NCBI RefSeq assembly: GCF_000222485.1
Contig: NC_015914.1
Span: forward strand, 4,942,001-5,006,000
Length of the DNA: 64,000 bases
Direction of reading: 5' to 3'
Source of the DNA: Cyclobacterium marinum DSM 745
GTDB taxonomy: Bacteria; Bacteroidota; Bacteroidia; Cytophagales; Cyclobacteriaceae
Shown: in pieces, positions 1 through 64,000 of the stretch
Layout: every line of letters starts with the position of its first letter
Numbering within the stretch: position 1 is the stretch's first letter
Made by a program: the position numbers and the translations under genes
The notes under the pieces: generated by a model
Seen by the model: the letters and a program-made list of their open reading frames with translations, nothing else
The model's database searches: none
Told to the model about the DNA's origin: nothing

Positions 1-1
1 C

Positions 2-343
2 TTGAAAATGGAAGGGCTTCAAACGAATACCGAGCTGGATAGCGTCGTCATTGCTGCTGCAAAAACTTTGCCCTTGGTTTATGATTTTAAAACGGGAGCG
101 TTTGAAATTTATACTCAGGTTGGAGGAGAGAACATAGATACGGTAGTTTCCATAAAAGAAGAAAAGTCCGGCAAAAGTGTTGCTGGAGCCCGAACTTATA
201 ATAAGGGAGCCAAATTTCTATTAAACCCGGGCAATTATGTGGTAACCATCCGACCATTGGGAGCCCATAAAGAAAAAGCCGCACAAACAATAGAAGTGGA
301 AGTCAAAGCAGGAGAAACCCATACCAAAACATTAAATTTCTAA
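2..343 (+). CDS. C-terminal part of an unidentified protein (left-edge fragment)
   Basis: The frame is open from the first bases of the window and ends at a TAA at 343, so the gene probably begins upstream and only about 113 residues are visible. The visible part has the look of a beta-sandwich domain of the carboxypeptidase-regulatory/PEGA kind: a run of alternating strands with GKSVAGARTYNKG and NPGNYVVTI, ending in a short C-terminal strand KTLNF. From memory, similar tails occur at the ends of von Willebrand factor A-type secreted proteins, but no VWA or MIDAS motif is visible here. An identity beyond a C-terminal beta domain is a guess. The first codon available, TTG at position 2, is not believed to be the true start. 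Confidence 0.5.
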   Translation: MKMEGLQTNTELDSVVIAAAKTLPLVYDFKTGAFEIYTQVGGENIDTVVSIKEEKSGKSVAGARTYNKGAKFLLNPGNYVVTIRPLGAHKEKAAQTIEVEVKAGETHTKTLNF

Positions 344-354
344 GGATGTCTTAA

Positions 355-403
355 GATTTTGTCAGCATTGTTGCAGAAAAAAAGCAACAATGCCGCCAAA
401 ATC
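355..403 (-). repeat. Dispersed 49-bp imperfect palindrome, copy 1 (inverted orientation)
   Basis: Two 20-nt arms (355-374 and 384-403) flank a 9-nt A-rich loop. The arms are imperfect reverse complements with three mismatched positions that are the same in other copies (9242-9290, 28792-28840). This copy is in the opposite orientation to the other four. It sits 12 bp after the stop codon of the left-edge gene. Confidence 0.85.
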
Positions 404-471
404 GTTTAGGGCTTCTTGCTGATTTATTAATTGCTTGATAACCAGTAGAATAAATAACAAAAATATAACAT

Positions 472-515
472 AAAAACCCCGAATTTGGCTGTTTAAAGCT
501 TTTTTCGGGGTTTTC
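472..515. terminator. Hairpin ahead of the transposase remnant
   Basis: AAAACCCCGAA (about 473-483) pairs with TTCGGGGTTTT (505-515), followed by a T-rich stretch. It could end transcription from the left or belong to the left end of the insertion element. No clear terminal inverted repeat could be delimited. Confidence 0.5.
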
Positions 516-549
516 TTTTTTGTATTTTAAGGTTGCAGAATAAAATACT

Positions 550-1903
550 ATGAAAGATACAGCGCAACTACAGATTTTCAAAGACTTCGACGGATATTCT
601 CCAAAATATCATTTTTTTAAGAATTCGTTGTTTGGCCAGATAAAAGATTCCATCCCCTGGGATGAGCTCGCAGGATGTCTTCCGGCAGAGAATACAGGTC
701 CGGGCGCTCCCAGGTGGTTTGATGCCAAGGGAATGTTTGGCATGATGTTCCTCAAAGCCTACCTCAATGTCAGCGACAGACAGCTCATCGAAAGGTTCAA
801 TACAGATTACAGTTTGCAGCTGTTCTGCGGCAAACTTCTGGCCGAGGACAAACAGATCAGGGATTATACCCTTATGACAGGGATAAGGGCCTATATTGAA
901 GATCACTGTGAATGGGAACAGGTTCAGTCAGTACTGCTCAACCACTGGAAAAAGGATGTGAACAATTCCCATGTACTTCTCATGGATGCCACCTGCTACG
1001 AGAGCTATATCCGCTTTCCTACCGATGTGAAACTTTTGTGGGAGTGCTGTGAATGGGTGTTTGAAAAGCAACTTTTCAGGTTGTGCAAGATCCTGAAGAC
1101 CAAAAGGCCGCGTTCTAAATACCGGGAACAGAAGATTAAGCAGCTTGTCTATTTCAGGAAAAGGAGGAATACCCATAAAGAGACGCTTCGCAGAAGGAAA
1201 TCGCTGGTCTACCTGTTGGAAAAAGGAATCGAGCAACTTCAGCAAATAATGGATATGTTCAGGGGAGAATGTATGAGGCCGGAAGATTTTGCCTGTTTGA
1301 GAACCATCAAGAAAATTCTGGTACAGCAGACATTTTTGTTGACCCACAAACCATCTGAGCTCAAAGACAGGATCGTTTCCCTTCACAAACCCTATGTCAG
1401 GCCAATAGTAAGGGGAAAAGAAAACAAACCCGTGGAGTTCGGAATGAAGGTACACATGCTGCAGGTCGACGGGCTCTCTTTTATAGATAAGATGAGTTTC
1501 AGAAACTTCAATGAATGTAAAAGGCTGAAAATCTCCGTGGTGAAACACAAAACAGTTTTCAAGGGAACAACACAGCTTGGCGCAGACCGAATATATGCCA
1601 CCAACGAAAACAGAAGATACTGTACCGGAAACAGCATATTCACCTGCTTCCCCAAAAAGGGTCCTAAAAACCACTCCAAAAGCTGAAAAAATACTCAGCA
1701 GCGAAATATCAAAGCAAAGGGCAACGGTAACGGAAGGTATTTTCGGAACCCACAAAGATCATTACGGGCTTAGAAAAATTAAAGTCCGGGGAGAAAAACG
1801 GGAGAAGCTGATGGTGCTTTTTGCAACCATGGCGGCCAACGCGGTAAAAATCGCAAAGAAAAGAAACCAGGAGGAGCCTGCACCAAGAGAGAAGGCAGCC
1901 TAA
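550..1903 (+). pseudogene. Frameshifted DDE transposase (IS5/IS1182-like)
   Basis: The first frame (550-1686) encodes an IS5/IS1182-type transposase: an N-terminal DUF772-like region (about residues 20-90), a first catalytic Asp in LLMDATCYES (about residue 145), a basic coiled insertion, and the second Asp in LGADRIYATNE. The frame then runs into TGA at 1684-1686. The family's C-terminus, including the catalytic-Glu region EGIFGTHKDHYGL and the terminal MAANAVKIAKK, continues in the next frame up to 1903. Going from frame 1 to frame 2 needs one extra base, probably in the A-run near 1665-1672. This is not the -1 slip used for programmed frameshifting in many insertion sequences. The element is therefore most likely dead. 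Exact IS ends were not found. Confidence 0.8.
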
Positions 1904-2535
1904 AGAGAAAAACGATCAAAAAATCTTTATCGTGGGATACCTATGCCCATTGGATAAAAGGTCAAAGAAAACCTACCCAATGCTCCACCAAATTGCACTT
2001 TACCGTAGTCGAATTGTACTGCTGATCAGAAGACAAACACACAAACTAACCACGAAGAGATTAGTTTATCCTTACGTGGTCAAATTTTATCGAATTTTCC
2101 AACAAGCCCCGTTTAATGTGCATAAACCGAACCACGGGCTGCACCCGTGGCTGATATATTACGCTCCTTCAGGGCTGGGAAATGAGGAGAACGACGCCTC
2201 ATTCTATTATGATTTATTTAAAGAATCGACAATAAATAACGTTAGGGAGTTAATTTTTATCATTGCTATTTTTTTTATTCCGGCCTTATGGAAATTAGTA
2301 AAATGATTGCTCAATGGCGTTAAGAACAAAAAATCTGTTTGACGCCTTTTCGGCGGAGTTTTTTTTTGTTTAGCCAGTGAGTATTCATTTTGCGTTAAGA
2401 TTTACATACAGCCTTGATCTTTTTGGTTCGTTTTTGGATCAAGCCAAAAATGAACAGGAAGAGATATCGACAACCAGTACCTTTAATATTCAAATCATAT
2501 TAAACGGTCATAATATCCCTATAACTCGCGTGTTA
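1904..2535. other. Intergenic region with decayed repeat DNA
   Basis: No convincing gene is present. The region holds a hairpin at 2049-2080 (ACCACGAAG pairing with CTTaCGTGGT) and a REP-like hairpin at 2132-2150 followed by TGATATATTACG and CTTCAGGGC. The 3' side toward 2535 is AT-rich. It separates the insertion-element remnant from the convergent end of the large cytochrome gene. Confidence 0.5.
2132..2150. repeat. REP-like hairpin
   Basis: CCACGGG (2132-2138) and CCCGTGG (2144-2150) form a perfect 7-bp stem around a 5-nt loop, followed by TGATATATTACG. This layout resembles short extragenic palindromes mobilised by REP-associated (RAYT) transposases. No such transposase gene is in the window. 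Confidence 0.5.
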
Positions 2536-5500
2536 TTAATTCCCTACAATTATTTGACTTTGTGAACTATTGGCTTTTCCATCTTCTATCAATACCTTTA
2601 ATGAACCTGAAGCGACTTTTTCTCGGTCAAAAACTATATTCACCCATTGTTTGCCTACACTAAGATTAGTAGCTCCTGTACCATTATTGATAGAGATTTC
2701 TTTACCACTTACCCAGACCTTGGCCTGATCTACGCCGGTTAATTTCAAACTGAATTCTCCTGCCTTAAGTATGCTAACTTCAAATTGAACAAGGCTGAAT
2801 TTTTTACCATTGTTGTCTGTAATCACAGGAATATCTCCCAAGGGCAAGTCACCGGCTACTTTGCTATACAGTCCCTTTGTCATCGGACTTATGTTTTTTC
2901 CAAGTAGATTTTGCCAGGTACTCACTCCATCGATTTTGCTCAAAGCCTTAAAATCAGGTGCTGCCTTCCAACGTCTCACCAGTTTTTCATTGGTAACCCT
3001 GAAATCTCCATTGCTTCCCAGTTTGGAAAGATAGCTGACCAAATTAATAAATTCTTGTTTTTCCAGACTAGCAGTAATTCCTGCGGGCATCAAGGAACCG
3101 GGGACCTTTTCCACATTTTTAATTTGTGATTTAGGAATGCCATTTTCATTACCTGCCATGTCTCGAATGACAACTTCTCTTGCCCCATCATTGATCAAAT
3201 AACCCATCACAATTCCACCATCATTTTTGGTTACTTTCTGCAACTCAAAACCTTCTTTGATTGATTCTGTAGGCTCAAGTATGGATTTGATAATATTGTC
3301 TATAGGTAAACTTGTGCCTAAAGAACTTAGGTCCGGTCCCAACTGACCACCGGCACCACCTATTCCATGGCAGTTTTGACACATCATAGAGGCTCGCCTG
3401 TAAATGGCTTCGCCTTTCACCGGATCTCCCGCAGTTTTCACTTCTATTCCAAGGAGATAGATTTCTCGTTCGCTTAATTGTTGAGGCATTTTCTCAGGAG
3501 GTAATACTCCACCAGAGGCTTCTAGGGCATCTTTAAGCTGTATGGCTCCGGCTCTGGTTCTTCTATGCACGGGGAGTAATTCTTGCATGGTTTTTCTTCC
3601 TGTCTTGGCCGTTTCTGTTGGGATGCGTGTATTGGACAATGAATTGGCCAACACAGTGGTGGCATTATTGGAGGAAAGGAATGCAGCAAATAATTCTCGC
3701 GTGCCATTTTCTGAAGGCTTTTCTGAAAGCAGGGTAATTGCAGCATCTGTAGCCTTTTCCGGAGCTGTTCTCACCAACTGAGAAATGGCCAAGATGCGGA
3801 TGCTCTCATTTTTATGCGTTTTGGCCATGTTGAGCAAAAGTTCCTGACTATCGGCATCATCAAGCTTACCCATAGCTTCCATGGCGGCTTGTCTTACCTC
3901 CTCATTGCTGTCTTGGTTCTTTAGCAAGATAAGATCCAATAGGTCGGCTTTTTTCCACATACCTACCAATTGCAATGCTTTTATCTCTACCGCTTCATTA
4001 TTACTTGAAAGCAAGGATCTCAATTGAGCAGAAGTATGCTGTGGCACCAAGCCTCTTTCTGAAGCTGCTTTGTACAATAGTTCCAGGTCTTTCAATTGGC
4101 TTTCTTTATCGGTAGATTTTGGATTGATTGCTTGTTGGTAGATTTTGGTTAAATCTTCTTTGGTGCCATATTTGGCCAATTTTTCACGAACCAATTCCAA
4201 GTATTTTTCCGGGACCTTATTGTCGCTATACATTTGAGCAAGCAAAGAGGTGGATTTTGGGTCACCTACGGTATTTAAAGCAAATATGGTTTTGTCCATA
4301 TTCCCGAAATAGCCAGGATCATTTAATAATTTTGGTAACCAAACCGGGCTTAAAGTGTTGATGGTGTGCCATAAGGCAAAGTCCAAGTTAACATCCATGG
4401 TTTGATCCAATGCCTCCAAAGCAGCAATAGTGGCTTCTGCAGTGCTGAAATTCTGAAGCCCTACAACCGCTTCTAACCTTACTGTTGCGTGGCTATCCTT
4501 AGTGGCTTTGGCCAATAAAGATTGGGTTTCAGGGATGTCTTCTTTCCAATGCACCAATACCCTTATGGCTGCAGCTCTTGCTTCCGGTTTTTTAGCAGTT
4601 AATAGCTTTTCCAATAAAGGTACATTCACTGCACCAATGGCCTGATGCATCCAAAGCCCTTCCATTAAATGGTGCTCAAATTCTTGATTTGAAGGATCAA
4701 GCGCATCGAGCCATTTACTTATTGCCTCCCTTACTTCTTGTACGTCCTTATTCTTTAGGATCAACTTCGCCTGTAATCTTTCCCAGTTTTCTTCTGATTT
4801 TAAGGCTTCCAATAATTCCGGAATAGTTTTATTCTGCAAATCAGGATACTTGACCAAAGGGCTGTCCTTTTTGGTTATCCTCCAGATTCGGCCATGTTGT
4901 TGGTCTCTTCTGGAATCAAAAAAGTCAACTTCCCCGTGTTGAATGATAGGGTTGTACCAATCAGCAACATAGATTGCGCCATCAGGTCCCATTAGGATGT
5001 CAACAGGTCTGAAGCCAATATGATCTGTCCATAATAAATCATCAGCCTGCTTAGAAACAAAGCCACTACCTTGTTCTTCCAAAACAAAACGATTCACGCG
5101 GTTGGCCCTAAAATCATTGGTAATAAGGCTTCCTGCCCAATCTTCCGGCATATGTGCGCCTGAAACAATATCCAAACCACTGTGCTTTGGTTGACCAGGA
5201 TTCAAACCGCTTAAAATTCGTTCAGCACCAGGGGCAGTTACAAATGTAGCGCCAGGAAAGGCGTAATTAATCCCTTCTCTTCCAGCACCATCTGTCAAAA
5301 AGCTTTTTCCCCATTTGTCAAATTGTAGGCCCCATGGGTTAATCAATCCTTTGGCATATACTTCTAATTTTTTGGTTTTTGTATTGTATTGCCAAACACC
5401 ACCACCTTCAAGTCTGCGGATGCCCCAAGGAGTCTCTACATGGCTGTAGATATAGATGGACTGATTAAAATACATCAAACCATCAGGTCCCCAACGAAAA

Positions 5501-6126
5501 GTGTGGATGAGGTGGTGGGTATCACCGGTTCCAAAGCCGGATAGTATTTTGGTCCTCTCATCTGCTTTGCCGTCTCCATCTGTATCTTTTAAGTGTAGGA
5601 TTTCTGTTGAATTGGCCACATAGACACCTCCATCACCAGGCAAGAGGCCGGTGGGAGTGAAGAGGCCTTCGGCAAAAACAGTGGATTTATCTGCTATTCC
5701 ATCTCTATCGGTGTCTTCGATTACCAATATTTTATCATTGGCCGTCTCACCGGGTCTAAGGTGAGGGTAAATGGTACTGCTTACTACCCATAATCTACCT
5801 TGGGCATCCCAGTTCATTTGAATGGGCTTGACCACCATAGGGTCGCTGGCAAATAAATTGACTTCAAAGCCATCTGCTACCTGAAACCTGTCCATTTGAA
5901 CCTGAGGGTCCGTAGATGGGATATCCCGAAGAGCATTTTGGGCATTGGCAATGGTACCATTGACACTCAGTACAATCAAAAATGAAGCTATTCCTACTAA
6001 TAATCTTGATATATGGGAAGCTTTATTAGCCACACTTATCAAAAAATTTGTAAATATTTTTAATTCCAATAACATGGTATTTAAGGATTTCTTGGTAAAA
6101 TGATTCAATCGATTAAAATCCGACAT
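2536..6126 (-). CDS. PVC-type haem-binding propeller/HEAT protein (membrane-bound dehydrogenase-like)
   Basis: This 1196-residue exported protein is probably periplasmic or membrane attached. It has a hydrophobic signal segment at about 40-62 ending IANAQ, then a sorbosone/PQQ-dehydrogenase-like beta-propeller (about 75-420, with calcium-loop-like DTDRDG and DTDGDG and PDGAIYVADWYNP). HEAT-type helical repeats follow (about 430-850), then a single cytochrome c motif C916-QN-C919-H920 and a C-terminal beta domain. The architecture matches the PVC-type haem-binding CxxCH family; its substrate is unknown, although sugar or alcohol oxidation is the usual suggestion. The start at 6126 lies directly against the stop of the SGNH gene, so the two are co-transcribed. 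An internal Met at 6075 is an alternative start that gives a shorter leader. Confidence 0.85.
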   Translation of the reverse strand: MSDFNRLNHFTKKSLNTMLLELKIFTNFLISVANKASHISRLLVGIASFLIVLSVNGTIANAQNALRDIPSTDPQVQMDRFQVADGFEVNLFASDPMVVKPIQMNWDAQGRLWVVSSTIYPHLRPGETANDKILVIEDTDRDGIADKSTVFAEGLFTPTGLLPGDGGVYVANSTEILHLKDTDGDGKADERTKILSGFGTGDTHHLIHTFRWGPDGLMYFNQSIYIYSHVETPWGIRRLEGGGVWQYNTKTKKLEVYAKGLINPWGLQFDKWGKSFLTDGAGREGINYAFPGATFVTAPGAERILSGLNPGQPKHSGLDIVSGAHMPEDWAGSLITNDFRANRVNRFVLEEQGSGFVSKQADDLLWTDHIGFRPVDILMGPDGAIYVADWYNPIIQHGEVDFFDSRRDQQHGRIWRITKKDSPLVKYPDLQNKTIPELLEALKSEENWERLQAKLILKNKDVQEVREAISKWLDALDPSNQEFEHHLMEGLWMHQAIGAVNVPLLEKLLTAKKPEARAAAIRVLVHWKEDIPETQSLLAKATKDSHATVRLEAVVGLQNFSTAEATIAALEALDQTMDVNLDFALWHTINTLSPVWLPKLLNDPGYFGNMDKTIFALNTVGDPKSTSLLAQMYSDNKVPEKYLELVREKLAKYGTKEDLTKIYQQAINPKSTDKESQLKDLELLYKAASERGLVPQHTSAQLRSLLSSNNEAVEIKALQLVGMWKKADLLDLILLKNQDSNEEVRQAAMEAMGKLDDADSQELLLNMAKTHKNESIRILAISQLVRTAPEKATDAAITLLSEKPSENGTRELFAAFLSSNNATTVLANSLSNTRIPTETAKTGRKTMQELLPVHRRTRAGAIQLKDALEASGGVLPPEKMPQQLSEREIYLLGIEVKTAGDPVKGEAIYRRASMMCQNCHGIGGAGGQLGPDLSSLGTSLPIDNIIKSILEPTESIKEGFELQKVTKNDGGIVMGYLINDGAREVVIRDMAGNENGIPKSQIKNVEKVPGSLMPAGITASLEKQEFINLVSYLSKLGSNGDFRVTNEKLVRRWKAAPDFKALSKIDGVSTWQNLLGKNISPMTKGLYSKVAGDLPLGDIPVITDNNGKKFSLVQFEVSILKAGEFSLKLTGVDQAKVWVSGKEISINNGTGATNLSVGKQWVNIVFDREKVASGSLKVLIEDGKANSSQSQIIVGN

Positions 6127-7302
6127 TTAAGGCAGTTTTTCTAGTTGGTAATGAAGGGCTTTGAGCTTTTTGGTTTGATTGATCTGATCATCCAACCAAA
6201 GGATCAATGCATCCAAAGCTTCCAATCCTTCCTTATGCCTTCCTTGCTCATAAGACCGGAAGCCTAGAATATAGGTTCTATTTTGCGGACGGTATTGCTG
6301 GAAATAGATTTTATCCTTTTCTCTTATCAATTCTAGCAAATGTTTGGATTGTTTTAGGCTTGGGCCTTGTTCCAAGATAATTCCGTCTTCCCATTGCTTC
6401 CTGCTTCCAATGGCCGAAAGTTTTCCATCCACAGACAAGGAGTAATTCCCTTTTTTTAAGCCATTCACCTTAATGGTTTCATTGCCTGGATTAGGATTAG
6501 AAACTAGATTTTGTATGCTATTAAAGGATATATTTCTGGCTTTATCTGCAATGGAAATGTTCTGTACCGGTACATTGCTTTCAACGCTAGCGGTAGAGGC
6601 ATCAATTTCAATGGAAGGTTTTTCCCTATTCAGCCCCAGTTGATTCATAACCGTTTCGGCAAGCTGAGCATAACCTTTTTCATTTAGATGAATCCCATTG
6701 TTTTCATAAAGTTCAGCACTAGTAGCTGTATTAAAGGCATCAAAAACATCTAAAAAAGTTATTTTTCGCTTCAGGGCAATTTCTTTAATTGCCTGGTTAT
6801 AGCTGCGATATTCATTGTTTTTTAATTGCAATATATTCTCCGTTCCGGCTGAAATCTGTGGAATGGTAGATAGCAAAATTGCTTTTGCACCTATGGCCTC
6901 AACGCTATCGAGCAATTGATTCATACCATTTTTGAAAAGGTCCAAGCCTTCAGCTCCTTGCTGGGCTTCCACATTCCCATAACCTATGATAAGCCAATCG
7001 GGCTCAGCCGCTTTTATTTGAGAAATAAGTAAGTCATAAGGGCCGGGGGGATTGGTGTAGTAGCTTCTTGCATCACCAAATACAGTATCTCCTGACCAGC
7101 CTATGTTCCTGAAGGTAAGGTGCTTTTCAGGCCAGTAATTGGTAAGTCTATATTCAAGGAATCCGAATTGTTGTTCATTTTCAATCAATGCATTGCCCAA
7201 GAGCACAAGCCTGTCCCCGTTTTCAGGGGCAAATTTTTGTTGAGAATATGCTGTGGAAGTGAATAAAATTAATTGAAATAATAGGATGTAAATTCTTTTC
7301 AT
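6127..7302 (-). CDS. SGNH/GDSL-fold secreted hydrolase-like protein with altered nucleophile block
   Basis: The gene encodes 391 residues with a signal peptide (1-20, ending TAYSQ). The SGNH fold is recognisable: block I LVLLGNALIE (32-41), block II NIGWSGDT (67-73, conserved Gly), block III GYGN (107-110, Asn110) and block V GIHLNEKGYAQLA (His205). Block I reads G-N-A where GDSL enzymes have G-D-S, so the usual serine nucleophile appears to be missing. The C-terminal third (about 240-391) is a helical or beta extension without a familiar motif. It is the first gene of a two-gene unit with the large PVC-type protein, a pairing I recall from other Bacteroidota and Planctomycetes. The function is unknown; carbohydrate deacetylation is only a family-based guess. 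Confidence 0.75.
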   Translation of the reverse strand: MKRIYILLFQLILFTSTAYSQQKFAPENGDRLVLLGNALIENEQQFGFLEYRLTNYWPEKHLTFRNIGWSGDTVFGDARSYYTNPPGPYDLLISQIKAAEPDWLIIGYGNVEAQQGAEGLDLFKNGMNQLLDSVEAIGAKAILLSTIPQISAGTENILQLKNNEYRSYNQAIKEIALKRKITFLDVFDAFNTATSAELYENNGIHLNEKGYAQLAETVMNQLGLNREKPSIEIDASTASVESNVPVQNISIADKARNISFNSIQNLVSNPNPGNETIKVNGLKKGNYSLSVDGKLSAIGSRKQWEDGIILEQGPSLKQSKHLLELIREKDKIYFQQYRPQNRTYILGFRSYEQGRHKEGLEALDALILWLDDQINQTKKLKALHYQLEKLP

Positions 7303-7406
7303 GGGAATGTTTAGGTACCTGATATTTATTGTTAATATAACCTTTAAATATAAAAAGTAACGAAGAATATCAGGTACAATATTTTTTTAATTTTATTATT
7401 GGAAAT

Positions 7407-7439
7407 TTTGATTGACCACTGGTTCTTCCTATAACTTTG
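7407..7439 (+). promoter_or_regulatory. Candidate Bacteroidota-type promoter for the DUF4221 gene
   Basis: TTTG at 7407-7410 is followed after 21 nt by TAACTTTG at 7432-7439, a full match to the TAnnTTTG -7 element of this phylum. A second TTG at 7412-7414 gives a 17-nt spacing. It lies about 130 bp before the start codon at 7569. Confidence 0.45.
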
Positions 7440-7568
7440 AAACCGATTTTTTTTCAGAATCAAGGGTTTAGCAGCATAAATTCAATATTTTAAATAGTAA
7501 AAAAAATCTTGTAAATTAATTTTGTAATTATATTTTTATTAAATTAGTTTAAAGTTAACGGTATTCTT

Positions 7569-8735
7569 ATGCTATTTAGATATTTTCAATTGTCGGTTTT
7601 GCTATCCATTGGTTTGGTTTCTTGTAACAGTACAGAGAATCGAAGCAAAGCCCTTAAAGAAATGGAATTTGTAAAGGTGGATTCCTTGGTTTTTGACGAA
7701 TTGCAAATATTAAATGTGCTGGACTATCACAGGGAGCAGGATGTTTACTTAATGGTTACCAAAGGTGTTGAGGGCAGGTATTTTATCATAAACAGCCAAG
7801 GGGAAGTACTTGCTGAAGAACTTTTAAGTGAAGGCCCCAATGCATTTGGGATGGTTTTGCATCGGGCCGGCTTTGTGGGGGATGAAATAATGTTTGTGAG
7901 TGATCAGGAAATCTTTGTATATGATTTAGATTTACAGCAACTCAGGAAATTCCCCTTCGAGCAACATACCATGGTAAGGATGATTCATACTCCATTGGAT
8001 AATTTTCACCAATTTAGTATAAACAATGTTGCCTATGGTATTGCCAATTTGAGTGATCGAAGATTGGATAAATTTCCCATGAATTATTTTGATACGTTAA
8101 ACTATTTTCATTTAGTAAATCCAAAGGATGGGACTGTAATAAAAGGTGGGAAAATAGATGAAAGCAGTATTTTTAAACAGAATTATTTTTATCCTGGTAA
8201 GCACAAGCCTATTTATTTTTCAGATTTGAATTCCAAAGTAATGTCATTAATCTTACCGGCAGATTCTATTTTATTTCAATATGATCAAAACCTGAACTTG
8301 GTCAATAAAATCAAACTGGAACGAGAGGAACCTGATCAACTTGCCAAGGTTCCCATGGAAATGGCCGATCGAAATGAATTTGGCGCGATCGGCCTTGATT
8401 TTGCCCTAGGAGGTGGTTTTACGCATATAGTTGGACAAGGAGATGCATTTATTGTTGAATATAAAGCAGGATTAGCTCCTGAAGACAATATTGAAACTGA
8501 CGATTACAAAGAAAGAATGGCTCTAATGGAAACTAGAAAAATCTATTATTACCCCATAGAAGATGGCATTCTAATTGGCCTCCCTGTCCTCTGGGATAAG
8601 CCGGGAAACCTCAAACTGGGCTTAGGAAAAAATCGTTATTTACATTATGCTGATCAGGCTGACATTCATGAAGAAGAAAAAGAATACCAATGTTATTATA
8701 TTTATGAGTTAAGGCCTGTTGAAGAGGAGGATTGA
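7569..8735 (+). CDS. DUF4221-type lipoprotein
   Basis: The 388-residue product has a type II signal peptide with lipobox LVSC (Cys19), so it should be anchored in an outer or inner membrane. The rest is rich in beta-strands with repeated hydrophobic-aromatic segments (YFIINSQGEVL, FVYDLDLQQLRKFPF), consistent with a beta-propeller-like fold. The overall sequence resembles the DUF4221 family of Bacteroidota, which has no defined biochemical role. It is monocistronic, facing away from the SGNH/PVC unit, with a promoter-like signal upstream. Confidence 0.7.
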   Translation: MLFRYFQLSVLLSIGLVSCNSTENRSKALKEMEFVKVDSLVFDELQILNVLDYHREQDVYLMVTKGVEGRYFIINSQGEVLAEELLSEGPNAFGMVLHRAGFVGDEIMFVSDQEIFVYDLDLQQLRKFPFEQHTMVRMIHTPLDNFHQFSINNVAYGIANLSDRRLDKFPMNYFDTLNYFHLVNPKDGTVIKGGKIDESSIFKQNYFYPGKHKPIYFSDLNSKVMSLILPADSILFQYDQNLNLVNKIKLEREEPDQLAKVPMEMADRNEFGAIGLDFALGGGFTHIVGQGDAFIVEYKAGLAPEDNIETDDYKERMALMETRKIYYYPIEDGILIGLPVLWDKPGNLKLGLGKNRYLHYADQADIHEEEKEYQCYYIYELRPVEEED

Positions 8736-8812
8736 TTTGGTGATGGGGTGATCTGTGATGTTGTGATTTGGTGCTGTTGTGATCTGGTGATGGGTTGAGT
8801 TAGTGATATTGT
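8736..8812 (+). repeat. Degenerate GTGAT(T/C)TGGTGATG-type short repeat
   Basis: Immediately after the DUF4221 stop codon the sequence consists of imperfect reiterations of units such as TGATTTGGTGATGGGG and TGATCTGGTGATGGG, strongly T/G-biased on this strand. It looks like slippage-generated low-complexity DNA. Confidence 0.55.
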
Positions 8813-8892
8813 AGAAGGTGGATAGACTTTGGAATCGTGGTATATTGATAGCCAAATGCTTAAGCTTTCCAAAGAAAATGATATTCCTTTCT

Positions 8893-8940
8893 TGATTTTA
8901 GAGCCATGGTTTCATTTTCTGCAACAATGCTGACAAATTT
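8893..8940 (+). repeat. Dispersed palindrome, copy 2 (degenerate)
   Basis: The right arm GCAACAATGCTGACAAA is conserved at 8921-8937, but the left side (from about 8893) has kept only GATTTT. It reads as a decayed copy of the element seen intact at 9242-9290. Confidence 0.6.
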
Positions 8941-9080
8941 TAGTACCAATTAAAACCTTGTTTTGGTGGAAGGAGACTTTCATTATATGTTCCCTCATAA
9001 TAAAAAAGGCTGAATGTGTGGTGTAATTATAGTGAAGGAAGTCAGGTGTTGGTATGCACTGATAGACACATACTGCTTCC

Positions 9081-9128
9081 GGCGGTATTGTCGACTATTT
9101 CTGCAACAATGCTGACAAAATCATTACG
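9081..9128 (+). repeat. Dispersed palindrome, copy 3 (left arm damaged)
   Basis: GGCGGTATTG (9081-9090) is retained from the left arm. The right arm is complete at 9103-9122 and is followed by the shared tail ATTACG (9123-9128). The loop side has diverged. Confidence 0.75.
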
Positions 9129-9199
9129 TATTATTTCTACCAAAAACGTACATTAAGTTACTAAACCTCCCCAAACCCCTAGGGGTGACATTTTTGTAG

Positions 9200-9219
9200 C
9201 CAAGGGTGACAACCCTTGG
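9200..9219. repeat. REP-like hairpin
   Basis: CCAAGGGT (9200-9207) and ACCCTTGG (9212-9219) form an 8-bp perfect stem with a 4-nt loop. It resembles the hairpin at 2132-2150 in layout but not in sequence. Confidence 0.45.
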
Positions 9220-9241
9220 ATAATGCATGAGGAGTCCATCT

Positions 9242-9296
9242 GATTTTGGCGGTATTGTTGCTGTTTTTTTGCAACAATGCTGACAAAATCATTACG
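9242..9296 (+). repeat. Dispersed 49-bp palindrome, copy 4 (intact)
   Basis: The left arm GATTTTGGCGGTATTGTTGC (9242-9261), a T-rich 9-nt loop and the right arm GCAACAATGCTGACAAAATC (9271-9290) are followed by ATTACG. The arms are complementary at 17 of 20 positions. The copy at 28792 differs only in the loop and one arm base, so both are probably recent or maintained. Confidence 0.9.
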
Positions 9297-9399
9297 TCAC
9301 TCTAATTTTTATGGTATGGGTACAATCAAGATAAGGAATTAGGAAATCCATTTGCCTTCTACAGGCTGATTTATAAAAATCATACATATATTTGTAGGT

Positions 9400-9418
9400 G
9401 CATGTCGCTACGACTTGC
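9400..9418. repeat. Short hairpin upstream of the thioesterase gene
   Basis: GCATGTCG (9400-9407) and CGACTTGC (9411-9418) pair with one mismatch around a 3-nt loop, about 28 bp before the next start codon. It could be another extragenic palindrome or act in the 5' leader. Confidence 0.35.
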
Positions 9419-9445
9419 CTTGATTCATACAAATTCTTTTAATAA

Positions 9446-10012
9446 ATGAGTGCATCCCTAAGTGCCCGACCGGCCAGTTTTTCACGCGTTACCATCACTG
9501 AACTTATGATACCCTCTTATGCCAACTTTGGAGGAAAAATTCATGGAGGCATTTTACTTTCTATGATGGATAAAGTGGCCTATACTGCTGCCACCAAACA
9601 TAGCGGCGCTTATTGTGTCACGGTTTCAGTGGATACCGTCGATTTTCTACAGCCAGTAGAAGTAGGTGAGCTGGTTTCTTTGAAAGCCTCAGTAAATCAC
9701 GTAGGCAATAGTTCTATGATTATTGGGATAAAGGTGATTTCTGAAAATGTAAAAACAGGGGTAGTAAAACATACCTATACCTGTTACTTTACCATGGTGG
9801 CCAAAGGAGAGGACGACAAGCCCACACCTGTACCACCATTATTATTGGAAACTCGTACCGATGTCAGGCGATTTGTAGAAGCTATAAAAAGGAAAAAGTA
9901 CAAAAGTGAATACGGAGCAATTCTTAAAGAATTAAAACGAACTTGGGATCAGGAAGCTATCTCCACAATGCTACAGGGTCAGCGCTGTGAAGTTTCATTG
10001 GATATTAAATAA
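9446..10012 (+). CDS. Acyl-CoA thioesterase, hotdog fold (YciA/BACH-like)
   Basis: The 188-residue protein begins with a single hotdog domain (about 12-130). The segment ANFGGKIHGGILLSMMDKVAYTAA holds the central helix and the Asn/Asp positions used in YciA/BACH-type thioesterases, and VSVDTVDFLQPVEVGE holds the following strands. The family hydrolyses acyl-CoA to free acid and CoA in the cytoplasm. After the hotdog domain there is a basic helical tail of about 55 residues of unknown role. It converges tail to tail with the methyltransferase gene, with only 2 bp between stops. Confidence 0.8.
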   Translation: MSASLSARPASFSRVTITELMIPSYANFGGKIHGGILLSMMDKVAYTAATKHSGAYCVTVSVDTVDFLQPVEVGELVSLKASVNHVGNSSMIIGIKVISENVKTGVVKHTYTCYFTMVAKGEDDKPTPVPPLLLETRTDVRRFVEAIKRKKYKSEYGAILKELKRTWDQEAISTMLQGQRCEVSLDIK

Positions 10013-10014
10013 TC

Positions 10015-10725
10015 CTAATCCTCTTTTTCGAAAAGAAGAAAATGTTGGATGTTTAAAAATTGCCCATTGGTAGTCAATTTAAACCCATTGGCTTCCAATT
10101 CTTTCTTTACCTGCTCAACGGTCATTTTATGCAATGGCTTTATGGCTACTTTTGGATCCTCGCCACGGTATTCAATAAGCAATAACTTACCCGTTGGATT
10201 TAAGGATTTCTTGATGTTTAAAAGCATCTCTTTGGGAAAAGCCAACTCATGGTAAACATCCACCATTATTACTAAATCCAGTGTGTTTTCAGGTAGGTTT
10301 GGACTTTTCTCTGTTCCCAAAACGGGGATTACATTGTCTACTTTTTGTTTTTCCGCTTTATTTTTGATGTAGTTAAGTGCCTCTTTTTGAATGTCTACAG
10401 CATATACCTTACCTTTTGGTACCTTATCAGCAATACGAAAAGTATAAAAGCCTGAGCCGGCCCCCACATCTGCTACTTTACTGTTCTCATTAATAGGTAG
10501 CTTAGAAATGGTCAGCTTAGTGTTTTCTTCTTCCTCACGGCTGTCTCTTTCCAGCCAAGCTACCCCATGAAAACCCATTACATGAGCAATTTCCCTTCCT
10601 CTATATATTTTACCAATTCCATCTCTCGATGGCTCTTTGTGGGAATAGTCATTTTCAGTTTGTGCAGTTACTTCTCCGAATAGGCAAAGGGAGAAAAAGG
10701 ACAAAACAATTAGTAGGTATCTCAT
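10015..10725 (-). CDS. Exported class I SAM-dependent methyltransferase-like protein
   Basis: The 236-residue product has a clear Sec signal peptide (1-22, ending EVTAQ) followed by a complete class I methyltransferase core. Motif I is VADVGAGSGFYT (about 84-95), then an acidic end of strand 2 (VYAVDIQKEA), NTLDLVIMVDVYHEL as motif IV/V, and LLIEYRGEDP. The substrate is not predictable. An intact SAM fold behind a signal peptide is odd, because SAM is made in the cytoplasm, although such proteins recur in Bacteroidota and Proteobacteria. The start is fixed by the signal peptide at 10725. Confidence 0.8.
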   Translation of the reverse strand: MRYLLIVLSFFSLCLFGEVTAQTENDYSHKEPSRDGIGKIYRGREIAHVMGFHGVAWLERDSREEEENTKLTISKLPINENSKVADVGAGSGFYTFRIADKVPKGKVYAVDIQKEALNYIKNKAEKQKVDNVIPVLGTEKSPNLPENTLDLVIMVDVYHELAFPKEMLLNIKKSLNPTGKLLLIEYRGEDPKVAIKPLHKMTVEQVKKELEANGFKLTTNGQFLNIQHFLLFEKED

Positions 10726-11132
10726 GCTTTTAACAAGGCTATTGATGATTGTTTGTTTAATTTAGCCATAAATACGCGAAAGCCACCCAGAAATTTGGCA
10801 AAAATTAACCTAGTAGTCATGATTCCAAAGGAGAAAGAAAATATGGAAAGAGCAAATGGGGGAGCAAAAACTGTAAAGGCATATATTGAAAAAGGGGTAA
10901 CAGAAGGTTTTGAGAGGAGATTTGATGAAGTAAAATTGTGGTATGCAATGAAGCGTAAATTGGGAGAATTTTAAACAAGGTGGATGTAAGACGTAAAAGC
11001 TCTTTTGGATGTTATTTATTGTTAAATTTTTGCATAATTACCTCTGTTAAAGGAGTTTTATAGAAGGGTATCCAAACTTAATGTTTAATTTAACGTTTGA
11101 TAAAGTTAAAATAGCATCTATCAATTATAGCC

Positions 11133-11492
11133 ATGAATAAAATTGTACTCATTTTAGGATTAGTTTTTTCTTCATCATTTGCATTTGGTCAGGCATTGAT
11201 TATACCACGTTCAATTCCAAATAAACTGGATATACCTAATAATCTGCCCAATAACACCATTGACTTTGAGTCATCACTTGGCCATATAGTTTCACCACTT
11301 GAATCAAATATTAGTGAAGAAAATGGTAAAACCTTAGGGGAAGAATCAAATATGGCCATTATAGACTTATCAAAAAATTTCTCCTCCAATATGCAAGTGA
11401 AAGAATTCTCTAATGATTTTCACTCAAACATGCCTATAGTAGGAGAGGAGCCTAAGGAAGATGCAATTACTTTGGATGGTTCAAAGAAATAG
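11133..11492 (+). CDS. Small secreted protein of unknown function
   Basis: This is a 119-residue product with a convincing signal peptide (1-20, SSFAFGQ). The mature part is acidic and rich in Asn/Ser with no recognised domain: repeated Pro-Asn segments near the N-terminus and no cysteines. An AT-rich upstream region and a good ATG support it being a real gene, but I do not recognise the family. Confidence 0.5.
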   Translation: MNKIVLILGLVFSSSFAFGQALIIPRSIPNKLDIPNNLPNNTIDFESSLGHIVSPLESNISEENGKTLGEESNMAIIDLSKNFSSNMQVKEFSNDFHSNMPIVGEEPKEDAITLDGSKK

Positions 11493-11719
11493 GTTCCCCA
11501 AAAATTAACTAGCTACCGTTTAATATTTAAAATTCAACCAGTGATTTGGTTTGTTCTCCTTTATCCAATTATGTATTTTATTTTTATATATAGTTGATTG
11601 ATTCATGCCTATCGGCCCGTTAATTTGGATGCATTGGATAAGAGAGTAGCAAACAATGGGGCAAAAAAAGTAGGGAAATTTTACAAAAATTCTTACTTTT
11701 ATTACAAACCCAAATTCAT

Positions 11720-12166
11720 ATGTATCTTTCTAAAGTTTTTATTATTGCTGTATTGCTTTTTCCAGGTGTTGCTACCCATGTGCATGGGCAAGACATGGAA
11801 GATGGTAAAGCCATATTAGGCTTAGTAGCCAGTTACGCCAAAGCAAGGGAAAGTATAGATACTGTTATGCTTAGGTATATAGTTACGGAAGACATAGATC
11901 AATTGGTTTCAAATGGGGAATGGAGACATGGAGTGGAAGCTGCTGTCAAAGGAATGGCAGAAAGCTCTCGAAGTAATCCGGGTGATAGGGTTTTGAAGGT
12001 AGAAAGGGTACGTTATGTCAAAGAGGATGTGGCCATAGCTGATGCCCGCTATACGATCAAAAAGGATGATGGAACAGAAAGGAAAATGTGGAGTTCCTTT
12101 ATAACGGTGAAAAAGGGGAAACAATGGAAAATAGCAGCCATTAGAAATATGAAACCTGCTGAATAA
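11720..12166 (+). CDS. Exported SnoaL/NTF2-like (DUF4440-type) protein
   Basis: The 148-residue product has a signal peptide (1-23, THVHGQ) and then one NTF2-like alpha+beta cone domain. ILGLVASYAKARESIDTVMLRYIVTEDIDQLV covers the long N-terminal helices, and the C-terminal strands end in SSFITVKKGKQWKIAAIRNM, the typical closing strand of SnoaL/DUF4440 proteins. No catalytic residues can be assigned. A strong terminator follows at 12211. Confidence 0.7.
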   Translation: MYLSKVFIIAVLLFPGVATHVHGQDMEDGKAILGLVASYAKARESIDTVMLRYIVTEDIDQLVSNGEWRHGVEAAVKGMAESSRSNPGDRVLKVERVRYVKEDVAIADARYTIKKDDGTERKMWSSFITVKKGKQWKIAAIRNMKPAE

Positions 12167-12210
12167 GCATTAAAAAGTATTGTGTTTCTGTTAATGAATA
12201 AAGCTTAAAA

Positions 12211-12247
12211 AAGAAAAGCGACCAAAATTTGGTCGCTTTTCTTTTTT
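12211..12247. terminator. Bidirectional terminator
   Basis: AAGAAAAGCGACCAAA pairs with TTTGGTCGCTTTTCTT, giving a 16-bp stem flanked by A-rich and T-rich tracts. It serves the SnoaL-like gene on the plus strand and eda on the minus strand. Confidence 0.85.
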
Positions 12248-12259
12248 CAATGGGTAAGG

Positions 12260-12922
12260 TTACCCTTTTACTTCGTTCACCAATGCGATGGCTTTCTTAG
12301 CCAATTCGTGAATTTCAGTGTAATTTTTGTCTTGCAATAACTGTTTGCTGACCAATTTACTGCCCATTCCAACTGCACTTACTCCTGCTGTAAACCAAGC
12401 CTGTACATTGTCTTTGTCTAGAGACACACCACCGGTAGGCATGAAAATTAAATTTGGGAATAATGATTTGATTCCAGCCATAAATTTAGGCCCTAATATA
12501 TCACCGGGGAACAATTTAATCATTTTAGCTCCAAGATTTTCGGCTCTGATAATCTCAGAAGGAGTCATGCATCCTGGGATCCAAATCATCCCATGCTTAT
12601 CCGCTACTTCTACAACTTCTTCAACCAATCCAGGGCAAATGATAAAGTCAGCTCCTGCTTCCACATACGTTTCAGCCATCTGAGCATTTTTGATAGTACC
12701 AATTCCCAACAGTAGATCCTCCATTTCGCTATCCCTCAAAGCAACCATTTTCTTAAAGTTGTTCAAAGCAGCTTCACCTCTATTGGTGTATTCTACCACT
12801 CTAATTCCTGCAGTGTAGAGGGCTTTCAAAACTTCAATACTTACGGTTTCATCTGCATTGAAATAAAGAGGAAGGATAGCCTGATCCGTTATTTTTTTTA
12901 ATATGGTTTCGTTTTTACTCAT
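12260..12922 (-). CDS. eda: 2-dehydro-3-deoxy-phosphogluconate (KDPG) / 4-hydroxy-2-oxoglutarate aldolase
   Basis: This class I aldolase cleaves KDPG to pyruvate and glyceraldehyde 3-phosphate in the cytoplasm, the last step of the Entner-Doudoroff and uronate routes. The family's residues are all visible: Glu44 in VVEYTNRG, GIGTIKNA (73-80), the Schiff-base lysine Lys136 in MIKLFPG, and the phosphate-binding PTGGVSLDKDN (162-172). The length of 220 is normal. It is the last gene of the unit kdgK - YhcH-like - eda; a 12-bp hairpin lies in the 88-bp gap before it, which may set its expression apart from the upstream genes. Confidence 0.93.
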   Translation of the reverse strand: MSKNETILKKITDQAILPLYFNADETVSIEVLKALYTAGIRVVEYTNRGEAALNNFKKMVALRDSEMEDLLLGIGTIKNAQMAETYVEAGADFIICPGLVEEVVEVADKHGMIWIPGCMTPSEIIRAENLGAKMIKLFPGDILGPKFMAGIKSLFPNLIFMPTGGVSLDKDNVQAWFTAGVSAVGMGSKLVSKQLLQDKNYTEIHELAKKAIALVNEVKG

Positions 12923-12942
12923 CGTGATTAAATTTAAAGTAA

Positions 12943-12969
12943 ATTACCTCGGGAAAATCCCGAGGTAAT
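12943..12969 (-). promoter_or_regulatory. Intercistronic perfect hairpin upstream of eda
   Basis: ATTACCTCGGGA (12943-12954) and TCCCGAGGTAAT (12958-12969) form a perfect 12-bp stem with a 3-nt loop in the gap between the YhcH-like gene and eda. There is no U-run directly after it on the minus strand, so it looks more like an mRNA-processing or stability element, or an operator, than a standard terminator. Confidence 0.6.
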
Positions 12970-13010
12970 CATTGTTAAGGTGTTGATTTGTAATGGTATA
13001 TGTATGATTG

Positions 13011-13463
13011 TCAGATTTTAACTTTAACAACCATTTTCTTGATACTGCCTTCTCCAATCATAGGTGAATGCACATCTTCAGGGTATAGAATTGCAAATTG
13101 GCCAGGCTCCATTCCAAAATACATTTCCGGATAATCCACATAAAAAGACACATCCTTTTCAGGATTGTAATCGCCTTTTATTTCGGTGCATTTTTCTCTG
13201 GGTTTCCAACCTATGCTTTCTTTACCCTTAATACACACTTGAATGTCAATGTGCTTGTCATGGCATTCAAATTTCTGATTGGATTCAGCTTGAGTTTTTG
13301 CTTCTTTTTCAAATACAGCAGCAATCAAACCATCCCCATCAATTTCATATTTACCATCTTTCATATCATCCAAATTATTGGATAGAATAAAAGCAAAGGC
13401 TTTTTCAAACGATGGGTGCAGGCTGTAGTACCTGCTTGCATTGGATAAGGTATCAAGTATCAT
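13011..13463 (-). CDS. YhcH/YjgK/YiaL (DUF386) family protein
   Basis: The 150-residue single-domain protein is of the cupin-like DUF386 family, whose members include sugar-acid anomerase-type proteins. Metal-ligand candidates are in FECHDKHIDIQ (about 66-76) and the C-terminal ILYPEDVHSPMIG (about 125-137, His), matching the family pattern of His and Glu ligands. It sits between kdgK and eda, only 20 bp after kdgK, so a role on an open-chain or anomeric sugar acid in uronate breakdown is a reasonable inference. The reaction has not been shown from sequence alone. Confidence 0.8.
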   Translation of the reverse strand: MILDTLSNASRYYSLHPSFEKAFAFILSNNLDDMKDGKYEIDGDGLIAAVFEKEAKTQAESNQKFECHDKHIDIQVCIKGKESIGWKPREKCTEIKGDYNPEKDVSFYVDYPEMYFGMEPGQFAILYPEDVHSPMIGEGSIKKMVVKVKI

Positions 13464-13483
13464 GAATTTTGCTTTAGCTATTA

Positions 13484-14509
13484 CTATCGTTGAACCCTAC
13501 CACTGGCATCACCACCCATTAAAACTTTTACCTCTGCAAGGGTTGCATGGTTCATGTCTCCAGGGAAAGTGTGCTTCAAGGCAGAAGCAGCAACAGCAAA
13601 TTCAGTTGCGTCTTTCAGACCCATTTCTTGGATCAAGCCGTAGATTAATCCACTGGCAAAAGAATCTCCACCACCTACACGGTCAACGATTCTTACATCA
13701 TATTTTTTTGAGTGGTAGAATTCGTTTCCATCATATACCAAAGCACTCCAACCATTGTCAGATGCACTGTAGCTTTCTCTTAAAGTAGAAGCGATGTATT
13801 TGAATCCAAATTTTTCTTTCATTTGTTTGAAGACATCTTTATAGCCTTCAAGGTTTAATTCACCTTTAGTAACATCAGTTTCTTTGCTATGAAAACCTAA
13901 AGTTGTTTCAGCATCTTCTTCGTTTCCAATACATACATCCACATATTGGCAAAGTCTGGTCATTACTTCTTTTGCTTTTTCCTTGCTCCATAATTTCTTA
14001 CGGTAGTTCAAGTCAATGCTGGTAGTAACACCTTTTGCTTTAGCAGCTTTAAGCGCAGCCTCTGTCAAAGCAGCAGCTTTGTCACTTAGAGCAGGTGTGA
14101 TACCTGTGGTATGGAACCAAACAGCACCATCAAATATTTTATCAAAATCAAATTCTGAAATTTCAGCTTCTGAAATGGCTGCATCAGCTCTGTCATATAC
14201 TACCTGAGAGGCTCTCATAGAGGCACCTGTTTCAAGGAAATAGATTCCTAATCGTTTCCCACCTTTGGCAATATATTGTGTGTCCACACCATACCTGCGT
14301 AAATGATTGATGGCTGATTGGCCAATTGGATTGTCAGGCACCTTAGTCACGAAAGTTCCTTCCAGCCCATAATTGCAAAGGGCTCCAGCTACATTAGCTT
14401 CACCACCACCATAGGTTATGTCAAATGTATCAGTTTGTACAAAACGCTTAAAATCTGGGGTAGAAAGGCGAAGCATTACCTCACCAAGAGTAACTACTTT
14501 TTTGGACAT
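13484..14509 (-). CDS. kdgK: 2-keto-3-deoxygluconate kinase (PfkB family)
   Basis: This ribokinase-fold sugar kinase of 341 residues would phosphorylate 2-keto-3-deoxygluconate to KDPG. The visible features are the N-terminal VTLGEVMLRLS, the substrate-side GGGEANVAGAL (34-44), the NEEDAE segment (196-201) and the PfkB signature VGGGDSFASG (278-287) with catalytic base Asp282. It is the first gene of the operon with the YhcH-like gene and eda, and a promoter-like sequence lies 44-73 bp upstream. The KDG assignment rests mainly on its linkage with eda and on overall similarity; other sugar kinases of the family cannot be fully excluded. Confidence 0.88.
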   Translation of the reverse strand: MSKKVVTLGEVMLRLSTPDFKRFVQTDTFDITYGGGEANVAGALCNYGLEGTFVTKVPDNPIGQSAINHLRRYGVDTQYIAKGGKRLGIYFLETGASMRASQVVYDRADAAISEAEISEFDFDKIFDGAVWFHTTGITPALSDKAAALTEAALKAAKAKGVTTSIDLNYRKKLWSKEKAKEVMTRLCQYVDVCIGNEEDAETTLGFHSKETDVTKGELNLEGYKDVFKQMKEKFGFKYIASTLRESYSASDNGWSALVYDGNEFYHSKKYDVRIVDRVGGGDSFASGLIYGLIQEMGLKDATEFAVAASALKHTFPGDMNHATLAEVKVLMGGDASGRVQR

Positions 14510-14552
14510 GATTGTTGTATAAATTTTATGATTAAATGAAATTCTTGTAATT

Positions 14553-14582
14553 CAAAGCTACAAAGAAAAATTTAAAGGGCAA
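14553..14582 (-). promoter_or_regulatory. Candidate promoter of the kdgK operon
   Basis: Read on the minus strand, TTG (14582-14580) is separated by 19 nt from TAGCTTTG (14560-14553), matching the Bacteroidota -33/-7 pattern TTG-N19-TAnnTTTG. The -7 box is 44 bp from the kdgK start codon. Confidence 0.55.
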
Positions 14583-14806
14583 TTTACATAAAAAAGCCCT
14601 TTTCAAGACAAGACTACTGCTTTATTTTGTAAAAACCAAATCTTTTACTTTCACAGCAAAGCATCTAATTAGCTATCAATCACATATATTTAGGGATATT
14701 TTTGACTATCAAAGTAGGGGAATGTTTGCAGGTATTGGGCCCGTTTACAAGGGTTGAATTCATGTGCAATAAAAATCTTTGATTTTGACCTTTCCCTATA
14801 GATAGC

Positions 14807-15595
14807 CTAGTTTTTCAACCCTTTATTTAGGTCCGCTTTGAATTGATTTCGTGCTTCTTTGAAATCAATATACGCTGTTAATTGCTCCAACGAGATCACA
14901 TTATATTTGTGTTGCTTTAAAAATTCCAAATATTTTTTGAACATTTTAGGAGGGGTATTGACCCAAGGATGTTCCAGATCCGGTACACCGTGAATGGTAA
15001 GGACCACAATATTTCCATTCTTTGCCTGCTTTATGGCTTCCAATATTTCCTTTTCATTTTTTGAGTCAGTAGCCCAACTTGGGATTAAATAAGGATGATC
15101 TTCTAAAGGATTGTATGCTCTACTTCCTCCGGCTCTCGCAAATAAGTAATTTTTCTTGACCAATACCTCGAGTACTGTTTCACTCATCGAATATCCCGGA
15201 TAGGCAAATCCTAGGGGAGCTTTAATACCCAAAGTTTCGCATTTCTCCTCGATGTAGGTGATTTCTTTCAATATTTCTTCTTCAGTTAAATTCCCTACGG
15301 CTGCATGGTGGTGGGTATGATTGGCCACATCAAAACCCATCCTATCCAACTCTTGAATTTGTCGCCAATTCATATAAAGTGTACTGTCGTAAAAATTAGG
15401 AGGAAATTCACAAACGAAGAAAGTGCCACCAAAACCGTACTCTAACAATAGTGGTGCTACGGTGGAATAATGGCTGGCAACTCCATCATCAAAAGTCAAG
15501 ACTACAGTTTTTTCCGGAATAGGTTTTTTCAAAATCTGTCCCATACCGGGCAAACTAGCCAAAAGTAGAACTGTGGACAAGAAAATCTTTAACAT
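14807..15595 (-). CDS. Secreted polysaccharide deacetylase (NodB domain, CE4-like)
   Basis: The 262-residue product has a signal peptide (1-19, LPGMGQ) and a NodB homology domain (about 28-230). Motif 1 is TFDDG (34-38, with catalytic base Asp36 and metal Asp37). Motif 2 is ANHTHHHA (His93 and His97 in the H-x3-H spacing). Motif 3 is AYPGYS, and LTIHGVPD near the C-terminus supplies the late His. It probably removes acyl groups from a cell-wall or exogenous polysaccharide; the substrate is unknown. It is a single gene. Confidence 0.85.
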   Translation of the reverse strand: MLKIFLSTVLLLASLPGMGQILKKPIPEKTVVLTFDDGVASHYSTVAPLLLEYGFGGTFFVCEFPPNFYDSTLYMNWRQIQELDRMGFDVANHTHHHAAVGNLTEEEILKEITYIEEKCETLGIKAPLGFAYPGYSMSETVLEVLVKKNYLFARAGGSRAYNPLEDHPYLIPSWATDSKNEKEILEAIKQAKNGNIVVLTIHGVPDLEHPWVNTPPKMFKKYLEFLKQHKYNVISLEQLTAYIDFKEARNQFKADLNKGLKN

Positions 15596-15640
15596 ACCAT
15601 TCTTAAATTAAGATTACTTTGGAGGAATTTGTAGAGGAGA

Positions 15641-16102
15641 TTAAGAAGCCCTAAATTTCTTTTGTAAGCCTTGTAAAAAATTTCTTAAAACTTGATCTCT
15701 GCAAAGGCGGTATTGGTGTTGGTCCGGTTTTCTAAAAAATGCGCTTATTTCATGCTTACTCATGTCCCTGCCTGCCAAAGCCAAAATTTCAATAATGTCT
15801 TCAGTTTGGAGCTGAAGTGCGATTTTTATTTTTCTAATGATTTGGTTGTTGGTAAGTCTGCTTTCAGGAACAGGCTGAGAACCTTCTTTTTTACCCCTTT
15901 TGTAATTAATCAGGCCATTTAAAAAGACGGCCAACTTGAAATCACTAATAGGCTTGGCTTCCGGGTCGTCGTCTCTTTTTAACCAATCGCTTACTTCGGC
16001 TCTTGTCACTTCAAGTTCAGCAAGGCTAAAAATTTTAATCATCTGGTCATCTCCGAAATCGAAGGTGTACCTTAAACTTCTTATCACATCATTGTTCTGC
16101 AT
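15641..16102 (-). CDS. DUF1456 family protein (YehS-like)
   Basis: This small cytoplasmic protein of 153 residues has two tandem DUF1456 repeats: NDVIRSLRYTFDFGDDQMIKIF (about 4-25) and NNQIIRKIKIALQLQTEDIIEIL (about 85-107). Each is followed by a similar LA...V/S..E(V/I)S..(L/F)(K/R) segment. E. coli YehS has the same architecture, and its role is unknown. Its ATG is preceded by an AT-rich region shared with the divergent SDR gene at 16220. Confidence 0.85.
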   Translation of the reverse strand: MQNNDVIRSLRYTFDFGDDQMIKIFSLAELEVTRAEVSDWLKRDDDPEAKPISDFKLAVFLNGLINYKRGKKEGSQPVPESRLTNNQIIRKIKIALQLQTEDIIEILALAGRDMSKHEISAFFRKPDQHQYRLCRDQVLRNFLQGLQKKFRAS

Positions 16103-16219
16103 AGGGCATAAAGATAAACAATGGGGATGAAAAGGTTAAAATTTTCACTATGAAAAGATTTTTTATTTCAAAGAGGCTGAATAGCGGTGTTTATGACCTA
16201 GATTTTTTATCTTAAGCCT

Positions 16220-17014
16220 ATGAAAACGGAAAGTTTTACCTTGATTACCGGAGCAAGTATGGGGATTGGCAGGGCCTTTGCAATGGCTTGTGCAAGCAAA
16301 GGCATGAACCTTATTTTGGTTGCCTTACCAGATAAGCTTTTGGAAGAGGTGAAAAATGACATTTTAGCCCTATATAACGTTAAAGTACACCTTTTTCCGA
16401 TAGACCTTACAAAGGATGATGCCATTCCCAAATTGTTTTCTTTTTGTAAGGAAAGTAAATTTGCTATTCAGATGTTGATCAATAATGCCGGAATTGGTAC
16501 CGGGGGTAAGTTTGAAAATATTGACTTGGAAAAACAGCTTCAAATTATAGATCTGAATAATAAAGTATTGGTACGGATGTGCCATTATTTCCTGCCATTG
16601 CTACATAAGCAAACCTTTGCTTATATCTTAAATATGAGTAGCATGGAAGCCAATCTTCCTTTACCTTATAAAGCAGTGTATACAGGTAGCAAAAACTTTG
16701 TGTATGCCTTTTCTCTTGCACTGAGAGAGGAATTGAAAAGTGGGCCGGTAAAGGTTTCTGTGGTTTGCCCCGGACCGGTAGTAACCAACCGTGAAGGTTT
16801 ACGCCGCATGGAAGCCCATGGTAGTAGGGCTAAATTGGTAGTATTGATGCCTGATGAAGTGGCCAAAATTGCTTTAGAAGGTTTAATAAGTGGAAAAACC
16901 ATAATTGTTCCAGGTAAAGTCAATTGGTTATTGGTGAAAATATCACGGATTTTCCCAACATCCCTAAAAATGCGATTGCTTGAGCGTCTTTTTAGAGTAT
17001 ACAGTACTCATTGA
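16220..17014 (+). CDS. Short-chain dehydrogenase/reductase
   Basis: A classical SDR of 264 residues has a glycine-rich cofactor site TGASMGIG (10-17), NNAG (88-91), catalytic Ser141 in MSSM and YTGSK with Tyr154/Lys158. PGPVVTNREG follows the active site. The C-terminal tail (LLVKISRIFPTSLKMRLLERLF) is amphipathic and may touch the membrane, as in SDRs acting on lipophilic ketones. The physiological substrate is not known. Its 3' end overlaps that of the convergent SDR gene by 7 bp. Confidence 0.82.
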   Translation: MKTESFTLITGASMGIGRAFAMACASKGMNLILVALPDKLLEEVKNDILALYNVKVHLFPIDLTKDDAIPKLFSFCKESKFAIQMLINNAGIGTGGKFENIDLEKQLQIIDLNNKVLVRMCHYFLPLLHKQTFAYILNMSSMEANLPLPYKAVYTGSKNFVYAFSLALREELKSGPVKVSVVCPGPVVTNREGLRRMEAHGSRAKLVVLMPDEVAKIALEGLISGKTIIVPGKVNWLLVKISRIFPTSLKMRLLERLFRVYSTH

Positions 17015-17874
17015 ACAATATTTCCAAAATAATCAGCAATTCCACATTGCTCACAACTTAAGCCCCAAAGCTGGTCAGCATCAGGACTGGAGTTGGCTTT
17101 CTTGGAACAGGGCTTTGGTTTGCATTTGTCCCAGTACTTGCCTGAAATACCTTTTACACTTTTATCTAAAGCCAAAAACACGGAGGTTGCTGCACCCTTG
17201 GCAGGTGTCTTTCCGGTAAGTCTTCTTAGTTTCCACATTAAACCATGAAAAGAAAAGGTGTGTTTTAAGCCTATATCAGTTTTTACCAAACCTGGCTGAA
17301 CTGCATAAATGGATAATTTTTTATTTGGTTTAAGCTTTTCAAAAGACTTAGTGAAAAGTACGTTGGCCAATTTAGACTGTGCATAAGCGCGCAAGCCATG
17401 GTAATTGTTTGTTAAATTTACATCCTCAAAATGAATTTTCCCATGAAAATGAGAGTCGGAACTCACTGTGATAATTCGGGGATCTTTGGCTTTTGACAGG
17501 GAGGGTAGTAGTAAATGGGATAAAAGAAAGGGGGCAAGGTGATTGATAGCCCACTGTCTTTCAATTCCATCAGCTGTTAATTGCATATCAGAATACCAAA
17601 TACCGGCATTGTTGATCAGCACATCTAATACCGGATATTTGGTAATTATATTTTTAGCCAGATTCCTAATTTCTGCTTGAGAACTTAAGTCGGCAAGGGC
17701 ATAATCTAGCTCAGCTTCAGCATGCCCTATTAGAATTTTTTCCATTGCCATTTTCGCTTTTTCTTCGGTTCTACAAACTAGAATCACTTTAAATCCTTTT
17801 GAAGAAAGGGCTTTGGCCGTTTCAAATCCTATGCCTGCATTGGCACCTGTGATTAAGCAAATTTTATTTTTCAT
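17008..17874 (-). CDS. Short-chain dehydrogenase/reductase, retinol-dehydrogenase-like
   Basis: This SDR of 288 residues resembles the RDH/WWOX-type branch: TGANAGIG (9-16), CRTEEKA after strand 2, LADLSS, NNAG (88-91), VSSDSH with the catalytic Ser near 138-139, and YAQSK (Tyr164/Lys168). The C-terminus carries a short Cys-rich part (KPKPCSKKANSS, LSCEQCGIADYFG) that is not part of the SDR core. Substrate unknown. It is convergent with, and overlaps, the neighbouring SDR gene, to which it is only distantly related. Confidence 0.82.
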   Translation of the reverse strand: MKNKICLITGANAGIGFETAKALSSKGFKVILVCRTEEKAKMAMEKILIGHAEAELDYALADLSSQAEIRNLAKNIITKYPVLDVLINNAGIWYSDMQLTADGIERQWAINHLAPFLLSHLLLPSLSKAKDPRIITVSSDSHFHGKIHFEDVNLTNNYHGLRAYAQSKLANVLFTKSFEKLKPNKKLSIYAVQPGLVKTDIGLKHTFSFHGLMWKLRRLTGKTPAKGAATSVFLALDKSVKGISGKYWDKCKPKPCSKKANSSPDADQLWGLSCEQCGIADYFGNIVQ

Positions 17875-17985
17875 CTAAATTTTATTAAACAGGTGATTTT
17901 CGTATTCCTATAACCAAGCATTAAGATAAGGCGATTCTAACCGTTGATAGCCAGTATTTTACACCTATTTGAATTAAGTTTAAAT

Positions 17986-18438
17986 TCACTGACCTTTATT
18001 TAGATTTTCTTTTGCTTCCTTAATTACTGGATAAAGATCGTATGTCGGGTAAAACTCTGTTGAGAAGGCACCCCACACACTTTGTTCTACAGCTATATTG
18101 AGATTTCGTAGTTCACTGGCAGGAATTTTCAGGGTGACCACTTGTCCGATTCCCATCATAACATACCAATTGATAACTCTTGCTGAAGCTGGAGGAAATT
18201 TTTCCAAAAATCCATTTTTGTTTCTGATCTCTCATAGCTCTTCAATGTTTTTATCTTGGTGGTGCTTCATCATGATCGTAATCATAATGCTATCTGATAG
18301 GGTAGGAAGGGTATCGGTTTGTCCCTGACTAAAACCCGGCATCAACAGCAAGAGCAAACCAAGAAAAATGACCCATTTGAATTTTGTATTAAAGATCTCC
18401 ATTTTTTGGTGTGATAGAAATTTGTTCATATAGGCCAA
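17986..18438 (-). pseudogene. Small exported protein interrupted by an in-frame TGA
   Basis: The reading frame starts near 18438 with a hydrophobic signal segment (WVIFLGLLLLLMPGFSQGQ), runs to KNIEEL, meets TGA at 18232-18234, and continues in the same frame as EIRNKNGFLEKFPPASARV to the true stop at 17986. Without the TGA it would be one protein of about 150 residues. The downstream half keeps sensible composition and well-formed secondary structure, so the nonsense change is probably recent. I do not recognise the family. A sequencing error is an alternative to real inactivation. Confidence 0.65.
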
Positions 18439-18629
18439 TTTAGTTAAATACCATGGGAATACGAATTAAATAAATATGGAAATTGGTGCAAAATATTCCC
18501 TAAAAAGGCCATCAGGATGGTAACATCTGTTCCGGTATGACCTAATTATAGTAAACCAACTAAAATTGAATGGTTAATAGCTAATCCTATATCAGTAGTA
18601 ATGGCAATACTTATTATCATTAGCACTTT

Positions 18630-19229
18630 TTAAAAGTTCTTTTGGGATAATTCATATTTTAAAAATATCCCGTCATACTTGATTGTTCCATAGTTCGATG
18701 ATTCATAAATGGTATCTACATTAAATGCATCCTCAATATGAAAAGTAATTTTATCGCAAACAAAAGATCCTGCATCGGTAATGACCGTCACATTTTTATC
18801 AATGACTTCATACTTCCCAACCTCATTGTTGTTATTACCTTCCCAGGTGGCTCCTATGGCAGGGTCATTTTTCCTGAAAATATTATTTAAAGGGTCATCT
18901 GTAGCTGTATTCATTTGGGAGATATTTTCTCCACAGGAAAACCATATATTTTCTATTGGTTCATCAATTAGATCTGAATCAATCAATACCTTGAACTTCC
19001 CCGGTTCCAATGGTTCTGCTATCGTTACGGTCATCTCGGCATCGGCCATGAAAAATGATTCAAGTTGGTAAGTCCATTGATTTCCTTCTTCCATATAAGG
19101 GAAATTTTCATTTCCGCCACAAGCTCCTTCTTCAGGCTCATTATCATCTGAAATACAAGATAGGTTAAGGCTTGAAGTTAAAATAATTGCCAAAAATGGC
19201 ATTCCAATAATGCTACTTTTAAAACGCAT
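18630..19229 (-). CDS. Lipoprotein of unknown function
   Basis: The 199-residue product has a signal peptide and lipobox-like LNLSC (Cys25), followed by an acidic linker (SDDNEPEEGACGG). The mature domain starts with FPYMEEGNQWTYQLES, a common opening for Bacteroidota lipoproteins of a beta-rich fold. It has three further cysteines besides the lipidated one. No function can be assigned. Confidence 0.6.
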   Translation of the reverse strand: MRFKSSIIGMPFLAIILTSSLNLSCISDDNEPEEGACGGNENFPYMEEGNQWTYQLESFFMADAEMTVTIAEPLEPGKFKVLIDSDLIDEPIENIWFSCGENISQMNTATDDPLNNIFRKNDPAIGATWEGNNNNEVGKYEVIDKNVTVITDAGSFVCDKITFHIEDAFNVDTIYESSNYGTIKYDGIFLKYELSQKNF

Positions 19230-19578
19230 AATTAAAAGTTTTAAGTTAAAAATAGTCTAATAAAACTCAATATTAAAGATTTAATTTTCAATATTTATCG
19301 CCGGTTATAAAAAACAATGAAATAAGTTTTAAAACTATAGTCCATAGCCGTTAATGTTTTGACCAAATGCGATTAGGTCTAAGTTTCAGTATGACGTTTT
19401 CTTTAATTTAAAATACTCTGTGTAAATTATTAAAAAAGCATTTTTCTGACCTGTAGTTAGATTACTTGAAAGAGGGTCATTGTCTTATCTTTTGTTATTT
19501 TCCAAAAGATAAATAGGTAAGATTATTGAATCTTTCCATTTATTTTGGAAGGGTTAGTTATTATTAAGGTGAAATTGT
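19230..19578. other. AT-rich intergenic region
   Basis: No gene is present. A TATCTTTTG/CAAAAGATA inverted repeat at 19486-19511 lies downstream of the fur-family gene (minus strand) and could be a weak terminator. Otherwise nothing is recognised. Confidence 0.4.
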
Positions 19579-19989
19579 TCAAGAGCATTTATTACAAACG
19601 CCTTGATAAACCATACTAACACTTAATGCATTAAAACCGGCAGGAATACTGGCCGCAGGGATTTTGGATTGTGTGAGGCAATAAGTCTCGTTGCATTTGA
19701 TGCAATGGAAATGGGTATGTTGATCTTTTGGCTCGCATGCGCAACCTTCTTCACATAGGGCGTATTTTACTGCTCCTGTTCCATCTTCTATGCTGTGAAT
19801 TAGTTTTTTCTTTTCAAAAGTCTTTAGGGTTCGGTATAAGGTGGCTTTGTCTGCCCGATCAAATTTGCTTTCAAGATCATTTAGACTTATTGCTACATTG
19901 GAATCCACCAATTTTTTTAATACCAATAACCTCATGGTAGTTGGTTTGATGCTTTTTTCTTCAAGTTTTACTTCCAATTCAGGTCCCAT
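19579..19989 (-). CDS. Fur-family metal-dependent transcriptional repressor
   Basis: The protein has a winged-helix N-terminal domain (KPTTMRLLVLKKLVDSN, then ADKATLYRTLKTFEKKKLI as the recognition helix). A C-terminal metal/dimer domain holds HTHFHCIKCNETYCL and GVCNKC, that is, two CxxC pairs that usually bind structural zinc. Which metal or signal it senses (Fe, Zn or peroxide) is not decidable from this. The longer frame opens at 20025, but the Met at 19989 gives the family's normal length (about 136) and is preferred. A 7-5-7 palindrome in its upstream region (20120-20138) could be its own operator. Confidence 0.85.
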   Translation of the reverse strand: MGPELEVKLEEKSIKPTTMRLLVLKKLVDSNVAISLNDLESKFDRADKATLYRTLKTFEKKKLIHSIEDGTGAVKYALCEEGCACEPKDQHTHFHCIKCNETYCLTQSKIPAASIPAGFNALSVSMVYQGVCNKCS

Positions 19990-20119
19990 AAGTATTTTAG
20001 CTTTTGGTGGCCACCGATCTGGCAATACCCAATTTATTAAAGTTGATCTCTTAAAAAATAGTTCCCTTTAGTAACCCTGTATTTTACCCGTTTTTATTAG
20101 AAAGGATTATTCATTTAAA

Positions 20120-20138
20120 TTATAAAATTCCTTTATAA
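20120..20138. promoter_or_regulatory. Candidate Fur-family operator
   Basis: TTATAAA (20120-20126) and TTTATAA (20132-20138) form a 7-5-7 palindrome in the space between the divergent fur-family and PPOX genes. Per/Fur-type boxes are AT-rich palindromes of similar size, usually 7-1-7, so this match is suggestive only. Confidence 0.3.
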
Positions 20139-20269
20139 CCTATCCTCCTTAAATTAGACAATTAATAAGGATTTATTCTTAAATTCAATTTTTAATTCCT
20201 AAGGAACCAATTCATTGGAAACCTAACCTAAGGCAACCGCTCCTTGGCAGTTAAGTAAATCAAAATTCT

Positions 20270-20902
20270 ATGAAAGTTACATTTAAAAATCAAATAGAAA
20301 CCCTAGAAGAATTAAGAGGTGTGATGGGGTTTCCAAGGGAATTGGTGCAAAAAAAATCCATCAATTTTATTGATGAACATTGCAAAAGCTTTATTGCCAA
20401 ATCGCCCATGTTATTTATTAGTACAGCCAATAAGGAAGGCAGTTGTGATGTTTCTCCCAGAGGGGATCCTGCCGGTTTTGTTGATGTATTGGATGAGCAA
20501 TACCTAGTTATTCCTGAAAGGCCCGGCAACAAGCGTTGTGATTCTTTGGTAAATATTCTTTCCAATCCCCAAGTTGGCTTGATATTTATCATTCCCGGTT
20601 TAAAAGAAACATTGCGGATCAATGGCAAAGCCATCCTAATCCGTGACAAAGACCTATTGCAAAAGTATCAAGTAAATGGCAAAAACCCGGAAATTGGAAT
20701 TATTGTAGAAGTCGAAGAATGTTTCATTCACTGTGCCAAAGCATTTTTACGTTCAAAATTGTGGGAACCTGAGGCTTGGCCGGATAAAGAGCAACTTCCA
20801 TTGGTGGCGAAGGTTTTGGCTGACCATATCAATAGCTCCAATTTTTCTAAAGAGGAAATTCAAAATGTGTTGGAAGAAAGCTACAAAAAAAGATTGTATT
20901 AA
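20270..20902 (+). CDS. PPOX-type FMN flavoprotein (pyridoxamine-phosphate-oxidase-like, MSMEG_1061 type)
   Basis: The 210-residue protein has a split-barrel flavin-binding fold. PMLFISTANKEGSCDVSPRGDPAGFV (about 45-70) is the characteristic FMN-phosphate/strand region of the MSMEG_1061-type PPOX proteins. RPGNKRCDSLVNILSNPQVGLIFIIPG follows, and the CAKAFLRSKLW segment near residue 160 is also typical. The actual reaction is unknown; the family includes flavin and F420 oxidoreductases. It is divergent from the Fur-family gene. Confidence 0.8.
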   Translation: MKVTFKNQIETLEELRGVMGFPRELVQKKSINFIDEHCKSFIAKSPMLFISTANKEGSCDVSPRGDPAGFVDVLDEQYLVIPERPGNKRCDSLVNILSNPQVGLIFIIPGLKETLRINGKAILIRDKDLLQKYQVNGKNPEIGIIVEVEECFIHCAKAFLRSKLWEPEAWPDKEQLPLVAKVLADHINSSNFSKEEIQNVLEESYKKRLY

Positions 20903-20974
20903 TTAAAAGCCTGCTATTTACAATAAGTCGATGCAAGGGTGTAATTGATATTATTAATAAGATTGTTATAATTC

Positions 20975-21982
20975 ATGAAAAGAAGGAAATTTTTAAATAA
21001 GATCGGTACAAGCACATTACTAGCCGGTCTTCCATTTACCTCACTGTCTTTTAAAGCAAATGCCACGAATGAGGCAGAAAATCAAAAATTGCGATTTGGT
21101 TTGGTGGCAGATGTTCACAAAGATTTAATTCCTGATGCGAACCAGCGCTTAGAAAAATTTATAGATAAATCTATAAACAGTGAGCTCGATATGGTTATTC
21201 AGTTGGGAGACTTTTGCATGGCTGATCATAAAAACAAGGATTTTATGAACATATGGGAAACCTTTAAAGCTCCCAAATATCATGTTTTAGGGAATCATGA
21301 CATGGATCGAAATTCGAAAGAAGAAATGTTGGATTTCTGGGGTATGCCTAAGACTTATTATTCTTATGATGTAAAAGGAATTCACTTTATAGTTTTAGAC
21401 GCCAATTTCTTATTCCAAGATGGGAAATTCATCGATTACAAAAATGCCAATTTTTATGTTGACAGTTCTATGCGAACATTCATTGATAATGAACAGATTG
21501 AATGGTTTGAGGCCGAGCTAAAAGCCACAAAATTGCCAACCATTGTACTCTCTCATCAAAGTCTGTGGCACCATCAATGGGGCATAAACAACCGTTTGCG
21601 TCTACAGGAAATTATGGAAGCTCAAGCTGACAAGATCATCTGTTGTTTCAATGGGCATAACCATATTGATTTTCATCGTCATCTCAATGGCATAGATTAT
21701 ATTGAAATTAACAGTATGTCTTATCAGTGGATAGGAGAAAAATACACCAGTTTGGAGAGGTTTCCCAAGGAGCAGTACAAAAAATATCCCAATCTCCCTC
21801 ATATTGCGGCCTATGAGCAACCGCTGTATGCCTTGGTGACAGTAGATCTTTCTGGAAAATTAGTTGTGGAAGGGGTAAGAAGTACTTGGATGAAACCTTC
21901 ACCCTATGATTTAGGAATGCCCGAAGACCTGTATGGAAGTAAGGCCACACCAGAAATCTCAAATTATAAAATCAAATTCTAA
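20975..21982 (+). CDS. Exported calcineurin-like metallophosphoesterase
   Basis: The 335-residue product has a Tat-like leader (KRRKFLNKIGTSTLLAGL) and a metallophosphoesterase domain. All five metal motifs are visible: LVADVH (Asp46, His48), QLGDF (Asp79), LGNHD (Asn107, His108), LSHQSLWHH and FNGHNHID. It would hydrolyse a phosphoester in the periplasm; the substrate is unknown. It lies 72 bp after the PPOX gene on the same strand and may share its transcript. A strong terminator follows at 22107. Confidence 0.85.
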   Translation: MKRRKFLNKIGTSTLLAGLPFTSLSFKANATNEAENQKLRFGLVADVHKDLIPDANQRLEKFIDKSINSELDMVIQLGDFCMADHKNKDFMNIWETFKAPKYHVLGNHDMDRNSKEEMLDFWGMPKTYYSYDVKGIHFIVLDANFLFQDGKFIDYKNANFYVDSSMRTFIDNEQIEWFEAELKATKLPTIVLSHQSLWHHQWGINNRLRLQEIMEAQADKIICCFNGHNHIDFHRHLNGIDYIEINSMSYQWIGEKYTSLERFPKEQYKKYPNLPHIAAYEQPLYALVTVDLSGKLVVEGVRSTWMKPSPYDLGMPEDLYGSKATPEISNYKIKF

Positions 21983-22106
21983 GGCTCTAGGGAAGAGAAT
22001 CATTTTTTTGGAGGTTCGAATGGGATTTCAGCGCGAAAAAGGTTTGCTATCGCCTTTTTCATATTTTGGTGTTAAGCATTAAAAAATGATCAATGTTAGA
22101 TAATAA

Positions 22107-22156
22107 ATAAAAAGCTGACAAATCAAGACCCAAGGTCCTGATTTGTCAGCTTTTTA
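22107..22156. terminator. Bidirectional terminator
   Basis: An AAAAAGCTGACAAATCA arm and its complement TGATTTGTCAGCTTTTT (20+ bp stem with one mismatch) are flanked by A and T tracts. It lies between the convergent phosphoesterase and PVC-type genes and abuts the latter's stop codon. Confidence 0.9.
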
Positions 22157-24856
22157 TTACCTGGCGAATAAACTTAATTTTCGCATGCTCCAAGGTTTGT
22201 CAGCATCCTCTAAATTTTCTATTTTCAAGAATTTGACCTTCATATTGGTTGCCCAAGAAGTGGTTAAGGAGCCATTTTCACCGGTTCGCTCTGCTACTTC
22301 CGTCCATTGCCGGCCATCTTTAGAAATGGATACCTTGTATTTTCTAGGGTATTGATCATTTCCTGTTTCAAAGAATATTTCTGTCAGTGTGGCGGGCTGA
22401 GGTAGTTCTACCTGAAACCAACTGCCATTTTTTTGGTTACCATCCGTTTTCCATCCTTTAAAACCAAAAACATACGAAGGGTCTCGGGTGGAACCTACAC
22501 CTTGTAATGAAGTACTGCTGGCACTTACTTTCCAATTGTCCTGAGGGGCTAGTATTTTAGGTATTTCAGCTATCAAGGCATCATATTGGTAGTTATCCTC
22601 TTTTTGGGAAGTGTTTGCTCTAATTTGAGCCACATAATCCGGGTTAACAAAACTACCTGAATTACCAAAATCATTCCTTATATAGGAGGCAACTGCCGCA
22701 ATGTATTGATCATCATTTGAACTCATGTCAATCATCACTCCCTCATATTCCTTACCTTCAATGGCACCGGTTAATCCATGAAGAAGTGTTTTTACTATGT
22801 ATTCAGGGTGGCCTTGGACACGTGGTGAACCGGAGAAGGCCGGTGCAATCAATTGCCCTCCGGCTGCTCCTGTAGGTGTTCCTAAGCCTTTGACTCCATG
22901 ACAAGTGGCACAGTAACTATCAAATATTGTTTTACCTTGATTAAACAATACAAGTTCCTCAGGTGAGTATTGAGTTTCCGCCATTTTTTTGGTTTCGGCT
23001 ATTTTTTCTAGTAGTTGTTTAGTTACCAATTGTACACCCTTGGCAGGGTTTGTTGCCTCTAGTTTTTTTAACAAGTCTTCATGGTCTGGGATTTTCAAAA
23101 TAAAGGCACTTTGAAGGGCCTGAATGACTACAGATGGATCAGTATCTTTTGTCAATTCTATATAAGATTTTTCGAGGCCTTTGTTTCCATATTTGTATAA
23201 GGTTTCTCCTGCTCTCAAGCCTTGGATTCGGATATTTGAACTTTTATCTGAGAGGAAACCCAAAACCAAATCTTTTTTAAGAAGGCCTAAACCTTCCAAA
23301 GTCCACAGCGCATGAATTCTAGCCAGTTCATTGTCTGAATTTTGAGCCATTTTCACCAAGTCTGACTCGACTGACTGATCTTGCCTGAGGATAAGGAGTT
23401 GTTGGGCTTTGTCTCTCCACCATCCATTGGGATGTTCCAAGTGCTTGACAAGGGCTGCTGCACTTTCCTCAAACATCCTTGGTTGGGTTTTGTCTCTTTC
23501 CATTCCCTCATAGGATACCCTCCAGATTCTACCGTTTTCAATTACATCATCCATTTGGTATTGAAGAATCTTTGTCCGTAGGTAACTCCCTTCCTGAGTC
23601 CAGTTTCCTTCTTGAATAATGCCGCGGTACATATCTACAATATACATGGTGCCATCAGGGGCAGTAGCCATATCTGTAGGTCTAAAATAAGGGTCAGTAG
23701 ATTGTATAAACTCAGACTTTATGTCTAAGTACTGGTTTTGAATAGAAGTAATCCCTTCTTTTTTGTCAGAATACACCTGTCGCACAATCCTTCCCACAGG
23801 TTCTCCATAAAAATACTGGTTTACCAATTCTTTAGGCAACCTGTCACCTCTAAAGACATCATTTCCGGCAGCACCGGTAACATTATTTAATGAGCCATCC
23901 GGTTTTGTTTCTCTCATTCCCGGCTCAAAATCAGCTAATCTGACCAAGCTAAATGGTACCCTAAAATCTTTTTGGAATTGTTCTTCAACTGAATAATTCC
24001 CATAGACGATCGGAAAATTGAAATTTCTAGGAACCCCACCGGCACCATCCTGAAACCAAACTTGTCCATAGTTATCTTGGGTCACACCCCATTGGCCATA
24101 AGGATTTCCTGTGGGTTCTTGAATGATACCATCAGGTGTCCAACGGATTCTCTTAGAATTATAAGTACTGTACATCCAATTGTCCATGGCCCAAGTAAGG
24201 AAACTGGTTTGGTGTTCCACATTTCCTGACCTACCTAGGCCGGTGGCAAAGAGTTCCTTTTTGTCTGCCTTTCCATCATTGTCTGTATCTGTGTATTTGT
24301 ATACGTTGTCTTCGTTTGACTCCATGGATAATATAGTGCCCGGCCCAAAGGGGACAACAAACCTTGGAAAAACCAAGCTGTCTAAAAAGACAACGCCATC
24401 TTCATAAACGCCATCATTGTCTTTGTCTTCCCATCTTGAAATTCGACTGGTTGGTAACAATTCACCCACCGCATCGATGTCCTGCATATAACTTCTTAAT
24501 TCAAGTACATACATTCTTCCATTGCCATCAAACTGAATGGCTGCAGGTTCTTTGATCAGGGGTTCTGTAAGGATTGGTGTCATCGAATAACCCGGCTGTA
24601 AAACAAAAGTCTTCTGTTCATCAGCCGCAGAAAGAGGATTCAATGGAGCAATAGGACTTAGATCAATACCATTCCATCTTGGAGAAGTGAGGTCCGCAGA
24701 TTCTGGTATCGCCACCTCGGGAAAAGGGGCTTCCATCCGTTTAGGATCCATTCTTTCTAAGGGTGAGATTTCGGTATAAGGTCTTTCTTGTTTGCAACTG
24801 GTTAGAAGTACCGCAGCAACCAATAGGTATTGGAATGATTTTCCGGAAAAGTGCAT
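22157..24856 (-). CDS. PVC-type haem-binding lipoprotein with propeller, HEAT and discoidin-like domains
   Basis: The 899-residue lipoprotein has its lipobox at LLTSC (Cys21). An N-terminal sorbosone/PQQ-dehydrogenase-like propeller (about 75-455) contains EDKDNDG, YTDTDNDG and PDGTMYIVDMYRG. HEAT-like helices follow (about 460-620), then a cytochrome c domain with C649-AT-C652-H653 and a C-terminal F5/8-type-C (discoidin) beta-sandwich (about 760-899; GSWFQVELPQPATLTEI). It presumably oxidises a sugar or alcohol at the cell surface and passes electrons to its haem; the discoidin domain may bind glycan. It is shorter than the 2536-6126 protein and ends differently. It is divergent from the amidohydrolase gene. 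Confidence 0.85.
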   Translation of the reverse strand: MHFSGKSFQYLLVAAVLLTSCKQERPYTEISPLERMDPKRMEAPFPEVAIPESADLTSPRWNGIDLSPIAPLNPLSAADEQKTFVLQPGYSMTPILTEPLIKEPAAIQFDGNGRMYVLELRSYMQDIDAVGELLPTSRISRWEDKDNDGVYEDGVVFLDSLVFPRFVVPFGPGTILSMESNEDNVYKYTDTDNDGKADKKELFATGLGRSGNVEHQTSFLTWAMDNWMYSTYNSKRIRWTPDGIIQEPTGNPYGQWGVTQDNYGQVWFQDGAGGVPRNFNFPIVYGNYSVEEQFQKDFRVPFSLVRLADFEPGMRETKPDGSLNNVTGAAGNDVFRGDRLPKELVNQYFYGEPVGRIVRQVYSDKKEGITSIQNQYLDIKSEFIQSTDPYFRPTDMATAPDGTMYIVDMYRGIIQEGNWTQEGSYLRTKILQYQMDDVIENGRIWRVSYEGMERDKTQPRMFEESAAALVKHLEHPNGWWRDKAQQLLILRQDQSVESDLVKMAQNSDNELARIHALWTLEGLGLLKKDLVLGFLSDKSSNIRIQGLRAGETLYKYGNKGLEKSYIELTKDTDPSVVIQALQSAFILKIPDHEDLLKKLEATNPAKGVQLVTKQLLEKIAETKKMAETQYSPEELVLFNQGKTIFDSYCATCHGVKGLGTPTGAAGGQLIAPAFSGSPRVQGHPEYIVKTLLHGLTGAIEGKEYEGVMIDMSSNDDQYIAAVASYIRNDFGNSGSFVNPDYVAQIRANTSQKEDNYQYDALIAEIPKILAPQDNWKVSASSTSLQGVGSTRDPSYVFGFKGWKTDGNQKNGSWFQVELPQPATLTEIFFETGNDQYPRKYKVSISKDGRQWTEVAERTGENGSLTTSWATNMKVKFLKIENLEDADKPWSMRKLSLFAR

Positions 24857-25183
24857 TCAATTTAATTTTGCTACACTTAATTAAAAGTGTAAAGGTTTTG
24901 ATGATAAGCTCATTTAATCAAAGTACCAATGGTTCAGATTAAAATTTAGAGGGACAAAGTATACTATTTTTTTAAATTTATAGATGATTAGAAAATAATT
25001 TTTCTTGGTTTTTTTCTTACTGGTAATTTTTTCCTTTAAATTATGCCAAATTAAGTGGATTAGAACAGTTTAAAAGCGTCATTGAAGGCTTCAGTATTCA
25101 CCCTTGCATTCTATCGATTTACTTTAGAGCGTCCTGCATTCAACTTACTTAAATTTAAAAATGAACATTCTTATTAATTAGAA
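24857..25183. other. Divergent intergenic region
   Basis: This AT-rich stretch lies between the divergent PVC-type and amidohydrolase genes and presumably holds both promoters. No convincing motif or small gene was seen. Confidence 0.4.
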
Positions 25184-26260
25184 ATGAAAAAACTCTTACC
25201 TATTGTTATTGCATTGGCATGTATGGTCTCGTGTGGCGAGAAGAACACCTTTTATTCAATGGAGGATTATCATTCGGTCAATAAGACGGATATACATATC
25301 CATATCACTGCAGACCGGGCTACCTTTGTGGAAAAAGCCAAAGCCGATAACTTTCACTTGGTAAATGTAGCCCTTGAGATAAATAAAGGCTGGGGTGATG
25401 TTTACTTTAAGTACAAGCATGGCAAGAACCAGCAAGAACTAAATCCGGAAACAGTTGATTTGGTTACGGCTTTTGCGGTCTCAAATTGGGATGACCCTGC
25501 TTGGGAAAACAGAGTGATTTCATGGCTTGACAGTTGTTTTAACGAAGGAATAGTGGGAGTGAAAGTCTGGAAAAACATAGGCATGGTATCAAGGGATTCA
25601 GCAGGGAATCTAATAACCATCGATAATGAGAAATTTGATCCTATCATAGAACACATACAGCAAAGTGGAAAGACATTGTTGGGGCATTTGGGTGAACCAA
25701 AAAATTGCTGGCTACCATTGGAGGAAATGACTACCAATAATGACAGAAGTTATTTTAAGGAACACCCGGAATACCATATGTACAAACAACCTGAAATGCC
25801 CACCCATGAGGAAATTATTGCCAGTAGGGATAGGATGCTCGAAAAACACCCTAACCTTAGGTTTGTTGGGGCTCATATGGGAAGTCTGGAGTACAGCGTT
25901 GATTCTTTGGCAACAAGGTTTGAAAAATTTCCCAACATGGCCATAGGCCTTGCGGCTAGAATGGGTCAGGTTTTTTATCAGACTGTAGAAAATAGAGATA
26001 AAGTCAGGGATTTCTTTATCAAATATCAGGACAGAATTATGTACGGAACAGACTTAGCAGACAATGGTTCAATGACCAAAGAAGAGCTGGTCAACAGAAT
26101 GGAAAATACTTGGAAAAGAGACTGGGAATACTTTGTCACTGACAATCATATGGAAAGCGACTTAATTAATTCGTCTTTTCAAGGAATTCAATTGCCCAAA
26201 GAAGTTGTAGATAAGATTTACTATAAAAACGCCAATAAATGGTTTGCTTTGAAACCTTAA
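25184..26260 (+). CDS. Amidohydrolase-family lipoprotein (TIM-barrel metal-dependent hydrolase)
   Basis: The 358-residue product has a lipobox MVSC (Cys17). The TIM-barrel amidohydrolase (amidohydrolase_2/TatD-like) shows metal ligands His38 and His40 in TDIHIHIT, a likely bridging lysine in GVKVWKNIG, LLGHLGEP, FVGAHMGS and the terminal Asp in MYGTDLADN. It may be a decarboxylase- or lactonase-like hydrolase acting in the periplasm; the substrate is unknown. It begins 327 bp from the divergent PVC-type gene, which may be functionally related. Confidence 0.8.
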   Translation: MKKLLPIVIALACMVSCGEKNTFYSMEDYHSVNKTDIHIHITADRATFVEKAKADNFHLVNVALEINKGWGDVYFKYKHGKNQQELNPETVDLVTAFAVSNWDDPAWENRVISWLDSCFNEGIVGVKVWKNIGMVSRDSAGNLITIDNEKFDPIIEHIQQSGKTLLGHLGEPKNCWLPLEEMTTNNDRSYFKEHPEYHMYKQPEMPTHEEIIASRDRMLEKHPNLRFVGAHMGSLEYSVDSLATRFEKFPNMAIGLAARMGQVFYQTVENRDKVRDFFIKYQDRIMYGTDLADNGSMTKEELVNRMENTWKRDWEYFVTDNHMESDLINSSFQGIQLPKEVVDKIYYKNANKWFALKP

Positions 26261-26353
26261 TTATTAATGACCCAATTCTGCTGGTGTAGAACTTGATTAG
26301 TGAGAATTTTTGTTCATTAACCACCCATTAACCTAGATTACTTTATTATTTAA

Positions 26354-27376
26354 ATGGAATTATTATACAATTTACTCAGTGAAATAACAGGATTTTTAGG
26401 AATTGACCGATTGTTGGAAATATTAAGTTCCGGTGATTATGCAGCTTTTAAAACCTATGATGGAATTACTTCTTTGATCTTCCCAATTATTCCATTATTG
26501 GTTTTGTTGGAATTGGCTTTAAGTTTAATTTATAAAAAACCTCAAACAAAGGTATATAAAGTCAACTTTTTAATTTATGTTTTTAATCGGGTTGTCGGAA
26601 GATTTATCGCCATTGCCATGGTGGTTTTGCTTATAGGTTTTTTAGAACCCTACGCGCTTTTCCATGCGGAACTTACTTGGTATTGGTTTATCTATGGGTA
26701 CATTGTATGGGAATTTGCGCATTATCTTTATCATTATTGGGGACACAAAGTCCGTTTATTTTGGTGCCTACATTCTACCCACCACGCACCGGAAAATATG
26801 AACCTATCTGTAACTTATGCACATTTTTTCTTGGAAGCTCCTTATGCCGATACCATACGTACTTCGGTTTGCATCTTACTTGGAGTACCGCCTGAAATGT
26901 TGTTTGTAATTATGTTTGTTGATGGAACCTATGGAGCCTTTATACATGTGGGGGAAAACTTAATGAAGGATGGAAGAATGGGATTTCTCAACAAGTTTAT
27001 CCTTACACCTTCCCACCACAGGGTGCATCACGCCAAAAACCCACTGTACATGGATACAAATTTTTGTAATTTGTTACTAATCTGGGACAAAGTATTTGGT
27101 ACTTTACAGAACGAGGATGAAAATGTCAAGATAGAATATGGAATCACTAGAAAAATGGATTCCGGTAACTTTATGGACGTTTATTTTGGAGAATTTGTGG
27201 CCCTATACAAGGATGTAATTAACGCTTCCGGATGGAAGAACAAATTGTTGTACATGTTCAAACCCCCTGGATGGCACCATTCAGGCAATTACCAATTGGC
27301 TACTAAGTTGAGAGCTGATTATTTGCAATCTCAGGTGGCTGAAAAAAAAAATGACAATCAGTGCCCCGAAACTTAA
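26354..27376 (+). CDS. Fatty acid hydroxylase / sterol desaturase family membrane enzyme
   Basis: The 340-residue membrane protein has hydrophobic helices near 42-60, 75-98 and 105-122. The di-iron histidine clusters of the family are complete: H123-x3-H-x3-H131 (HYLYHYWGH), H140STHH144, His198 and HHRVHH (221-226). It hydroxylates or desaturates a lipid, with alkylglycerol monooxygenase-like relatives. No partner gene is adjacent. The start ATG at 26354 directly precedes the first hydrophobic segment. Confidence 0.85.
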   Translation: MELLYNLLSEITGFLGIDRLLEILSSGDYAAFKTYDGITSLIFPIIPLLVLLELALSLIYKKPQTKVYKVNFLIYVFNRVVGRFIAIAMVVLLIGFLEPYALFHAELTWYWFIYGYIVWEFAHYLYHYWGHKVRLFWCLHSTHHAPENMNLSVTYAHFFLEAPYADTIRTSVCILLGVPPEMLFVIMFVDGTYGAFIHVGENLMKDGRMGFLNKFILTPSHHRVHHAKNPLYMDTNFCNLLLIWDKVFGTLQNEDENVKIEYGITRKMDSGNFMDVYFGEFVALYKDVINASGWKNKLLYMFKPPGWHHSGNYQLATKLRADYLQSQVAEKKNDNQCPET

Positions 27377-27589
27377 AGGCAAGCATACTGCCTGAATAGT
27401 TATTCCAATTGCAGTCTTGGTTTAATAATCTTTTTTGATCGGATTTTATCCAATAAAACCCAAGATGGAATGGAACGTAGTACTTTTAAGGACTAATTTG
27501 ATCATGAATGAAAACTGATTTTAAAACATTCTGAATACGAATGTTTTAATAATGATTTACAAAGAAATTTAAATTTAACCTATATTATT

Positions 27590-28606
27590 TTGAAAGCAAC
27601 AGTATATAAAGGGAATGGTACTTTTTCTGTAATCGATAAAAAATTAGAAGCCCCCAAGTCGGACGAAGTCCGTATTAAGGTGGCTTATACAGGAGTTTGT
27701 GGCACAGACGTCCACATTTACCATGGCATGATGGATAAGCGAGTAGCTATACCTCAAACCATCGGGCACGAAATGTCAGGAACCATAGATGCCATTGGCG
27801 AAAATGTCAGCGAATACTCAATTGGTGAAAAAGTAGTAGTCAGACCTTTGGATGATCGCATGGTCAAAGCTTCAGACAAAGGATACAACCATATATGTGC
27901 GGACCTTAAATTTATTGGTATTGATAGTCCGGGATCCATGCAGCAATATTGGAATGTTCCGGCTTTTGTTTTGCATAAATTAAAGCCTGAAACAGACTTG
28001 AAATTGGCGGCGCTAATAGAGCCATTGTCAGTAGCCGTGCATGATGTAAAATTAAGTGGTTTGGTTTCCGGAGAAACAGCAGTTGTGCTAGGTGGCGGAC
28101 CAATAGGCTTATTGGTGGCTTTGGTCGCAAAGCATGCCGGCGCCAATGTGATCATCTCTGAGGTGAATGAGACTAGAATAAAAAAAGCAGCTGAATTTGG
28201 CCTGCAGGCGGTTAATCCTACAAAAACGGATATTGTTGAATTGGTGCGAGAGCAAACAGAAGGTCGACTAGCCGATGTTGTTTTTGAAGTAGCAGGAGTG
28301 CAACCTGCCTTGGACATAATGACGGAGCTTGCAGGTATTCGAGGGAGAATAGTCATGGTTGCCATCCATGGGGAAAAGAAACCGGTAGATCTGTTCAAAT
28401 TCTTTTGGAAGGAATTGAAGCTTATAGGGGCAAGGGTATATGAAAAGGAGGATTATGAAAAAGCCATTGCACTGATCACAGCTAATGAGCTACCTTTTGA
28501 AAAAATGATCACCGATGTACAGCCTTTGAGCAATATTCAGCAGGTTTTTGAGTCCATAGATAAAAATCCTTCTGGCTTAAAAGTATTAATGGATTGCCAA
28601 AGTTAA
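27590..28606 (+). CDS. Zinc-type medium-chain dehydrogenase (sorbitol/threonine-dehydrogenase-like)
   Basis: The 338-residue MDR enzyme has catalytic zinc ligands Cys37 (GVCGTDVH), His60/Glu61 (GHEMSGT) and a further Glu in LIEPLSVAVH, and a Rossmann motif VLGGGPIGLL. The usual CxxCxxC...C structural-zinc loop is replaced by a Cys-poor segment with a single Cys (HICADL), so it probably binds one zinc only. The start is a TTG; no ATG in a sensible place exists, and MKATVYKGNG is the family's standard opening. Substrates are likely polyols or sugar acids. It precedes kduD by 290 bp on the same strand, suggesting a role in hexuronate metabolism. Confidence 0.8.
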   Translation: MKATVYKGNGTFSVIDKKLEAPKSDEVRIKVAYTGVCGTDVHIYHGMMDKRVAIPQTIGHEMSGTIDAIGENVSEYSIGEKVVVRPLDDRMVKASDKGYNHICADLKFIGIDSPGSMQQYWNVPAFVLHKLKPETDLKLAALIEPLSVAVHDVKLSGLVSGETAVVLGGGPIGLLVALVAKHAGANVIISEVNETRIKKAAEFGLQAVNPTKTDIVELVREQTEGRLADVVFEVAGVQPALDIMTELAGIRGRIVMVAIHGEKKPVDLFKFFWKELKLIGARVYEKEDYEKAIALITANELPFEKMITDVQPLSNIQQVFESIDKNPSGLKVLMDCQS

Positions 28607-28791
28607 AAGCAAATAAAAACCCATCGCATTGTTCCATCTAACTTGCTCAAGAAAAAAGCATATAATTGGTAGCCATGCGTTATATCGAATGGACAAGGGA
28701 AATAGATTGGACGAGATTTTAGGGCGGTATTTGCTATTTTATGCAATGATATGGGTTTTAACCTATAGACAGAAGTATAAAAATAGAACCT

Positions 28792-28846
28792 GATTTTGGC
28801 GGTATTGTTGCTTTTTTTCGGCAACAATACTGACAAAATCATTACG
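28792..28846 (+). repeat. Dispersed 49-bp palindrome, copy 5 (intact)
   Basis: The left arm is at 28792-28811, a 9-nt T-rich loop at 28812-28820, the right arm at 28821-28840, then the tail ATTACG. The left arm is identical to the one at 9242. It ends about 50 bp before the kduD start codon, within the gap to the MDR gene, and so would be transcribed in the leader of kduD. Confidence 0.9.
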
Positions 28847-28896
28847 AAATTACCTGTATTGAGGTAATAAAAATTTTAACATTTAAACAATTTGAA

Positions 28897-29667
28897 ATGT
28901 CAGTATTGAATTCTTTCAGTTTAGAAGGTAAAACAGCTTTGGTAACCGGTTGCAAGAGAGGCATAGGCAAGGCCATGGCCATAGGCTTGGCAGAAGCAGG
29001 TGCGAATATCATAGGCGTAAGTGCCACCCTCGAAACATCAGGCAGTGCAGTGGAACAAGAAGTAAAAGCATTGGGCAAAACCTTTAAAGGTTATGCCTGT
29101 GACTTTAGTGATAGAAAAGCTTTGTATCGTTTTATCGATGTCGTCAAACAAGATTTTCCGGTAATAGACATCCTTATCAATAATGCAGGAACCATTCTCA
29201 GAAAACCGGCTGCTGAGCATCCTGATGAAATGTGGGACAAAGTCATCGAAGTAAACCAAAATGCCCAGTTTATTCTTACCAGGGAAATCGGTAAGGACAT
29301 GGTGAGTCGGGGAGCAGGTAAAATTGTTTTTACAGCCTCCTTATTAACTTTTCAGGGAGGCATTACCGTACCCGGCTACGCGGCAAGTAAGGGCGCTATA
29401 GGTCAGATGACCATGGCTTTTGCCAATGAATGGGCAGGCAAAGGGGTAAATGTTAACGCCATCGCTCCCGGTTACATTGAAACAGACAATACAGAAGCAC
29501 TTCGCAATGATCCGGAAAGAGCGGCCAGTATTCTTGGAAGGATACCTGCGGGCCGTTGGGGCAAACCCGAAGACTTTGCCGGGCCTACCGTATTCCTATG
29601 CTCTGGGGCTGCATCTTATATGCATGGCACCACAATGTTGGTAGATGGTGGCTGGATGGGGAGGTAG
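28897..29667 (+). CDS. kduD: 2-dehydro-3-deoxy-D-gluconate 5-dehydrogenase (KduD-like SDR)
   Basis: This NAD-dependent SDR of 256 residues would interconvert 2,5-diketo-3-deoxygluconate and 2-keto-3-deoxygluconate, feeding KdgK. The features are typical of KduD: NSFSLEGKTALVTGCKRGIG (cofactor site 17-24), NNAG (95-98), Ser148 in TASLLTFQGG, YAASK (Tyr161/Lys165) and the C-terminal ASYMHGTTMLVDGGWMGR. It lies far from kdgK/eda (about 15 kb), so the uronate pathway is split over at least two places. A strong terminator follows. Confidence 0.88.
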   Translation: MSVLNSFSLEGKTALVTGCKRGIGKAMAIGLAEAGANIIGVSATLETSGSAVEQEVKALGKTFKGYACDFSDRKALYRFIDVVKQDFPVIDILINNAGTILRKPAAEHPDEMWDKVIEVNQNAQFILTREIGKDMVSRGAGKIVFTASLLTFQGGITVPGYAASKGAIGQMTMAFANEWAGKGVNVNAIAPGYIETDNTEALRNDPERAASILGRIPAGRWGKPEDFAGPTVFLCSGAASYMHGTTMLVDGGWMGR

Positions 29668-29701
29668 TGAATAAAAATTTCTTTTGAATTGATATTTTAG
29701 T

Positions 29702-29737
29702 AAAAAAAGACTTGTTTAGAGCACAAGTCTTTTTTTT
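29702..29737 (+). terminator. Rho-independent terminator of kduD
   Basis: AAAAAGACTTGT and ACAAGTCTTTTT form a 12-bp stem around a 7-nt loop, ending in a T-run. Confidence 0.88.
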
Positions 29738-29960
29738 ATGTAATAATTATTGCTCTACCAACTACCTAGAAAGTGAGGAAATGAGGCAATTCCTGATCTT
29801 TTATTTAATAGGCCTCTCCCACACTTTTGAAATAACTGATTGTCATCGATTTGCCAATTAAAAATTTCTATAAGACTGATTTACCCGTGTCTTTAGAGGT
29901 AATTGGATAGCTAGGTGTAGGTGTAAAGTACAGTAGTGGTGGCAAATGAAATCATTTTAG

Positions 29961-30200
29961 CTATCTCAAAAAATATTAGAAAAGGAAAAACTATATTTAG
30001 ATTTCAATTTATGGATATTAATGCTAATGGGAAAATTAATGCCTTATCCAAACAAACTCTCTTGGTTGCTAAATGAAAATATTGGTATATTCTTTAGCCT
30101 ACAGATCCATAATTTTCGACTTGTAATTTTCCCGCAAAAAGCCTTAGATGCTTCAAATAGGCATTTTACATTTTATTCAAAAATTGTTTTTAATACTTAA
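29961..30200 (+). pseudogene. Remnant of an AraC-type HTH domain, paralogous to the next gene
   Basis: A single open frame of 79 codons without a usable start encodes LEKEKLYLDFNLW, PYPNKLSWLLNENIG, NFRLVIFPQKALD and SKIVFNT. This lines up with the C-terminal HTH region of the 30261-32039 protein (PNKLSWLLNEHVG, TFRLEAFKHKALD, SKTVFNAFF). About ten codons equivalent to LGLAYECGFN are missing and the C-terminus is cut short. It looks like the tail of a decayed duplicate that once stood just upstream. Confidence 0.75.
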
Positions 30201-30260
30201 TTTTAAAAAATGCTAGTGGTCACAATAAGCGTTTGTATGAAATTCAAAAGTTTAGATTAA

Positions 30261-32039
30261 ATGGAAAATACCAATAGATATAACTCAAATAAATCCATAG
30301 TGGTACTTCCTTTTGTCAATATGAGTGCCGATCCTGACAATGAATATTTTAGCGATGGTATTACTGAAGAAATCATCAATGCATTAACCAACGTACGGGG
30401 ATTGAAAGTCATTGCTAGAACCTCCTCCTTTGCCTTTAAAAATAGAAATGAAGATGTTCGTTCTATTGGAAAAAAGTTGGAAGTAGGTACTATTTTAGAA
30501 GGAAGTGTACGAAAAGTCAAAAAAAGAGTCCGAATCACGGCTCAGCTAATCAATACGAAAGATGGTGGACACATTTGGTCCAAAAATTTTGACCGAGAAA
30601 TAGATGATATTTTTGCCTTACAAGATGAAATCAGCCTGCTTATAGCTGACCAGATTAGAGAAAATTATGGGCATTTCGACATTCAGAATCATTTGGTTGA
30701 AGCCCCAACCCAAAAAATAGAAGCTTACAACCTTTATTTAAAAGGACGTTATCATCAATTGAAATGGAATATTGACAGTTTTAATCTAGCAATCAGTTAC
30801 TATAATGAAGCCACTAAAATTGACCCTAGTTACGCTATACCTTATTTTGGACTTGTGCAGTGCTATAGTTACTTATTTATGTGGCAAGCGATTACAAAAA
30901 TTGAAGCAATAAAGCAGACTACTATTTATCTTAATAAATTAAAACTTACGCGTACAAATCTACCTGAATATCACCTTGCCCTTTCTAATTGTGCCATTTT
31001 GTTACATTGGAATTTAAAATTAGCACATGCCGAATTGAATAAAACTTTATCAATTAACCCTTCAAATATTGATGCTCTTGAGGCCCTTTCAGGTCTCTAT
31101 ATTGTGATTGGATCTTTTAATGAAGGAGTGGCAATTATTGATAAAGCACTTGAAATTAATCCACTTTCTGCCAATCACAGTTTCATGAAAGGCAATATTT
31201 TTTTCTATGCAAATGAGTATAAAAATGCCATTGAGTGGATGGATATTGCAATCCAACTTAACCCCAATTTGCACCTTGCCCATCAGGTAAAAATGGCATG
31301 TTTATTATTGCTAAAAAAGGATAAAGAATTTAATGTTTGTTTCGACCAAAACAAGCAATTTTCATTTGCACATAATTTCTGGAGGCTAAAAAACTTGATC
31401 CAAGGAAATGGGGAAAAATCTTGGCAAAAAGAGGATTATAAGAGTGAATTTCTACCATGGGAGTTGTATTATGCCACCCAATCCGGAAAACTCGATCATG
31501 CATTTGCTTTATTAAAAACTGGATTAGAAAATCAAATTGGACAGTACTTCTGTTTTAGACATGATCCATTTTTAACGCCCTTAAGGGAAGATAAGCGTTT
31601 CCAACAAATTAAACTTGAACATCCTGAATTAGACATTAAACCTATAAAGTCTAAAATTTTGAGGGGGAAATCATTAATAAAAATGGAAACCGATGAAATC
31701 AAGACTGCTCTAAATGCCTTGGTGTGTTTTATGGATGATGAAGAAGGGTATCTCAATCCACAATTATCCTTAAAATCTCTTTCTGATAAAATAAACGTCC
31801 ATCCAAACAAACTTTCTTGGTTGCTCAATGAACATGTAGGTAAAAACTTCAATGAATATATCAATACATTTAGATTGGAAGCTTTTAAACATAAGGCTCT
31901 TGATAAGACTTACACTCACCTCACTCTATTAGGCTTGGCTTATGAATGCGGATTTAATTCAAAAACTGTTTTCAATGCTTTTTTTAAGAATAATACAGGG
32001 AAGACACCAAGTGAATGGGTCAGAGAAAATAAAAAGTAA
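30261..32039 (+). CDS. TolB-like/TPR regulator with C-terminal AraC HTH
   Basis: The 592-residue cytoplasmic protein has three parts. First is a TolB-N/FlgO-like domain (about 12-130; VVLPFVNMSADPDNEYFSDGITEEI and VGTILEGSVRKVKKRVRITAQLI), of the kind fused to adenylate cyclases and DNA-binding domains. Then come TPR-type helices (about 155-400) and a C-terminal AraC double HTH (about 485-590; LSDKINVHPNKLSWLLNE, GLAYECGFNSKTVFNAFF). No membrane segment is visible between sensor and HTH. It is probably a transcription factor whose ligand is bound by the TolB/TPR part. A decayed paralog lies immediately upstream. Confidence 0.82.
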   Translation: MENTNRYNSNKSIVVLPFVNMSADPDNEYFSDGITEEIINALTNVRGLKVIARTSSFAFKNRNEDVRSIGKKLEVGTILEGSVRKVKKRVRITAQLINTKDGGHIWSKNFDREIDDIFALQDEISLLIADQIRENYGHFDIQNHLVEAPTQKIEAYNLYLKGRYHQLKWNIDSFNLAISYYNEATKIDPSYAIPYFGLVQCYSYLFMWQAITKIEAIKQTTIYLNKLKLTRTNLPEYHLALSNCAILLHWNLKLAHAELNKTLSINPSNIDALEALSGLYIVIGSFNEGVAIIDKALEINPLSANHSFMKGNIFFYANEYKNAIEWMDIAIQLNPNLHLAHQVKMACLLLLKKDKEFNVCFDQNKQFSFAHNFWRLKNLIQGNGEKSWQKEDYKSEFLPWELYYATQSGKLDHAFALLKTGLENQIGQYFCFRHDPFLTPLREDKRFQQIKLEHPELDIKPIKSKILRGKSLIKMETDEIKTALNALVCFMDDEEGYLNPQLSLKSLSDKINVHPNKLSWLLNEHVGKNFNEYINTFRLEAFKHKALDKTYTHLTLLGLAYECGFNSKTVFNAFFKNNTGKTPSEWVRENKK

Positions 32040-32364
32040 TCTGATTTTACTCAATCCTTTAAAACTATAGGTTATTTTTGATTCCAATTACATTTTAGCT
32101 GGATACCATGATCAAATCAGATTTTTTAAAATTGGAGTAATTTTATGATTATTCTAATGATTACGGATATCATGGTGTGGTTAGCAACTTCACCCCACTA
32201 TCTTTAAGCACTTGGAATAGAAAAAAGCTCGTAATCATAAATAATCCACTTCAATAAGTCCTTATTCATGTATAAACAGCTGCTCATTCTTCTGATGATT
32301 GCATTTCTAATTATTAGTTCATTTAGGTTATTCTTATTTTATGTATCTTTAAACTAGGGCGGAT
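32040..32364. other. Intergenic region
   Basis: No gene is seen. ATGATTACG (32157-32165) recurs inverted as CGTAATCAT (32230-32238), enclosing 64 nt; this could be the end of a small decayed element. Confidence 0.35.
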
Positions 32365-32664
32365 TTGATTCAAAATAACATTGATGAAATAAAAGGAGCA
32401 TGTAAGCAACATCATGTAGAAACACTTTCTCTTTTTGGATCCGCTGCAAAAAATGTTATGCTTGAAAATAGCGATATCGACCTTCTTGTAGCCTTTTCTG
32501 ATGATATTGATATTTTAGATTACGCAGACAATTACTTTTCATTATTGGATACGCTTCAAAACATTTCAAATAGAAAAGTAGACCTTGTGTCTAGTAAATC
32601 AATTAAAAACCCGGTATTAAAAGAGGAGGTTTACCAGACAAAAGTAGAATTATATGCAGCGTAA
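32365..32664 (+). CDS. MntA-type nucleotidyltransferase antitoxin
   Basis: The 99-residue minimal nucleotidyltransferase has the GSx10DxD signature: FGSAAKN (Gly25-Ser26) and SDIDLLV (Asp37, Asp39), with a third acidic position in KVDLV. MNT proteins of this size neutralise HEPN (HepT) toxins, in known pairs by AMPylating them. The start is a TTG at 32365. The following HEPN gene overlaps its end by 11 bp, as in an ordinary pair, but is broken, so this antitoxin no longer has an evident cognate toxin. Confidence 0.82.
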   Translation: MIQNNIDEIKGACKQHHVETLSLFGSAAKNVMLENSDIDLLVAFSDDIDILDYADNYFSLLDTLQNISNRKVDLVSSKSIKNPVLKEEVYQTKVELYAA

Positions 32665-32997
32665 ACCACTGAAATACATTTTAGATATAGAAAGTGTTAT
32701 TGAGGAAATCGAATCTATTAATAATAAAACGCAGAACGACTTAAACATTTTTTCTGAAGTATAATCTTCCAACGTGCAGTTGAGCGGGATTTAGAGATTA
32801 TTGGAGAAACCAATCGGAAAATATTTGAGATCAACCCTGAGATTCAAATTACAGTGTCAAAAAATATCATTGGATAAAGAAATATTATTTCACATGCTTA
32901 TGACTCGGTTTAACCTGAGATGTTAAGGGGAATAATTCAAAAGAATATACCTGTTTTAGCAGATGAAATCGTAGATGGAAAGCTGGATGGAGAATAA
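32654..32997 (+). pseudogene. Broken HepT-like HEPN toxin gene
   Basis: The frame begins properly at ATG 32654 (MQRKPLKYILDIESVIEEI), then stops after FSEV at about 32763. The remainder of a HepT/DUF86 protein continues in another frame: QRAVERDLEIIGET, then a TAA, then RNIISHAYDSV (the Rx4H RNase signature), another TAA, and PEML...IIQKNIPVLADEIVDGKLDGE to 32997. A frameshift plus two nonsense codons make it non-functional, while the overall similarity to intact HepT remains easy to read. Confidence 0.82.
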
Positions 32998-33205
32998 AAT
33001 GATAAAATAGCCATAGTTTATTTTTTGTTATAGCAGTGAATTTTTAATAAATCTAATTTTTACCCTGTAGTTGCAAACTTCACTAGCGAAATTTTTAGGG
33101 TTCACTTTTTATTGACCAAATAAATAAGTGTAAATTAATGCCGTACATTTTCAGTTTTACTATTACTCTAAATTAACAATTGATACAAGCCCAAATAAAT
33201 TAAAT

Positions 33206-34408
33206 ATGGATTTTAAACTACTTATTTATTGTGCACTAAGTGTATTTTTATTTCAATCATGTCAGTCTACACCAAATTCTGAAAACCATAAAGAGGAGAA
33301 TGAAATTGCAGTCAGCCCGGAGCAAATGGATAAATTGGGAATTACCAATACGGAGCACCTAAGCGCCGCCTCCAAGCGTGCACTGAATTGGCCGGATATT
33401 GGGAATGAATGGTTTATAGAATTTTCAAATTTACAGCCCTTAAAAGGGGATCTGGCTTATGAAGAAGGAGTCGTTCGGAGAGACCCTAGTGCCATGCTAT
33501 TTGAAAATGGTAAATATTATGTTTGGTATTCCAAAAGTACAGGACCAACGGATGGATTTGCCGGGGACATTGACAAAGACAAAGTATTCCCTTGGGATAG
33601 GTGCGATATCTGGTACGCGACTTCAGAAGATGGTTGGACCTGGAACGAAGAAGGAATGGCGGTGGGCAGAGGGGAAAAAGGAGCCTATGATGATCGCTCG
33701 GTATTCACCGTTGAAATCATGAAGCATGAAGATATGTATTATCTGACCTATCAAACAGTGAAATCCCCCTACAATGTGCGGGTGAAAAATCAAATTGGAC
33801 TAGCATGGTCTGATTCACCTGATGGCCCCTTGACCAAAAGTACTGAACCAATATTGAGTCCGGCAGACAATGGCATTTGGATAGGAGAAGAACAGGATAG
33901 ATTTGCTGTAGTGAAAAAAGGGGACTTTGACAGTCATAAAGTCCATGATCCATGTATTCTTCCCTATAAAGGCAAATTTTACCTTTATTACAAAGGAGAA
34001 CAAATGGGCGAGGAGATTACTTTTGGAGGTAGACAGATCCGGCATGGGGTGGCCATTGCAGACCATCCCAAAGGACCCTATGTCAAATCTCCTTACAACC
34101 CCATCAGTAACAGTGGACATGAGATATGTGTTTGGCCGTACAATGGTGGAATAGCCTCATTAATCACCACAGATGGCCCGGAAAAAAATACCATTCAATG
34201 GGCACCTGATGGAATCAATTTTGAAATTATGTCTTCGATCAAAGGAGCTCCTCATGCCATTGGCTTAAACCGCAGTGCGGATTCAGAAAAGGAACCTACT
34301 GAAATTCTTCGGTGGGGACTGTCCCATATTTACAATAACTCTGATTATCAAAGTATCATGCGTTTTTCTTCTGCAAGACGAACCTCACACAAAGCCAAGG
34401 GAGAATAA
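33206..34408 (+). CDS. GH117 family alpha-1,3-(3,6-anhydro)-L-galactosidase-like lipoprotein
   Basis: The 400-residue lipoprotein (lipobox FQSC, Cys19) resembles family GH117, which cleaves neoagarobiose-type ends of red-algal galactans to release 3,6-anhydro-L-galactose. Seen in sequence: the N-terminal SxAxxR dimerisation motif (SAASKR, 53-58), then a five-bladed propeller with RRDPSAM (Asp93), [18 protein letters not shown] (Asp248) and NSGHEICVW (His305/Glu306). The Asp-Asp-His spacing fits the catalytic set I recall for GH117. It begins a plus-strand run with an alcohol dehydrogenase and an esterase. No agarase or sulfatase accompanies it. Confidence 0.85.
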
Positions 34409-34516
34409 GCGCAAATCGAGATACTTGAATTAGCAGTTGTTAAATAAAATTATTTGTTAAGACCGCTATCTTTACCACTAGATTTATCCTAACTATTATC
34501 CCAAAACGAACTCACC

Positions 34517-35635
34517 ATGTCAATTGCTTCTAAAAGTGCTGTAGCCAAAGGGGACGGGACTTTTATTATTACTCAGGTCAACCTTACTGATCCTCAAGAG
34601 GACGAAGTCTTAATCAAAATGAAGGCTGCAGGACTTTGCCATACAGATTATGATTCAATCAATTGGGGAAAGCCTCTTGTGATGGGCCATGAAGGCGCGG
34701 GAATTGTAGAAAAAATTGGATCAGCCATAAAAGAACTCAAAATAGGGGATCAGGTGATTCTTAATTGGGCAACCCCTTGCATGCATTGTTTTCAATGTCA
34801 GGAGGGGAATCAGCACATTTGTGAGAACAATTCACCGGTTGTAGCCGGGGAAAATGGACATACTCCCGGTCATGCCAAGCTTGAGAGTAGCCAATGGAAC
34901 GGAGAGAGCATTGAGCGCTCATTTAATCTTGGAACCCTAAGTGAGTATGCTCTTGTGAAAGAGGCTGCAGTGGTGAAAGTGGAAGAACCCGGACTTAATT
35001 TTTCGGCAGCAAGCATAGTGAGTTGCGGGGTGATGACAGGTTTTGGCTCCGTTGTAAATGCGGCAAAGGTGGAAGCAGGAAGTTCAGCTGTGGTATTAGG
35101 TTGCGGGGGAGTTGGCCTGAACGTGATTAACGCTTGTAAAATTTCAGGAGCAGCGAAAATTATCGCAGTAGACGTAAACCCTACAAAGTTGGAATTGGCT
35201 AGAAAATTCGGAGCAACGGATACGATTCTTGCGGACAAGTCGGACATAGGTTTGTTGGCTGCGGCTAAAGATGTAAAGGAACTATTAGGAGGTCGAGGCT
35301 CTGATTATGCTTTTGAGTGTACGGCCATTCCTGCCTTGGGTGCTGCACCTTTGGCCATGGTTAGGAATGCTGGAACAGCAGTTCAGGTGAGTGGAATAGA
35401 AGAAGAAATAAGCATAGACATGAGGCTATTTGAATGGGATAAAGTCTATATCAATCCCCTTTATGGTAAATGTAGGCCACAAATAGATTTTCCAAAAATT
35501 ATGAAACTATATAAAAAGGGTGAATTGATGTTGGATCAGATGATCACCCGGGAATATGCACTGGAGGATTTACAACAAGCATTTGATGACATGCTTGCAG
35601 GAAAGAATGCAAAAGGTGTCATCGTTTTTAAGTAA
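34517..35635 (+). CDS. Zinc-dependent alcohol dehydrogenase, class III-like
   Basis: The 372-residue MDR enzyme is close to class III/mycothiol-type alcohol dehydrogenases. Catalytic zinc ligands are Cys41 (GLCHTD), His58/Glu59 (GHEGAG) and Cys170 (SIVSCGVMTG). The structural zinc loop C88MHC-FQC-x7-C102 is complete, and the Rossmann motif is GCGGVGLNV. It oxidises an alcohol or aldehyde adduct with NAD. The esterase gene 15 bp downstream resembles the formaldehyde-detoxification pairing of class III ADH with S-formylglutathione hydrolase, so aldehyde removal is a possible joint role. A link to GH117 products is also possible. Confidence 0.82.
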   Translation: MSIASKSAVAKGDGTFIITQVNLTDPQEDEVLIKMKAAGLCHTDYDSINWGKPLVMGHEGAGIVEKIGSAIKELKIGDQVILNWATPCMHCFQCQEGNQHICENNSPVVAGENGHTPGHAKLESSQWNGESIERSFNLGTLSEYALVKEAAVVKVEEPGLNFSAASIVSCGVMTGFGSVVNAAKVEAGSSAVVLGCGGVGLNVINACKISGAAKIIAVDVNPTKLELARKFGATDTILADKSDIGLLAAAKDVKELLGGRGSDYAFECTAIPALGAAPLAMVRNAGTAVQVSGIEEEISIDMRLFEWDKVYINPLYGKCRPQIDFPKIMKLYKKGELMLDQMITREYALEDLQQAFDDMLAGKNAKGVIVFK

Positions 35636-35649
35636 ATTGAGTAGATACC

Positions 35650-36456
35650 ATGAGTAGCTTTAGAACCAGCGAATTGTCTGACAAAACCTTTGAAAATGAC
35701 GGTTTGCGCTTCCTCACTGTCAAAACGCCAAACCTTAAAGGGAGGGGAGATATTTGTCTATTTGTGCCTGATGATACAGATACCCTTGTTGACCTGCCCA
35801 TTTATATTTTGCTTCATGGTGTCTATGGGAGTTCTTGGGTTTGGGCAATGAAAGGTGGCGCTCACCATACAGCCAAAAGGATGATGGATTCCGGTGAAAT
35901 CCAGCCAGCCATTCTTGCCATGCCTTCCGATGGGCTATGGGGAGATGGCTCTGGTTATTTGAGGCATAAGAAAAGGGATTTTGAGCAATGGATCGTCTCT
36001 GATGTGCCAAAAGCTGTCTATGAGAATATTCCCTCTGCAAGCAAGAAATCTCCACTTGGAATAGCCGGCCTATCTATGGGAGGGTATGGGGCTTTAAGGT
36101 TGGGTAGCGAATTTCCGGAAGTTTTCAAGGCCATTTCTGCACACAGTGCCATCACTAAATTCTCTGAAATGGAGGGTTTTGTAGAAGAGCCTCTGGATGC
36201 CTATGATTTAGAGCATGGGGACAATGATGTGATCGATTCAATAATGAAAAATCCAAAATCTATTCCCGTCTTGCGCTTTGATTGCGGTAAAGGGGATGAG
36301 CTAATTGAAGGCAATCGCTTACTTCATGCACAATTGCTGGAATTGAGTGTTCCTCATCAGTACGAGGAATTTGAAGGAGCTCATGAATGGCCCTATTGGC
36401 AGAAACATCTGGAAAGCACTTTAAGGTTTTTTGATCGGAACTGTGTTAATAGTTGA
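35650..36456 (+). CDS. Alpha/beta-hydrolase esterase (esterase D / S-formylglutathione-hydrolase-like)
   Basis: The 268-residue esterase has the oxyanion region LLHGVYGSSW (54-63), the nucleophile elbow GLSMGGYGALRLG (Ser142), an acidic residue in RFDCGKGDEL and the final His in GAHEWPYW. This is the arrangement of esterase D-type enzymes. No signal peptide is seen, so it acts in the cytoplasm. It is probably translated together with the alcohol dehydrogenase 15 bp upstream. The substrate is not determined. Confidence 0.82.
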   Translation: MSSFRTSELSDKTFENDGLRFLTVKTPNLKGRGDICLFVPDDTDTLVDLPIYILLHGVYGSSWVWAMKGGAHHTAKRMMDSGEIQPAILAMPSDGLWGDGSGYLRHKKRDFEQWIVSDVPKAVYENIPSASKKSPLGIAGLSMGGYGALRLGSEFPEVFKAISAHSAITKFSEMEGFVEEPLDAYDLEHGDNDVIDSIMKNPKSIPVLRFDCGKGDELIEGNRLLHAQLLELSVPHQYEEFEGAHEWPYWQKHLESTLRFFDRNCVNS

Positions 36457-36458
36457 AA

Positions 36459-36478
36459 ACTTAAGGGCCTTAAGAGTT
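36459..36478. terminator. Short palindrome between convergent genes
   Basis: CTTAAGG and CCTTAAG are separated by one base, between the esterase stop and the antitoxin stop. A weak terminator is possible; no long T-run is present. Confidence 0.3.
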
Positions 36479-36869
36479 ATTGATTGATCTCTTGTTTCTT
36501 ACCAACTAGCGCATAAGGTTGGATTAGAAGGTTCACCGATAAACCTAGTAAAGTTGATAAATTTCTAACCATTTCTACTTTCAAAGGTCTTTTTCTATTG
36601 AGCACAAGACTGACAGTGGTTTTGCTTCCAATGGCTGGGATTAAGTCTTTGTCTTTAAGACCTTTTCTTTCCATTGTATCTTTAATTGCATCAATAGGAT
36701 CAGGAAGTGAAATAGGGTAATGCTCCTTTTCATATTTTTCTATTAGTGTCACTAATAATTCAGCTTCCATTCCTTCTGCACTATCCGCATCAGCATCGAA
36801 AATTGTAGAAAGCCTTGCCAAAGCAACTTCATATTCTTGTTCCGTAGTGATTGTTTTTTCCCACTTCAT
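36477..36869 (-). CDS. higA: HigA-type antitoxin
   Basis: The antitoxin of a type II HigBA pair has an N-terminal helical segment (MKWEKTITTEQEYEVALARL), acidic linker helices and a C-terminal XRE-like HTH (about 60-120; MERKGLKDKDLIPAIGSKTTVSLVLNRKRPL). It binds and neutralises HigB and represses the operon. The longer frame opens at 36902 and would overlap higB, but MKWE at 36869 matches the usual family start and leaves a 19-bp gap. Confidence 0.82.
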   Translation of the reverse strand: MKWEKTITTEQEYEVALARLSTIFDADADSAEGMEAELLVTLIEKYEKEHYPISLPDPIDAIKDTMERKGLKDKDLIPAIGSKTTVSLVLNRKRPLKVEMVRNLSTLLGLSVNLLIQPYALVGKKQEINQ

Positions 36870-36888
36870 GGTTACTATTTGATAAGTA

Positions 36889-37194
36889 CTAAAATTGTTC
36901 AATTGTATTCACATCAACGATATTGTATTCAGCATGTGTTCCAATAAACCTGATAAAAATCCATTGCTTTTGATAAGAAATTTGTGCAACCAATCTGTAT
37001 CGGTTATTTGATATTTTAAATACAATCCGGTTATTTTTTACCGGTTTGGCATCTGAAAAATCATTTTTTACATCCGATGGTTTTTTCCAATTGGCATCTT
37101 TTGCAATAGAAACCCATGTTTCTATACTTGTTTTAGCATTTGGATACTTTTTGTAAAATAAAACCAGATTTTTGATTGAAACGATGTTTTTCAA
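36889..37194 (-). CDS. higB: HigB-type mRNA interferase toxin
   Basis: The 101-residue toxin is of the RelE/HigB superfamily: an N-terminal helix KNLVLFYKKYPNAKTSIETWV, then the conserved strands NRIVFKISNNRYRLVAQISY and QKQWIFIRFIGTHAEYN. The sheet and conserved basic/aromatic positions needed for ribosome-dependent mRNA cutting are present. It is the first gene of the pair with higA downstream, the order typical for HigBA, and appears intact. Confidence 0.82.
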   Translation of the reverse strand: MKNIVSIKNLVLFYKKYPNAKTSIETWVSIAKDANWKKPSDVKNDFSDAKPVKNNRIVFKISNNRYRLVAQISYQKQWIFIRFIGTHAEYNIVDVNTIEQF

Positions 37195-37870
37195 TGCAGT
37201 GTATTTACAACGTTGGAAGGTAGGAAAAAGTTTTCAAATTGAAAACAAAATTATGAAAATATATTTTTAAGGAACATATTCACACTTAAATTACAGATTA
37301 TTGATAAAATAACAAAATAGTTCAAAGTAGTAAAATTGGTATATTTCAATAAAATCGTAATGTTTTATCCACTATAGGTATAATTTAATATTAGTAATCG
37401 AGTTATTTACCTCGATTAAATTATTTTTTAAGAAGTAGATCGGTTGATTGAAAGGAAATAAAATTGAATAGTATTTAATCTTATTATTTCTTTAGTAAAA
37501 CGAGGGTAGGCAAGACTATTTCCTTTTATTTCTGTTTTTTGACTTATTTAAAATAAGCCTATTCATTTTACATCTTTACCAAAAGTTCGCATTCTCCTTA
37601 GGTTAAGTTAGTTTTGGCAATTTTTCCGATTAATACCACTTGAGCATCCAGGTAAAACGGTACTGTAAATCTAAACAAGAGAATTGAATAGTGAAACTAA
37701 CATGATGGTCTAGTAAAAAAATTGGCACAAAAAGATAAACGATCAAGTCAGCTTATAGCAATAACTTTGCTCCCCGATAAAGATAAAGTATAACTACTAC
37801 ATGCCCTTTAGTTGTCCAGAGAATATAAAAATTCTCGAACAAATAACTTGAGGAGGTTTAAATACAATTA
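37195..37870. other. 676-bp AT-rich gene-free region
   Basis: No gene is supported. A perfect 8-bp inverted repeat TAATCGAG/CTCGATTA at 37395-37418 is followed by a T-rich tract and may be a terminator or operator. A GAGGAGG sequence at 37850-37856 precedes the next ATG by about 14 nt, which is unusual in a genome with few Shine-Dalgarno motifs. The region presumably contains the promoter of the MbnP/MbnH locus. Confidence 0.45.
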
Positions 37871-38242
37871 ATGAAAAATAAAGCTGTCCTATTGATGTCC
37901 ATTATAATGTTGATCCAAGGATCAATGTCCATTTGGATAATGGCTTCATTTTATGCAAATAGGGAGTATATCATAAAAAATGAATGCATTAACAGGTTTG
38001 TGCCGAATAGCTCTTGCGGTGGACAATGCGTATTAATGCAGAGTTTACAAAAAGAGCAGGAAAGGGATCAAGGGAAGGCGGAGATTGAATTGAAAGGCAT
38101 TCAACTTTTTGTTCAACTTGAAGAAATTTCAACCTCACTTGTTCCTGATTTAAGGATTAAATTTTGGGCTTATTCGCCCTATCAACAATTATTTTTAGGA
38201 AATAAACATTCCCGGTCTGTTTTTCGTCCCCCCATTGCATGA
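37871..38242 (+). CDS. Small membrane/exported protein with C-x9-C-GGx-C signature (paralog A)
   Basis: The 123-residue protein has one N-terminal hydrophobic segment (about 5-27), then NREYII, Cys39, NRFVP, and Cys49-GGQ-Cys53. A charged helical part follows and the C-terminus ends FRPPIA. I recall similar small proteins (YI..LC.N...P...C.GKC) near copper and haem genes in other Bacteroidota, with no assigned function. It is the first gene before mbnP-like and mbnH-like genes. The paralog at 41496-41864 has its three cysteines at identical positions 39, 49 and 53. Metal (copper) binding by the cysteines is my inference. Confidence 0.65.
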   Translation: MKNKAVLLMSIIMLIQGSMSIWIMASFYANREYIIKNECINRFVPNSSCGGQCVLMQSLQKEQERDQGKAEIELKGIQLFVQLEEISTSLVPDLRIKFWAYSPYQQLFLGNKHSRSVFRPPIA

Positions 38243-38545
38243 ATGAATGGTAATTCATGTCATTGAACATTAGCATGAGCAGTAGAATGTTCATTGTTTT
38301 AATGGACATGGCTCATGAGTTGTCTCTACAGCTGGTTCCTAAAATGACCAGTGAAATTCCTAATAAAAGCTCCTATTTGCTGTAGACTAAATACTGTTTT
38401 GGTTGATAATTAAAGCTTTAGATATTCCTTATCAACAAGTTTTATTCAATGCAATATTTATTTCTACAGGCAACCGAATGTGTTATACATTTATAATAAA
38501 GGAGGACGATCACAAAACATTTAATTAAAATTTTAAGAAGATATA
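38243..38545. other. Intergenic region before the MbnP-like gene
   Basis: No gene is seen. An inverted repeat TGAACATT/AATGTTCA at 38264-38293 lies just after the paralog A stop. A GGAGG sequence occurs near 38503, about 40 nt before the ATG, too far for an ordinary ribosome-binding site. The spacing suggests a separate promoter for mbnP. Confidence 0.35.
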
Positions 38546-39388
38546 ATGAAAAAATATTTAGCTATCGGATCTTTAGTTTTGGCTTCTGTGTCTTGTACAG
38601 AAACTGAAGTAGAATACATAGAAAAGGAAGTCGAAATGGCCACTGCGGGTGAGACTACGTTGGTTCTTGATGCTCGATATGGGGATGCAGATTTCGAGCT
38701 TAACAAAGCAATGGATTATAAATTTGTTGATGGAGGTGAGGAAGTTGATCTAAAATATGAATTTTCAAACTTAAGGTATTGGGTAAGTAATGTCATATTA
38801 GTAAATGAAGATGGAGAGGAATTCCTCGTGCCGGACTCTCATTATCTAGTAGAGGAAACCAATGAAATTCCTATTCAAGAAGGAAGTTATAATAAAGTGT
38901 ATCCTGCCAAAAAACGTGAAGAGATTGAACTTTCAGGAATTCCTGTAGGAAACTATTCCGGAGTAAAGTTTAGCATTGGGGTTGCGCCGGAATACAATGA
39001 TAACCTTTCTTTACAATCCGGTGAATTGAACCCACTTAATGGCATGTCAAAATCTAGCTGGCATTGGCATACAAGCTATATCTTTACATCTATTTCCGGA
39101 GAAATGGAAGTTTTTATAGATGAGCCGGAGTCCAAAAGCTTTATCTGGGAAGTTGGATCCAATGATTATTACATACAAAAAGAAGTTCAATTTGAATCTC
39201 CTATTACCATAAGTTCGAAAACCAATTCAACTATTAATCTTGAATATGATGTTGAAAAGAGCCTTGAAATAGATGCTCCATGGGAAAACAGTTTCATTGG
39301 AGCGAGTACGCCGGAATTAATGGAAAAATTAACAAATAACCATATTGCTGCTATTTCACTGGTTTCGGCTGAATTTGAGCTTAAATAA
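38546..39388 (+). CDS. MbnP-like copper-binding lipoprotein
   Basis: The 280-residue lipoprotein (lipobox SVSC, Cys17) belongs to the MbnP family. In characterised relatives a tryptophan is oxidised to kynurenine by the di-haem enzyme MbnH and the protein binds copper. The family's core is visible: VLDARYGDADFELNK, LKYEFSNLRYWVSNV, LSGIPVGNYSGVKFSIGV and the Trp/His-rich MSKSSWHWHTSYIF (about 172-185), where copper ligands and modified Trp are expected. The mbnH-like gene follows by 36 bp. No methanobactin precursor is present, so the pair would serve copper (or another metal) handling in a non-methanotroph. Confidence 0.8.
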   Translation: MKKYLAIGSLVLASVSCTETEVEYIEKEVEMATAGETTLVLDARYGDADFELNKAMDYKFVDGGEEVDLKYEFSNLRYWVSNVILVNEDGEEFLVPDSHYLVEETNEIPIQEGSYNKVYPAKKREEIELSGIPVGNYSGVKFSIGVAPEYNDNLSLQSGELNPLNGMSKSSWHWHTSYIFTSISGEMEVFIDEPESKSFIWEVGSNDYYIQKEVQFESPITISSKTNSTINLEYDVEKSLEIDAPWENSFIGASTPELMEKLTNNHIAAISLVSAEFELK

Positions 39389-39424
39389 GTTAAATACATC
39401 TCAATTGATTACTGAGAATTAAAA

Positions 39425-40513
39425 ATGCTCAAATTTCAATCCTTTCAGTGGTTGGTGATTTTATTCGCAGGAGGCCTGTTTTTGGCCTCCTGTGATATTA
39501 TTCACGACGAAAACCCTCCTGATTTACCTAATACTCCTACTTTAATAGGTTTACAAGTTCCCGGTAATTTTCCTGCACCTGTCTTAATGCCTGATAATCC
39601 AATAAGCAATGAAGGCGTGCTGTTGGGCAAAACTCTTTTTTATGATCCTGGCCTCTCTTTGGATGGTAGTGTTTCTTGTGCCAGCTGTCATGATCAAAAA
39701 TTAGCTTTTTCGGATGGGGTTTCACTAGGAAATTTTGGGGTTTCCGGTAAGAATCTCGTTAGGCATTCTCCAACATTGATCAATATGGCTTGGATGGATC
39801 AAGGTTTATTTTGGGATGGGGGATCTAAAAACCTGGAATCCCAAGCTTTTGGACCTTTAACACATGCAGATGAAATGGGGATGAGCCTTGATAATCTGGA
39901 GTTTAGACTTACTTTAGATCCTGAATACACAGCATTATTTTTAGAAGCATTTGAAGATGGAGTTACCTTTCAAAATGTAGCCAAAGCCTTAGCTCAATTT
40001 GAACGAACCTTAATTTCATCCAATTCCAGGTATGATAAATACATCCGAAATGAAAGGGGAGGAGAGCTCAATGAACTTGAGTTAAAAGGATTGACTATTG
40101 TTCAAGAAAAATGCTCAAGTTGCCATAGTGGAGAATTATTTACAGATAATGGTTTCCATAATAATGGCATGGATGAAAGTTTTTTAGATGAATCCCATGA
40201 GCTAAGCTATCTAGGTAGGTATAGAATTACATTTGAGCAAAAAGACATGGGGGCTTTCAAAACACCAACTTTAAGAAATGTTATGGTAAGCGCCCCTTAC
40301 ATGCATGATGGTCGATTTTCCGGAATTGAAGAAGTCTTGCATCATTACTCAGAAGAAATAAAAGATGTTTCAACTACGAGTAGAAAATTGTACCAAAACA
40401 ATGGTAAAGTGGGTTTAGCTCTTTCTGAAATAGAAAAAAAGGCAATTATAGCCTTTTTACATACCCTTACTGATGAGGAATTTTTGCAAAACCCTGACTT
40501 TTCAGCTTTCTAA
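39425..40513 (+). CDS. MbnH-like di-haem cytochrome c peroxidase-family lipoprotein
   Basis: The 362-residue product has lipobox LASC (Cys23) and two cytochrome c motifs, C85-AS-C88-H89 and C230-SS-C233-H234, as in MauG/CcP/MbnH di-haem enzymes. The typical segments GKTLFYDPGLSLDGSVSCASCH, LINMAWMDQGLFWDGG and FKTPTLRNVMVSAPYMHDGRF are conserved. Such enzymes use a high-valent di-iron-haem state for oxidation; adjacent to an MbnP homolog the natural substrate would be a Trp of that protein. It is convergent with the AraC gene. Confidence 0.85.
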   Translation: MLKFQSFQWLVILFAGGLFLASCDIIHDENPPDLPNTPTLIGLQVPGNFPAPVLMPDNPISNEGVLLGKTLFYDPGLSLDGSVSCASCHDQKLAFSDGVSLGNFGVSGKNLVRHSPTLINMAWMDQGLFWDGGSKNLESQAFGPLTHADEMGMSLDNLEFRLTLDPEYTALFLEAFEDGVTFQNVAKALAQFERTLISSNSRYDKYIRNERGGELNELELKGLTIVQEKCSSCHSGELFTDNGFHNNGMDESFLDESHELSYLGRYRITFEQKDMGAFKTPTLRNVMVSAPYMHDGRFSGIEEVLHHYSEEIKDVSTTSRKLYQNNGKVGLALSEIEKKAIIAFLHTLTDEEFLQNPDFSAF

Positions 40514-40522
40514 TTGGTTTCA

Positions 40523-40570
40523 ACCTAAAAACCGCGTGTAGTTCAATACATTTAGTATTTGTTTTTAGGT
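40523..40570. terminator. Possible bidirectional terminator
   Basis: ACCTAAAAAC (40523-40532) and GTTTTTAGGT (40561-40570) form a perfect 10-bp stem with a 28-nt loop between the convergent mbnH-like and AraC genes. The loop is long, so termination strength is doubtful. Confidence 0.35.
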
Positions 40571-40576
40571 CTTGAC

Positions 40577-41443
40577 TCAATCCAAATATTTTTTCCTGAA
40601 CTTTTCAGGGCTGTGGTTATCATATTTTTTAAAGAAAGTCACAAAGTAGGAAGTACTTTCAAAACCCAATTCGTAAGCAATTTCATTGATCCTATTGTCC
40701 GTATAGATCAATAGTCTTTTTGCTTCAGTAATTATCCGTTTCCTTATCATGTCTCCGGCGGTCAATCCGGTTTGTTCCTTGCACAATCGATTTAAATAGT
40801 TGGCACTTACATTGAGTTTTTCTGCGTAAAATGAAGGTAATTTTTGCTCCTTATAATGCTTGTCTATTAACTGTTCAAATTTATGAATTTTACTTCGGCT
40901 GGCAGATTTCTTTTTCTGATTACCGGTATAAGGGCATTGGCGGTCAAGTTCGAAAAGAATAATGTTGAGGTATGACCTTAATAAATGGGTATATTCTCCT
41001 TTTTTCTGCTTGAATTCATTGTAAATAAACAATAATAAAAGCTCCCACTTTTCCCAATCTGTTTGTTTGATCCTCACAAAACATCCTTCTGATTGGTTTA
41101 GAAAAGTAAACTTACAAAGTTGATTGTTATTGTACCTTAGGGAGAAGAAGTCTTCAGTAAAACATATTATTTTTCCTTCGGCTTCCCTATTGATGCTAAT
41201 ATAGTTGATGCTACGTGGCTTTATGACAACGGCTTTGTATCTATCTAGGCGAATTTTCTGGTTGTCAACCATGACTTCTCCCTCTGCTTTTTTTATCAAA
41301 AGAAGTACATAGAAATCTTGTTTGTGAGGATTTTCCAAAGTCGGATAATCCTCTAACAAACCCTTTAAATCTTCTACCCAGAAATGATCAATACCGTCAC
41401 CAAACAAGCCCATGTCACAAAAGGAAATGTCCATTTCCTGCAT
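40577..41443 (-). CDS. AraC-family transcriptional regulator
   Basis: The 288-residue regulator has an N-terminal cupin-like sensor domain (about 30-165, VMVDNQKIRLDRYKAVVIKP) and a C-terminal AraC double HTH (about 185-285; LNVSANYLNRLCKEQTGLTAGDMI, then RINEIAYELGFESTSYFVTFFKKYDNHSPEKFRKKY). It sits between the mbnH-like gene and paralog B of the small Cys-rich protein and probably controls this locus. The ligand is unknown. Both sensor and DNA-binding parts look intact. Confidence 0.82.
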   Translation of the reverse strand: MQEMDISFCDMGLFGDGIDHFWVEDLKGLLEDYPTLENPHKQDFYVLLLIKKAEGEVMVDNQKIRLDRYKAVVIKPRSINYISINREAEGKIICFTEDFFSLRYNNNQLCKFTFLNQSEGCFVRIKQTDWEKWELLLLFIYNEFKQKKGEYTHLLRSYLNIILFELDRQCPYTGNQKKKSASRSKIHKFEQLIDKHYKEQKLPSFYAEKLNVSANYLNRLCKEQTGLTAGDMIRKRIITEAKRLLIYTDNRINEIAYELGFESTSYFVTFFKKYDNHSPEKFRKKYLD

Positions 41444-41495
41444 GGAATTTAGTGTTTAAGTAATAAAATTAGATGGATGATAATTAAGAAAAAAA

Positions 41496-41864
41496 TTAAG
41501 CTTTGGGTGGATGAAATATAGCATGGATATATCCAATATTTGCAGCCGAAGTATAGCCAATGTTAGGGTAGATAATTGGTATTGTAAAATTCTGCTTGAC
41601 AGCAATTGAGTTTAATTCTGAGCAATAAAATTGTACTTCTTTTTCATTGAAATTTGGTAATTTTTGTTCCTCTTTTTCGTTCTCGACTAACTGCTTATCA
41701 AGGAAACAAACCCCTCCACAAATGGTCATTGGTTCAAACCTATTTTCGCACAAATTTTCTATAATAAAGTCCCTTTGTGCATAGAAGGAGGCCATAATCC
41801 ATAACTCGCTTGTGCTTTGGAGCATAAACATTACTACAAACAATATGGACAGGGACCTTTTCAT
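41496..41864 (-). CDS. Small membrane/exported protein with C-x9-C-GGx-C signature (paralog B)
   Basis: This 122-residue paralog of the 37871-38242 product has the same N-terminal hydrophobic segment, the shared WIMASFYA-R-II-N core, Cys39, NRFEP, Cys49-GGV-Cys53 and the C-terminal FHPPKA. Cysteine positions are identical between the two; the rest has diverged strongly, which argues for function of the cysteines. It has one extra Cys (81). The gene lies immediately upstream of the AraC gene in the same direction, so the two may form an operon. Confidence 0.65.
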   Translation of the reverse strand: MKRSLSILFVVMFMLQSTSELWIMASFYAQRDFIIENLCENRFEPMTICGGVCFLDKQLVENEKEEQKLPNFNEKEVQFYCSELNSIAVKQNFTIPIIYPNIGYTSAANIGYIHAIFHPPKA

Positions 41865-41957
41865 TTAATGCCTAAAATTAAAAAATATATATTGCATAAA
41901 AAATTAGTTTTAAGTTAGATTCTAGGACCATTCACTGCTTTAGGGAGCTATTCTTGT

Positions 41958-43106
41958 TCAAGGCCTGCTTGAACCATTCGGATGGTTGTGAATCGGGCCA
42001 TTCTTTGACCTGAGATGTCCGCCTTTATTTCCGTTCATTACTGCCTTCACTTCAGCCAAGATGGACAAGGCGATCTCTTCCGGACTTTCTGCACCTAGAT
42101 CTAAACCCATCGGGCCAAAAATTAATTTTTCGTCCTCTTCCTGTAATACAATACCATGACATGATAATTGGTCCATTAATTTAAGCAGCTTTTTTTTAGG
42201 ACCAAGTACTCCGATATAGGGGCATTTATATGGATATAGTCCTTTTAAAATTTCCAGGTCATAATTGAAATTATGACTCATAAGAACCACAGCTGTTTTC
42301 TGATCTACTTTTAATTGGCTTACTACCTCATTTCCTTTGCCGGATAATAGCTCAATTGCCTCGGGAAAGCGTGTAGGAGAGACCAAATCACTTCGGCCAT
42401 CTGCAATGGTAATCTCCCAACCCATTGCTTTGGCTAATTTCACCAAGGGCAATACATCATTTCCGGCACCAATAATATTTAAGCGGATGGAGGGTTGCAT
42501 GTTTTCCACAAATGCAGTGAAATTTGACTGCTCAATGGGTTGAATTAGAGTTTTTTGGTCAGAAAAAACAGCTGAACATGCTTTTAAAATTGAAGATTGA
42601 GCATCAGGTTTTATCTGGGTAAATGATTGGTTGTAAATCTTACTTTTTTCCTGAAATAGAAGTGCAGTACCGGGTTGGCTTTCTCTTTTATTTATTATAT
42701 CAAATAGGGTAACCAGCACTTTTTGATCTCGGTTTTTTGTGCAAGTATTGAGCAATTGAATGGGATTATTTACCCTATTTTCCACTATAGGTTCAATCAA
42801 AATATGAATAATTCCATTGCAACCTAAACCTACGCCAAATTTAGCATCGTCATCATCTGTGGTGTCATAAGTGACTAGCATAGATTGCTGCTTAAAAATT
42901 ACCATTTGGGCTTTCTTGAGAGCATCACCTTCTAAACATCCTCCGGAAATAGCCCCTGTAAGTGCACCGTTTTCTGTAATAAGCATCCGAGCTCCCGGTT
43001 GGCGGTAAGAAGATCCTTCCACTTTAACAACAGTAGCCAAAGCTGTTTTTTCATTGTGTCGTTTGGCCAAATCATATGCCTTGAGGATTTCTTTAATTTC
43101 TTTCAT
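41958..43106 (-). CDS. XdhC/CoxI family molybdenum-enzyme maturation factor
   Basis: The 382-residue protein has an N-terminal XdhC/CoxI domain (about 12-90: ALATVVKVEGSSYRQPGARMLI, GAISGGCLEGDALKKA) and a C-terminal Rossmann-like XdhC_C domain (about 205-350: LNIIGAGNDVLPLVKLAKAMGW, VLGPKKKLLKLMDQL). XdhC-type proteins bind molybdopterin cofactor and help sulfurate and insert it into xanthine-dehydrogenase-type enzymes. It is the last gene of the Moco operon, 4 bp after moeA. No such enzyme is in the window. No gene symbol is given because the enzyme it serves is unknown. Confidence 0.85.
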   Translation of the reverse strand: MKEIKEILKAYDLAKRHNEKTALATVVKVEGSSYRQPGARMLITENGALTGAISGGCLEGDALKKAQMVIFKQQSMLVTYDTTDDDDAKFGVGLGCNGIIHILIEPIVENRVNNPIQLLNTCTKNRDQKVLVTLFDIINKRESQPGTALLFQEKSKIYNQSFTQIKPDAQSSILKACSAVFSDQKTLIQPIEQSNFTAFVENMQPSIRLNIIGAGNDVLPLVKLAKAMGWEITIADGRSDLVSPTRFPEAIELLSGKGNEVVSQLKVDQKTAVVLMSHNFNYDLEILKGLYPYKCPYIGVLGPKKKLLKLMDQLSCHGIVLQEEDEKLIFGPMGLDLGAESPEEIALSILAEVKAVMNGNKGGHLRSKNGPIHNHPNGSSRP

Positions 43107-43110
43107 TTAC

Positions 43111-44307
43111 CTATAAACCAGTTTGGTGAAAAAAAGTGATAGGGAATATTTCGCCCTTTTTAAATGTGTCTTTTTCCGCCGGAAGGCTTAGGAATCCATC
43201 TGCTAAAGCCAAGTGTACCAGGTCTCCTGAACCTGAATTGGCTACAGGGTTGGCAAGAATTTTCCCATCCTCAACACTACTTTTAATGAGTAGATGGTTG
43301 GTTAGGGGCTTTTTAAAGGTAACCTCATTATTTAGGTAAGCATAATTATTATTAGGAGCTTTTCCCAAGTAATGATTGTACCACCATTTGAAATATAGGT
43401 GGAAGCAAACGAGGGTAGAACTAGGGTTTCCTGGAAAACCAAAAACACTTTTAGAACCTATGGTGCCGAACAAAAAAGGTTTCCCGGGCTTTTGTTTGAC
43501 TCCATGGATATGAATTTGAATGCCTAGTTCCTTAAAAACAGTGGGTAGAAAATCATATTTCCCCTTGGATACAGCTCCTGAAAACATAAGCAAGTCATAT
43601 TCTTCCAAAAGTTTGCCTATGGAGGCATTAAGCTGGTCTTTATCATCGGGTAGGTGAGTAGTATGCGCTTCTATATTGAGGTCTTTTAGTGCCGCTTGAA
43701 GCATGTAAACATTTGACCGCCTAATTTGATGGGGTAAAGGATTATGAGTGATAGGCACCAATTCATCCCCTGTAGAACAGATCATTATTTTTGGTACTTG
43801 AATTACTTTTATCTCTGTGTGCCCTGTTGTGGCTAAAACCCCTTTTACACCGGGGTGAATCCAAGTACCGGAGGCAAGCAATTGGTCACCTTTTTTCGCA
43901 TCTATTCCTTTTTTATGCGTATTCTGGAATGCTTTATGATCTGTAGAATTTAATCGCGCCACACCATTTTTGATGGTTAATTTTTCATAAGGAATGACAC
44001 AATCTGTATGAACCGGTAAAACTGCTCCTGTCATGACTTCCAGGCAATTTTCTGGCTTATTTAGACTTTTTTGTTCTTGTCCTGCGGCCTGTATATCTTC
44101 GATTATAAATTGTTGTCGAATTTGTAACTGATCACTTTGAATGGCTATCCCATCCATAGCGACACGGTCGAAGGGTGGAGCATCTCGATCTGCATATATA
44201 TTTTCTGCCAGTAATCGGTTCAGACAATTTTCAAAAGATACCCTTTCTATGGGGCCTTTATTCGAGAATTTTGACAGTATTTCTTGGGCTTCGCTTACAC
44301 TTATCAT
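43111..44307 (-). CDS. moeA: Molybdopterin molybdotransferase MoeA
   Basis: MoeA inserts molybdate into adenylylated molybdopterin. The 398-residue product has the expected segments: NRLLAENIYADRDAPPFDRVAMDGIAI (domain opening), the catalytic MoCF-like domain with ICSTGDELVP, the substrate loop around DLLMFSGAVSKGKYDF, KPGKPFLFG and GFPGNPSSTLVCF. The Ser of the usual GGvS-type loop appears as SGAVSKG. It starts 29 bp after moaA. Confidence 0.9.
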   Translation of the reverse strand: MISVSEAQEILSKFSNKGPIERVSFENCLNRLLAENIYADRDAPPFDRVAMDGIAIQSDQLQIRQQFIIEDIQAAGQEQKSLNKPENCLEVMTGAVLPVHTDCVIPYEKLTIKNGVARLNSTDHKAFQNTHKKGIDAKKGDQLLASGTWIHPGVKGVLATTGHTEIKVIQVPKIMICSTGDELVPITHNPLPHQIRRSNVYMLQAALKDLNIEAHTTHLPDDKDQLNASIGKLLEEYDLLMFSGAVSKGKYDFLPTVFKELGIQIHIHGVKQKPGKPFLFGTIGSKSVFGFPGNPSSTLVCFHLYFKWWYNHYLGKAPNNNYAYLNNEVTFKKPLTNHLLIKSSVEDGKILANPVANSGSGDLVHLALADGFLSLPAEKDTFKKGEIFPITFFHQTGL

Positions 44308-44336
44308 GGGGGTAAATTGTCAGGGTTTGAAAATAC

Positions 44337-45326
44337 CTATCCTCCTAAAAATGACATGGAATTTTTAGCTTGGTTCGAGGTTTGATTTTCCGCCTCGAAA
44401 CCATCTTTCGCTTTATTGGCAACTGCTTCTAAAATGGCACTTTTGAGCTGGTCATCTCCACATCCACTCCTTAAAATATCTCTCAGGTTGGTCACAGGTG
44501 GCCCGTAAAGACAAGTTCTAAGTTCACCGGTGGCAGAAAGTCTAATTCTATTACACGTACCGCAAAAAGTTCGGCTGAAAGCGGGAATAATACCAAAAGA
44601 GCCACTGAAACCGGGCACCTTATAATTGACTGATGTACTATTGGATTCATCACTTATTTTTTGAATACCTGGGAATTGTGAGTCAATATAATTGTAAAGT
44701 GCTTGGTAGTTCCACTCAGGAATATCAAATTTACCAGTGCCATTGAAGGGCATTTCTTCCAAAAACCTGACAGAAAGCGCATGATCCTTCGTTAAATTGA
44801 TAAATGGTACAATGTCCTCAATGTTCTTTTTTCCATCGATTACACAATTGAGTTTAACATTAAAGTCTTCGGATAGTAAGGTTTTTATACAACCCATTAC
44901 TTCCTCAAATTTATCCCTTCTTGTAATCTCGTAAAAGCGTTTAGGATCCAATGAATCTAACGAAATGTTTATTTTTTTTACCCCGAACTTGGCTAATTGG
45001 TTGATTTGAGCCTTGCTAATGGAACCATTACTTGTGAGAGTTATTTCTTTAAGGTTTTGATTTTTGGAAAGCAATTCGATAAAGTCTAATATGCCCTTTC
45101 TAACAAAGGGTTCTCCACCGGTAATTCTAATTTTCCTTACTCCAAGATCAACAAATATTCTAGTAAGATAATCTAGTTCTTCATAGCTGAGTAGGTCATC
45201 TCGTTGAACAAAATTCATACCTTCCTCCGGCATACAATAATAGCATCTGAAATTACAGCGATCTGTCACTGATAATCTCAAATAATCTAATTTTCTACCG
45301 TATTTGTCGATTAGCTTTTGTTCCAT
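44337..45326 (-). CDS. moaA: GTP 3',8-cyclase MoaA
   Basis: The radical SAM enzyme for the first step of Moco biosynthesis has 329 residues. The N-terminal 4Fe-4S motif is C24-NFR-C28-YY-C31. The SAM-binding region has ITGGEPFVRKG and LTSNGS, and the C-terminal second cluster motif is CGTCNRIRLSATGELRTC. The last two residues are Gly-Gly, the conserved tail important for GTP chemistry. moaC, normally needed for the next step, is not in the window. Confidence 0.93.
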   Translation of the reverse strand: MEQKLIDKYGRKLDYLRLSVTDRCNFRCYYCMPEEGMNFVQRDDLLSYEELDYLTRIFVDLGVRKIRITGGEPFVRKGILDFIELLSKNQNLKEITLTSNGSISKAQINQLAKFGVKKINISLDSLDPKRFYEITRRDKFEEVMGCIKTLLSEDFNVKLNCVIDGKKNIEDIVPFINLTKDHALSVRFLEEMPFNGTGKFDIPEWNYQALYNYIDSQFPGIQKISDESNSTSVNYKVPGFSGSFGIIPAFSRTFCGTCNRIRLSATGELRTCLYGPPVTNLRDILRSGCGDDQLKSAILEAVANKAKDGFEAENQTSNQAKNSMSFLGG

Positions 45327-45362
45327 AATAATTTGATGGGATTATTTGACACCTTGAAAGGG

Positions 45363-45788
45363 TTAAGGGTGTGCATTTACCCATACTGTTTGGTCTGTGA
45401 AATATTCCTTTTTCCAAATTGGAACAGTCATTTTGAGTGTATCAATGAGGAACCTGCAAGACTCAAAAGCATCTTGTCGGTGGGCAGAAGAGGTCCCTAT
45501 TACAACCACTGGTTCACCAATCTGTTTTTCGCCCAAAGCATGAACAATTAATACTTTTTTTAGGGGCCATTTCTCGATTGCCTTATGTGCCAATTTTTTC
45601 ATTTCTGAGATGGCCATTGGTTCATAAGCTTCAAATTTCAGTTTTAGAACATTTTTTCCCAAGGCATGGTTTCTTACGCTTCCAATAAATAGGTCTATGC
45701 CTCCGGCTTCAGGGTCTTGTAAGTAGGTATATACCTCTTCAAGAATAATTTTTTCCACCAATTTAACGTGTATCATATTATCCTCCAC
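45363..45788 (-). CDS. moaE: Molybdopterin synthase catalytic subunit MoaE
   Basis: The 141-residue subunit transfers sulfur from MoaD thiocarboxylate to cPMP. Family features: GSVRNHALGKNVLKLKFEAYEPMA, the ALGEKQIGEPVVVIGTSSAHRQDAFESCR core, and the closing PIWKKEYF segment with the catalytic Lys. It overlaps moaD by 11 bp, the usual coupling of the two synthase subunits. Confidence 0.92.
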   Translation of the reverse strand: MEDNMIHVKLVEKIILEEVYTYLQDPEAGGIDLFIGSVRNHALGKNVLKLKFEAYEPMAISEMKKLAHKAIEKWPLKKVLIVHALGEKQIGEPVVVIGTSSAHRQDAFESCRFLIDTLKMTVPIWKKEYFTDQTVWVNAHP

Positions 45789-46017
45789 TTACAGGCGGTA
45801 TTAAAGCTATTTCTTTTGCCTCCCCAATGGGATGGTCGTCCTCTGCGTATTCCAAGTCAACAGCAATACCAATACTGCTGAGATTTCCCATTCTTGGATA
45901 CTTTTGCAATATCCATTTTTTCAAATCCCTAACGGTTCGTATAGAAGGATCTTTCGGCAATGCCAATTCCCTCTCGCCTACAATGTCCTTAGAAATTCCA
46001 AACAATTGAATTTTCAT
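45778..46017 (-). CDS. moaD: Molybdopterin synthase sulfur carrier subunit MoaD
   Basis: The small ubiquitin-like carrier ends in the obligatory double glycine (PPVSGG), whose C-terminus is thiocarboxylated. The beta-grasp core is recognisable in KIQLFGISKDIVGERELALP, VRDLKKWILQKYP and HPIGEAKEIALIPP. A longer frame opens at 46110, but its first 31 residues are hydrophobic/basic noise; MKIQLF at 46017 matches the family start (79 residues). It is the first gene of moaD-moaE-moaA-moeA-xdhC. Confidence 0.9.
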   Translation of the reverse strand: MKIQLFGISKDIVGERELALPKDPSIRTVRDLKKWILQKYPRMGNLSSIGIAVDLEYAEDDHPIGEAKEIALIPPVSGG

Positions 46018-46110
46018 ACCTGCAGTTATTTTCATTATTCTAATGATAAAGCTAAACATAAGCATTCGATTAAACATAAAAATTGGGAACAATCTTCTTA
46101 AAATTGCCAT

Positions 46111-46530
46111 ATAATCTGTAATACCCTTAGGAGAAAATTAATAGGATTATGCTTTACCTACCTTTTAGTTGTGTTAATCACATGTTGTTCAAGGATTAAA
46201 GGATTGGTCCTTACACCTTCCGTTTTTCCTGAAAAGTAAAAACAATGATCAGTTTTCTCCCTTTGTGAAATCTTTTTGGTTAATAGCCTATAAAATATAT
46301 TTAAATGTATTTTTCGTTTCCTTGATTTTTATAAAAACCACTAGACAGGTAGTTTAAATTAAAATTTTTAGTAGAAATTTATTAAAAATATTTCTTAAAT
46401 AAATATTCTTTTATTAAAATTTATTTCAACAGTATTATTGATTGTAGAAACAAATGGGAGTGAATATAAATTGTGTAATTCAGGAAAAATTCATTACTTG
46501 TATTGTTTTATTTACCAATATATTAACCCA
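46111..46530. other. Divergent intergenic region of the Moco and sigma-factor units
   Basis: Gene-free and very AT-rich. It presumably contains promoters for both moaD and the sigma factor. No convincing riboswitch fold or palindromic operator was spotted by eye. Confidence 0.4.
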
Positions 46531-47118
46531 ATGGACAATAACCTATCCGTTCCTGAGCTAGTAGGCTTATTGCAGACCGGAGATCAAAAAGCCTATAATA
46601 AGTTGTACAAACAATTCGGTCCCAAAATTCTTAATACTTGCCGGAAAATGTATTTAAATCAGCAAGATTCAGAAGAGGTGGTGCAAGAAGTGTTTCTAAA
46701 AGTATGGGAAAAAAGAGCAAAACTTGACAGTACTTTGTCATTCAATGCTTATTTATTAACCCTTATGAAGACCAGAATTTTCAAACGTTCTAAAAAGCAG
46801 GCCATGGAAATTGCTTATCAGAAATACAATATTCATTTTTTAAATAGGGCAGACAATAGCACAGAGGAGCACATTCTATTTGAAGAAATAAAGTCATTTT
46901 CAAACAAAGCAATAGCTGCCCTCCCCAAAGGACAAAAAGAAGTTATATCCCTTAGATTTTCTGAACATTTGACATCCGATGAAATTGCGGAAAAGTTACA
47001 AATCTCCAAAAGAACTGTTGAAAATCAATTGTACAAAGCCACAAAAAAGCTTAAAAAACAATTTATTTCCAATGAATTAATACCTTATGAAATGCTTTTA
47101 ATATTGTTTATTTATTAA
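46531..47118 (+). CDS. ECF-type RNA polymerase sigma factor
   Basis: The sigma-70 family ECF protein of about 196 residues has region 2 (QKAYNKLYKQFGPKILNTCRKMYLNQQDSEEVVQEVFLKVWEKR) and region 4 (ALPKGQKEVISLRFSEHLTSDEIAEKLQISKRTVENQLYKATKKL), both complete. The frame is open from 46438, but MDNNLSVPELV at 46531 is the family-type start. The FecR gene and SusC/SusD follow on the same strand, the classic Bacteroidota trans-envelope signalling arrangement in which SusC senses ligand and FecR controls the sigma factor. Confidence 0.9.
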   Translation: MDNNLSVPELVGLLQTGDQKAYNKLYKQFGPKILNTCRKMYLNQQDSEEVVQEVFLKVWEKRAKLDSTLSFNAYLLTLMKTRIFKRSKKQAMEIAYQKYNIHFLNRADNSTEEHILFEEIKSFSNKAIAALPKGQKEVISLRFSEHLTSDEIAEKLQISKRTVENQLYKATKKLKKQFISNELIPYEMLLILFIY

Positions 47119-47247
47119 TTCGACCTTTAAAAGGTTTATGATTTTATAAATTTTGTCATGTAAAATTAAATATAATGTAAAATTAATATTTGACATAAGT
47201 AAAAGTGGGTAGATAAGGATATATACCATATAAACAATTGGTTTTAG

Positions 47248-48282
47248 ATGGATAACTTCACCAAAAAATGGCAAGATTTTCATGAAGGCAAACTTTCGAA
47301 AAAGGAAGTGATTGAATTTTTGAATTTTCTAGAAAGTGACCTTGGTAAAAGTTGCTATCAAAAGCTCTTGAAAGCAACTTGGGCAGAAGAGGAAGAAATA
47401 AAATCAGTAAAAAAAACACAGTTTTCAAAGGCTCCAAGTTCTAAGTCCCACATAGATTTACCTTCCACTAATGATAAGGATTTTTTTAATCGCTTTTATC
47501 CCTCAAAAATTGCTGCATTTAAATCAATTTTCAAATATGCTGCTTGCTTGATGGCATTATTGATGGTTTTTAAGACCATTGATTTCTGGCCCGACCGTTT
47601 GATGCAAGAAAGTAAAGTTGAGCAGGAAATTGTATGGCTTAGTAAATCCAATCCGCAAGGAATTAAATCAAAGATTTTATTACCCGATAGTTCATGGGTG
47701 TACTTAAATTCAGGAAGTGAAATTAAATACCCCGAAAACTTTGCAATTAACCGACAAGTAATTTTAAAAGGAGAAGCATTTTTTGAAGTTTTTAGTGACA
47801 AAGATCATCCTTTTACAGTAGAAGCCTCCCATATTAAAACACAAGTATTAGGTACTTCCTTTAATGTGAATTCCCTATTTCCGGAATCAGTTGAAATCGG
47901 ATTGGCCACAGGGTCATTAAGAATTTTAAATGGCAGTTCTGGTGAAGAATTAATATTATCTCCGGGAGAGGCAAGCAATATACCTACAGGCAAAGAGGAA
48001 ATGATAAAATACAATATAGATCCCAAGAAAATCGCGCCTTGGAAAGAAGGTGTTCTACATTTCAATGATGAAAGTTTTGAAAGAGTAGTGAAAAAATTGG
48101 AGAACTGGTACGGAGTTGAAATTACCATTGAGGGGGATATTCCCAAAGAAAAATGCAATGGAGATTTCCAAAAAAACACGTATCTGACAAATGTCTTAAA
48201 AGTATTGGGGCATGCCTTAAACTTCAATTTTGATATAAACAAGAACCAAGTAACTATAAATACCATGAATATGAATGAATAA
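47248..48282 (+). CDS. FecR-domain anti-sigma factor
   Basis: The 344-residue inner-membrane protein has a cytoplasmic N-terminal part (1-90), one transmembrane helix (about 95-113), a periplasmic FecR domain (about 138-235; LLPDSSWVYLNSGSEIKYP, VILKGEAFFEVFSDKDHPF, VLGTSFNVNS) and a C-terminal DUF4974 domain (about 265-340; FNDESFERVVKKLENWYGVEI). It holds the sigma factor inactive until the STN domain of SusC signals. SusC starts 40 bp downstream. Confidence 0.9.
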   Translation: MDNFTKKWQDFHEGKLSKKEVIEFLNFLESDLGKSCYQKLLKATWAEEEEIKSVKKTQFSKAPSSKSHIDLPSTNDKDFFNRFYPSKIAAFKSIFKYAACLMALLMVFKTIDFWPDRLMQESKVEQEIVWLSKSNPQGIKSKILLPDSSWVYLNSGSEIKYPENFAINRQVILKGEAFFEVFSDKDHPFTVEASHIKTQVLGTSFNVNSLFPESVEIGLATGSLRILNGSSGEELILSPGEASNIPTGKEEMIKYNIDPKKIAPWKEGVLHFNDESFERVVKKLENWYGVEITIEGDIPKEKCNGDFQKNTYLTNVLKVLGHALNFNFDINKNQVTINTMNMNE

Positions 48283-48321
48283 GTAGTACTAAAATTATTT
48301 CTAACCAATACCCAAAATTCC

Positions 48322-51300
48322 ATGAAACATGTTTTATTTAACAAGTTTAATAGCCTAAAGTATAGGATACTTATCGTTGGGTTATTAAGCATAATCACCG
48401 TGCTGCCTACATCAGCTGCAAATACCGCCAAGAGTATTGAAGATGTAAAGATTAGGATGGATTTTCTTGAAGGAAATTTGAAAGATCTTTTAGGAAATAT
48501 AGAAAGTAAGACAGATTATCGTTTTTTCTACACAGATCAGGCAGTAAAAGATTCTGAAGTACTTACCCTAGATAGAAGTAAGGGAACGGTTGCAGACATA
48601 CTGAAGGAACTGGCGCGGCTAAAAAACCTTCATTTCAAGCAGGTTAACAACAATATTAGTGTCAAGTATTTAGGTGAAAATCAAGATCAGAATAAGGTTG
48701 AAATTGTTCTGGAACGGGCTGATATTAATGTTAAGGGTAAGGTAACGGATAAATCCGGTGAACCTATTCCCGGCGCTGCCATATCAGTTATCGGAACCAC
48801 AGTGGGCACCATAACGGATATTGATGGGAATTTTTCATTAACTGTTCCTGAAGATGGAGAATTGATGGTGTCCTATATAGGATTCACCACCCAAAGAATC
48901 CAAATCAATTCGAGGTCTATTATTAATGTGACCCTTGAGGAGAACATCGCCGGCTTGGAAGAAGTAGTGGTAACTGCTTTAGGTATTAAGAGGGAGGCCA
49001 AAAGTTTAGGTTATGCAACCTCTACTGTAGAATCAGAGGAAATGACCATCAACAGAACCCCAAATTTCATCAATTCGCTTCAAGGGAAAGTTGCAGGGGT
49101 AAATATATCTTCCATGGGATCAGGACCTCAGGGTAGTAGTAAAATTAGGATTCGAGGGGTATCTTCTTTTGGAGGAAATAATAGCCCTCTTATTGTGGTT
49201 AATGGTGTTCCAATTGATAACACCAATTTTGGTGTCAGTGGGGATGTTTCTGAGGTGGGAAGTAACAGGAGATCTGATAGTGGAGATGGATTGAGTAGTA
49301 TCAACCCTGATGATATCACATCGATGTCTGTATTGAAAGGTGCTGCGGCTTCTGCATTATATGGGGCAAGGGCTAAGGATGGTGTGATAATGATTACCAC
49401 TCGAAATAGGGCTTCTGGTTCAGGAATTCAAATAGAGCTTAATACCAATTATACCAATGACACGCCCCTTGATTTTACTGATTATCAATATGAATATGGG
49501 CAAGGTGAAGGTGGTTTAAGACCTACTTCAGCCCGACCGGTTTCGGGGGTATGGAGTTTTGGAGAAAAAATTGAGCCCGGAATGACTCAGATATTATTTG
49601 ATGGAATAGAAGTTCCTTATACTGCTCAACCCAATAAGATTAGAGATTACTATAGAAATGGTTCAACCCTGTCTAATACAGTTACTTTATCCTCAGGAGG
49701 AGAAAATGGTGGCTTTAGCTTATCAGTAGCAAATATGGACAGTAAGGCCATCTTACCTGGCTCCAATTACAATCGAAAAACAATTAATTTGGGATTTACC
49801 CAAAACATCAACAAGCTAACTGTTTCCGGGAACATTAATTACTCCAAGGAGGATAGAATCAACCCTCCAAATATAGCAGAACAAGATTTTAGTCCTGTTG
49901 TCATCTATACCTTGGCAAGTACGATGCCCTTAGACCTCTTGGAGCAATATGCATTTGATGAAAATGGGGATGAATTTCCTTACTCAAGGTTTACAAATAG
50001 AACCAATCCCTATTTTGCCCTTTCTAGGTTCGAAAACAATATTAGAGATAGGGTTTACGGAAATATTACTGCTAGGTACGATATTACAGATTGGCTCTAT
50101 GTTCAAGGTAGGTTTGGCCAAGATTTTTATTCCAGAGATTCTGAATACAATTTACCAACAGGTTCTCAAAGACAATCTTCTCCACCTCCAGGTTTTGTTA
50201 ATGGTCAATATGTCCAGGACATCAGAAGATTCAGGGAAGTCAATACAGATTTCTTGTTGGGGATGAACAAATCTTTTGGGGACTTTGGCTTAATGGTTAA
50301 CCTTGGAGGTAATCAAATGTACCGTAAATTAGATGTAAACACCCTATTGGGAGAAAACTTCTATACCAGAGATCTTTATACCATTGGAAATGCAAGTAAA
50401 ATAACTACCAATTACAGCATTTCTGAAAGGCAAGTGAACTCCTTATATGGTAGCACAGAATTATCTTGGAAGGGTTATTTGTATCTAAATGGTACGGTAA
50501 GAAACGATTGGTTCTCTACACTCTCTCCTGCCAATAGAAGTATTGTTTACCCTTCGATCACAGGTAGTTTTGTCTTCTCTCAAGCATTTGAAAACCTGCC
50601 TAATTGGATGACTTTTGGTAAAATTAGAGTGGCTTATGCTGAAGTAGGTAGTGATACCGATGTGCAACCTTATGCCAACAATCTGTTTTACAATATCAAT
50701 CAGCAGCAATTTCCCAATTCTAATGGAGTGGCTCAGCCTGTTGGTAGTGTAAGTGGTTCAGTGGTGCCCAATTCCAATTTGAGACCAATGAGGGTTAGAG
50801 AAAAAGAGATTGGTTTGGAAATGACCTTGTTTGATAATCTTCGTTTTGAAGTTTCTTATTATGATAAACTCTCTTCTGATCAAATATTGCAGGCGCAAAT
50901 TTCTAATGGTTCTGGCTATGTAAATCAGCTCATCAATGTGGGAGAAAGCGAGAACAAAGGAGTGGAAATGTATGCAAATATTTCACCCATAAAAACAGCT
51001 GATTTTGAGTGGAATTTTGGAGCTAACGCTTCCTATAATCAATCCAAAGTTTTAAGTCTTGGTGATGATGTGGATGGGTCTTTTATTACCGTAGGTCTTG
51101 CAGAATTTCATGGTGAATTAAGACAGGAAGTAGGTAAACCAATGGCTCAACTTTACGGTTGGGGATACCTTAGAGATGAACAAGGAAGACAAGTTTTTGA
51201 CCCTAATAGTGGGAGACCATTAAGATCAAATGAGCAATTAAACTTTGGCTCTGCAATTCCGGTGTGGGTTGGAGGTTTTACAAATAGTTTTAACTATAAA

Positions 51301-51783
51301 AAACTTAGTTTCTCCTTCTTAATCGATTTTAAATTGGGCCATAAAATGATTTCAGGTACTCATACCAATGCATATAGGCACGGTTTAGACAAAGCCACAC
51401 TTGTTGGAAGAGAGCAAGGTTATGTTGTTGGGGATGGAGTAAATCCAAATGGAGAAATCAATACAGCTCAAGCCCCTGTACAGACTTATTATGAAACGAT
51501 CCGTTCCGGAAGAATGTCTGAGCAGTCTGTATTCAATGCAGGTTCCTGGCAGTTGCGTCAATTGACCTTGGGTTATGACCTAAGCAGCTTGATTCCACAA
51601 AATAACTTTATCAAAGGGTTAAGATTTAACGTTGTTTCAAACAATGTTGCGGTAATAAAGAAATGGGTACCTCATATCCATCCGGACCAAAATGGCATTA
51701 TCTCAGATAATATGGCAGGTTTGGAAGCTACCGGTTTGCCGGTTACCAGAAGTATTGGTTTTAATCTTAATGTGAAGTTTTAA
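48322..51783 (+). CDS. SusC/RagA-type TonB-dependent outer-membrane transporter with STN domain
   Basis: The 1153-residue outer-membrane protein has a signal peptide (about 1-33), an STN signalling domain (about 45-118), a CarboxypepD_reg domain (136-206; VKGKVTDKSGEPIPGAAISV), a plug (about 213-345; EEVVVTALGIKREAKSLGYA, VNISSMGSGPQGSSKIRIRGVSS) and a 22-strand-type barrel ending in FNLNVKF. The STN domain fits the upstream sigma/FecR pair, implying ligand-induced expression. Substrate import with SusD is inferred; the downstream genes point to sugar acids or their oligomers. Confidence 0.92.
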   Translation: MKHVLFNKFNSLKYRILIVGLLSIITVLPTSAANTAKSIEDVKIRMDFLEGNLKDLLGNIESKTDYRFFYTDQAVKDSEVLTLDRSKGTVADILKELARLKNLHFKQVNNNISVKYLGENQDQNKVEIVLERADINVKGKVTDKSGEPIPGAAISVIGTTVGTITDIDGNFSLTVPEDGELMVSYIGFTTQRIQINSRSIINVTLEENIAGLEEVVVTALGIKREAKSLGYATSTVESEEMTINRTPNFINSLQGKVAGVNISSMGSGPQGSSKIRIRGVSSFGGNNSPLIVVNGVPIDNTNFGVSGDVSEVGSNRRSDSGDGLSSINPDDITSMSVLKGAAASALYGARAKDGVIMITTRNRASGSGIQIELNTNYTNDTPLDFTDYQYEYGQGEGGLRPTSARPVSGVWSFGEKIEPGMTQILFDGIEVPYTAQPNKIRDYYRNGSTLSNTVTLSSGGENGGFSLSVANMDSKAILPGSNYNRKTINLGFTQNINKLTVSGNINYSKEDRINPPNIAEQDFSPVVIYTLASTMPLDLLEQYAFDENGDEFPYSRFTNRTNPYFALSRFENNIRDRVYGNITARYDITDWLYVQGRFGQDFYSRDSEYNLPTGSQRQSSPPPGFVNGQYVQDIRRFREVNTDFLLGMNKSFGDFGLMVNLGGNQMYRKLDVNTLLGENFYTRDLYTIGNASKITTNYSISERQVNSLYGSTELSWKGYLYLNGTVRNDWFSTLSPANRSIVYPSITGSFVFSQAFENLPNWMTFGKIRVAYAEVGSDTDVQPYANNLFYNINQQQFPNSNGVAQPVGSVSGSVVPNSNLRPMRVREKEIGLEMTLFDNLRFEVSYYDKLSSDQILQAQISNGSGYVNQLINVGESENKGVEMYANISPIKTADFEWNFGANASYNQSKVLSLGDDVDGSFITVGLAEFHGELRQEVGKPMAQLYGWGYLRDEQGRQVFDPNSGRPLRSNEQLNFGSAIPVWVGGFTNSFNYKKLSFSFLIDFKLGHKMISGTHTNAYRHGLDKATLVGREQGYVVGDGVNPNGEINTAQAPVQTYYETIRSGRMSEQSVFNAGSWQLRQLTLGYDLSSLIPQNNFIKGLRFNVVSNNVAVIKKWVPHIHPDQNGIISDNMAGLEATGLPVTRSIGFNLNVKF

Positions 51784-51833
51784 TGACTTTGCGTGAACCA
51801 ATAAAATGAGTGTTATAACTAAATTTATTAGCG

Positions 51834-53366
51834 ATGAAAAAGTCTAAAAAATCATATATATATCCCTTTATTTTACTATTCATTTTGTTTTCCTGTGATT
51901 CAGGGTTTGATGAAATGAATACCAACCCGGTTAGGTTAACTTCAATTGATCCTACCTTTCAATTAAATCAGGCCATTATTACCAGTTCTCCGGGTTACAA
52001 TAATTTGACCTACGAAGTTACGATAGTAAGGCAAATGATAACTCCTTTTCAAGGTGTTGGTACCGGAGGAAATTTAAATCAAGACAATAGAGCAGCTACC
52101 CAAGGCAATTGGTATACCTATTATGAAACCATCATTAAAAATCTGGTTGACGGATTATCAGCACTTGAAGATATGCCTGAAAGAACCAATTTGGAACATA
52201 TCATGAAAATATGGAAGGCGCATGCTTTTATAGTTTTAACAGATACCTATGGTGATATCCCTTATACAGAAGCAGGCAAAGGGTATATTGATGGTGTGGT
52301 TTTTCCTAAATATGATTCTCAGGAAAGTATTTACACCTCCATTTTAAATGACTTGGAGGCAGCTGTTCAAGGGTTGAATGATTCAAATGATGATATAGGT
52401 CAAGAAGTCATGTATAGTGGCAATATTGAACAATGGAAAAGATTAGGGAATTCTTTACTGTTACGTGCCGGAATGCGTTTGTCTAAGGTAGATCCTTCCT
52501 CTGCAGCAGCATATGCAAGCAAAGCAGTGGCTGGAGGTTTGATGCAATCCAATGATGACAATGCAGTAGTAAGGCACAATGCTGATTATAGAAATGGTGT
52601 AGGTACAAACCTGAATGGGGGGCAGGCGCCATTCTACTATCTTGATAAGGAGTTAGTAGATTTCTTTAAAGCCAATGAAGATCCAAGATTGACCTCCATA
52701 GGAGTGAGGTATGTAGGCGCTCTTAGTGGAAACGATCAGGTGGAAGCCAATGCAGTAAGAACTTTTGATGCTCAAATAGGTATGCCACAAGGCTATGACA
52801 ATACCACCATTATCCCTGTGGTGCAGCAGGAAGGACTTGCCAGTTTATTTGATTATAGTCAGTTGGATAGAAGCCGTATGGGAAATCCAGAAGCTCCCAA
52901 TTTTTTGGTTACCTACTCTCAAACATTGCTTCTTTGGGCAGAGGCGGCTTATCGTGGTTGGGCTCCCGGTGACCCGGAAGAATTGTATCATGCCGGTATA
53001 AGGGCACATATGGAGCAAATGGCATTGTGGGAAAATAGCATGGCCATTTCATCAGAAGAGATTGATAGCTATATAGCAGCTCACCCGCTAGAAGTTGGGA
53101 AAGAACTTGAACTTATCAATACCCAATATTGGGTGTCTTCCTTCTTGATAGGCCATGAAGCCTGGTCTAATTTTAGAAGATCCGGTTACCCTATCTTAAC
53201 TCCTAATCCTTATCCGGGTAGTGACCTTAAAGATGAGGACTTTATTAGAAGGCTTACCTATCCTGATTCTGAGTTGACTGTTAACAAGGAGAATATTGAT
53301 GTTGCCACAAGTAGAATGGGACCTGATATATTGGATACAAGAGTTTGGTGGGACGTAAAGCAATAG
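51834..53366 (+). CDS. SusD/RagB-like outer-membrane lipoprotein
   Basis: The 510-residue lipoprotein (lipobox LFSC, Cys21) has the helical SusD-like_2 fold: DEMNTNPVRLTSIDPTFQLNQAI, then TPR-like helices (DILDL-type acidic segments; VLTDTYGDIPYTEAGKG, LLRAGMRLSKVDP) and YSQTLLLWAEAAYRGW. It is the cell-surface binding partner of the SusC directly upstream (50 bp). A 15-bp hairpin follows its stop and separates it from the metabolic genes. Confidence 0.9.
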   Translation: MKKSKKSYIYPFILLFILFSCDSGFDEMNTNPVRLTSIDPTFQLNQAIITSSPGYNNLTYEVTIVRQMITPFQGVGTGGNLNQDNRAATQGNWYTYYETIIKNLVDGLSALEDMPERTNLEHIMKIWKAHAFIVLTDTYGDIPYTEAGKGYIDGVVFPKYDSQESIYTSILNDLEAAVQGLNDSNDDIGQEVMYSGNIEQWKRLGNSLLLRAGMRLSKVDPSSAAAYASKAVAGGLMQSNDDNAVVRHNADYRNGVGTNLNGGQAPFYYLDKELVDFFKANEDPRLTSIGVRYVGALSGNDQVEANAVRTFDAQIGMPQGYDNTTIIPVVQQEGLASLFDYSQLDRSRMGNPEAPNFLVTYSQTLLLWAEAAYRGWAPGDPEELYHAGIRAHMEQMALWENSMAISSEEIDSYIAAHPLEVGKELELINTQYWVSSFLIGHEAWSNFRRSGYPILTPNPYPGSDLKDEDFIRRLTYPDSELTVNKENIDVATSRMGPDILDTRVWWDVKQ

Positions 53367-53399
53367 CATAAAATAACCTATTAATCCATGTTCAATTTA

Positions 53400-53438
53400 C
53401 CTTGGCTATGTAATGTAGCATTTATTACATAGCCAAGG
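53400..53438 (+). promoter_or_regulatory. Perfect 15-bp hairpin between susD and garL-like genes
   Basis: CCTTGGCTATGTAAT (53400-53414) and ATTACATAGCCAAGG (53424-53438) are exact complements around a 9-nt loop, followed only by a weak CTTTATTG tract. It could be a leaky terminator, an RNase-protection element for the susCD mRNA, or an operator. Confidence 0.7.
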
Positions 53439-53521
53439 CTTTATTGCATCAGTTGAGTCTCAGCTGAATTTCGAATGGCAGGGCTGTTCTGAATCGATTG
53501 TTATTGACAATAAACCTAAAA

Positions 53522-54295
53522 ATGAAAAATATTAAAAAGAGATTAAAATCCGGGGAAACATTGGCCGGTTGCTGGCTAAACTTAGGTAGTTCTGTAACCG
53601 CAGAAATTGTTGGTTCTTCAGGCTACGACTGGGTACTTATTGATTTAGAACATGGTTCAGGTGAACAAGCTGATCTTTTACACCAACTCCAGGCATTAGA
53701 GCATACACCAGCTTCAGCATTGGTACGCGTAGAGAGTCACAAAAAAGAAAGAATTCATCGGGTACTGGATCTTGGTGCCAATGGCGTAATGGTTCCTCAA
53801 ATAAAAAAAGTAGCAGAAGCCAAGTCAGCTATTGCGGGTATTCATTATCCTCCTAACGGTGTCAGGGGAGTAGCCAAAATGGTCCGGGCCACAGGATTTG
53901 GTAAAAACTTTGATTCTTATAAGAAAGGGACATTGGAAAACCTACTTGGTGTTATTCAAATTGAAACTTTGGAAGCTTTAGAGGTATTGGATGAAATTGC
54001 TGAACTTCCGGGAGTAGATGTGTTATTTATTGGTCCTGCAGACCTTACCATGGCTTTGGGAATAGATGGAGACTTGTCTCACCCTTTATTTGTTGATGCT
54101 GTGGAAAAAATTGTTGCAGCCGCAAGAAAAGCAGGTAAAGCCGTGGGTATTTTGCTTTTCGATCCCAATGATTTTCAAAAATACAATGAATTAGGGATTC
54201 AGCTTATCGCATGTGGTGCTGATGCTACCTTTGTAGCCAATGGAGCAAGGGCGATGGCTAGCCAGCTGAATTCGGCTAAAAATAGGAAAGGGTAA
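53522..54295 (+). CDS. HpaI/HpcH-family aldolase (GarL-like 5-keto-4-deoxy-glucarate aldolase)
   Basis: This class II, metal-dependent aldolase of about 257 residues has the barrel segments WVLIDLEHGSG (catalytic His region), VRVES (substrate-binding Arg), VMVPQIKKVAEAKSAI, LGVIQIETLEAL (metal-ligand Glu) and FIGPADLTMALGI (metal-ligand Asp). In the aldarate pathway GarL splits 5-keto-4-deoxy-D-glucarate into pyruvate and tartronate semialdehyde. With gudD and garR close by this is the likely job; related aldolases act on 2-keto-3-deoxy-rhamnonate or HKHD. The frame opens at 53498, but ATG 53522 gives the normal start. GntP follows by 4 bp. Confidence 0.85.
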   Translation: MKNIKKRLKSGETLAGCWLNLGSSVTAEIVGSSGYDWVLIDLEHGSGEQADLLHQLQALEHTPASALVRVESHKKERIHRVLDLGANGVMVPQIKKVAEAKSAIAGIHYPPNGVRGVAKMVRATGFGKNFDSYKKGTLENLLGVIQIETLEALEVLDEIAELPGVDVLFIGPADLTMALGIDGDLSHPLFVDAVEKIVAAARKAGKAVGILLFDPNDFQKYNELGIQLIACGADATFVANGARAMASQLNSAKNRKG

Positions 54296-54299
54296 ACAG

Positions 54300-55733
54300 A
54301 TGTTGCAAGACCCTTTAATTATTCTAGTCATAGGGATGCTTATCGTAATTGGTGGCATCATATTCGGGAAATTAAACCCTTTTATTGCGCTAATTGTGGC
54401 TGCATTGGTGGTGGCTTGGTTGACTCCATCAGTAGCTATTGTGGACTTTGCTTTAAGCAAAGGACAATCTGAAACAGCCGCTCAGGCTTTGGCGAATACC
54501 TCTATTGGCGAACGAATCGCTGCGGCTTTTGGAAGTACCGTGGGGAAAATAGGTATTTTAATCGCTATGGCGGCCATTATTGGTAAGGCCATGTTAATGA
54601 GTGGTGCTGCAGAACGGATCGTTAGGTCTATTTTAGGGTTGACAGGTGAGAAAAATGCTCCACTGGCATTTTTGAGTGGTAGTTTTTTCTTGGGAATACC
54701 TGTTTTCTTTGATACGGTATTTTACCTTATGATACCTTTGGCCAAAGCCATGGCCATGCGATTGAAGCAGAGTTATTTACTCCTCGTATTGTGCATCACT
54801 GCTGGAGCAGCTATGGCCAATTCATTGGTTCCTCCGACACCCGGACCTCTATTTCTAATTGCCGAAATGGATATTCCCATAGGCATGATGATGGTAGGAG
54901 GTTTTTTAGTAGGCTCTGTGACTATTATTGTAGGCTATTTCTTTGCGGTGTGGGTCAATAAAAGAAACCCAATTCCATTACGAGAATCCCTTGATGCTCC
55001 ATTGAGTGAAATTGAAGCACTGGCCAATAAAGATGCTGCCCAACTGCCATCATTAGGAATCTCTTTATCTCCTATACTGGTGCCTTTAGTGTTGATTACA
55101 GGAAGTGCTACAGTTCATACTTTTATGGATATAGACAGTACAATGAATAGCAATAAATTGCTCCTTTTGCTTCAGTTTTTCGGAGAAAAAAATATGGCCT
55201 TGATCATGGGGGCTTTGGCGGCATTATTGACGCTCTTTATTCAGAAAAAGAAAACAAATGATGGGATCAAGGGGGCTGTTCAGTCTGCTCTAACCAGTGG
55301 TGGAGTAATTATATTGATAACCGCAGCAGGAGGTGCTTTTGGCGCCATGTTGCAACAAACTGGGATAAGTTTAAGAATTGCAGAGCTTACATCCGGCTAT
55401 CAGATGGCACTAATACCCTTGGCTTTCTTTATTACAGCATTGGTGAGAACTGCCCAAGGCTCAGCTACTGTGGCAATGATCACTGCATCCGGGATTTTAT
55501 CAGGCATGTCAACCACCGGTTTGGATTTTCATCATCTATACTTGGGTTTGGCCATAGCATGTGGATCCAAATTGGTTCCATGGATGAATGATAGCGGATT
55601 TTGGATTGTATGTAAAATGAGTAATCTAACTGAGAAAGAAGCCTTAAGGACTTTTTCTCCTTTGCTTACCATTATGGGAATTGTTGGATTAATAACCATT
55701 ATGATAGCCGCGAAAATATTTCCTTTAGTTTAA
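54300..55733 (+). CDS. GntP-family sugar-acid permease
   Basis: The 477-residue polytopic inner-membrane transporter of the gluconate:H+ symporter family has about 12 hydrophobic segments spread along the sequence. Family-typical motifs are PFIALIVAALVVAWLTP, LGIPVFFDTVFYLMIPLAKAMA, ANSLVPPTPGPLFLIAEM and ALVRTAQGSATVAMITASGI. It would bring a sugar acid (gluconate, glucarate or a keto-deoxy acid) from periplasm to cytoplasm. It lies 4 bp after the aldolase gene and 20 bp before the UxuA-like gene, clearly in one transcription unit. Confidence 0.92.
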   Translation: MLQDPLIILVIGMLIVIGGIIFGKLNPFIALIVAALVVAWLTPSVAIVDFALSKGQSETAAQALANTSIGERIAAAFGSTVGKIGILIAMAAIIGKAMLMSGAAERIVRSILGLTGEKNAPLAFLSGSFFLGIPVFFDTVFYLMIPLAKAMAMRLKQSYLLLVLCITAGAAMANSLVPPTPGPLFLIAEMDIPIGMMMVGGFLVGSVTIIVGYFFAVWVNKRNPIPLRESLDAPLSEIEALANKDAAQLPSLGISLSPILVPLVLITGSATVHTFMDIDSTMNSNKLLLLLQFFGEKNMALIMGALAALLTLFIQKKKTNDGIKGAVQSALTSGGVIILITAAGGAFGAMLQQTGISLRIAELTSGYQMALIPLAFFITALVRTAQGSATVAMITASGILSGMSTTGLDFHHLYLGLAIACGSKLVPWMNDSGFWIVCKMSNLTEKEALRTFSPLLTIMGIVGLITIMIAAKIFPLV

Positions 55734-55753
55734 AATAGTTAACCCAAAGTAAT

Positions 55754-56914
55754 ATGAAAGATATATTAAAAATTTTACAGAGGAGGAGGTTTATGAAGCT
55801 GTTTGCTTCAGGTACCGCCGGTGCACTTACTACGGCAAGTGTAGCATTAGGGGCCGACAGGTCTACATTGAAACCTACCAACCAAAAGGCTAAAAAGGTT
55901 TTAATGAAAGTAGGTTGCCAGTCCGGCGGAACCTCAGAAGAAAATCTGGCTTTTAAAGCCAGACATGGTGTTTATAACATGGACGGAGGCATGCCAAAAT
56001 TTATTCCGGGAAAAGGCTGGGACTTAGAGGATAGCTTGAGAAAGAGGGATGCTTGTGAGAAATATGGTATCAGTCTTGATGCTTACCATCTTCCCCTTAC
56101 ATCTGCTGGAATTGACCGTGTGGTTGTTCCTAACATCATGCTAGGTAAAGCCCCAGAGAGAGATAAAGAAATTGAGATGATTCAGCAAATGATTCAAGTT
56201 TCAGCCAAAACCGGTGTGAAATTATTGAATTATAATACCACCATTTTGCCTGTATTAAGAACTGGAAGAACGATTGATCCCAATAGAGGAAATGCTTCTT
56301 ACAGTACCTGGAATTATGAAGAAGCTCTAAAAAGGGAGCAACCATTGACCGTAGCGGGGAATGTGGATGCTGATGAAATTTTTGAACGGATAAAATACAT
56401 GCTGGATAGAATAATTCCTGTGGCAGAGGAATACAAGGTGCAGTTAGGTAACCATATTGCCGATCCCCCGGTACCTGATCAATATAAGGGAATAATGCGA
56501 TGGAATAGTCCTGAAGTTTTTGAGGGAATGAAGAGGTTTGCTAAATTGTCGGACAGTCCCTATCATGGATTTAATTTTTGTATTGGGTCTATTGCAGAGG
56601 GGCTCCGAGATCCTAAAAATGATATTTTCCCCATAATCGAATATTTTGGCAAGCAAAAGCAAATATTTAATGTACACCTTAGAAATATTAAAGGCAATTA
56701 TAACAATTTCCAAGAAGTATTTCCGGACAATGGAGAGATGAACTTTTTCCATGTTATGCGTGCATTGCGAGAAGTGGAATTTGATGGGATGGTAATGCCC
56801 GATCATGTCCCGAAACACGATGCAGAGGGGTCGAGTGCTCAAGCTTTTGCCTTCGCTTATGGACATATTATAGGTATTCTTCAGGCTTTAAAGGACGAAG
56901 CTGACAATGGTTGA
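55754..56914 (+). CDS. Tat-type UxuA-like (mannonate dehydratase) TIM-barrel protein
   Basis: The 386-residue product has a twin-arginine leader (QRRRFMKLFASGTAGALTTASVA) and a TIM-barrel related to D-mannonate dehydratase. Visible elements are LGNHIADPPVP (His near 230), FNFCIGS with Cys (about 273-279), VHLRNIKG (His about 308) and MPDHVPKHD (Asp/His near 348), matching the metal-binding pattern of UxuA. UxuA itself is cytoplasmic; export would place a dehydration step in the periplasm. It lies inside the aldarate operon between gntP and garR. The substrate could be mannonate or another aldonate/aldarate. Confidence 0.8.
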   Translation: MKDILKILQRRRFMKLFASGTAGALTTASVALGADRSTLKPTNQKAKKVLMKVGCQSGGTSEENLAFKARHGVYNMDGGMPKFIPGKGWDLEDSLRKRDACEKYGISLDAYHLPLTSAGIDRVVVPNIMLGKAPERDKEIEMIQQMIQVSAKTGVKLLNYNTTILPVLRTGRTIDPNRGNASYSTWNYEEALKREQPLTVAGNVDADEIFERIKYMLDRIIPVAEEYKVQLGNHIADPPVPDQYKGIMRWNSPEVFEGMKRFAKLSDSPYHGFNFCIGSIAEGLRDPKNDIFPIIEYFGKQKQIFNVHLRNIKGNYNNFQEVFPDNGEMNFFHVMRALREVEFDGMVMPDHVPKHDAEGSSAQAFAFAYGHIIGILQALKDEADNG

Positions 56915-56975
56915 TTTACAGATGACTATCAATAAAAATTAATAAGTGACCAATAAAAATAAAAACGCAACTATT

Positions 56976-57851
56976 ATGAAAAAAGTAGGATTTATAGGAT
57001 TAGGAATTATGGGGAAGCCCATGGCCATCAACTTAATTGATGCAGGATATGATTTAATTGTATTAGACAGCAACAAAGCAGCGGATGATTTAACTCAAAA
57101 AGGGGCAAAGGCCTATTCCAGTTGCAAAGAAGTGGCTGAAAATTCAGAGATTATTATCACCATGCTTCCTGATTCTCCTGAAGTAAATGAAGTTGTTTTT
57201 GGAGAAGGAGGGGTATTGGAAGGTATCCAATCAGGTGCTGTTTTTATAGATATGTCTACCATTGCCCCATCCACGGCTAGAGAAGTTGCGGAGGCCATGC
57301 TAAAAAAAGGAGTGGATGCTTTAGATGCTCCTGTTTCAGGTGGGCAAGTTGGTGCAGAACAAGGGAATCTATCAATTATGGTAGGAGGAAAGCAGGCCGC
57401 TTTTGATACTGCCAAGCCTTTATTTGAGGTAATGGGAAAAAGTGCAGTGTTGATTGGTGATGCCGGAGCAGGACAAATGACCAAAGCTTGCAATCAAATG
57501 ATTGTGGGGATGACTATTCAGGCGGTGGCTGAATCTTTTACTTTGGCCAAAAAAGCTGGGGTTGATCTGGAAAAGATGAGAGAAGCATTGTTAGGAGGCT
57601 TTGCTCAGAGTCGAATTCTGGACTTACATGGCCAAAGAATAATTGATCGAAATTTTGAGCCTGGTTTTAAGATCAAATTGCATCGAAAAGACATGAACAT
57701 CGCTTTAATGGCCGGCAAAGAATTTAAAGTGCCTTTGTATGGCTTAGCTCTTGTTGCTAGCCATATGGATGCTGTTTTGGCAGCGGGAATGGATGAAAAA
57801 GACCACAGCGCTTTGGCTCTGCTAATGGAAAAATTATCCAATGTAGACTAA
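56976..57851 (+). CDS. garR: Tartronate semialdehyde (2-hydroxy-3-oxopropionate) reductase-like
   Basis: The NAD(P)-dependent beta-hydroxyacid dehydrogenase of about 291 residues has an N-terminal Rossmann site VGFIGLGIMGKPMAINL, the substrate motif DAPVSGGQVGAEQGNLSIMVGG, and the catalytic helix GAGQMTKACNQMIVGM with the invariant Lys, then KKDMN-type KLHRKDMNIAL. GarR/GlxR reduces tartronate semialdehyde, the GarL product, to D-glycerate. The longer frame opens at 56946, but MKKVGFIG at 56976 is the true-looking start. Confidence 0.86.
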   Translation: MKKVGFIGLGIMGKPMAINLIDAGYDLIVLDSNKAADDLTQKGAKAYSSCKEVAENSEIIITMLPDSPEVNEVVFGEGGVLEGIQSGAVFIDMSTIAPSTAREVAEAMLKKGVDALDAPVSGGQVGAEQGNLSIMVGGKQAAFDTAKPLFEVMGKSAVLIGDAGAGQMTKACNQMIVGMTIQAVAESFTLAKKAGVDLEKMREALLGGFAQSRILDLHGQRIIDRNFEPGFKIKLHRKDMNIALMAGKEFKVPLYGLALVASHMDAVLAAGMDEKDHSALALLMEKLSNVD

Positions 57852-57868
57852 ATCCTAAAGCCCAAATT

Positions 57869-59182
57869 ATGAACAATATTCTTTCAGGTAGGGGGCCGAT
57901 TATTAAAGATATGATTATTACCCCTATTGCTATTAAAGATCCCCCATTACTCAACGCTGCAGGATTACATGCTCCTTATGCTTTGCGAACAATTGTTGAG
58001 TTGGTTACTGAGGATGGAATTGTTGGAATAAGTGAAATTCCCGGAAATGATGCCATCAATGATTCCCTAGCAGAAGCAGCTCAATTAATTATCGGAAAAG
58101 ATGTATACCAACTTAACCATTTGCAAGCCTCAATAAATGCTTATTTCGGTACAGATACGAGTAAGGATCGGGGAGATGCACCTTGGGATCAAAGAAAGCT
58201 AGTACATGTTTTTTCGGCCTTGGAAGTGGCCTGTCTAGATATTATTGGAAAGGTAGTAAACCGCCCAATTGTAGACCTTTTGGGTGGCAAAATGCGTGAT
58301 GCTGTTCCATTTGCGGCTTACCTATTTTATAAATATGAGGGTGCAGGAGGTTCACTTGGTTTTGGTACCGATCACAAGGCCACCGGTTGGGATGCTGCCA
58401 GGCAGAAAGCAGCCATAAACCCTGAGGGAATCGTTGCCCAAGCCCATGCCATGTGTAAACACTATGGGTTCCAATCTATTAAATTAAAAGGTGGGGCCTT
58501 TCCTCCGGACCAGGAAGTAGCTGCCATGTTTGCTTTGCATGAAGCATTCGGCGATAAAATGCCATTGAGGTTTGATCCCAATGCCATATGGAAACCGGAA
58601 ACTGCCTTGAAGTATGGTAAAAAAATGGAACCTATTCTAGAATATTTAGAAGATCCTGTACGTAGCCAAGAAGAAATGGCCAAGTTAAGGAATGCCATTG
58701 AAACCCCTCTTGCTACGAATATGTGTACAACTTCATTTGATGAAATTCCTGCAAGTATTCGCTTGGGAGCTGAAGATATCATATTGAGTGATCACCATTT
58801 TTGGGGAGGCTTAAAAGCTTCTATGGAATTGGCCAAGCTTTGCACCACTTTTGGCAGGAAGCTTTCCATGCATTCCAATAGTCACTTGGGGATATCCTTG
58901 GCTGCCATGGTGCATTTAGGTGCAGCACTTCCGGAAGTCCCCTATGCCTTAGATACCCATTATCCATGGCAATCTGAAGAAGTTATTGTAGGAGGGAGTA
59001 TTCCCTTTGTCAATGGCTCAGTTGAAGTGCCTACAGGAGCCGGACTTGGGGTGGAACTTGATCGACAAGCTTTAGAAAAGCTTCACCAACAGTACCTTCG
59101 ATCAGGGCTGTCCAAAAGGGACGATCAAATTGAAATGCAAAAGGTTCATCCGGATTGGACTTTTCAAAAAGTCCGTTGGTAA
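57869..59182 (+). CDS. gudD: D-glucarate dehydratase (enolase superfamily)
   Basis: The 437-residue enzyme would dehydrate D-glucarate (and L-idarate) to 5-keto-4-deoxy-D-glucarate, the GarL substrate. Family landmarks: GISEIPGNDAINDSL, the catalytic lysine pair SIKLKGG (Lys-x-Lys), the metal-binding LRFDPNAIW and YLEDPVRSQEE, DIILSDHHFWGGLKAS (Asp of the His-Asp dyad) and LSMHSNSHLGIS (catalytic His). Length and the VHPDWTFQKVRW tail are normal for GudD. No signal peptide is present, so it acts in the cytoplasm. It starts 18 bp after garR; a hairpin follows at 59196. Confidence 0.9.
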   Translation: MNNILSGRGPIIKDMIITPIAIKDPPLLNAAGLHAPYALRTIVELVTEDGIVGISEIPGNDAINDSLAEAAQLIIGKDVYQLNHLQASINAYFGTDTSKDRGDAPWDQRKLVHVFSALEVACLDIIGKVVNRPIVDLLGGKMRDAVPFAAYLFYKYEGAGGSLGFGTDHKATGWDAARQKAAINPEGIVAQAHAMCKHYGFQSIKLKGGAFPPDQEVAAMFALHEAFGDKMPLRFDPNAIWKPETALKYGKKMEPILEYLEDPVRSQEEMAKLRNAIETPLATNMCTTSFDEIPASIRLGAEDIILSDHHFWGGLKASMELAKLCTTFGRKLSMHSNSHLGISLAAMVHLGAALPEVPYALDTHYPWQSEEVIVGGSIPFVNGSVEVPTGAGLGVELDRQALEKLHQQYLRSGLSKRDDQIEMQKVHPDWTFQKVRW

Positions 59183-59195
59183 GTTATCATTGAAA

Positions 59196-59221
59196 AACCC
59201 ATCTCACCAAAGAGATGGGTT
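59196..59221 (+). terminator. Hairpin after gudD
   Basis: AACCCATCTC and GAGATGGGTT form a perfect 10-bp stem with a 6-nt loop, followed by AATATTATTGTTTT. It is a probable terminator or partial terminator between the cytoplasmic aldarate genes and the exported enzymes that follow. Confidence 0.65.
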
Positions 59222-59253
59222 AATATTATTGTTTTACTTTAAACCCGGTGTAC

Positions 59254-60195
59254 ATGAGAAAGTGCAGGACAATAGCCCTAGTATTTTTAATTTCTTTTCT
59301 AATCAATTTGCCTGGATTTGGGCAGCAAATTAGTAAAGAAGAGTTGTTATTTCTTACACCAAATTGGACTGGAGAAAGATTTGAAGATGGTCGCCCAAAA
59401 GTTGCCGATGAAATTTTAGATAGAATGAAGGAGGTAACACATGAAGAAGCATGGGCAGTCTTAAAGAATGAAGGGTATAAATACCAATATGCAGAAAACT
59501 GGGAAACCATTCATTCAGATAGGGTTTTGGTTGGAAGGGCTTTGACAGCCACCTTTATGCCCGGGAGACCTGATATTCACGATGCCATTGATAAAAGAGG
59601 AAAGGCTGAAGGGAAAAGAGGCCAAAATAGTTGGCCTGTAGATCTATTAATGCCCCGAGATGTTTACGTGGCAAACCAATTTGGGCTTCATATAGGTGGC
59701 CCAACAATAGGAGATAATGTTGGCAATGCCATTTATGCCAAATCCGGTAATGGAATTGTATATGATGGGGCTGTAAGAGATATCAATGGTTTAAAAGCCA
59801 TTGATGGTTTTGTTTCATTCTTTTCCAGTTATCACCCTTCACATCACAATCAAGCCGGAGACTTGAATACCATGTTAATTGGAATTAATCAACCTACCCA
59901 AATTAGACAGGTAACTGTAATGGCGGGCGACGTAGTTTTAGGTAGGGATGGGGCAGTTACTTTTATACCACCTCATTTGGCAGAAAAGGTAGTGATTACT
60001 TCAGAAGTGGTTCGGCTGAGGGATATGTTTGGGCACAGTAGGCTTAGGGAAGGAGTCTATACTGCAGGACAAATTGATACCCGATGGTCTCCTGAAATTG
60101 AAAAAGATTTTTCACAATGGCTCAATAATCATAAAAATGATTTGCCCATACCCAAAGAACAAATCGAAGAAATATTGAGGGAAAGAACCTGGTAA
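59254..60195 (+). CDS. Sec-exported RraA-family protein (copy 1)
   Basis: The product has about 313 residues: a signal peptide ending LPGFGQ, a short N-terminal block (LTPNWTGERFEDGRPKVADE) and an RraA-like domain. GDNVGNAIYAKSGNGIVYDGAVRDINGL carries the G-D-N...R-D metal/substrate motif of HMG/CHA aldolases and regulators of RNase E. Members of the family without the RNase E role are aldolases or decarboxylases of keto acids. The domain here is exported, so an RNA role is unlikely. ATG 59254 is preferred to the in-frame GTG at 59248. A paralog lies at 63210. Confidence 0.82.
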   Translation: MRKCRTIALVFLISFLINLPGFGQQISKEELLFLTPNWTGERFEDGRPKVADEILDRMKEVTHEEAWAVLKNEGYKYQYAENWETIHSDRVLVGRALTATFMPGRPDIHDAIDKRGKAEGKRGQNSWPVDLLMPRDVYVANQFGLHIGGPTIGDNVGNAIYAKSGNGIVYDGAVRDINGLKAIDGFVSFFSSYHPSHHNQAGDLNTMLIGINQPTQIRQVTVMAGDVVLGRDGAVTFIPPHLAEKVVITSEVVRLRDMFGHSRLREGVYTAGQIDTRWSPEIEKDFSQWLNNHKNDLPIPKEQIEEILRERTW

Positions 60196-60323
60196 TTCTA
60201 AAAGTTTAAATATCTAATTCGTTGAAAAATAGTTTGATATATTATTTCATGTAATAAAAATTGAACGGTATTTAATGAAATTGACCTTATTTCAATAGAT
60301 TGATTTAACCCAAATAACCTATC

Positions 60324-61601
60324 ATGAACAATAATCTAAAAAGAAGATCATTTTTGTCTAAAGCTGCCTTGACAGGAGTGACAGGAGCAGCATTTTTATC
60401 CGGTTACGGATCCTCTCTTTCTGCCGCAGTAGAAAAAATGCCCTCTTATTCCAATCCTTCAGATTTAAAAATTACAGATGTGAAATGTGGCTATGTAAGG
60501 GGAGCTTTATATGTAAAGATTTATACCAACCAAGATATTTTTGGCTGTGGTGAGGCCGTTGATGCCATCCATGGCACCTATCACTTGGTAAAAAGACTCG
60601 GTAGGCAAATCAAAGGAGAAAGTCCACTAAACCCCAACCGGCTTGCTGAGCAGTTAAGAAAGGGGGCATTTTTCGGGGGTGCGCAATCGGGAGTATTTGT
60701 TGCAGTGCTAACGGCCATAGAAACTGCTCTTTGGGACATTACAGGGAAGGTATTTGGTGTTCCGGTTTACCAATTATTAGGAGGTAAGTTCCGAGATAAA
60801 ATCCGGGTGTACTGCGATACAGCATTGTACACATCCAGAAACCCGAGCCCTCAAGATTATGCGCAAGCTGCTAGGGGAGCGGTGGATAGAGGTTATACAG
60901 CGGTTAAGTTTGACGTAGATGATGGGAGAGATCCCAATAAGTATGATCGATTCAATTGGACAGCTAGTCCGGCAGAAATTGACCGGATGTATGCTGCTAT
61001 AGCTGCTGTAAGAGCAGAAGTTGGAAAAGACGTAGATATCTGTGTAGATATGCATGGTCGGTATGATTATATCACAGGGGTAAAAATGGCTCGCATGTAT
61101 GAAGACTTAGACCTAATGTGGCTTGAAGAACCCATTCCTGCTGATAACCCAAAACTCTACCAAAAGCTTACCCAACAAACAAGTACTCCAATTTGTACAG
61201 GAGAAAATGTTTATTTGGCCTATGGCTTTGTCAATCTTTTAAGTGAGGGTGGGGCTGACATTATCATGCCAGACATTCAGAAAGCCGGAGGGCTTGGTGA
61301 GGCACAAAGGATAGCCAATCTTTCCAATTTGTATTATGTTCCTTTTAGTCCACATATGGTTGCTTCATTTTTAGGAGCCATGGCTTCCTGTCATGTTTGT
61401 GCTTCTGTGCCGAATTTTCAAATCATGGAATGGCAAATTTATATGGACACAGATCAGATGTGGCAAGACATCGTGACTTATGATGGAGAAAGAACGGTAG
61501 ACGGTTTTATAAACCTATCAGAAAAACCCGGGATAGGGGTGGAAATTAATGAAGAAGGTATGAAAAAATACGCAGTGAAGGATATTCCTTTTTTTGAATA
61601 A
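60324..61601 (+). CDS. Tat-type enolase-superfamily sugar-acid dehydratase/racemase (copy 1)
   Basis: The 425-residue product has a twin-arginine leader (KRRSFLSKAALTGVTGAAFL) and a mandelate-racemase/muconate-lactonising-type fold: N-terminal capping domain (about 45-160), barrel with AVKFDVDDG (Lys-x-Asp in place of Lys-x-Lys), ICVDMHGRYD (metal Asp), MWLEEPIP (Glu), PICTGENVY (Glu) and SPHMVASF (His). Sugar-acid dehydratases such as galactonate or related enzymes are the nearest functional types I can name. The precise substrate is unknown. The next gene starts 16 bp later. Confidence 0.82.
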   Translation: MNNNLKRRSFLSKAALTGVTGAAFLSGYGSSLSAAVEKMPSYSNPSDLKITDVKCGYVRGALYVKIYTNQDIFGCGEAVDAIHGTYHLVKRLGRQIKGESPLNPNRLAEQLRKGAFFGGAQSGVFVAVLTAIETALWDITGKVFGVPVYQLLGGKFRDKIRVYCDTALYTSRNPSPQDYAQAARGAVDRGYTAVKFDVDDGRDPNKYDRFNWTASPAEIDRMYAAIAAVRAEVGKDVDICVDMHGRYDYITGVKMARMYEDLDLMWLEEPIPADNPKLYQKLTQQTSTPICTGENVYLAYGFVNLLSEGGADIIMPDIQKAGGLGEAQRIANLSNLYYVPFSPHMVASFLGAMASCHVCASVPNFQIMEWQIYMDTDQMWQDIVTYDGERTVDGFINLSEKPGIGVEINEEGMKKYAVKDIPFFE

Positions 61602-61617
61602 TTAAATATTAAATACC

Positions 61618-63105
61618 ATGACAATGAAACCTAAAAACAACCCAAAATTCAAACATCTTTTTGACCTCGCGGAAAAAGTAGGAAAAGATGTTAAAAAGCA
61701 TCAGACTAACAACTTTGTGAAGGAAAATATTCCTGAACGAAGATCATTTCTTCAAAAGGCGGCCCTGGGAGGGCTGGGGTTAGGCGCATTTATGTCAATG
61801 CCTATTGAAGATACTTTAGCTCATTCAATGCAGCATGTCAATAGGAATTCTAATCCATCAGACTTAAGGATTACAGATTTAAGGATTGCAGAAGTGGCCA
61901 ATGCACCAATGAGATGTCCTATCATCAGAATCGATACCAATCAGGGGATTTATGGTTTGGGCGAAGTTAGAGATGGGGCGAGTGCGAGATATGCTCTTGT
62001 TTTGAAAAGTAGAATTCTTGGAGAGAATCCATGCCAAGTAGAACGATTATTTAAAAAAATTAAACTTTTTGGAAACCATGCCAGACAAGCCGGAGGTGTT
62101 TGTGGCATAGAAATGGCCTTATGGGATTTGGCAGGTAAAGCTTATAATGTACCTATCTATCAAATGTTGGGTGGAAAATATCGAGATTCTATTCGGCTAT
62201 ATTCCGATACTACCAAGTCCAATGATCCTGAAGTATTTGCAGATAGGTTGAAAGCCCGCAAAGACAAAGGCTATACCTTTCTTAAAATGGATTTTGGTGT
62301 GGAGATGGTAAAAGACAATGAGGGATCTGTTGTCAATACCAGGGCCTTTGAAAAAGGCAAATCTTGGGATTCAGAATATGGAAGCTATGGTAGAACCGGA
62401 CACCCTTTTACAGGAGTTCAAATAACAGATAAAGGGATTGCTGAAATGGTCGAATATGTTGCGGCAGTTAGAAATAAGGTTGGCTATGATATCCCCTTAG
62501 CAGCAGATCATTTTGGTCATTTTGATTATAAGGAATGTATCAGGTTGGGAGAGGCATTGGAGCCATATCGTTTGGCTTGGCTTGAAGACATGGTACCTTG
62601 GTTTTATACTGAAAAATGGAAACAGATAACGGATGCCATTAAAACGCCAACTTTGACAGGGGAAGATATTTTTCTTAAAGAAGAGTTTATTAAGTTGATT
62701 GATGCACGAGCCATAGATATGATCCAACCTGATTTGGCCTCTTCCGGAGGAATTTTGGAAACCAAAAAAATTGGAGATTATGCAGAAGAAAAAGGAATTC
62801 CGATGGCCATGCATTTTGCCGGAACTCCCGTTTCCTTTATGGCCAATATTCATTGTGCAGCAGCCACTGAAAACTTCATTTCTCTGGAACACCATTCTGT
62901 AGATATTCCATGGTGGGAGGATCTGGTGAAAGATATACCCAAACCACTCGTCACAGATGGCTTTGCTAAAGTGCCGGAAGGTCCCGGTTTGGGAATTGAC
63001 TTAAATGAGGATGTGATAAAAGAGCACTTACAGGATGGTACTGAGTACTTTGCACCTACAGAAGAATGGAATACTGATCGTTCAAATGACAGGTGGTGGA
63101 GTTAA
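61618..63105 (+). CDS. Tat-type enolase-superfamily sugar-acid dehydratase/racemase (copy 2)
   Basis: The 495-residue protein is related to the preceding one but with an N-terminal extension of about 40 residues before the twin-arginine segment (ERRSFLQKAALGGLGLGAFMSM). The barrel shows TFLKMDFG (Lys-x-Asp), PLAADHFGHFD (metal Asp), LAWLEDMVPW (Glu), LTGEDIF (Glu) and MHFAGTPVSF (His). The long N-terminal tail is unusual for a Tat substrate; Met at 61624 or a later start is possible. It forms an operon-like pair with the previous gene and is followed by a second RraA-like gene. Confidence 0.8.
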   Translation: MTMKPKNNPKFKHLFDLAEKVGKDVKKHQTNNFVKENIPERRSFLQKAALGGLGLGAFMSMPIEDTLAHSMQHVNRNSNPSDLRITDLRIAEVANAPMRCPIIRIDTNQGIYGLGEVRDGASARYALVLKSRILGENPCQVERLFKKIKLFGNHARQAGGVCGIEMALWDLAGKAYNVPIYQMLGGKYRDSIRLYSDTTKSNDPEVFADRLKARKDKGYTFLKMDFGVEMVKDNEGSVVNTRAFEKGKSWDSEYGSYGRTGHPFTGVQITDKGIAEMVEYVAAVRNKVGYDIPLAADHFGHFDYKECIRLGEALEPYRLAWLEDMVPWFYTEKWKQITDAIKTPTLTGEDIFLKEEFIKLIDARAIDMIQPDLASSGGILETKKIGDYAEEKGIPMAMHFAGTPVSFMANIHCAAATENFISLEHHSVDIPWWEDLVKDIPKPLVTDGFAKVPEGPGLGIDLNEDVIKEHLQDGTEYFAPTEEWNTDRSNDRWWS

Positions 63106-63209
63106 TAAAACCCTATACTAAATTGATGGTAATTAATTTAGATGAAAGGGAGGTTGTTTTATTACATACTTTTAAGGAAATTCACGTTTAATTAGTAAAA
63201 AAATAGAAA

Positions 63210-64000
63210 ATGATGAAGAAGATTTTGCTTGTATGCTTGGTATGCTTGTCTGCATTTAATTTGGAAAGTTTTTCCCAGCAGATTTCACCTAGTCCGGAAC
63301 AAATAATCGCACTTACTGCTGAGTGGAAAGGGGAAAGATTCCCTGATGGTAGACCTAAAGTTTCTGATGAGCACTTGGAACGGTTAAAGGCCATTTCTGT
63401 GGAAGAAGCCTGGGGTATATTGAGAAACAAAGGCTATAACAATCAGTTTGAAAATGACTGGGTTATTTTAGACGATAATGAAGTGATGACGGGTAGGGCT
63501 GTTACTGCCCAATATATGCCGTTTAGAGAAGATGTTGACAATCTAGTAAAAAAGATTGGAAAAGAGGAAGGCCGTGCTCAGTCCGGAGGAACCAATTCCT
63601 GGCCAATCGATGGTTTGGTAGAAGGAGATGTATATATCGCGGATAGTTATGGTAAGATTGCCAACGGTACTTTGATCGGTGATAATCTTGGTACTGCCAT
63701 TTACTCTAACTCCAAAAGAGGTGTTATTTTCAATGGTTCTGTAAGAGATATGGATGGATTATCTAAAATAGAAGGATTTAATCTTTGGATCAAAGGTCAT
63801 GATCCTTCTTATATTCAAGATATGATGCTTACTACTATAAATTATCCGATAAGGATTGGTAGGGCCACTGTATTACCTGGAGATGCTGTGTTGGCTAATA
63901 AATGGGGTGTGGTTTTTATCCCTGCTCATTTGGTGCCTGAGTTGGTAATCAATGCCGAATTTACCGCTCTTAGAGATCAATTTGGTCACATGCGATTGAA
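63210..64000 (+). CDS. Sec-exported RraA-family protein (copy 2, cut by the right edge)
   Basis: The frame starts at ATG 63210 and remains open to the end of the window (about 263 codons seen). A signal peptide (MMKKILLVCLVCLSAF, cleavage near FSQQ) is followed by LTAEWKGERFPDGRPKVSDE, SVEEAWGILRNKGY and the RraA domain with GDNLGTAIYSNSKRGVIFNGSVRDMDG. It is clearly a paralog of the 59254-60195 protein; both share the W-GER-DGRPKV block. The expected C-terminal end is missing only because of the window boundary. Confidence 0.85.
   Translation, partial: MMKKILLVCLVCLSAFNLESFSQQISPSPEQIIALTAEWKGERFPDGRPKVSDEHLERLKAISVEEAWGILRNKGYNNQFENDWVILDDNEVMTGRAVTAQYMPFREDVDNLVKKIGKEEGRAQSGGTNSWPIDGLVEGDVYIADSYGKIANGTLIGDNLGTAIYSNSKRGVIFNGSVRDMDGLSKIEGFNLWIKGHDPSYIQDMMLTTINYPIRIGRATVLPGDAVLANKWGVVFIPAHLVPELVINAEFTALRDQFGHMRL

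Follow-up and report, generated by a model that had tools for sequence, protein, structure and literature searches.

The window analysed here is a 64,000-nucleotide stretch of the Cyclobacterium marinum DSM 745 genome (contig NC_015914.1, positions 4,942,001 to 5,006,000 of the forward strand). Its last part carries the following genes and features:

46438..48282, + strand: ECF sigma factor and FecR-type anti-sigma gene (open reading frames, named from sequence without a family search)
48322..51783, + strand: SusC-type TonB-dependent outer-membrane transporter (open reading frame, named from sequence)
51834..53366, + strand: SusD-type lipoprotein (open reading frame, named from sequence and from gene order in relatives)
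53400..53438, + strand: hairpin with a 16-bp stem in the gap between SusD and the downstream gene (hairpin scan)
53522..54295, + strand: HpcH/HpaI-family aldolase, GarL-like, leaderless (PF03328, 144.3 bits; HpaI and GarL models below cut-off)
54300..55733, + strand: GntP-family permease of the UxuA/GudD module (PF02447, 287.3 bits, cut-off 22.5)
55754..56914, + strand: UxuA-like TIM-barrel enzyme with a Tat leader (PF03786, 135.9 bits, cut-off 23.7)
56976..57851, + strand: GarR-type tartronate semialdehyde reductase, leaderless (TIGR01505, 363.9 bits, above the cut-off of 340.75)
57869..59182, + strand: GudD-like enolase-superfamily dehydratase, leaderless (MR_MLE domains; TIGR03247, 331.5 bits)
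59196..59221, + strand: hairpin with a 10-bp stem at the joint between two fused operons (hairpin scan; candidate function)
59254..60195, + strand: RraA1, exported RraA-like protein with a Sec leader, partner of Enol1 (PF03737, 45.7 bits; metal motif D154-x20-R175-D176)
60324..61601, + strand: Enol1, Tat-exported, active site of galactonate/gluconate dehydratase type (domains, leader, conserved residues)
61618..63105, + strand: Enol2, Tat-exported, 40-residue pre-leader, different active site (domains, leader, conserved residues)
63210..64000, + strand: RraA2, exported RraA-like protein with a Sec leader, partner of Enol2-type enolases (open reading frame, domain, pairing)

The open reading frame of RraA2 overruns the window, with its stop about 145 bases farther on, and the genes beyond it are on the opposite strand. 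Open reading frame coordinates place the genes for the UxuA-like, enolase and RraA-like proteins where a first-pass annotation had put them; the HpcH and GntP genes that it named as neighbours are present, but start (53522 and 54300) slightly outside the interval it gave. The sigma/FecR pair presumably regulates the SusCD operon, and the order sigma-FecR-SusC-SusD is also that of relatives. The hairpin behind SusD is a possible attenuator. Only the two hairpins are noted here: terminator-like sites in the window number 19 against a background of 16.4, and promoter-like sites are at background level (64 versus 58.5). The family search recovered no glycosidase family among the operon genes searched, and the operon has no SBF gene.

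Glucarate and galactarate are degraded in Escherichia coli by the GudD-GarL-GarR-GarK pathway, to which the cytoplasmic half of the window operon (HpcH, GntP, GarR and GudD) is similar. The aldolase, the reductase and the GudD-like dehydratase are presumed to be cytoplasmic, and the reductase satisfies the 2-hydroxy-3-oxopropionate reductase model. Unlike the E. coli pathway, the window operon includes a Tat-exported UxuA-like enzyme and SusCD, and its GudD and aldolase fall below the equivalog cut-offs (828.7 bits for the glucarate dehydratase model, in the case of GudD). A glycerate kinase gene is found elsewhere in the genome.

The N-terminus of the UxuA-like protein starts MKDILKILQRRRFMKLFASGTAGALTTASVALGA and that of Enol1 MNNNLKRRSFLSKAALTGVTGAAFLSGYG, while in Enol2 the sequence ERRSFLQKAALGGLGLGAFM is placed about 40 residues in. 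The leaders of RraA1 and RraA2 are short and hydrophobic and are followed by Q-Q-I-S. Our leader reading agrees with the first-pass annotation in assigning Tat leaders to the UxuA-like protein and both enolases and Sec-type leaders to both RraA proteins; the same rule, applied equally, finds none on GarR, GudD, HpcH or the third RraA of the genome (241 aa). The Tat candidates combine a twin-arginine motif with a hydrophobic tail, and the genome encodes one TatC. The NCBIfam Tat leader model TIGR01409 scores the two enolases at 15.5 and 16.3 bits, just below its cut-off of 16.7, matches 17 of the 30 proteins of alignment A3 (window proteins included) at E ≤0.1, and gave no match to the UxuA-like protein.

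Conservation of the leaders is stronger evidence for export than these scores. The Tat motif occurs in all relatives of Enol1 (41/41), Enol2 (39/39) and the UxuA-like protein (18/18), and the double arginine with hydrophobic tail is found in 80 of 80 enolase relatives compared to 28 of 474 other proteins from the same loci. Among the enolases of named genomes, a Tat leader is present in 89 of 90 and the exception is a 302-aa fragment; this count left out enolases below 45% identity and six non-Bacteroidota loci. None of the 79 RraA relatives has the twin-arginine motif and every one has a hydrophobic stretch near the N-terminus; a laxer Tat rule is passed by one RraA1 relative (L051) and two RraA2 relatives (L158, L231). 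The Sec rule passes 75 of the 79 RraA relatives, but it likewise picks out 263 of 474 background proteins and was dropped as non-discriminating. The Sec claim therefore rests on the reading of the leaders and on homologs outside Bacteroidota, which begin at the domain itself. The sequences make export of all five proteins very likely, and we infer that the mature enzymes reside in the periplasm.

The contrary reading, in which the leaders are mispredictions and the aldarate pathway is an ordinary cytoplasmic one, is almost certainly wrong. Related families elsewhere are cytoplasmic, and there are five leaderless RraA genes outside Bacteroidota (L190, L199-L202), in Chloroflexota, Spirochaetes and others: one beside a leaderless enolase, one beside a leaderless UxuA-like gene and three unlinked. 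Cytoplasmic and unlinked homologs, which the first-pass annotation would have counted against its proposal, do exist, but among close relatives they occur, as far as the fetched loci show, only outside Bacteroidota. The persistence of the Tat motif in all 80 enolase relatives despite variable flanks, a lipobox following this motif in 13 of 17 UxuA-like orthologs and the leaderless GudD and GarR of the same operon already speak against misprediction. The lipobox also predicts that the UxuA-like protein is a Tat lipoprotein in many relatives.

The catalytic residues are conserved. In the UxuA-like protein, residues H234, C276, H308, D350 and H351, which we take to form the UxuA metal site, are invariant in 18 alignment rows (L110 was excluded from the UxuA-like alignment, A2); the protein scores below both NCBIfam mannonate dehydratase cut-offs (100 versus 191 and 69.9 versus 199.55 bits). 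Enol1 and Enol2 both exceed the Pfam gathering scores of the two MR_MLE domains, PF13378 and PF02746. Residues K195, D242, H244, E268 and E294 of Enol1 are conserved in 42 of 42 rows, and D317 and H344 in 41, with a gap there in the remaining row; in Enol2, D297, E323, E349, D372 and H399 are conserved in 40 of 40 rows and H298 and H301 in 39. We assume that D242/E268/E294 and D297/E323/E349 are the metal ligands, and D317-H344 and D372-H399 the Asp-His dyads. A general-acid histidine at the end of beta-strand 3, presumably a feature of GalD-type dehydratases, is present in every Enol1 row (H244), whereas Enol2 has F, Y, W, L or V at this position in its 40 rows. Both enolases miss the cut-off of 311 for PRK14017, the GalD type (Enol1 237.5, Enol2 204.7), and all scores against the galactonate, gluconate, glucarate and mannonate dehydratase equivalog models are below cut-off. 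The best solved-structure match of Enol1 is 2qq6.

The RraA-like domain is recognised in the two window proteins at 45.7 and 61.3 bits (gathering score 24.5), and all RraA subfamily models remain below cut-off. Within the family R175, G153 and D226 are conserved in 81 of 81 rows and D176 in 80; in eight rows D154 is replaced by S or A, coupled with E at position 179, a swap consistent with retained metal binding. The exported clade has an additional N-terminal segment, W-x-G-x-R..DGRP, which is missing from the leaderless RraA of the window genome. HMG/CHA pyruvate aldolase is a cytoplasmic enzyme. The RraA family profile matches its structure 3noj at 9.6e-12, with R175-D176 aligned to its RD. 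The window proteins thus share with this class II pyruvate aldolase a sequence family and the catalytic Arg-Asp pair, given as R123 and D124, catalytic and metal-binding, in the accessible part of PMC5065237; unlike them, the aldolase serves aromatic catabolism and has a different substrate, according to the same text. Aldol cleavage is the most likely reaction of the exported RraA proteins.

Three sets of loci were compared: 60 family loci selected from the places listed; 80 named loci, the best 80 of 363 confirmed relatives; and 20 phylum-wide loci selected from a phylum survey that found 18 of 296 genomes (own genome included) in a shallow first pass, which scored 7 candidates for each listed genome. 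The named loci counted are 79 of 80, the RraA of L198 (Latescibacterota) having been found by tblastn and missed by the gene caller. Two modules, SusCD-HpcH-GntP-UxuA-GarR-GudD and RraA1-Enol1-Enol2-RraA2, are fused in the window operon but occur apart in relatives, as separable operons that often each have their own SusCD. This rules out the single conserved five-gene system that the first-pass annotation had envisaged. The window SusC is closer to the SusC of UxuA operons in relatives (62-71% identity) than to that of relatives' loci with RraA1, Enol1, RraA2 and Enol2 (51-62%).

RraA and enolase genes form cognate pairs. RraA1 is followed by Enol1 78 times and RraA2 by Enol2 38 times, with no cross-pair, in a count from which six named loci with overlap or possible overlap to family loci were removed and in which other overlap may remain; these are not independent events, since many counted loci are related. 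Such cognate pairing rules out a recent tandem duplication as the source of the duplicated module suggested at first: RraA1 shares about 45% identity with RraA2 and Enol1 33% with Enol2, and the beta-3 histidine of Enol1 is missing from Enol2. RraA1-Enol1 and RraA2-Enol2 are best read as two old cognate pairs. RraA2 stands alone in 14 of 59 family loci, and 15 of 108 RraA genes have neither an enolase nor DgaE as a same-strand neighbour. In the separate draw of 20 phylum-wide loci, RraA is directly followed by a Tat enolase in 14, and three have a DgaE/RidA/amidohydrolase context. The commonest transporter beside the pairs is SBF/BASS (26 of 60 family loci, 39 of 80 named loci). This prevalence rules out GntP, through which the products had been proposed to enter, as their general transporter; GntP is part of the UxuA/GudD operon.

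Genes for the supply or use of sugar acids lie nearby in some loci: PQQ dehydrogenase, GSDH, SGL lactonase, FAH and KGSADH-like genes. An envelope role other than carbon catabolism, such as detoxification of lactones or keto acids from periplasmic dehydrogenases, would accommodate genuine leaders and the adjoining GSDH and PQQ dehydrogenase genes, and the substrates of the exported enzymes are putative; the SusCD, sigma/FecR and symporter genes of nutrient uptake in many of the same operons, together with the intact catalytic sites, make this very improbable. We also consider it quite unlikely that the exported enzymes act on bound sugar acids (aldobionic acids, oxidized oligosaccharide ends or glycosides) and free the remainder by beta-elimination or aldol cleavage, with export required by a substrate that is unable to pass the inner membrane. 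The linkage to SusCD fits this proposal, as do L044, where two GH43 proteins and a putative esterase follow RraA1-Enol1, and L043, with a DUF1080 3-keto-disaccharide hydrolase and a PQQ-dehydrogenase relative, which also accompany a known oxidative route in the periplasm as far as the accessible part of PMC9007349 describes it. Against it, the operon genes searched in the window include no glycosidase family, and near RraA in the named loci relatives of the FGGY kinase, FAH and KGSADH references outnumber those of the GH43 reference (one reference each).

In Flavobacteriaceae the enolase is replaced by a Tat-exported DgaE-type ammonia-lyase and a Tat-exported RidA, typically in the order GSDHcyt-AmidoH-SBF-RraA-RidA(Tat)-DgaE(Tat). 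This swap is seen at 12 of 108 RraA genes, and in five loci of the window's own family RraA adjoins DgaE, RidA and an amidohydrolase. In D-glucosaminate utilization, as presented in the available portions of PMC7396535 and PMC9529869, the ammonia-lyase DgaE acts first and the KDGP aldolase DgaF then cleaves the 2-keto-3-deoxy product; DgaE-family enzymes yield such products (PMC9529869), and dgaF is the aldolase slot of the cytoplasmic system (PMC7396535). The Flavobacteriaceae loci appear to follow the same succession, but with DgaE and RidA exported and the dgaF slot taken by an exported RraA; the loci read showed no recognisable kinase. Since enolase and DgaE partners should both yield 2-keto-3-deoxy sugar acids, cleavage of these acids in the periplasm is the most likely role of RraA.

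It is possible but unlikely that RraA instead dehydrates or decarboxylates the 2-keto-3-deoxy acid to a product of the alpha-ketoglutarate-semialdehyde type, which would be imported and oxidized by KGSADH in the cytoplasm, as in a Weimberg rather than a Dahms or Entner-Doudoroff pathway. A precedent is FlDet of Flavobacterium sp. UMI-01, also a Bacteroidota RraA-like protein acting on a 2-keto-3-deoxy sugar acid: the accessible part of PMC8563752 describes it as a 2-keto-3-deoxy-D-glucarate dehydratase/decarboxylase which, of five keto acids tried, was active on 2-keto-3-deoxyglucarate only and not on 2-keto-3-deoxygluconate. Aldol cleavage is therefore not the sole RraA chemistry. KGSADH-like and FAH genes also lie near RraA-Enol1 in several named loci (e.g. 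L136, L149, L156, L161). Unlike the exported RraA proteins, however, FlDet has 237 residues and a native N-terminus at the initiator Met, so that no leader is cleaved, and its neighbour is an alginate lyase gene, not an enolase (same source). Its N-terminus resembles that of the third RraA of the window genome (L001) and not the exported clade. Moreover, nothing related to the KGSADH reference lies within five genes of RraA in the Flavobacteriaceae DgaE loci, where the DgaE product is likely a hexonate-type keto acid.

On balance we favour reading the locus as two modules joined into one operon for sugar-acid utilization, with catabolism that is partly periplasmic. The earlier idea that sugar acids are dehydrated, and perhaps cleaved, in the periplasm gains support from the conservation of leaders and active sites. 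SusCD would admit sugar acids, or sugars oxidized to acids, to the periplasm, where Tat would deliver folded, metal-loaded enzymes. Enol1 may convert a gluconate- or galactonate-type aldonate to the 2-keto-3-deoxy acid. Sec-exported RraA1 would then break this acid down, the most likely reaction being a metal-dependent retro-aldol cleavage that yields pyruvate and an aldehyde. A similar two-step conversion of another sugar acid may be carried out by Enol2 and RraA2, and the UxuA-like enzyme would handle a further one. The small products would be imported, in many relatives probably through the adjacent SBF/BASS symporter, and in the window by GntP or a permease encoded elsewhere. In a parallel route GntP would import aldarates, which GudD, the HpcH aldolase and GarR would convert to glycerate in the cytoplasm.

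More tentatively, Bacteroidota may possess a complete non-phosphorylative periplasmic pathway, in which dehydrogenases and lactonases produce (amino-)aldonates, a Tat dehydratase (in Flavobacteriaceae a Tat PLP-dependent ammonia-lyase with exported Rid) is followed by a Sec RraA aldolase yielding pyruvate and an aldehyde, keto acids are taken up by SBF/BASS, and each dehydratase lineage has its own RraA. The FAH and KGSADH-like genes of some loci suggest that there uptake of the intact 2-keto-3-deoxy acid precedes its final breakdown in the cytoplasm, which would leave RraA without an obvious role at those loci. Our search of the open-licence literature found no activity assay of the exported RraA/enolase clade.

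The non-phosphorylative Entner-Doudoroff, Dahms and Weimberg pathways are cytoplasmic. They too begin with an enolase-superfamily or other dehydratase acting on an aldonate and then handle a 2-keto-3-deoxy acid; here, by contrast, the dehydratase and its partner have export leaders, and an RraA-like protein stands in place of the KDG/KDP aldolase. The 3-keto-glycoside route (LacABC and DUF1080) is likewise a proposed periplasmic sugar catabolism, found also in Bacteroidetes, but in the accessible text of PMC9007349 it proceeds by C3 oxidation and hydrolysis, not sugar-acid dehydration, and uses other enzyme families. We found no description of exported enolase/RraA pairs in open-licence PubMed Central papers, a search mostly outside subscription journals.

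Sugar-acid dehydration and carbon-carbon cleavage are textbook cytoplasmic steps. In many Bacteroidota from soil and sea, sugar-acid enzymes appear to leave the cytoplasm in matched pairs, which suggests an undescribed form of sugar-acid breakdown in the cell envelope before uptake. If these steps are periplasmic, such bacteria would obtain pyruvate-type products from sugar acids without kinases, through uptake by keto-acid symporters. The exported RraA-like proteins, which carry family names referring to RNase regulators or methyltransferases, would thereby gain a function, as would a family of SBF transporters, and Flavobacteriaceae would have a periplasmic PLP-dependent ammonia-lyase together with periplasmic Rid proteins that handle imines.

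Within the 6.22-Mb one-contig Bacteroidota genome, the 64-kb window carries a plus-strand gene run that starts at 46.4 kb with sigma, FecR, SusC and SusD genes, named from sequence, and continues with nine genes assigned by family searches: an HpcH-family aldolase, a GntP permease, a UxuA-like protein, GarR, a GudD-like protein and then RraA1, Enol1, Enol2 and RraA2, the last four being two RraA-like and two enolase-superfamily proteins. The 3' end of RraA2 lies ∼145 bases outside the window, and downstream of it are opposite-strand genes resembling signalling proteins. Two hairpins fall within the run:

Window 53400-53438: 16-bp stem, separating SusD from the enzyme genes
Window 59196-59221: 10-bp stem, located where the two joined operons meet

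The first is possibly an attenuator reducing expression of the downstream genes.

The first-pass annotation had reported twin-arginine leaders on the UxuA-like protein and both enolases, Sec signal peptides on both RraA-like proteins, and none on their aldarate-pathway neighbours. The same leader rules applied to all these proteins find an RR motif with a hydrophobic tail on the UxuA-like protein, Enol1 and Enol2, Sec-type leaders on RraA1 and RraA2, and no leader on HpcH, GarR or GudD. The observation of leaders thus stands; the interpretation placed on it, periplasmic dehydration and perhaps aldol cleavage with uptake through GntP, is right only in part. TatC is encoded in the genome. All 41 Enol1 and all 39 Enol2 relatives in 60 loci from same-family genomes have the RR motif; it is matched by none of the 79 RraA relatives (one, in L051, passes a laxer Tat rule), all of which have a hydrophobic stretch near the start. 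The RR-plus-tail rule accepts 80/80 enolases against 28/474 other proteins of these loci. The Sec rule accepts 75/79 RraA proteins, yet passing it is by itself no evidence, because 263/474 other proteins also pass. Among the named loci from a public collection (the best 80 of 363 relatives), a Tat leader is found on 89/90 enolases, a count that leaves out enolases below 45% identity and six non-Bacteroidota loci; the exception is a 302-residue fragment. A Sec rule is passed by 100/108 RraA genes of this set, and the eight misses comprise two that are leader-like on reading, one truncated gene and five non-Bacteroidota genes starting directly at the domain. All 18 UxuA-like relatives (17 orthologs and a 34%-identical paralog from the same genome as the window) carry the RR motif. 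In 13/17 orthologs it is followed by a lipobox cysteine, which suggests that these relatives are Tat lipoproteins. The genome also encodes further enolase-superfamily proteins with an RR-type leader at the start (L212, L214, L216, L217, L218 and L221); that of L216 is 57% identical to Enol2.

The two RraA-enolase units behave as cognate pairs. When the proteins of 59 family and 73 named loci are assigned to a type from their best hit (at least 45% identity), Enol1 comes directly after RraA1 in 78 cases and Enol2 directly after RraA2 in 38, with no RraA1-Enol2 or RraA2-Enol1 cross-pairs in these loci. Enol1 with RraA1 only occurs in 13 family and 24 named loci, Enol2 with RraA2 only in seven of the 59 family loci, and RraA alone in 18/59 and 23/73, some of these being of an ammonia-lyase type. 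Another 20 loci, drawn separately from 17 phylum-wide genomes, comprise 14 in which a Tat enolase directly follows RraA, three with a DgaE/RidA/amidohydrolase context and three with neither; Tat-leader UxuA relatives (27-34% identical) lie near the pair in three of the 14 (L226, L233, L237).

Relatives of RraA occur in 48/118 family genomes and 18/296 phylum-wide genomes, and relatives of the UxuA-like protein in 29/118 family genomes, 18 of them at 60% identity or more (own genome counted throughout). The SusC-SusD-HpcH-GntP-UxuA-GarR-GudD order recurs in six relatives' loci (L105-L110), and is shorter or varied in nine (L111, L114-L121); in L112 and L113 the UxuA-like gene lacks the module partners. 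RR-leader Amidohydro_2 proteins within relatives' UxuA/GudD operons (L116:10229-11146, L114:7612-8538) are possible sugar-acid lactonases. For the second module, sigma-FecR-SusC-SusD-RraA1-Enol1-(Enol2)-RraA2-Enol2, the RraA-Enol order is found in many loci and a shorter form elsewhere. The nearest named loci, among the best 80 of 363 relatives, are from Cyclobacterium (L123, L176, L197). In another genome of this genus, G067, both operons adjoin, with a separate sigma/FecR/SusCD block between GudD and RraA1 (L105, L027). This block is absent and the modules are joined in the window and three Cyclobacterium genomes; we infer that it was lost, rather than never having been there.

Outside Bacteroidota, five leaderless RraA relatives, from Poribacteria, Chloroflexota, Gemmatimonadota and Spirochaetes, group as a single clade (support 1.0). 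One adjoins a leaderless enolase (L201) and another a leaderless UxuA-like gene (L199); the next neighbours of the remaining three are neither. RraA and a partner are therefore linked whether the enzymes are exported or cytoplasmic, and export appears to be a trait coordinated between the two, although the leaderless cases number only two.

Exported RraA also adjoins other enzymes. Some RraA-Enol1 loci adjoin genes for PQQ dehydrogenase, SGL gluconolactonase, FAH, a KGSADH-like protein and FGGY kinase, and an SBF (SBF/BASS family) transporter gene is found in 39/80 named loci (the best 80 of 363) and 26/60 family loci. Exported RraA lies beside a DgaE-type PLP ammonia-lyase, RidA or both, each with a Tat leader, in L178-L182, L185, L187-L189 and L193-L195, mostly from Flavobacteriaceae. 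The typical Flavobacteriaceae order is GSDH-cytochrome c, amidohydrolase, SBF, RraA, RidA (Tat) and DgaE-family ammonia-lyase (Tat), and five loci from the family to which the window's genome belongs also have RraA with such DgaE/RidA/amidohydrolase partners. In the named loci (best 80 of 363) the Tat motif is present on 12/12 DgaE and RR on 12/12 RidA proteins. A second exported Rid protein occurs near DgaE-type loci, and one locus has a Tat-leader PIG-L deacetylase. In published work, DgaE converts D-glucosaminate-6-phosphate to a 2-keto-3-deoxy product (PMC9529869), for which DgaF is the aldolase (PMC7396535). No further aldolase was recognised among the searched neighbours of L178, L181, L185 and L188. 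These operons likely form a periplasmic amino-sugar-acid pathway; what the enolase and DgaE settings share is RraA together with a 2-keto-3-deoxy sugar acid, arising either by dehydration or by deamination. In the window's genome a Tat-leader RidA gene lies with two SBF transporter genes (L223:8446-11121, genome 2.31 Mb); the surrounding 18 kb contain neither DgaE nor RraA.

Active-site positions are conserved in alignments; their roles in the enolases follow enolase-superfamily work. Enol1 keeps K195, D197, D242, H244, E268 and E294 in 42/42 rows, and D317 and H344 in 41/42, one row being gapped there. Enol2 keeps D297, E323, E349, D372 and H399 in 40/40 and H298 and H301 in 39/40, with F, Y, W, L or V at the beta-3 histidine position. 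In the UxuA-like protein H234, C276, H308, D350 and H351 are invariant (18/18). RraA keeps G153, R175 and D226 in 81/81 and D176 in 80/81; its metal-site positions are D154 with G179 in 71/81, S/A154 with E179 in 8/81 and other in 2/81. This variation looks like a swap of one metal ligand for another. In the named set (best 80 of 363) the pairs are D/G in 99/108, S or A with E in 5/108 and S with G in 4/108; because of these last four the exchange is not strict. Two such motifs exist within the RraA family, according to PMC5065237.

The RraA family profile matched the solved chains 3noj, an HMG/CHA aldolase (9.6e-12), and 5x15 (4.7e-23), a Streptomyces RraA. Aldol cleavage is known in the family (PMC5065237), and as the putative reaction of exported RraA we rank it first. 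Dehydration with decarboxylation ranks second: the Flavobacterium RraA-like enzyme FlDet was experimentally studied as a 2-keto-3-deoxy-D-glucarate dehydratase/decarboxylase, for which 2-keto-3-deoxygluconate is no substrate (PMC8563752). The published FlDet N-terminus resembles not the exported clade but the genome's third RraA-like protein, 241 aa and leaderless (L001:1462-2187, genome 2.91 Mb), so FlDet is probably not a direct model for the exported clade.

We found no published description of an exported RraA-enolase system in the literature searched, mainly open-access. The system, whose substrates and RraA chemistry we infer, is widespread in Bacteroidota, with cognate RraA-enolase pairs.
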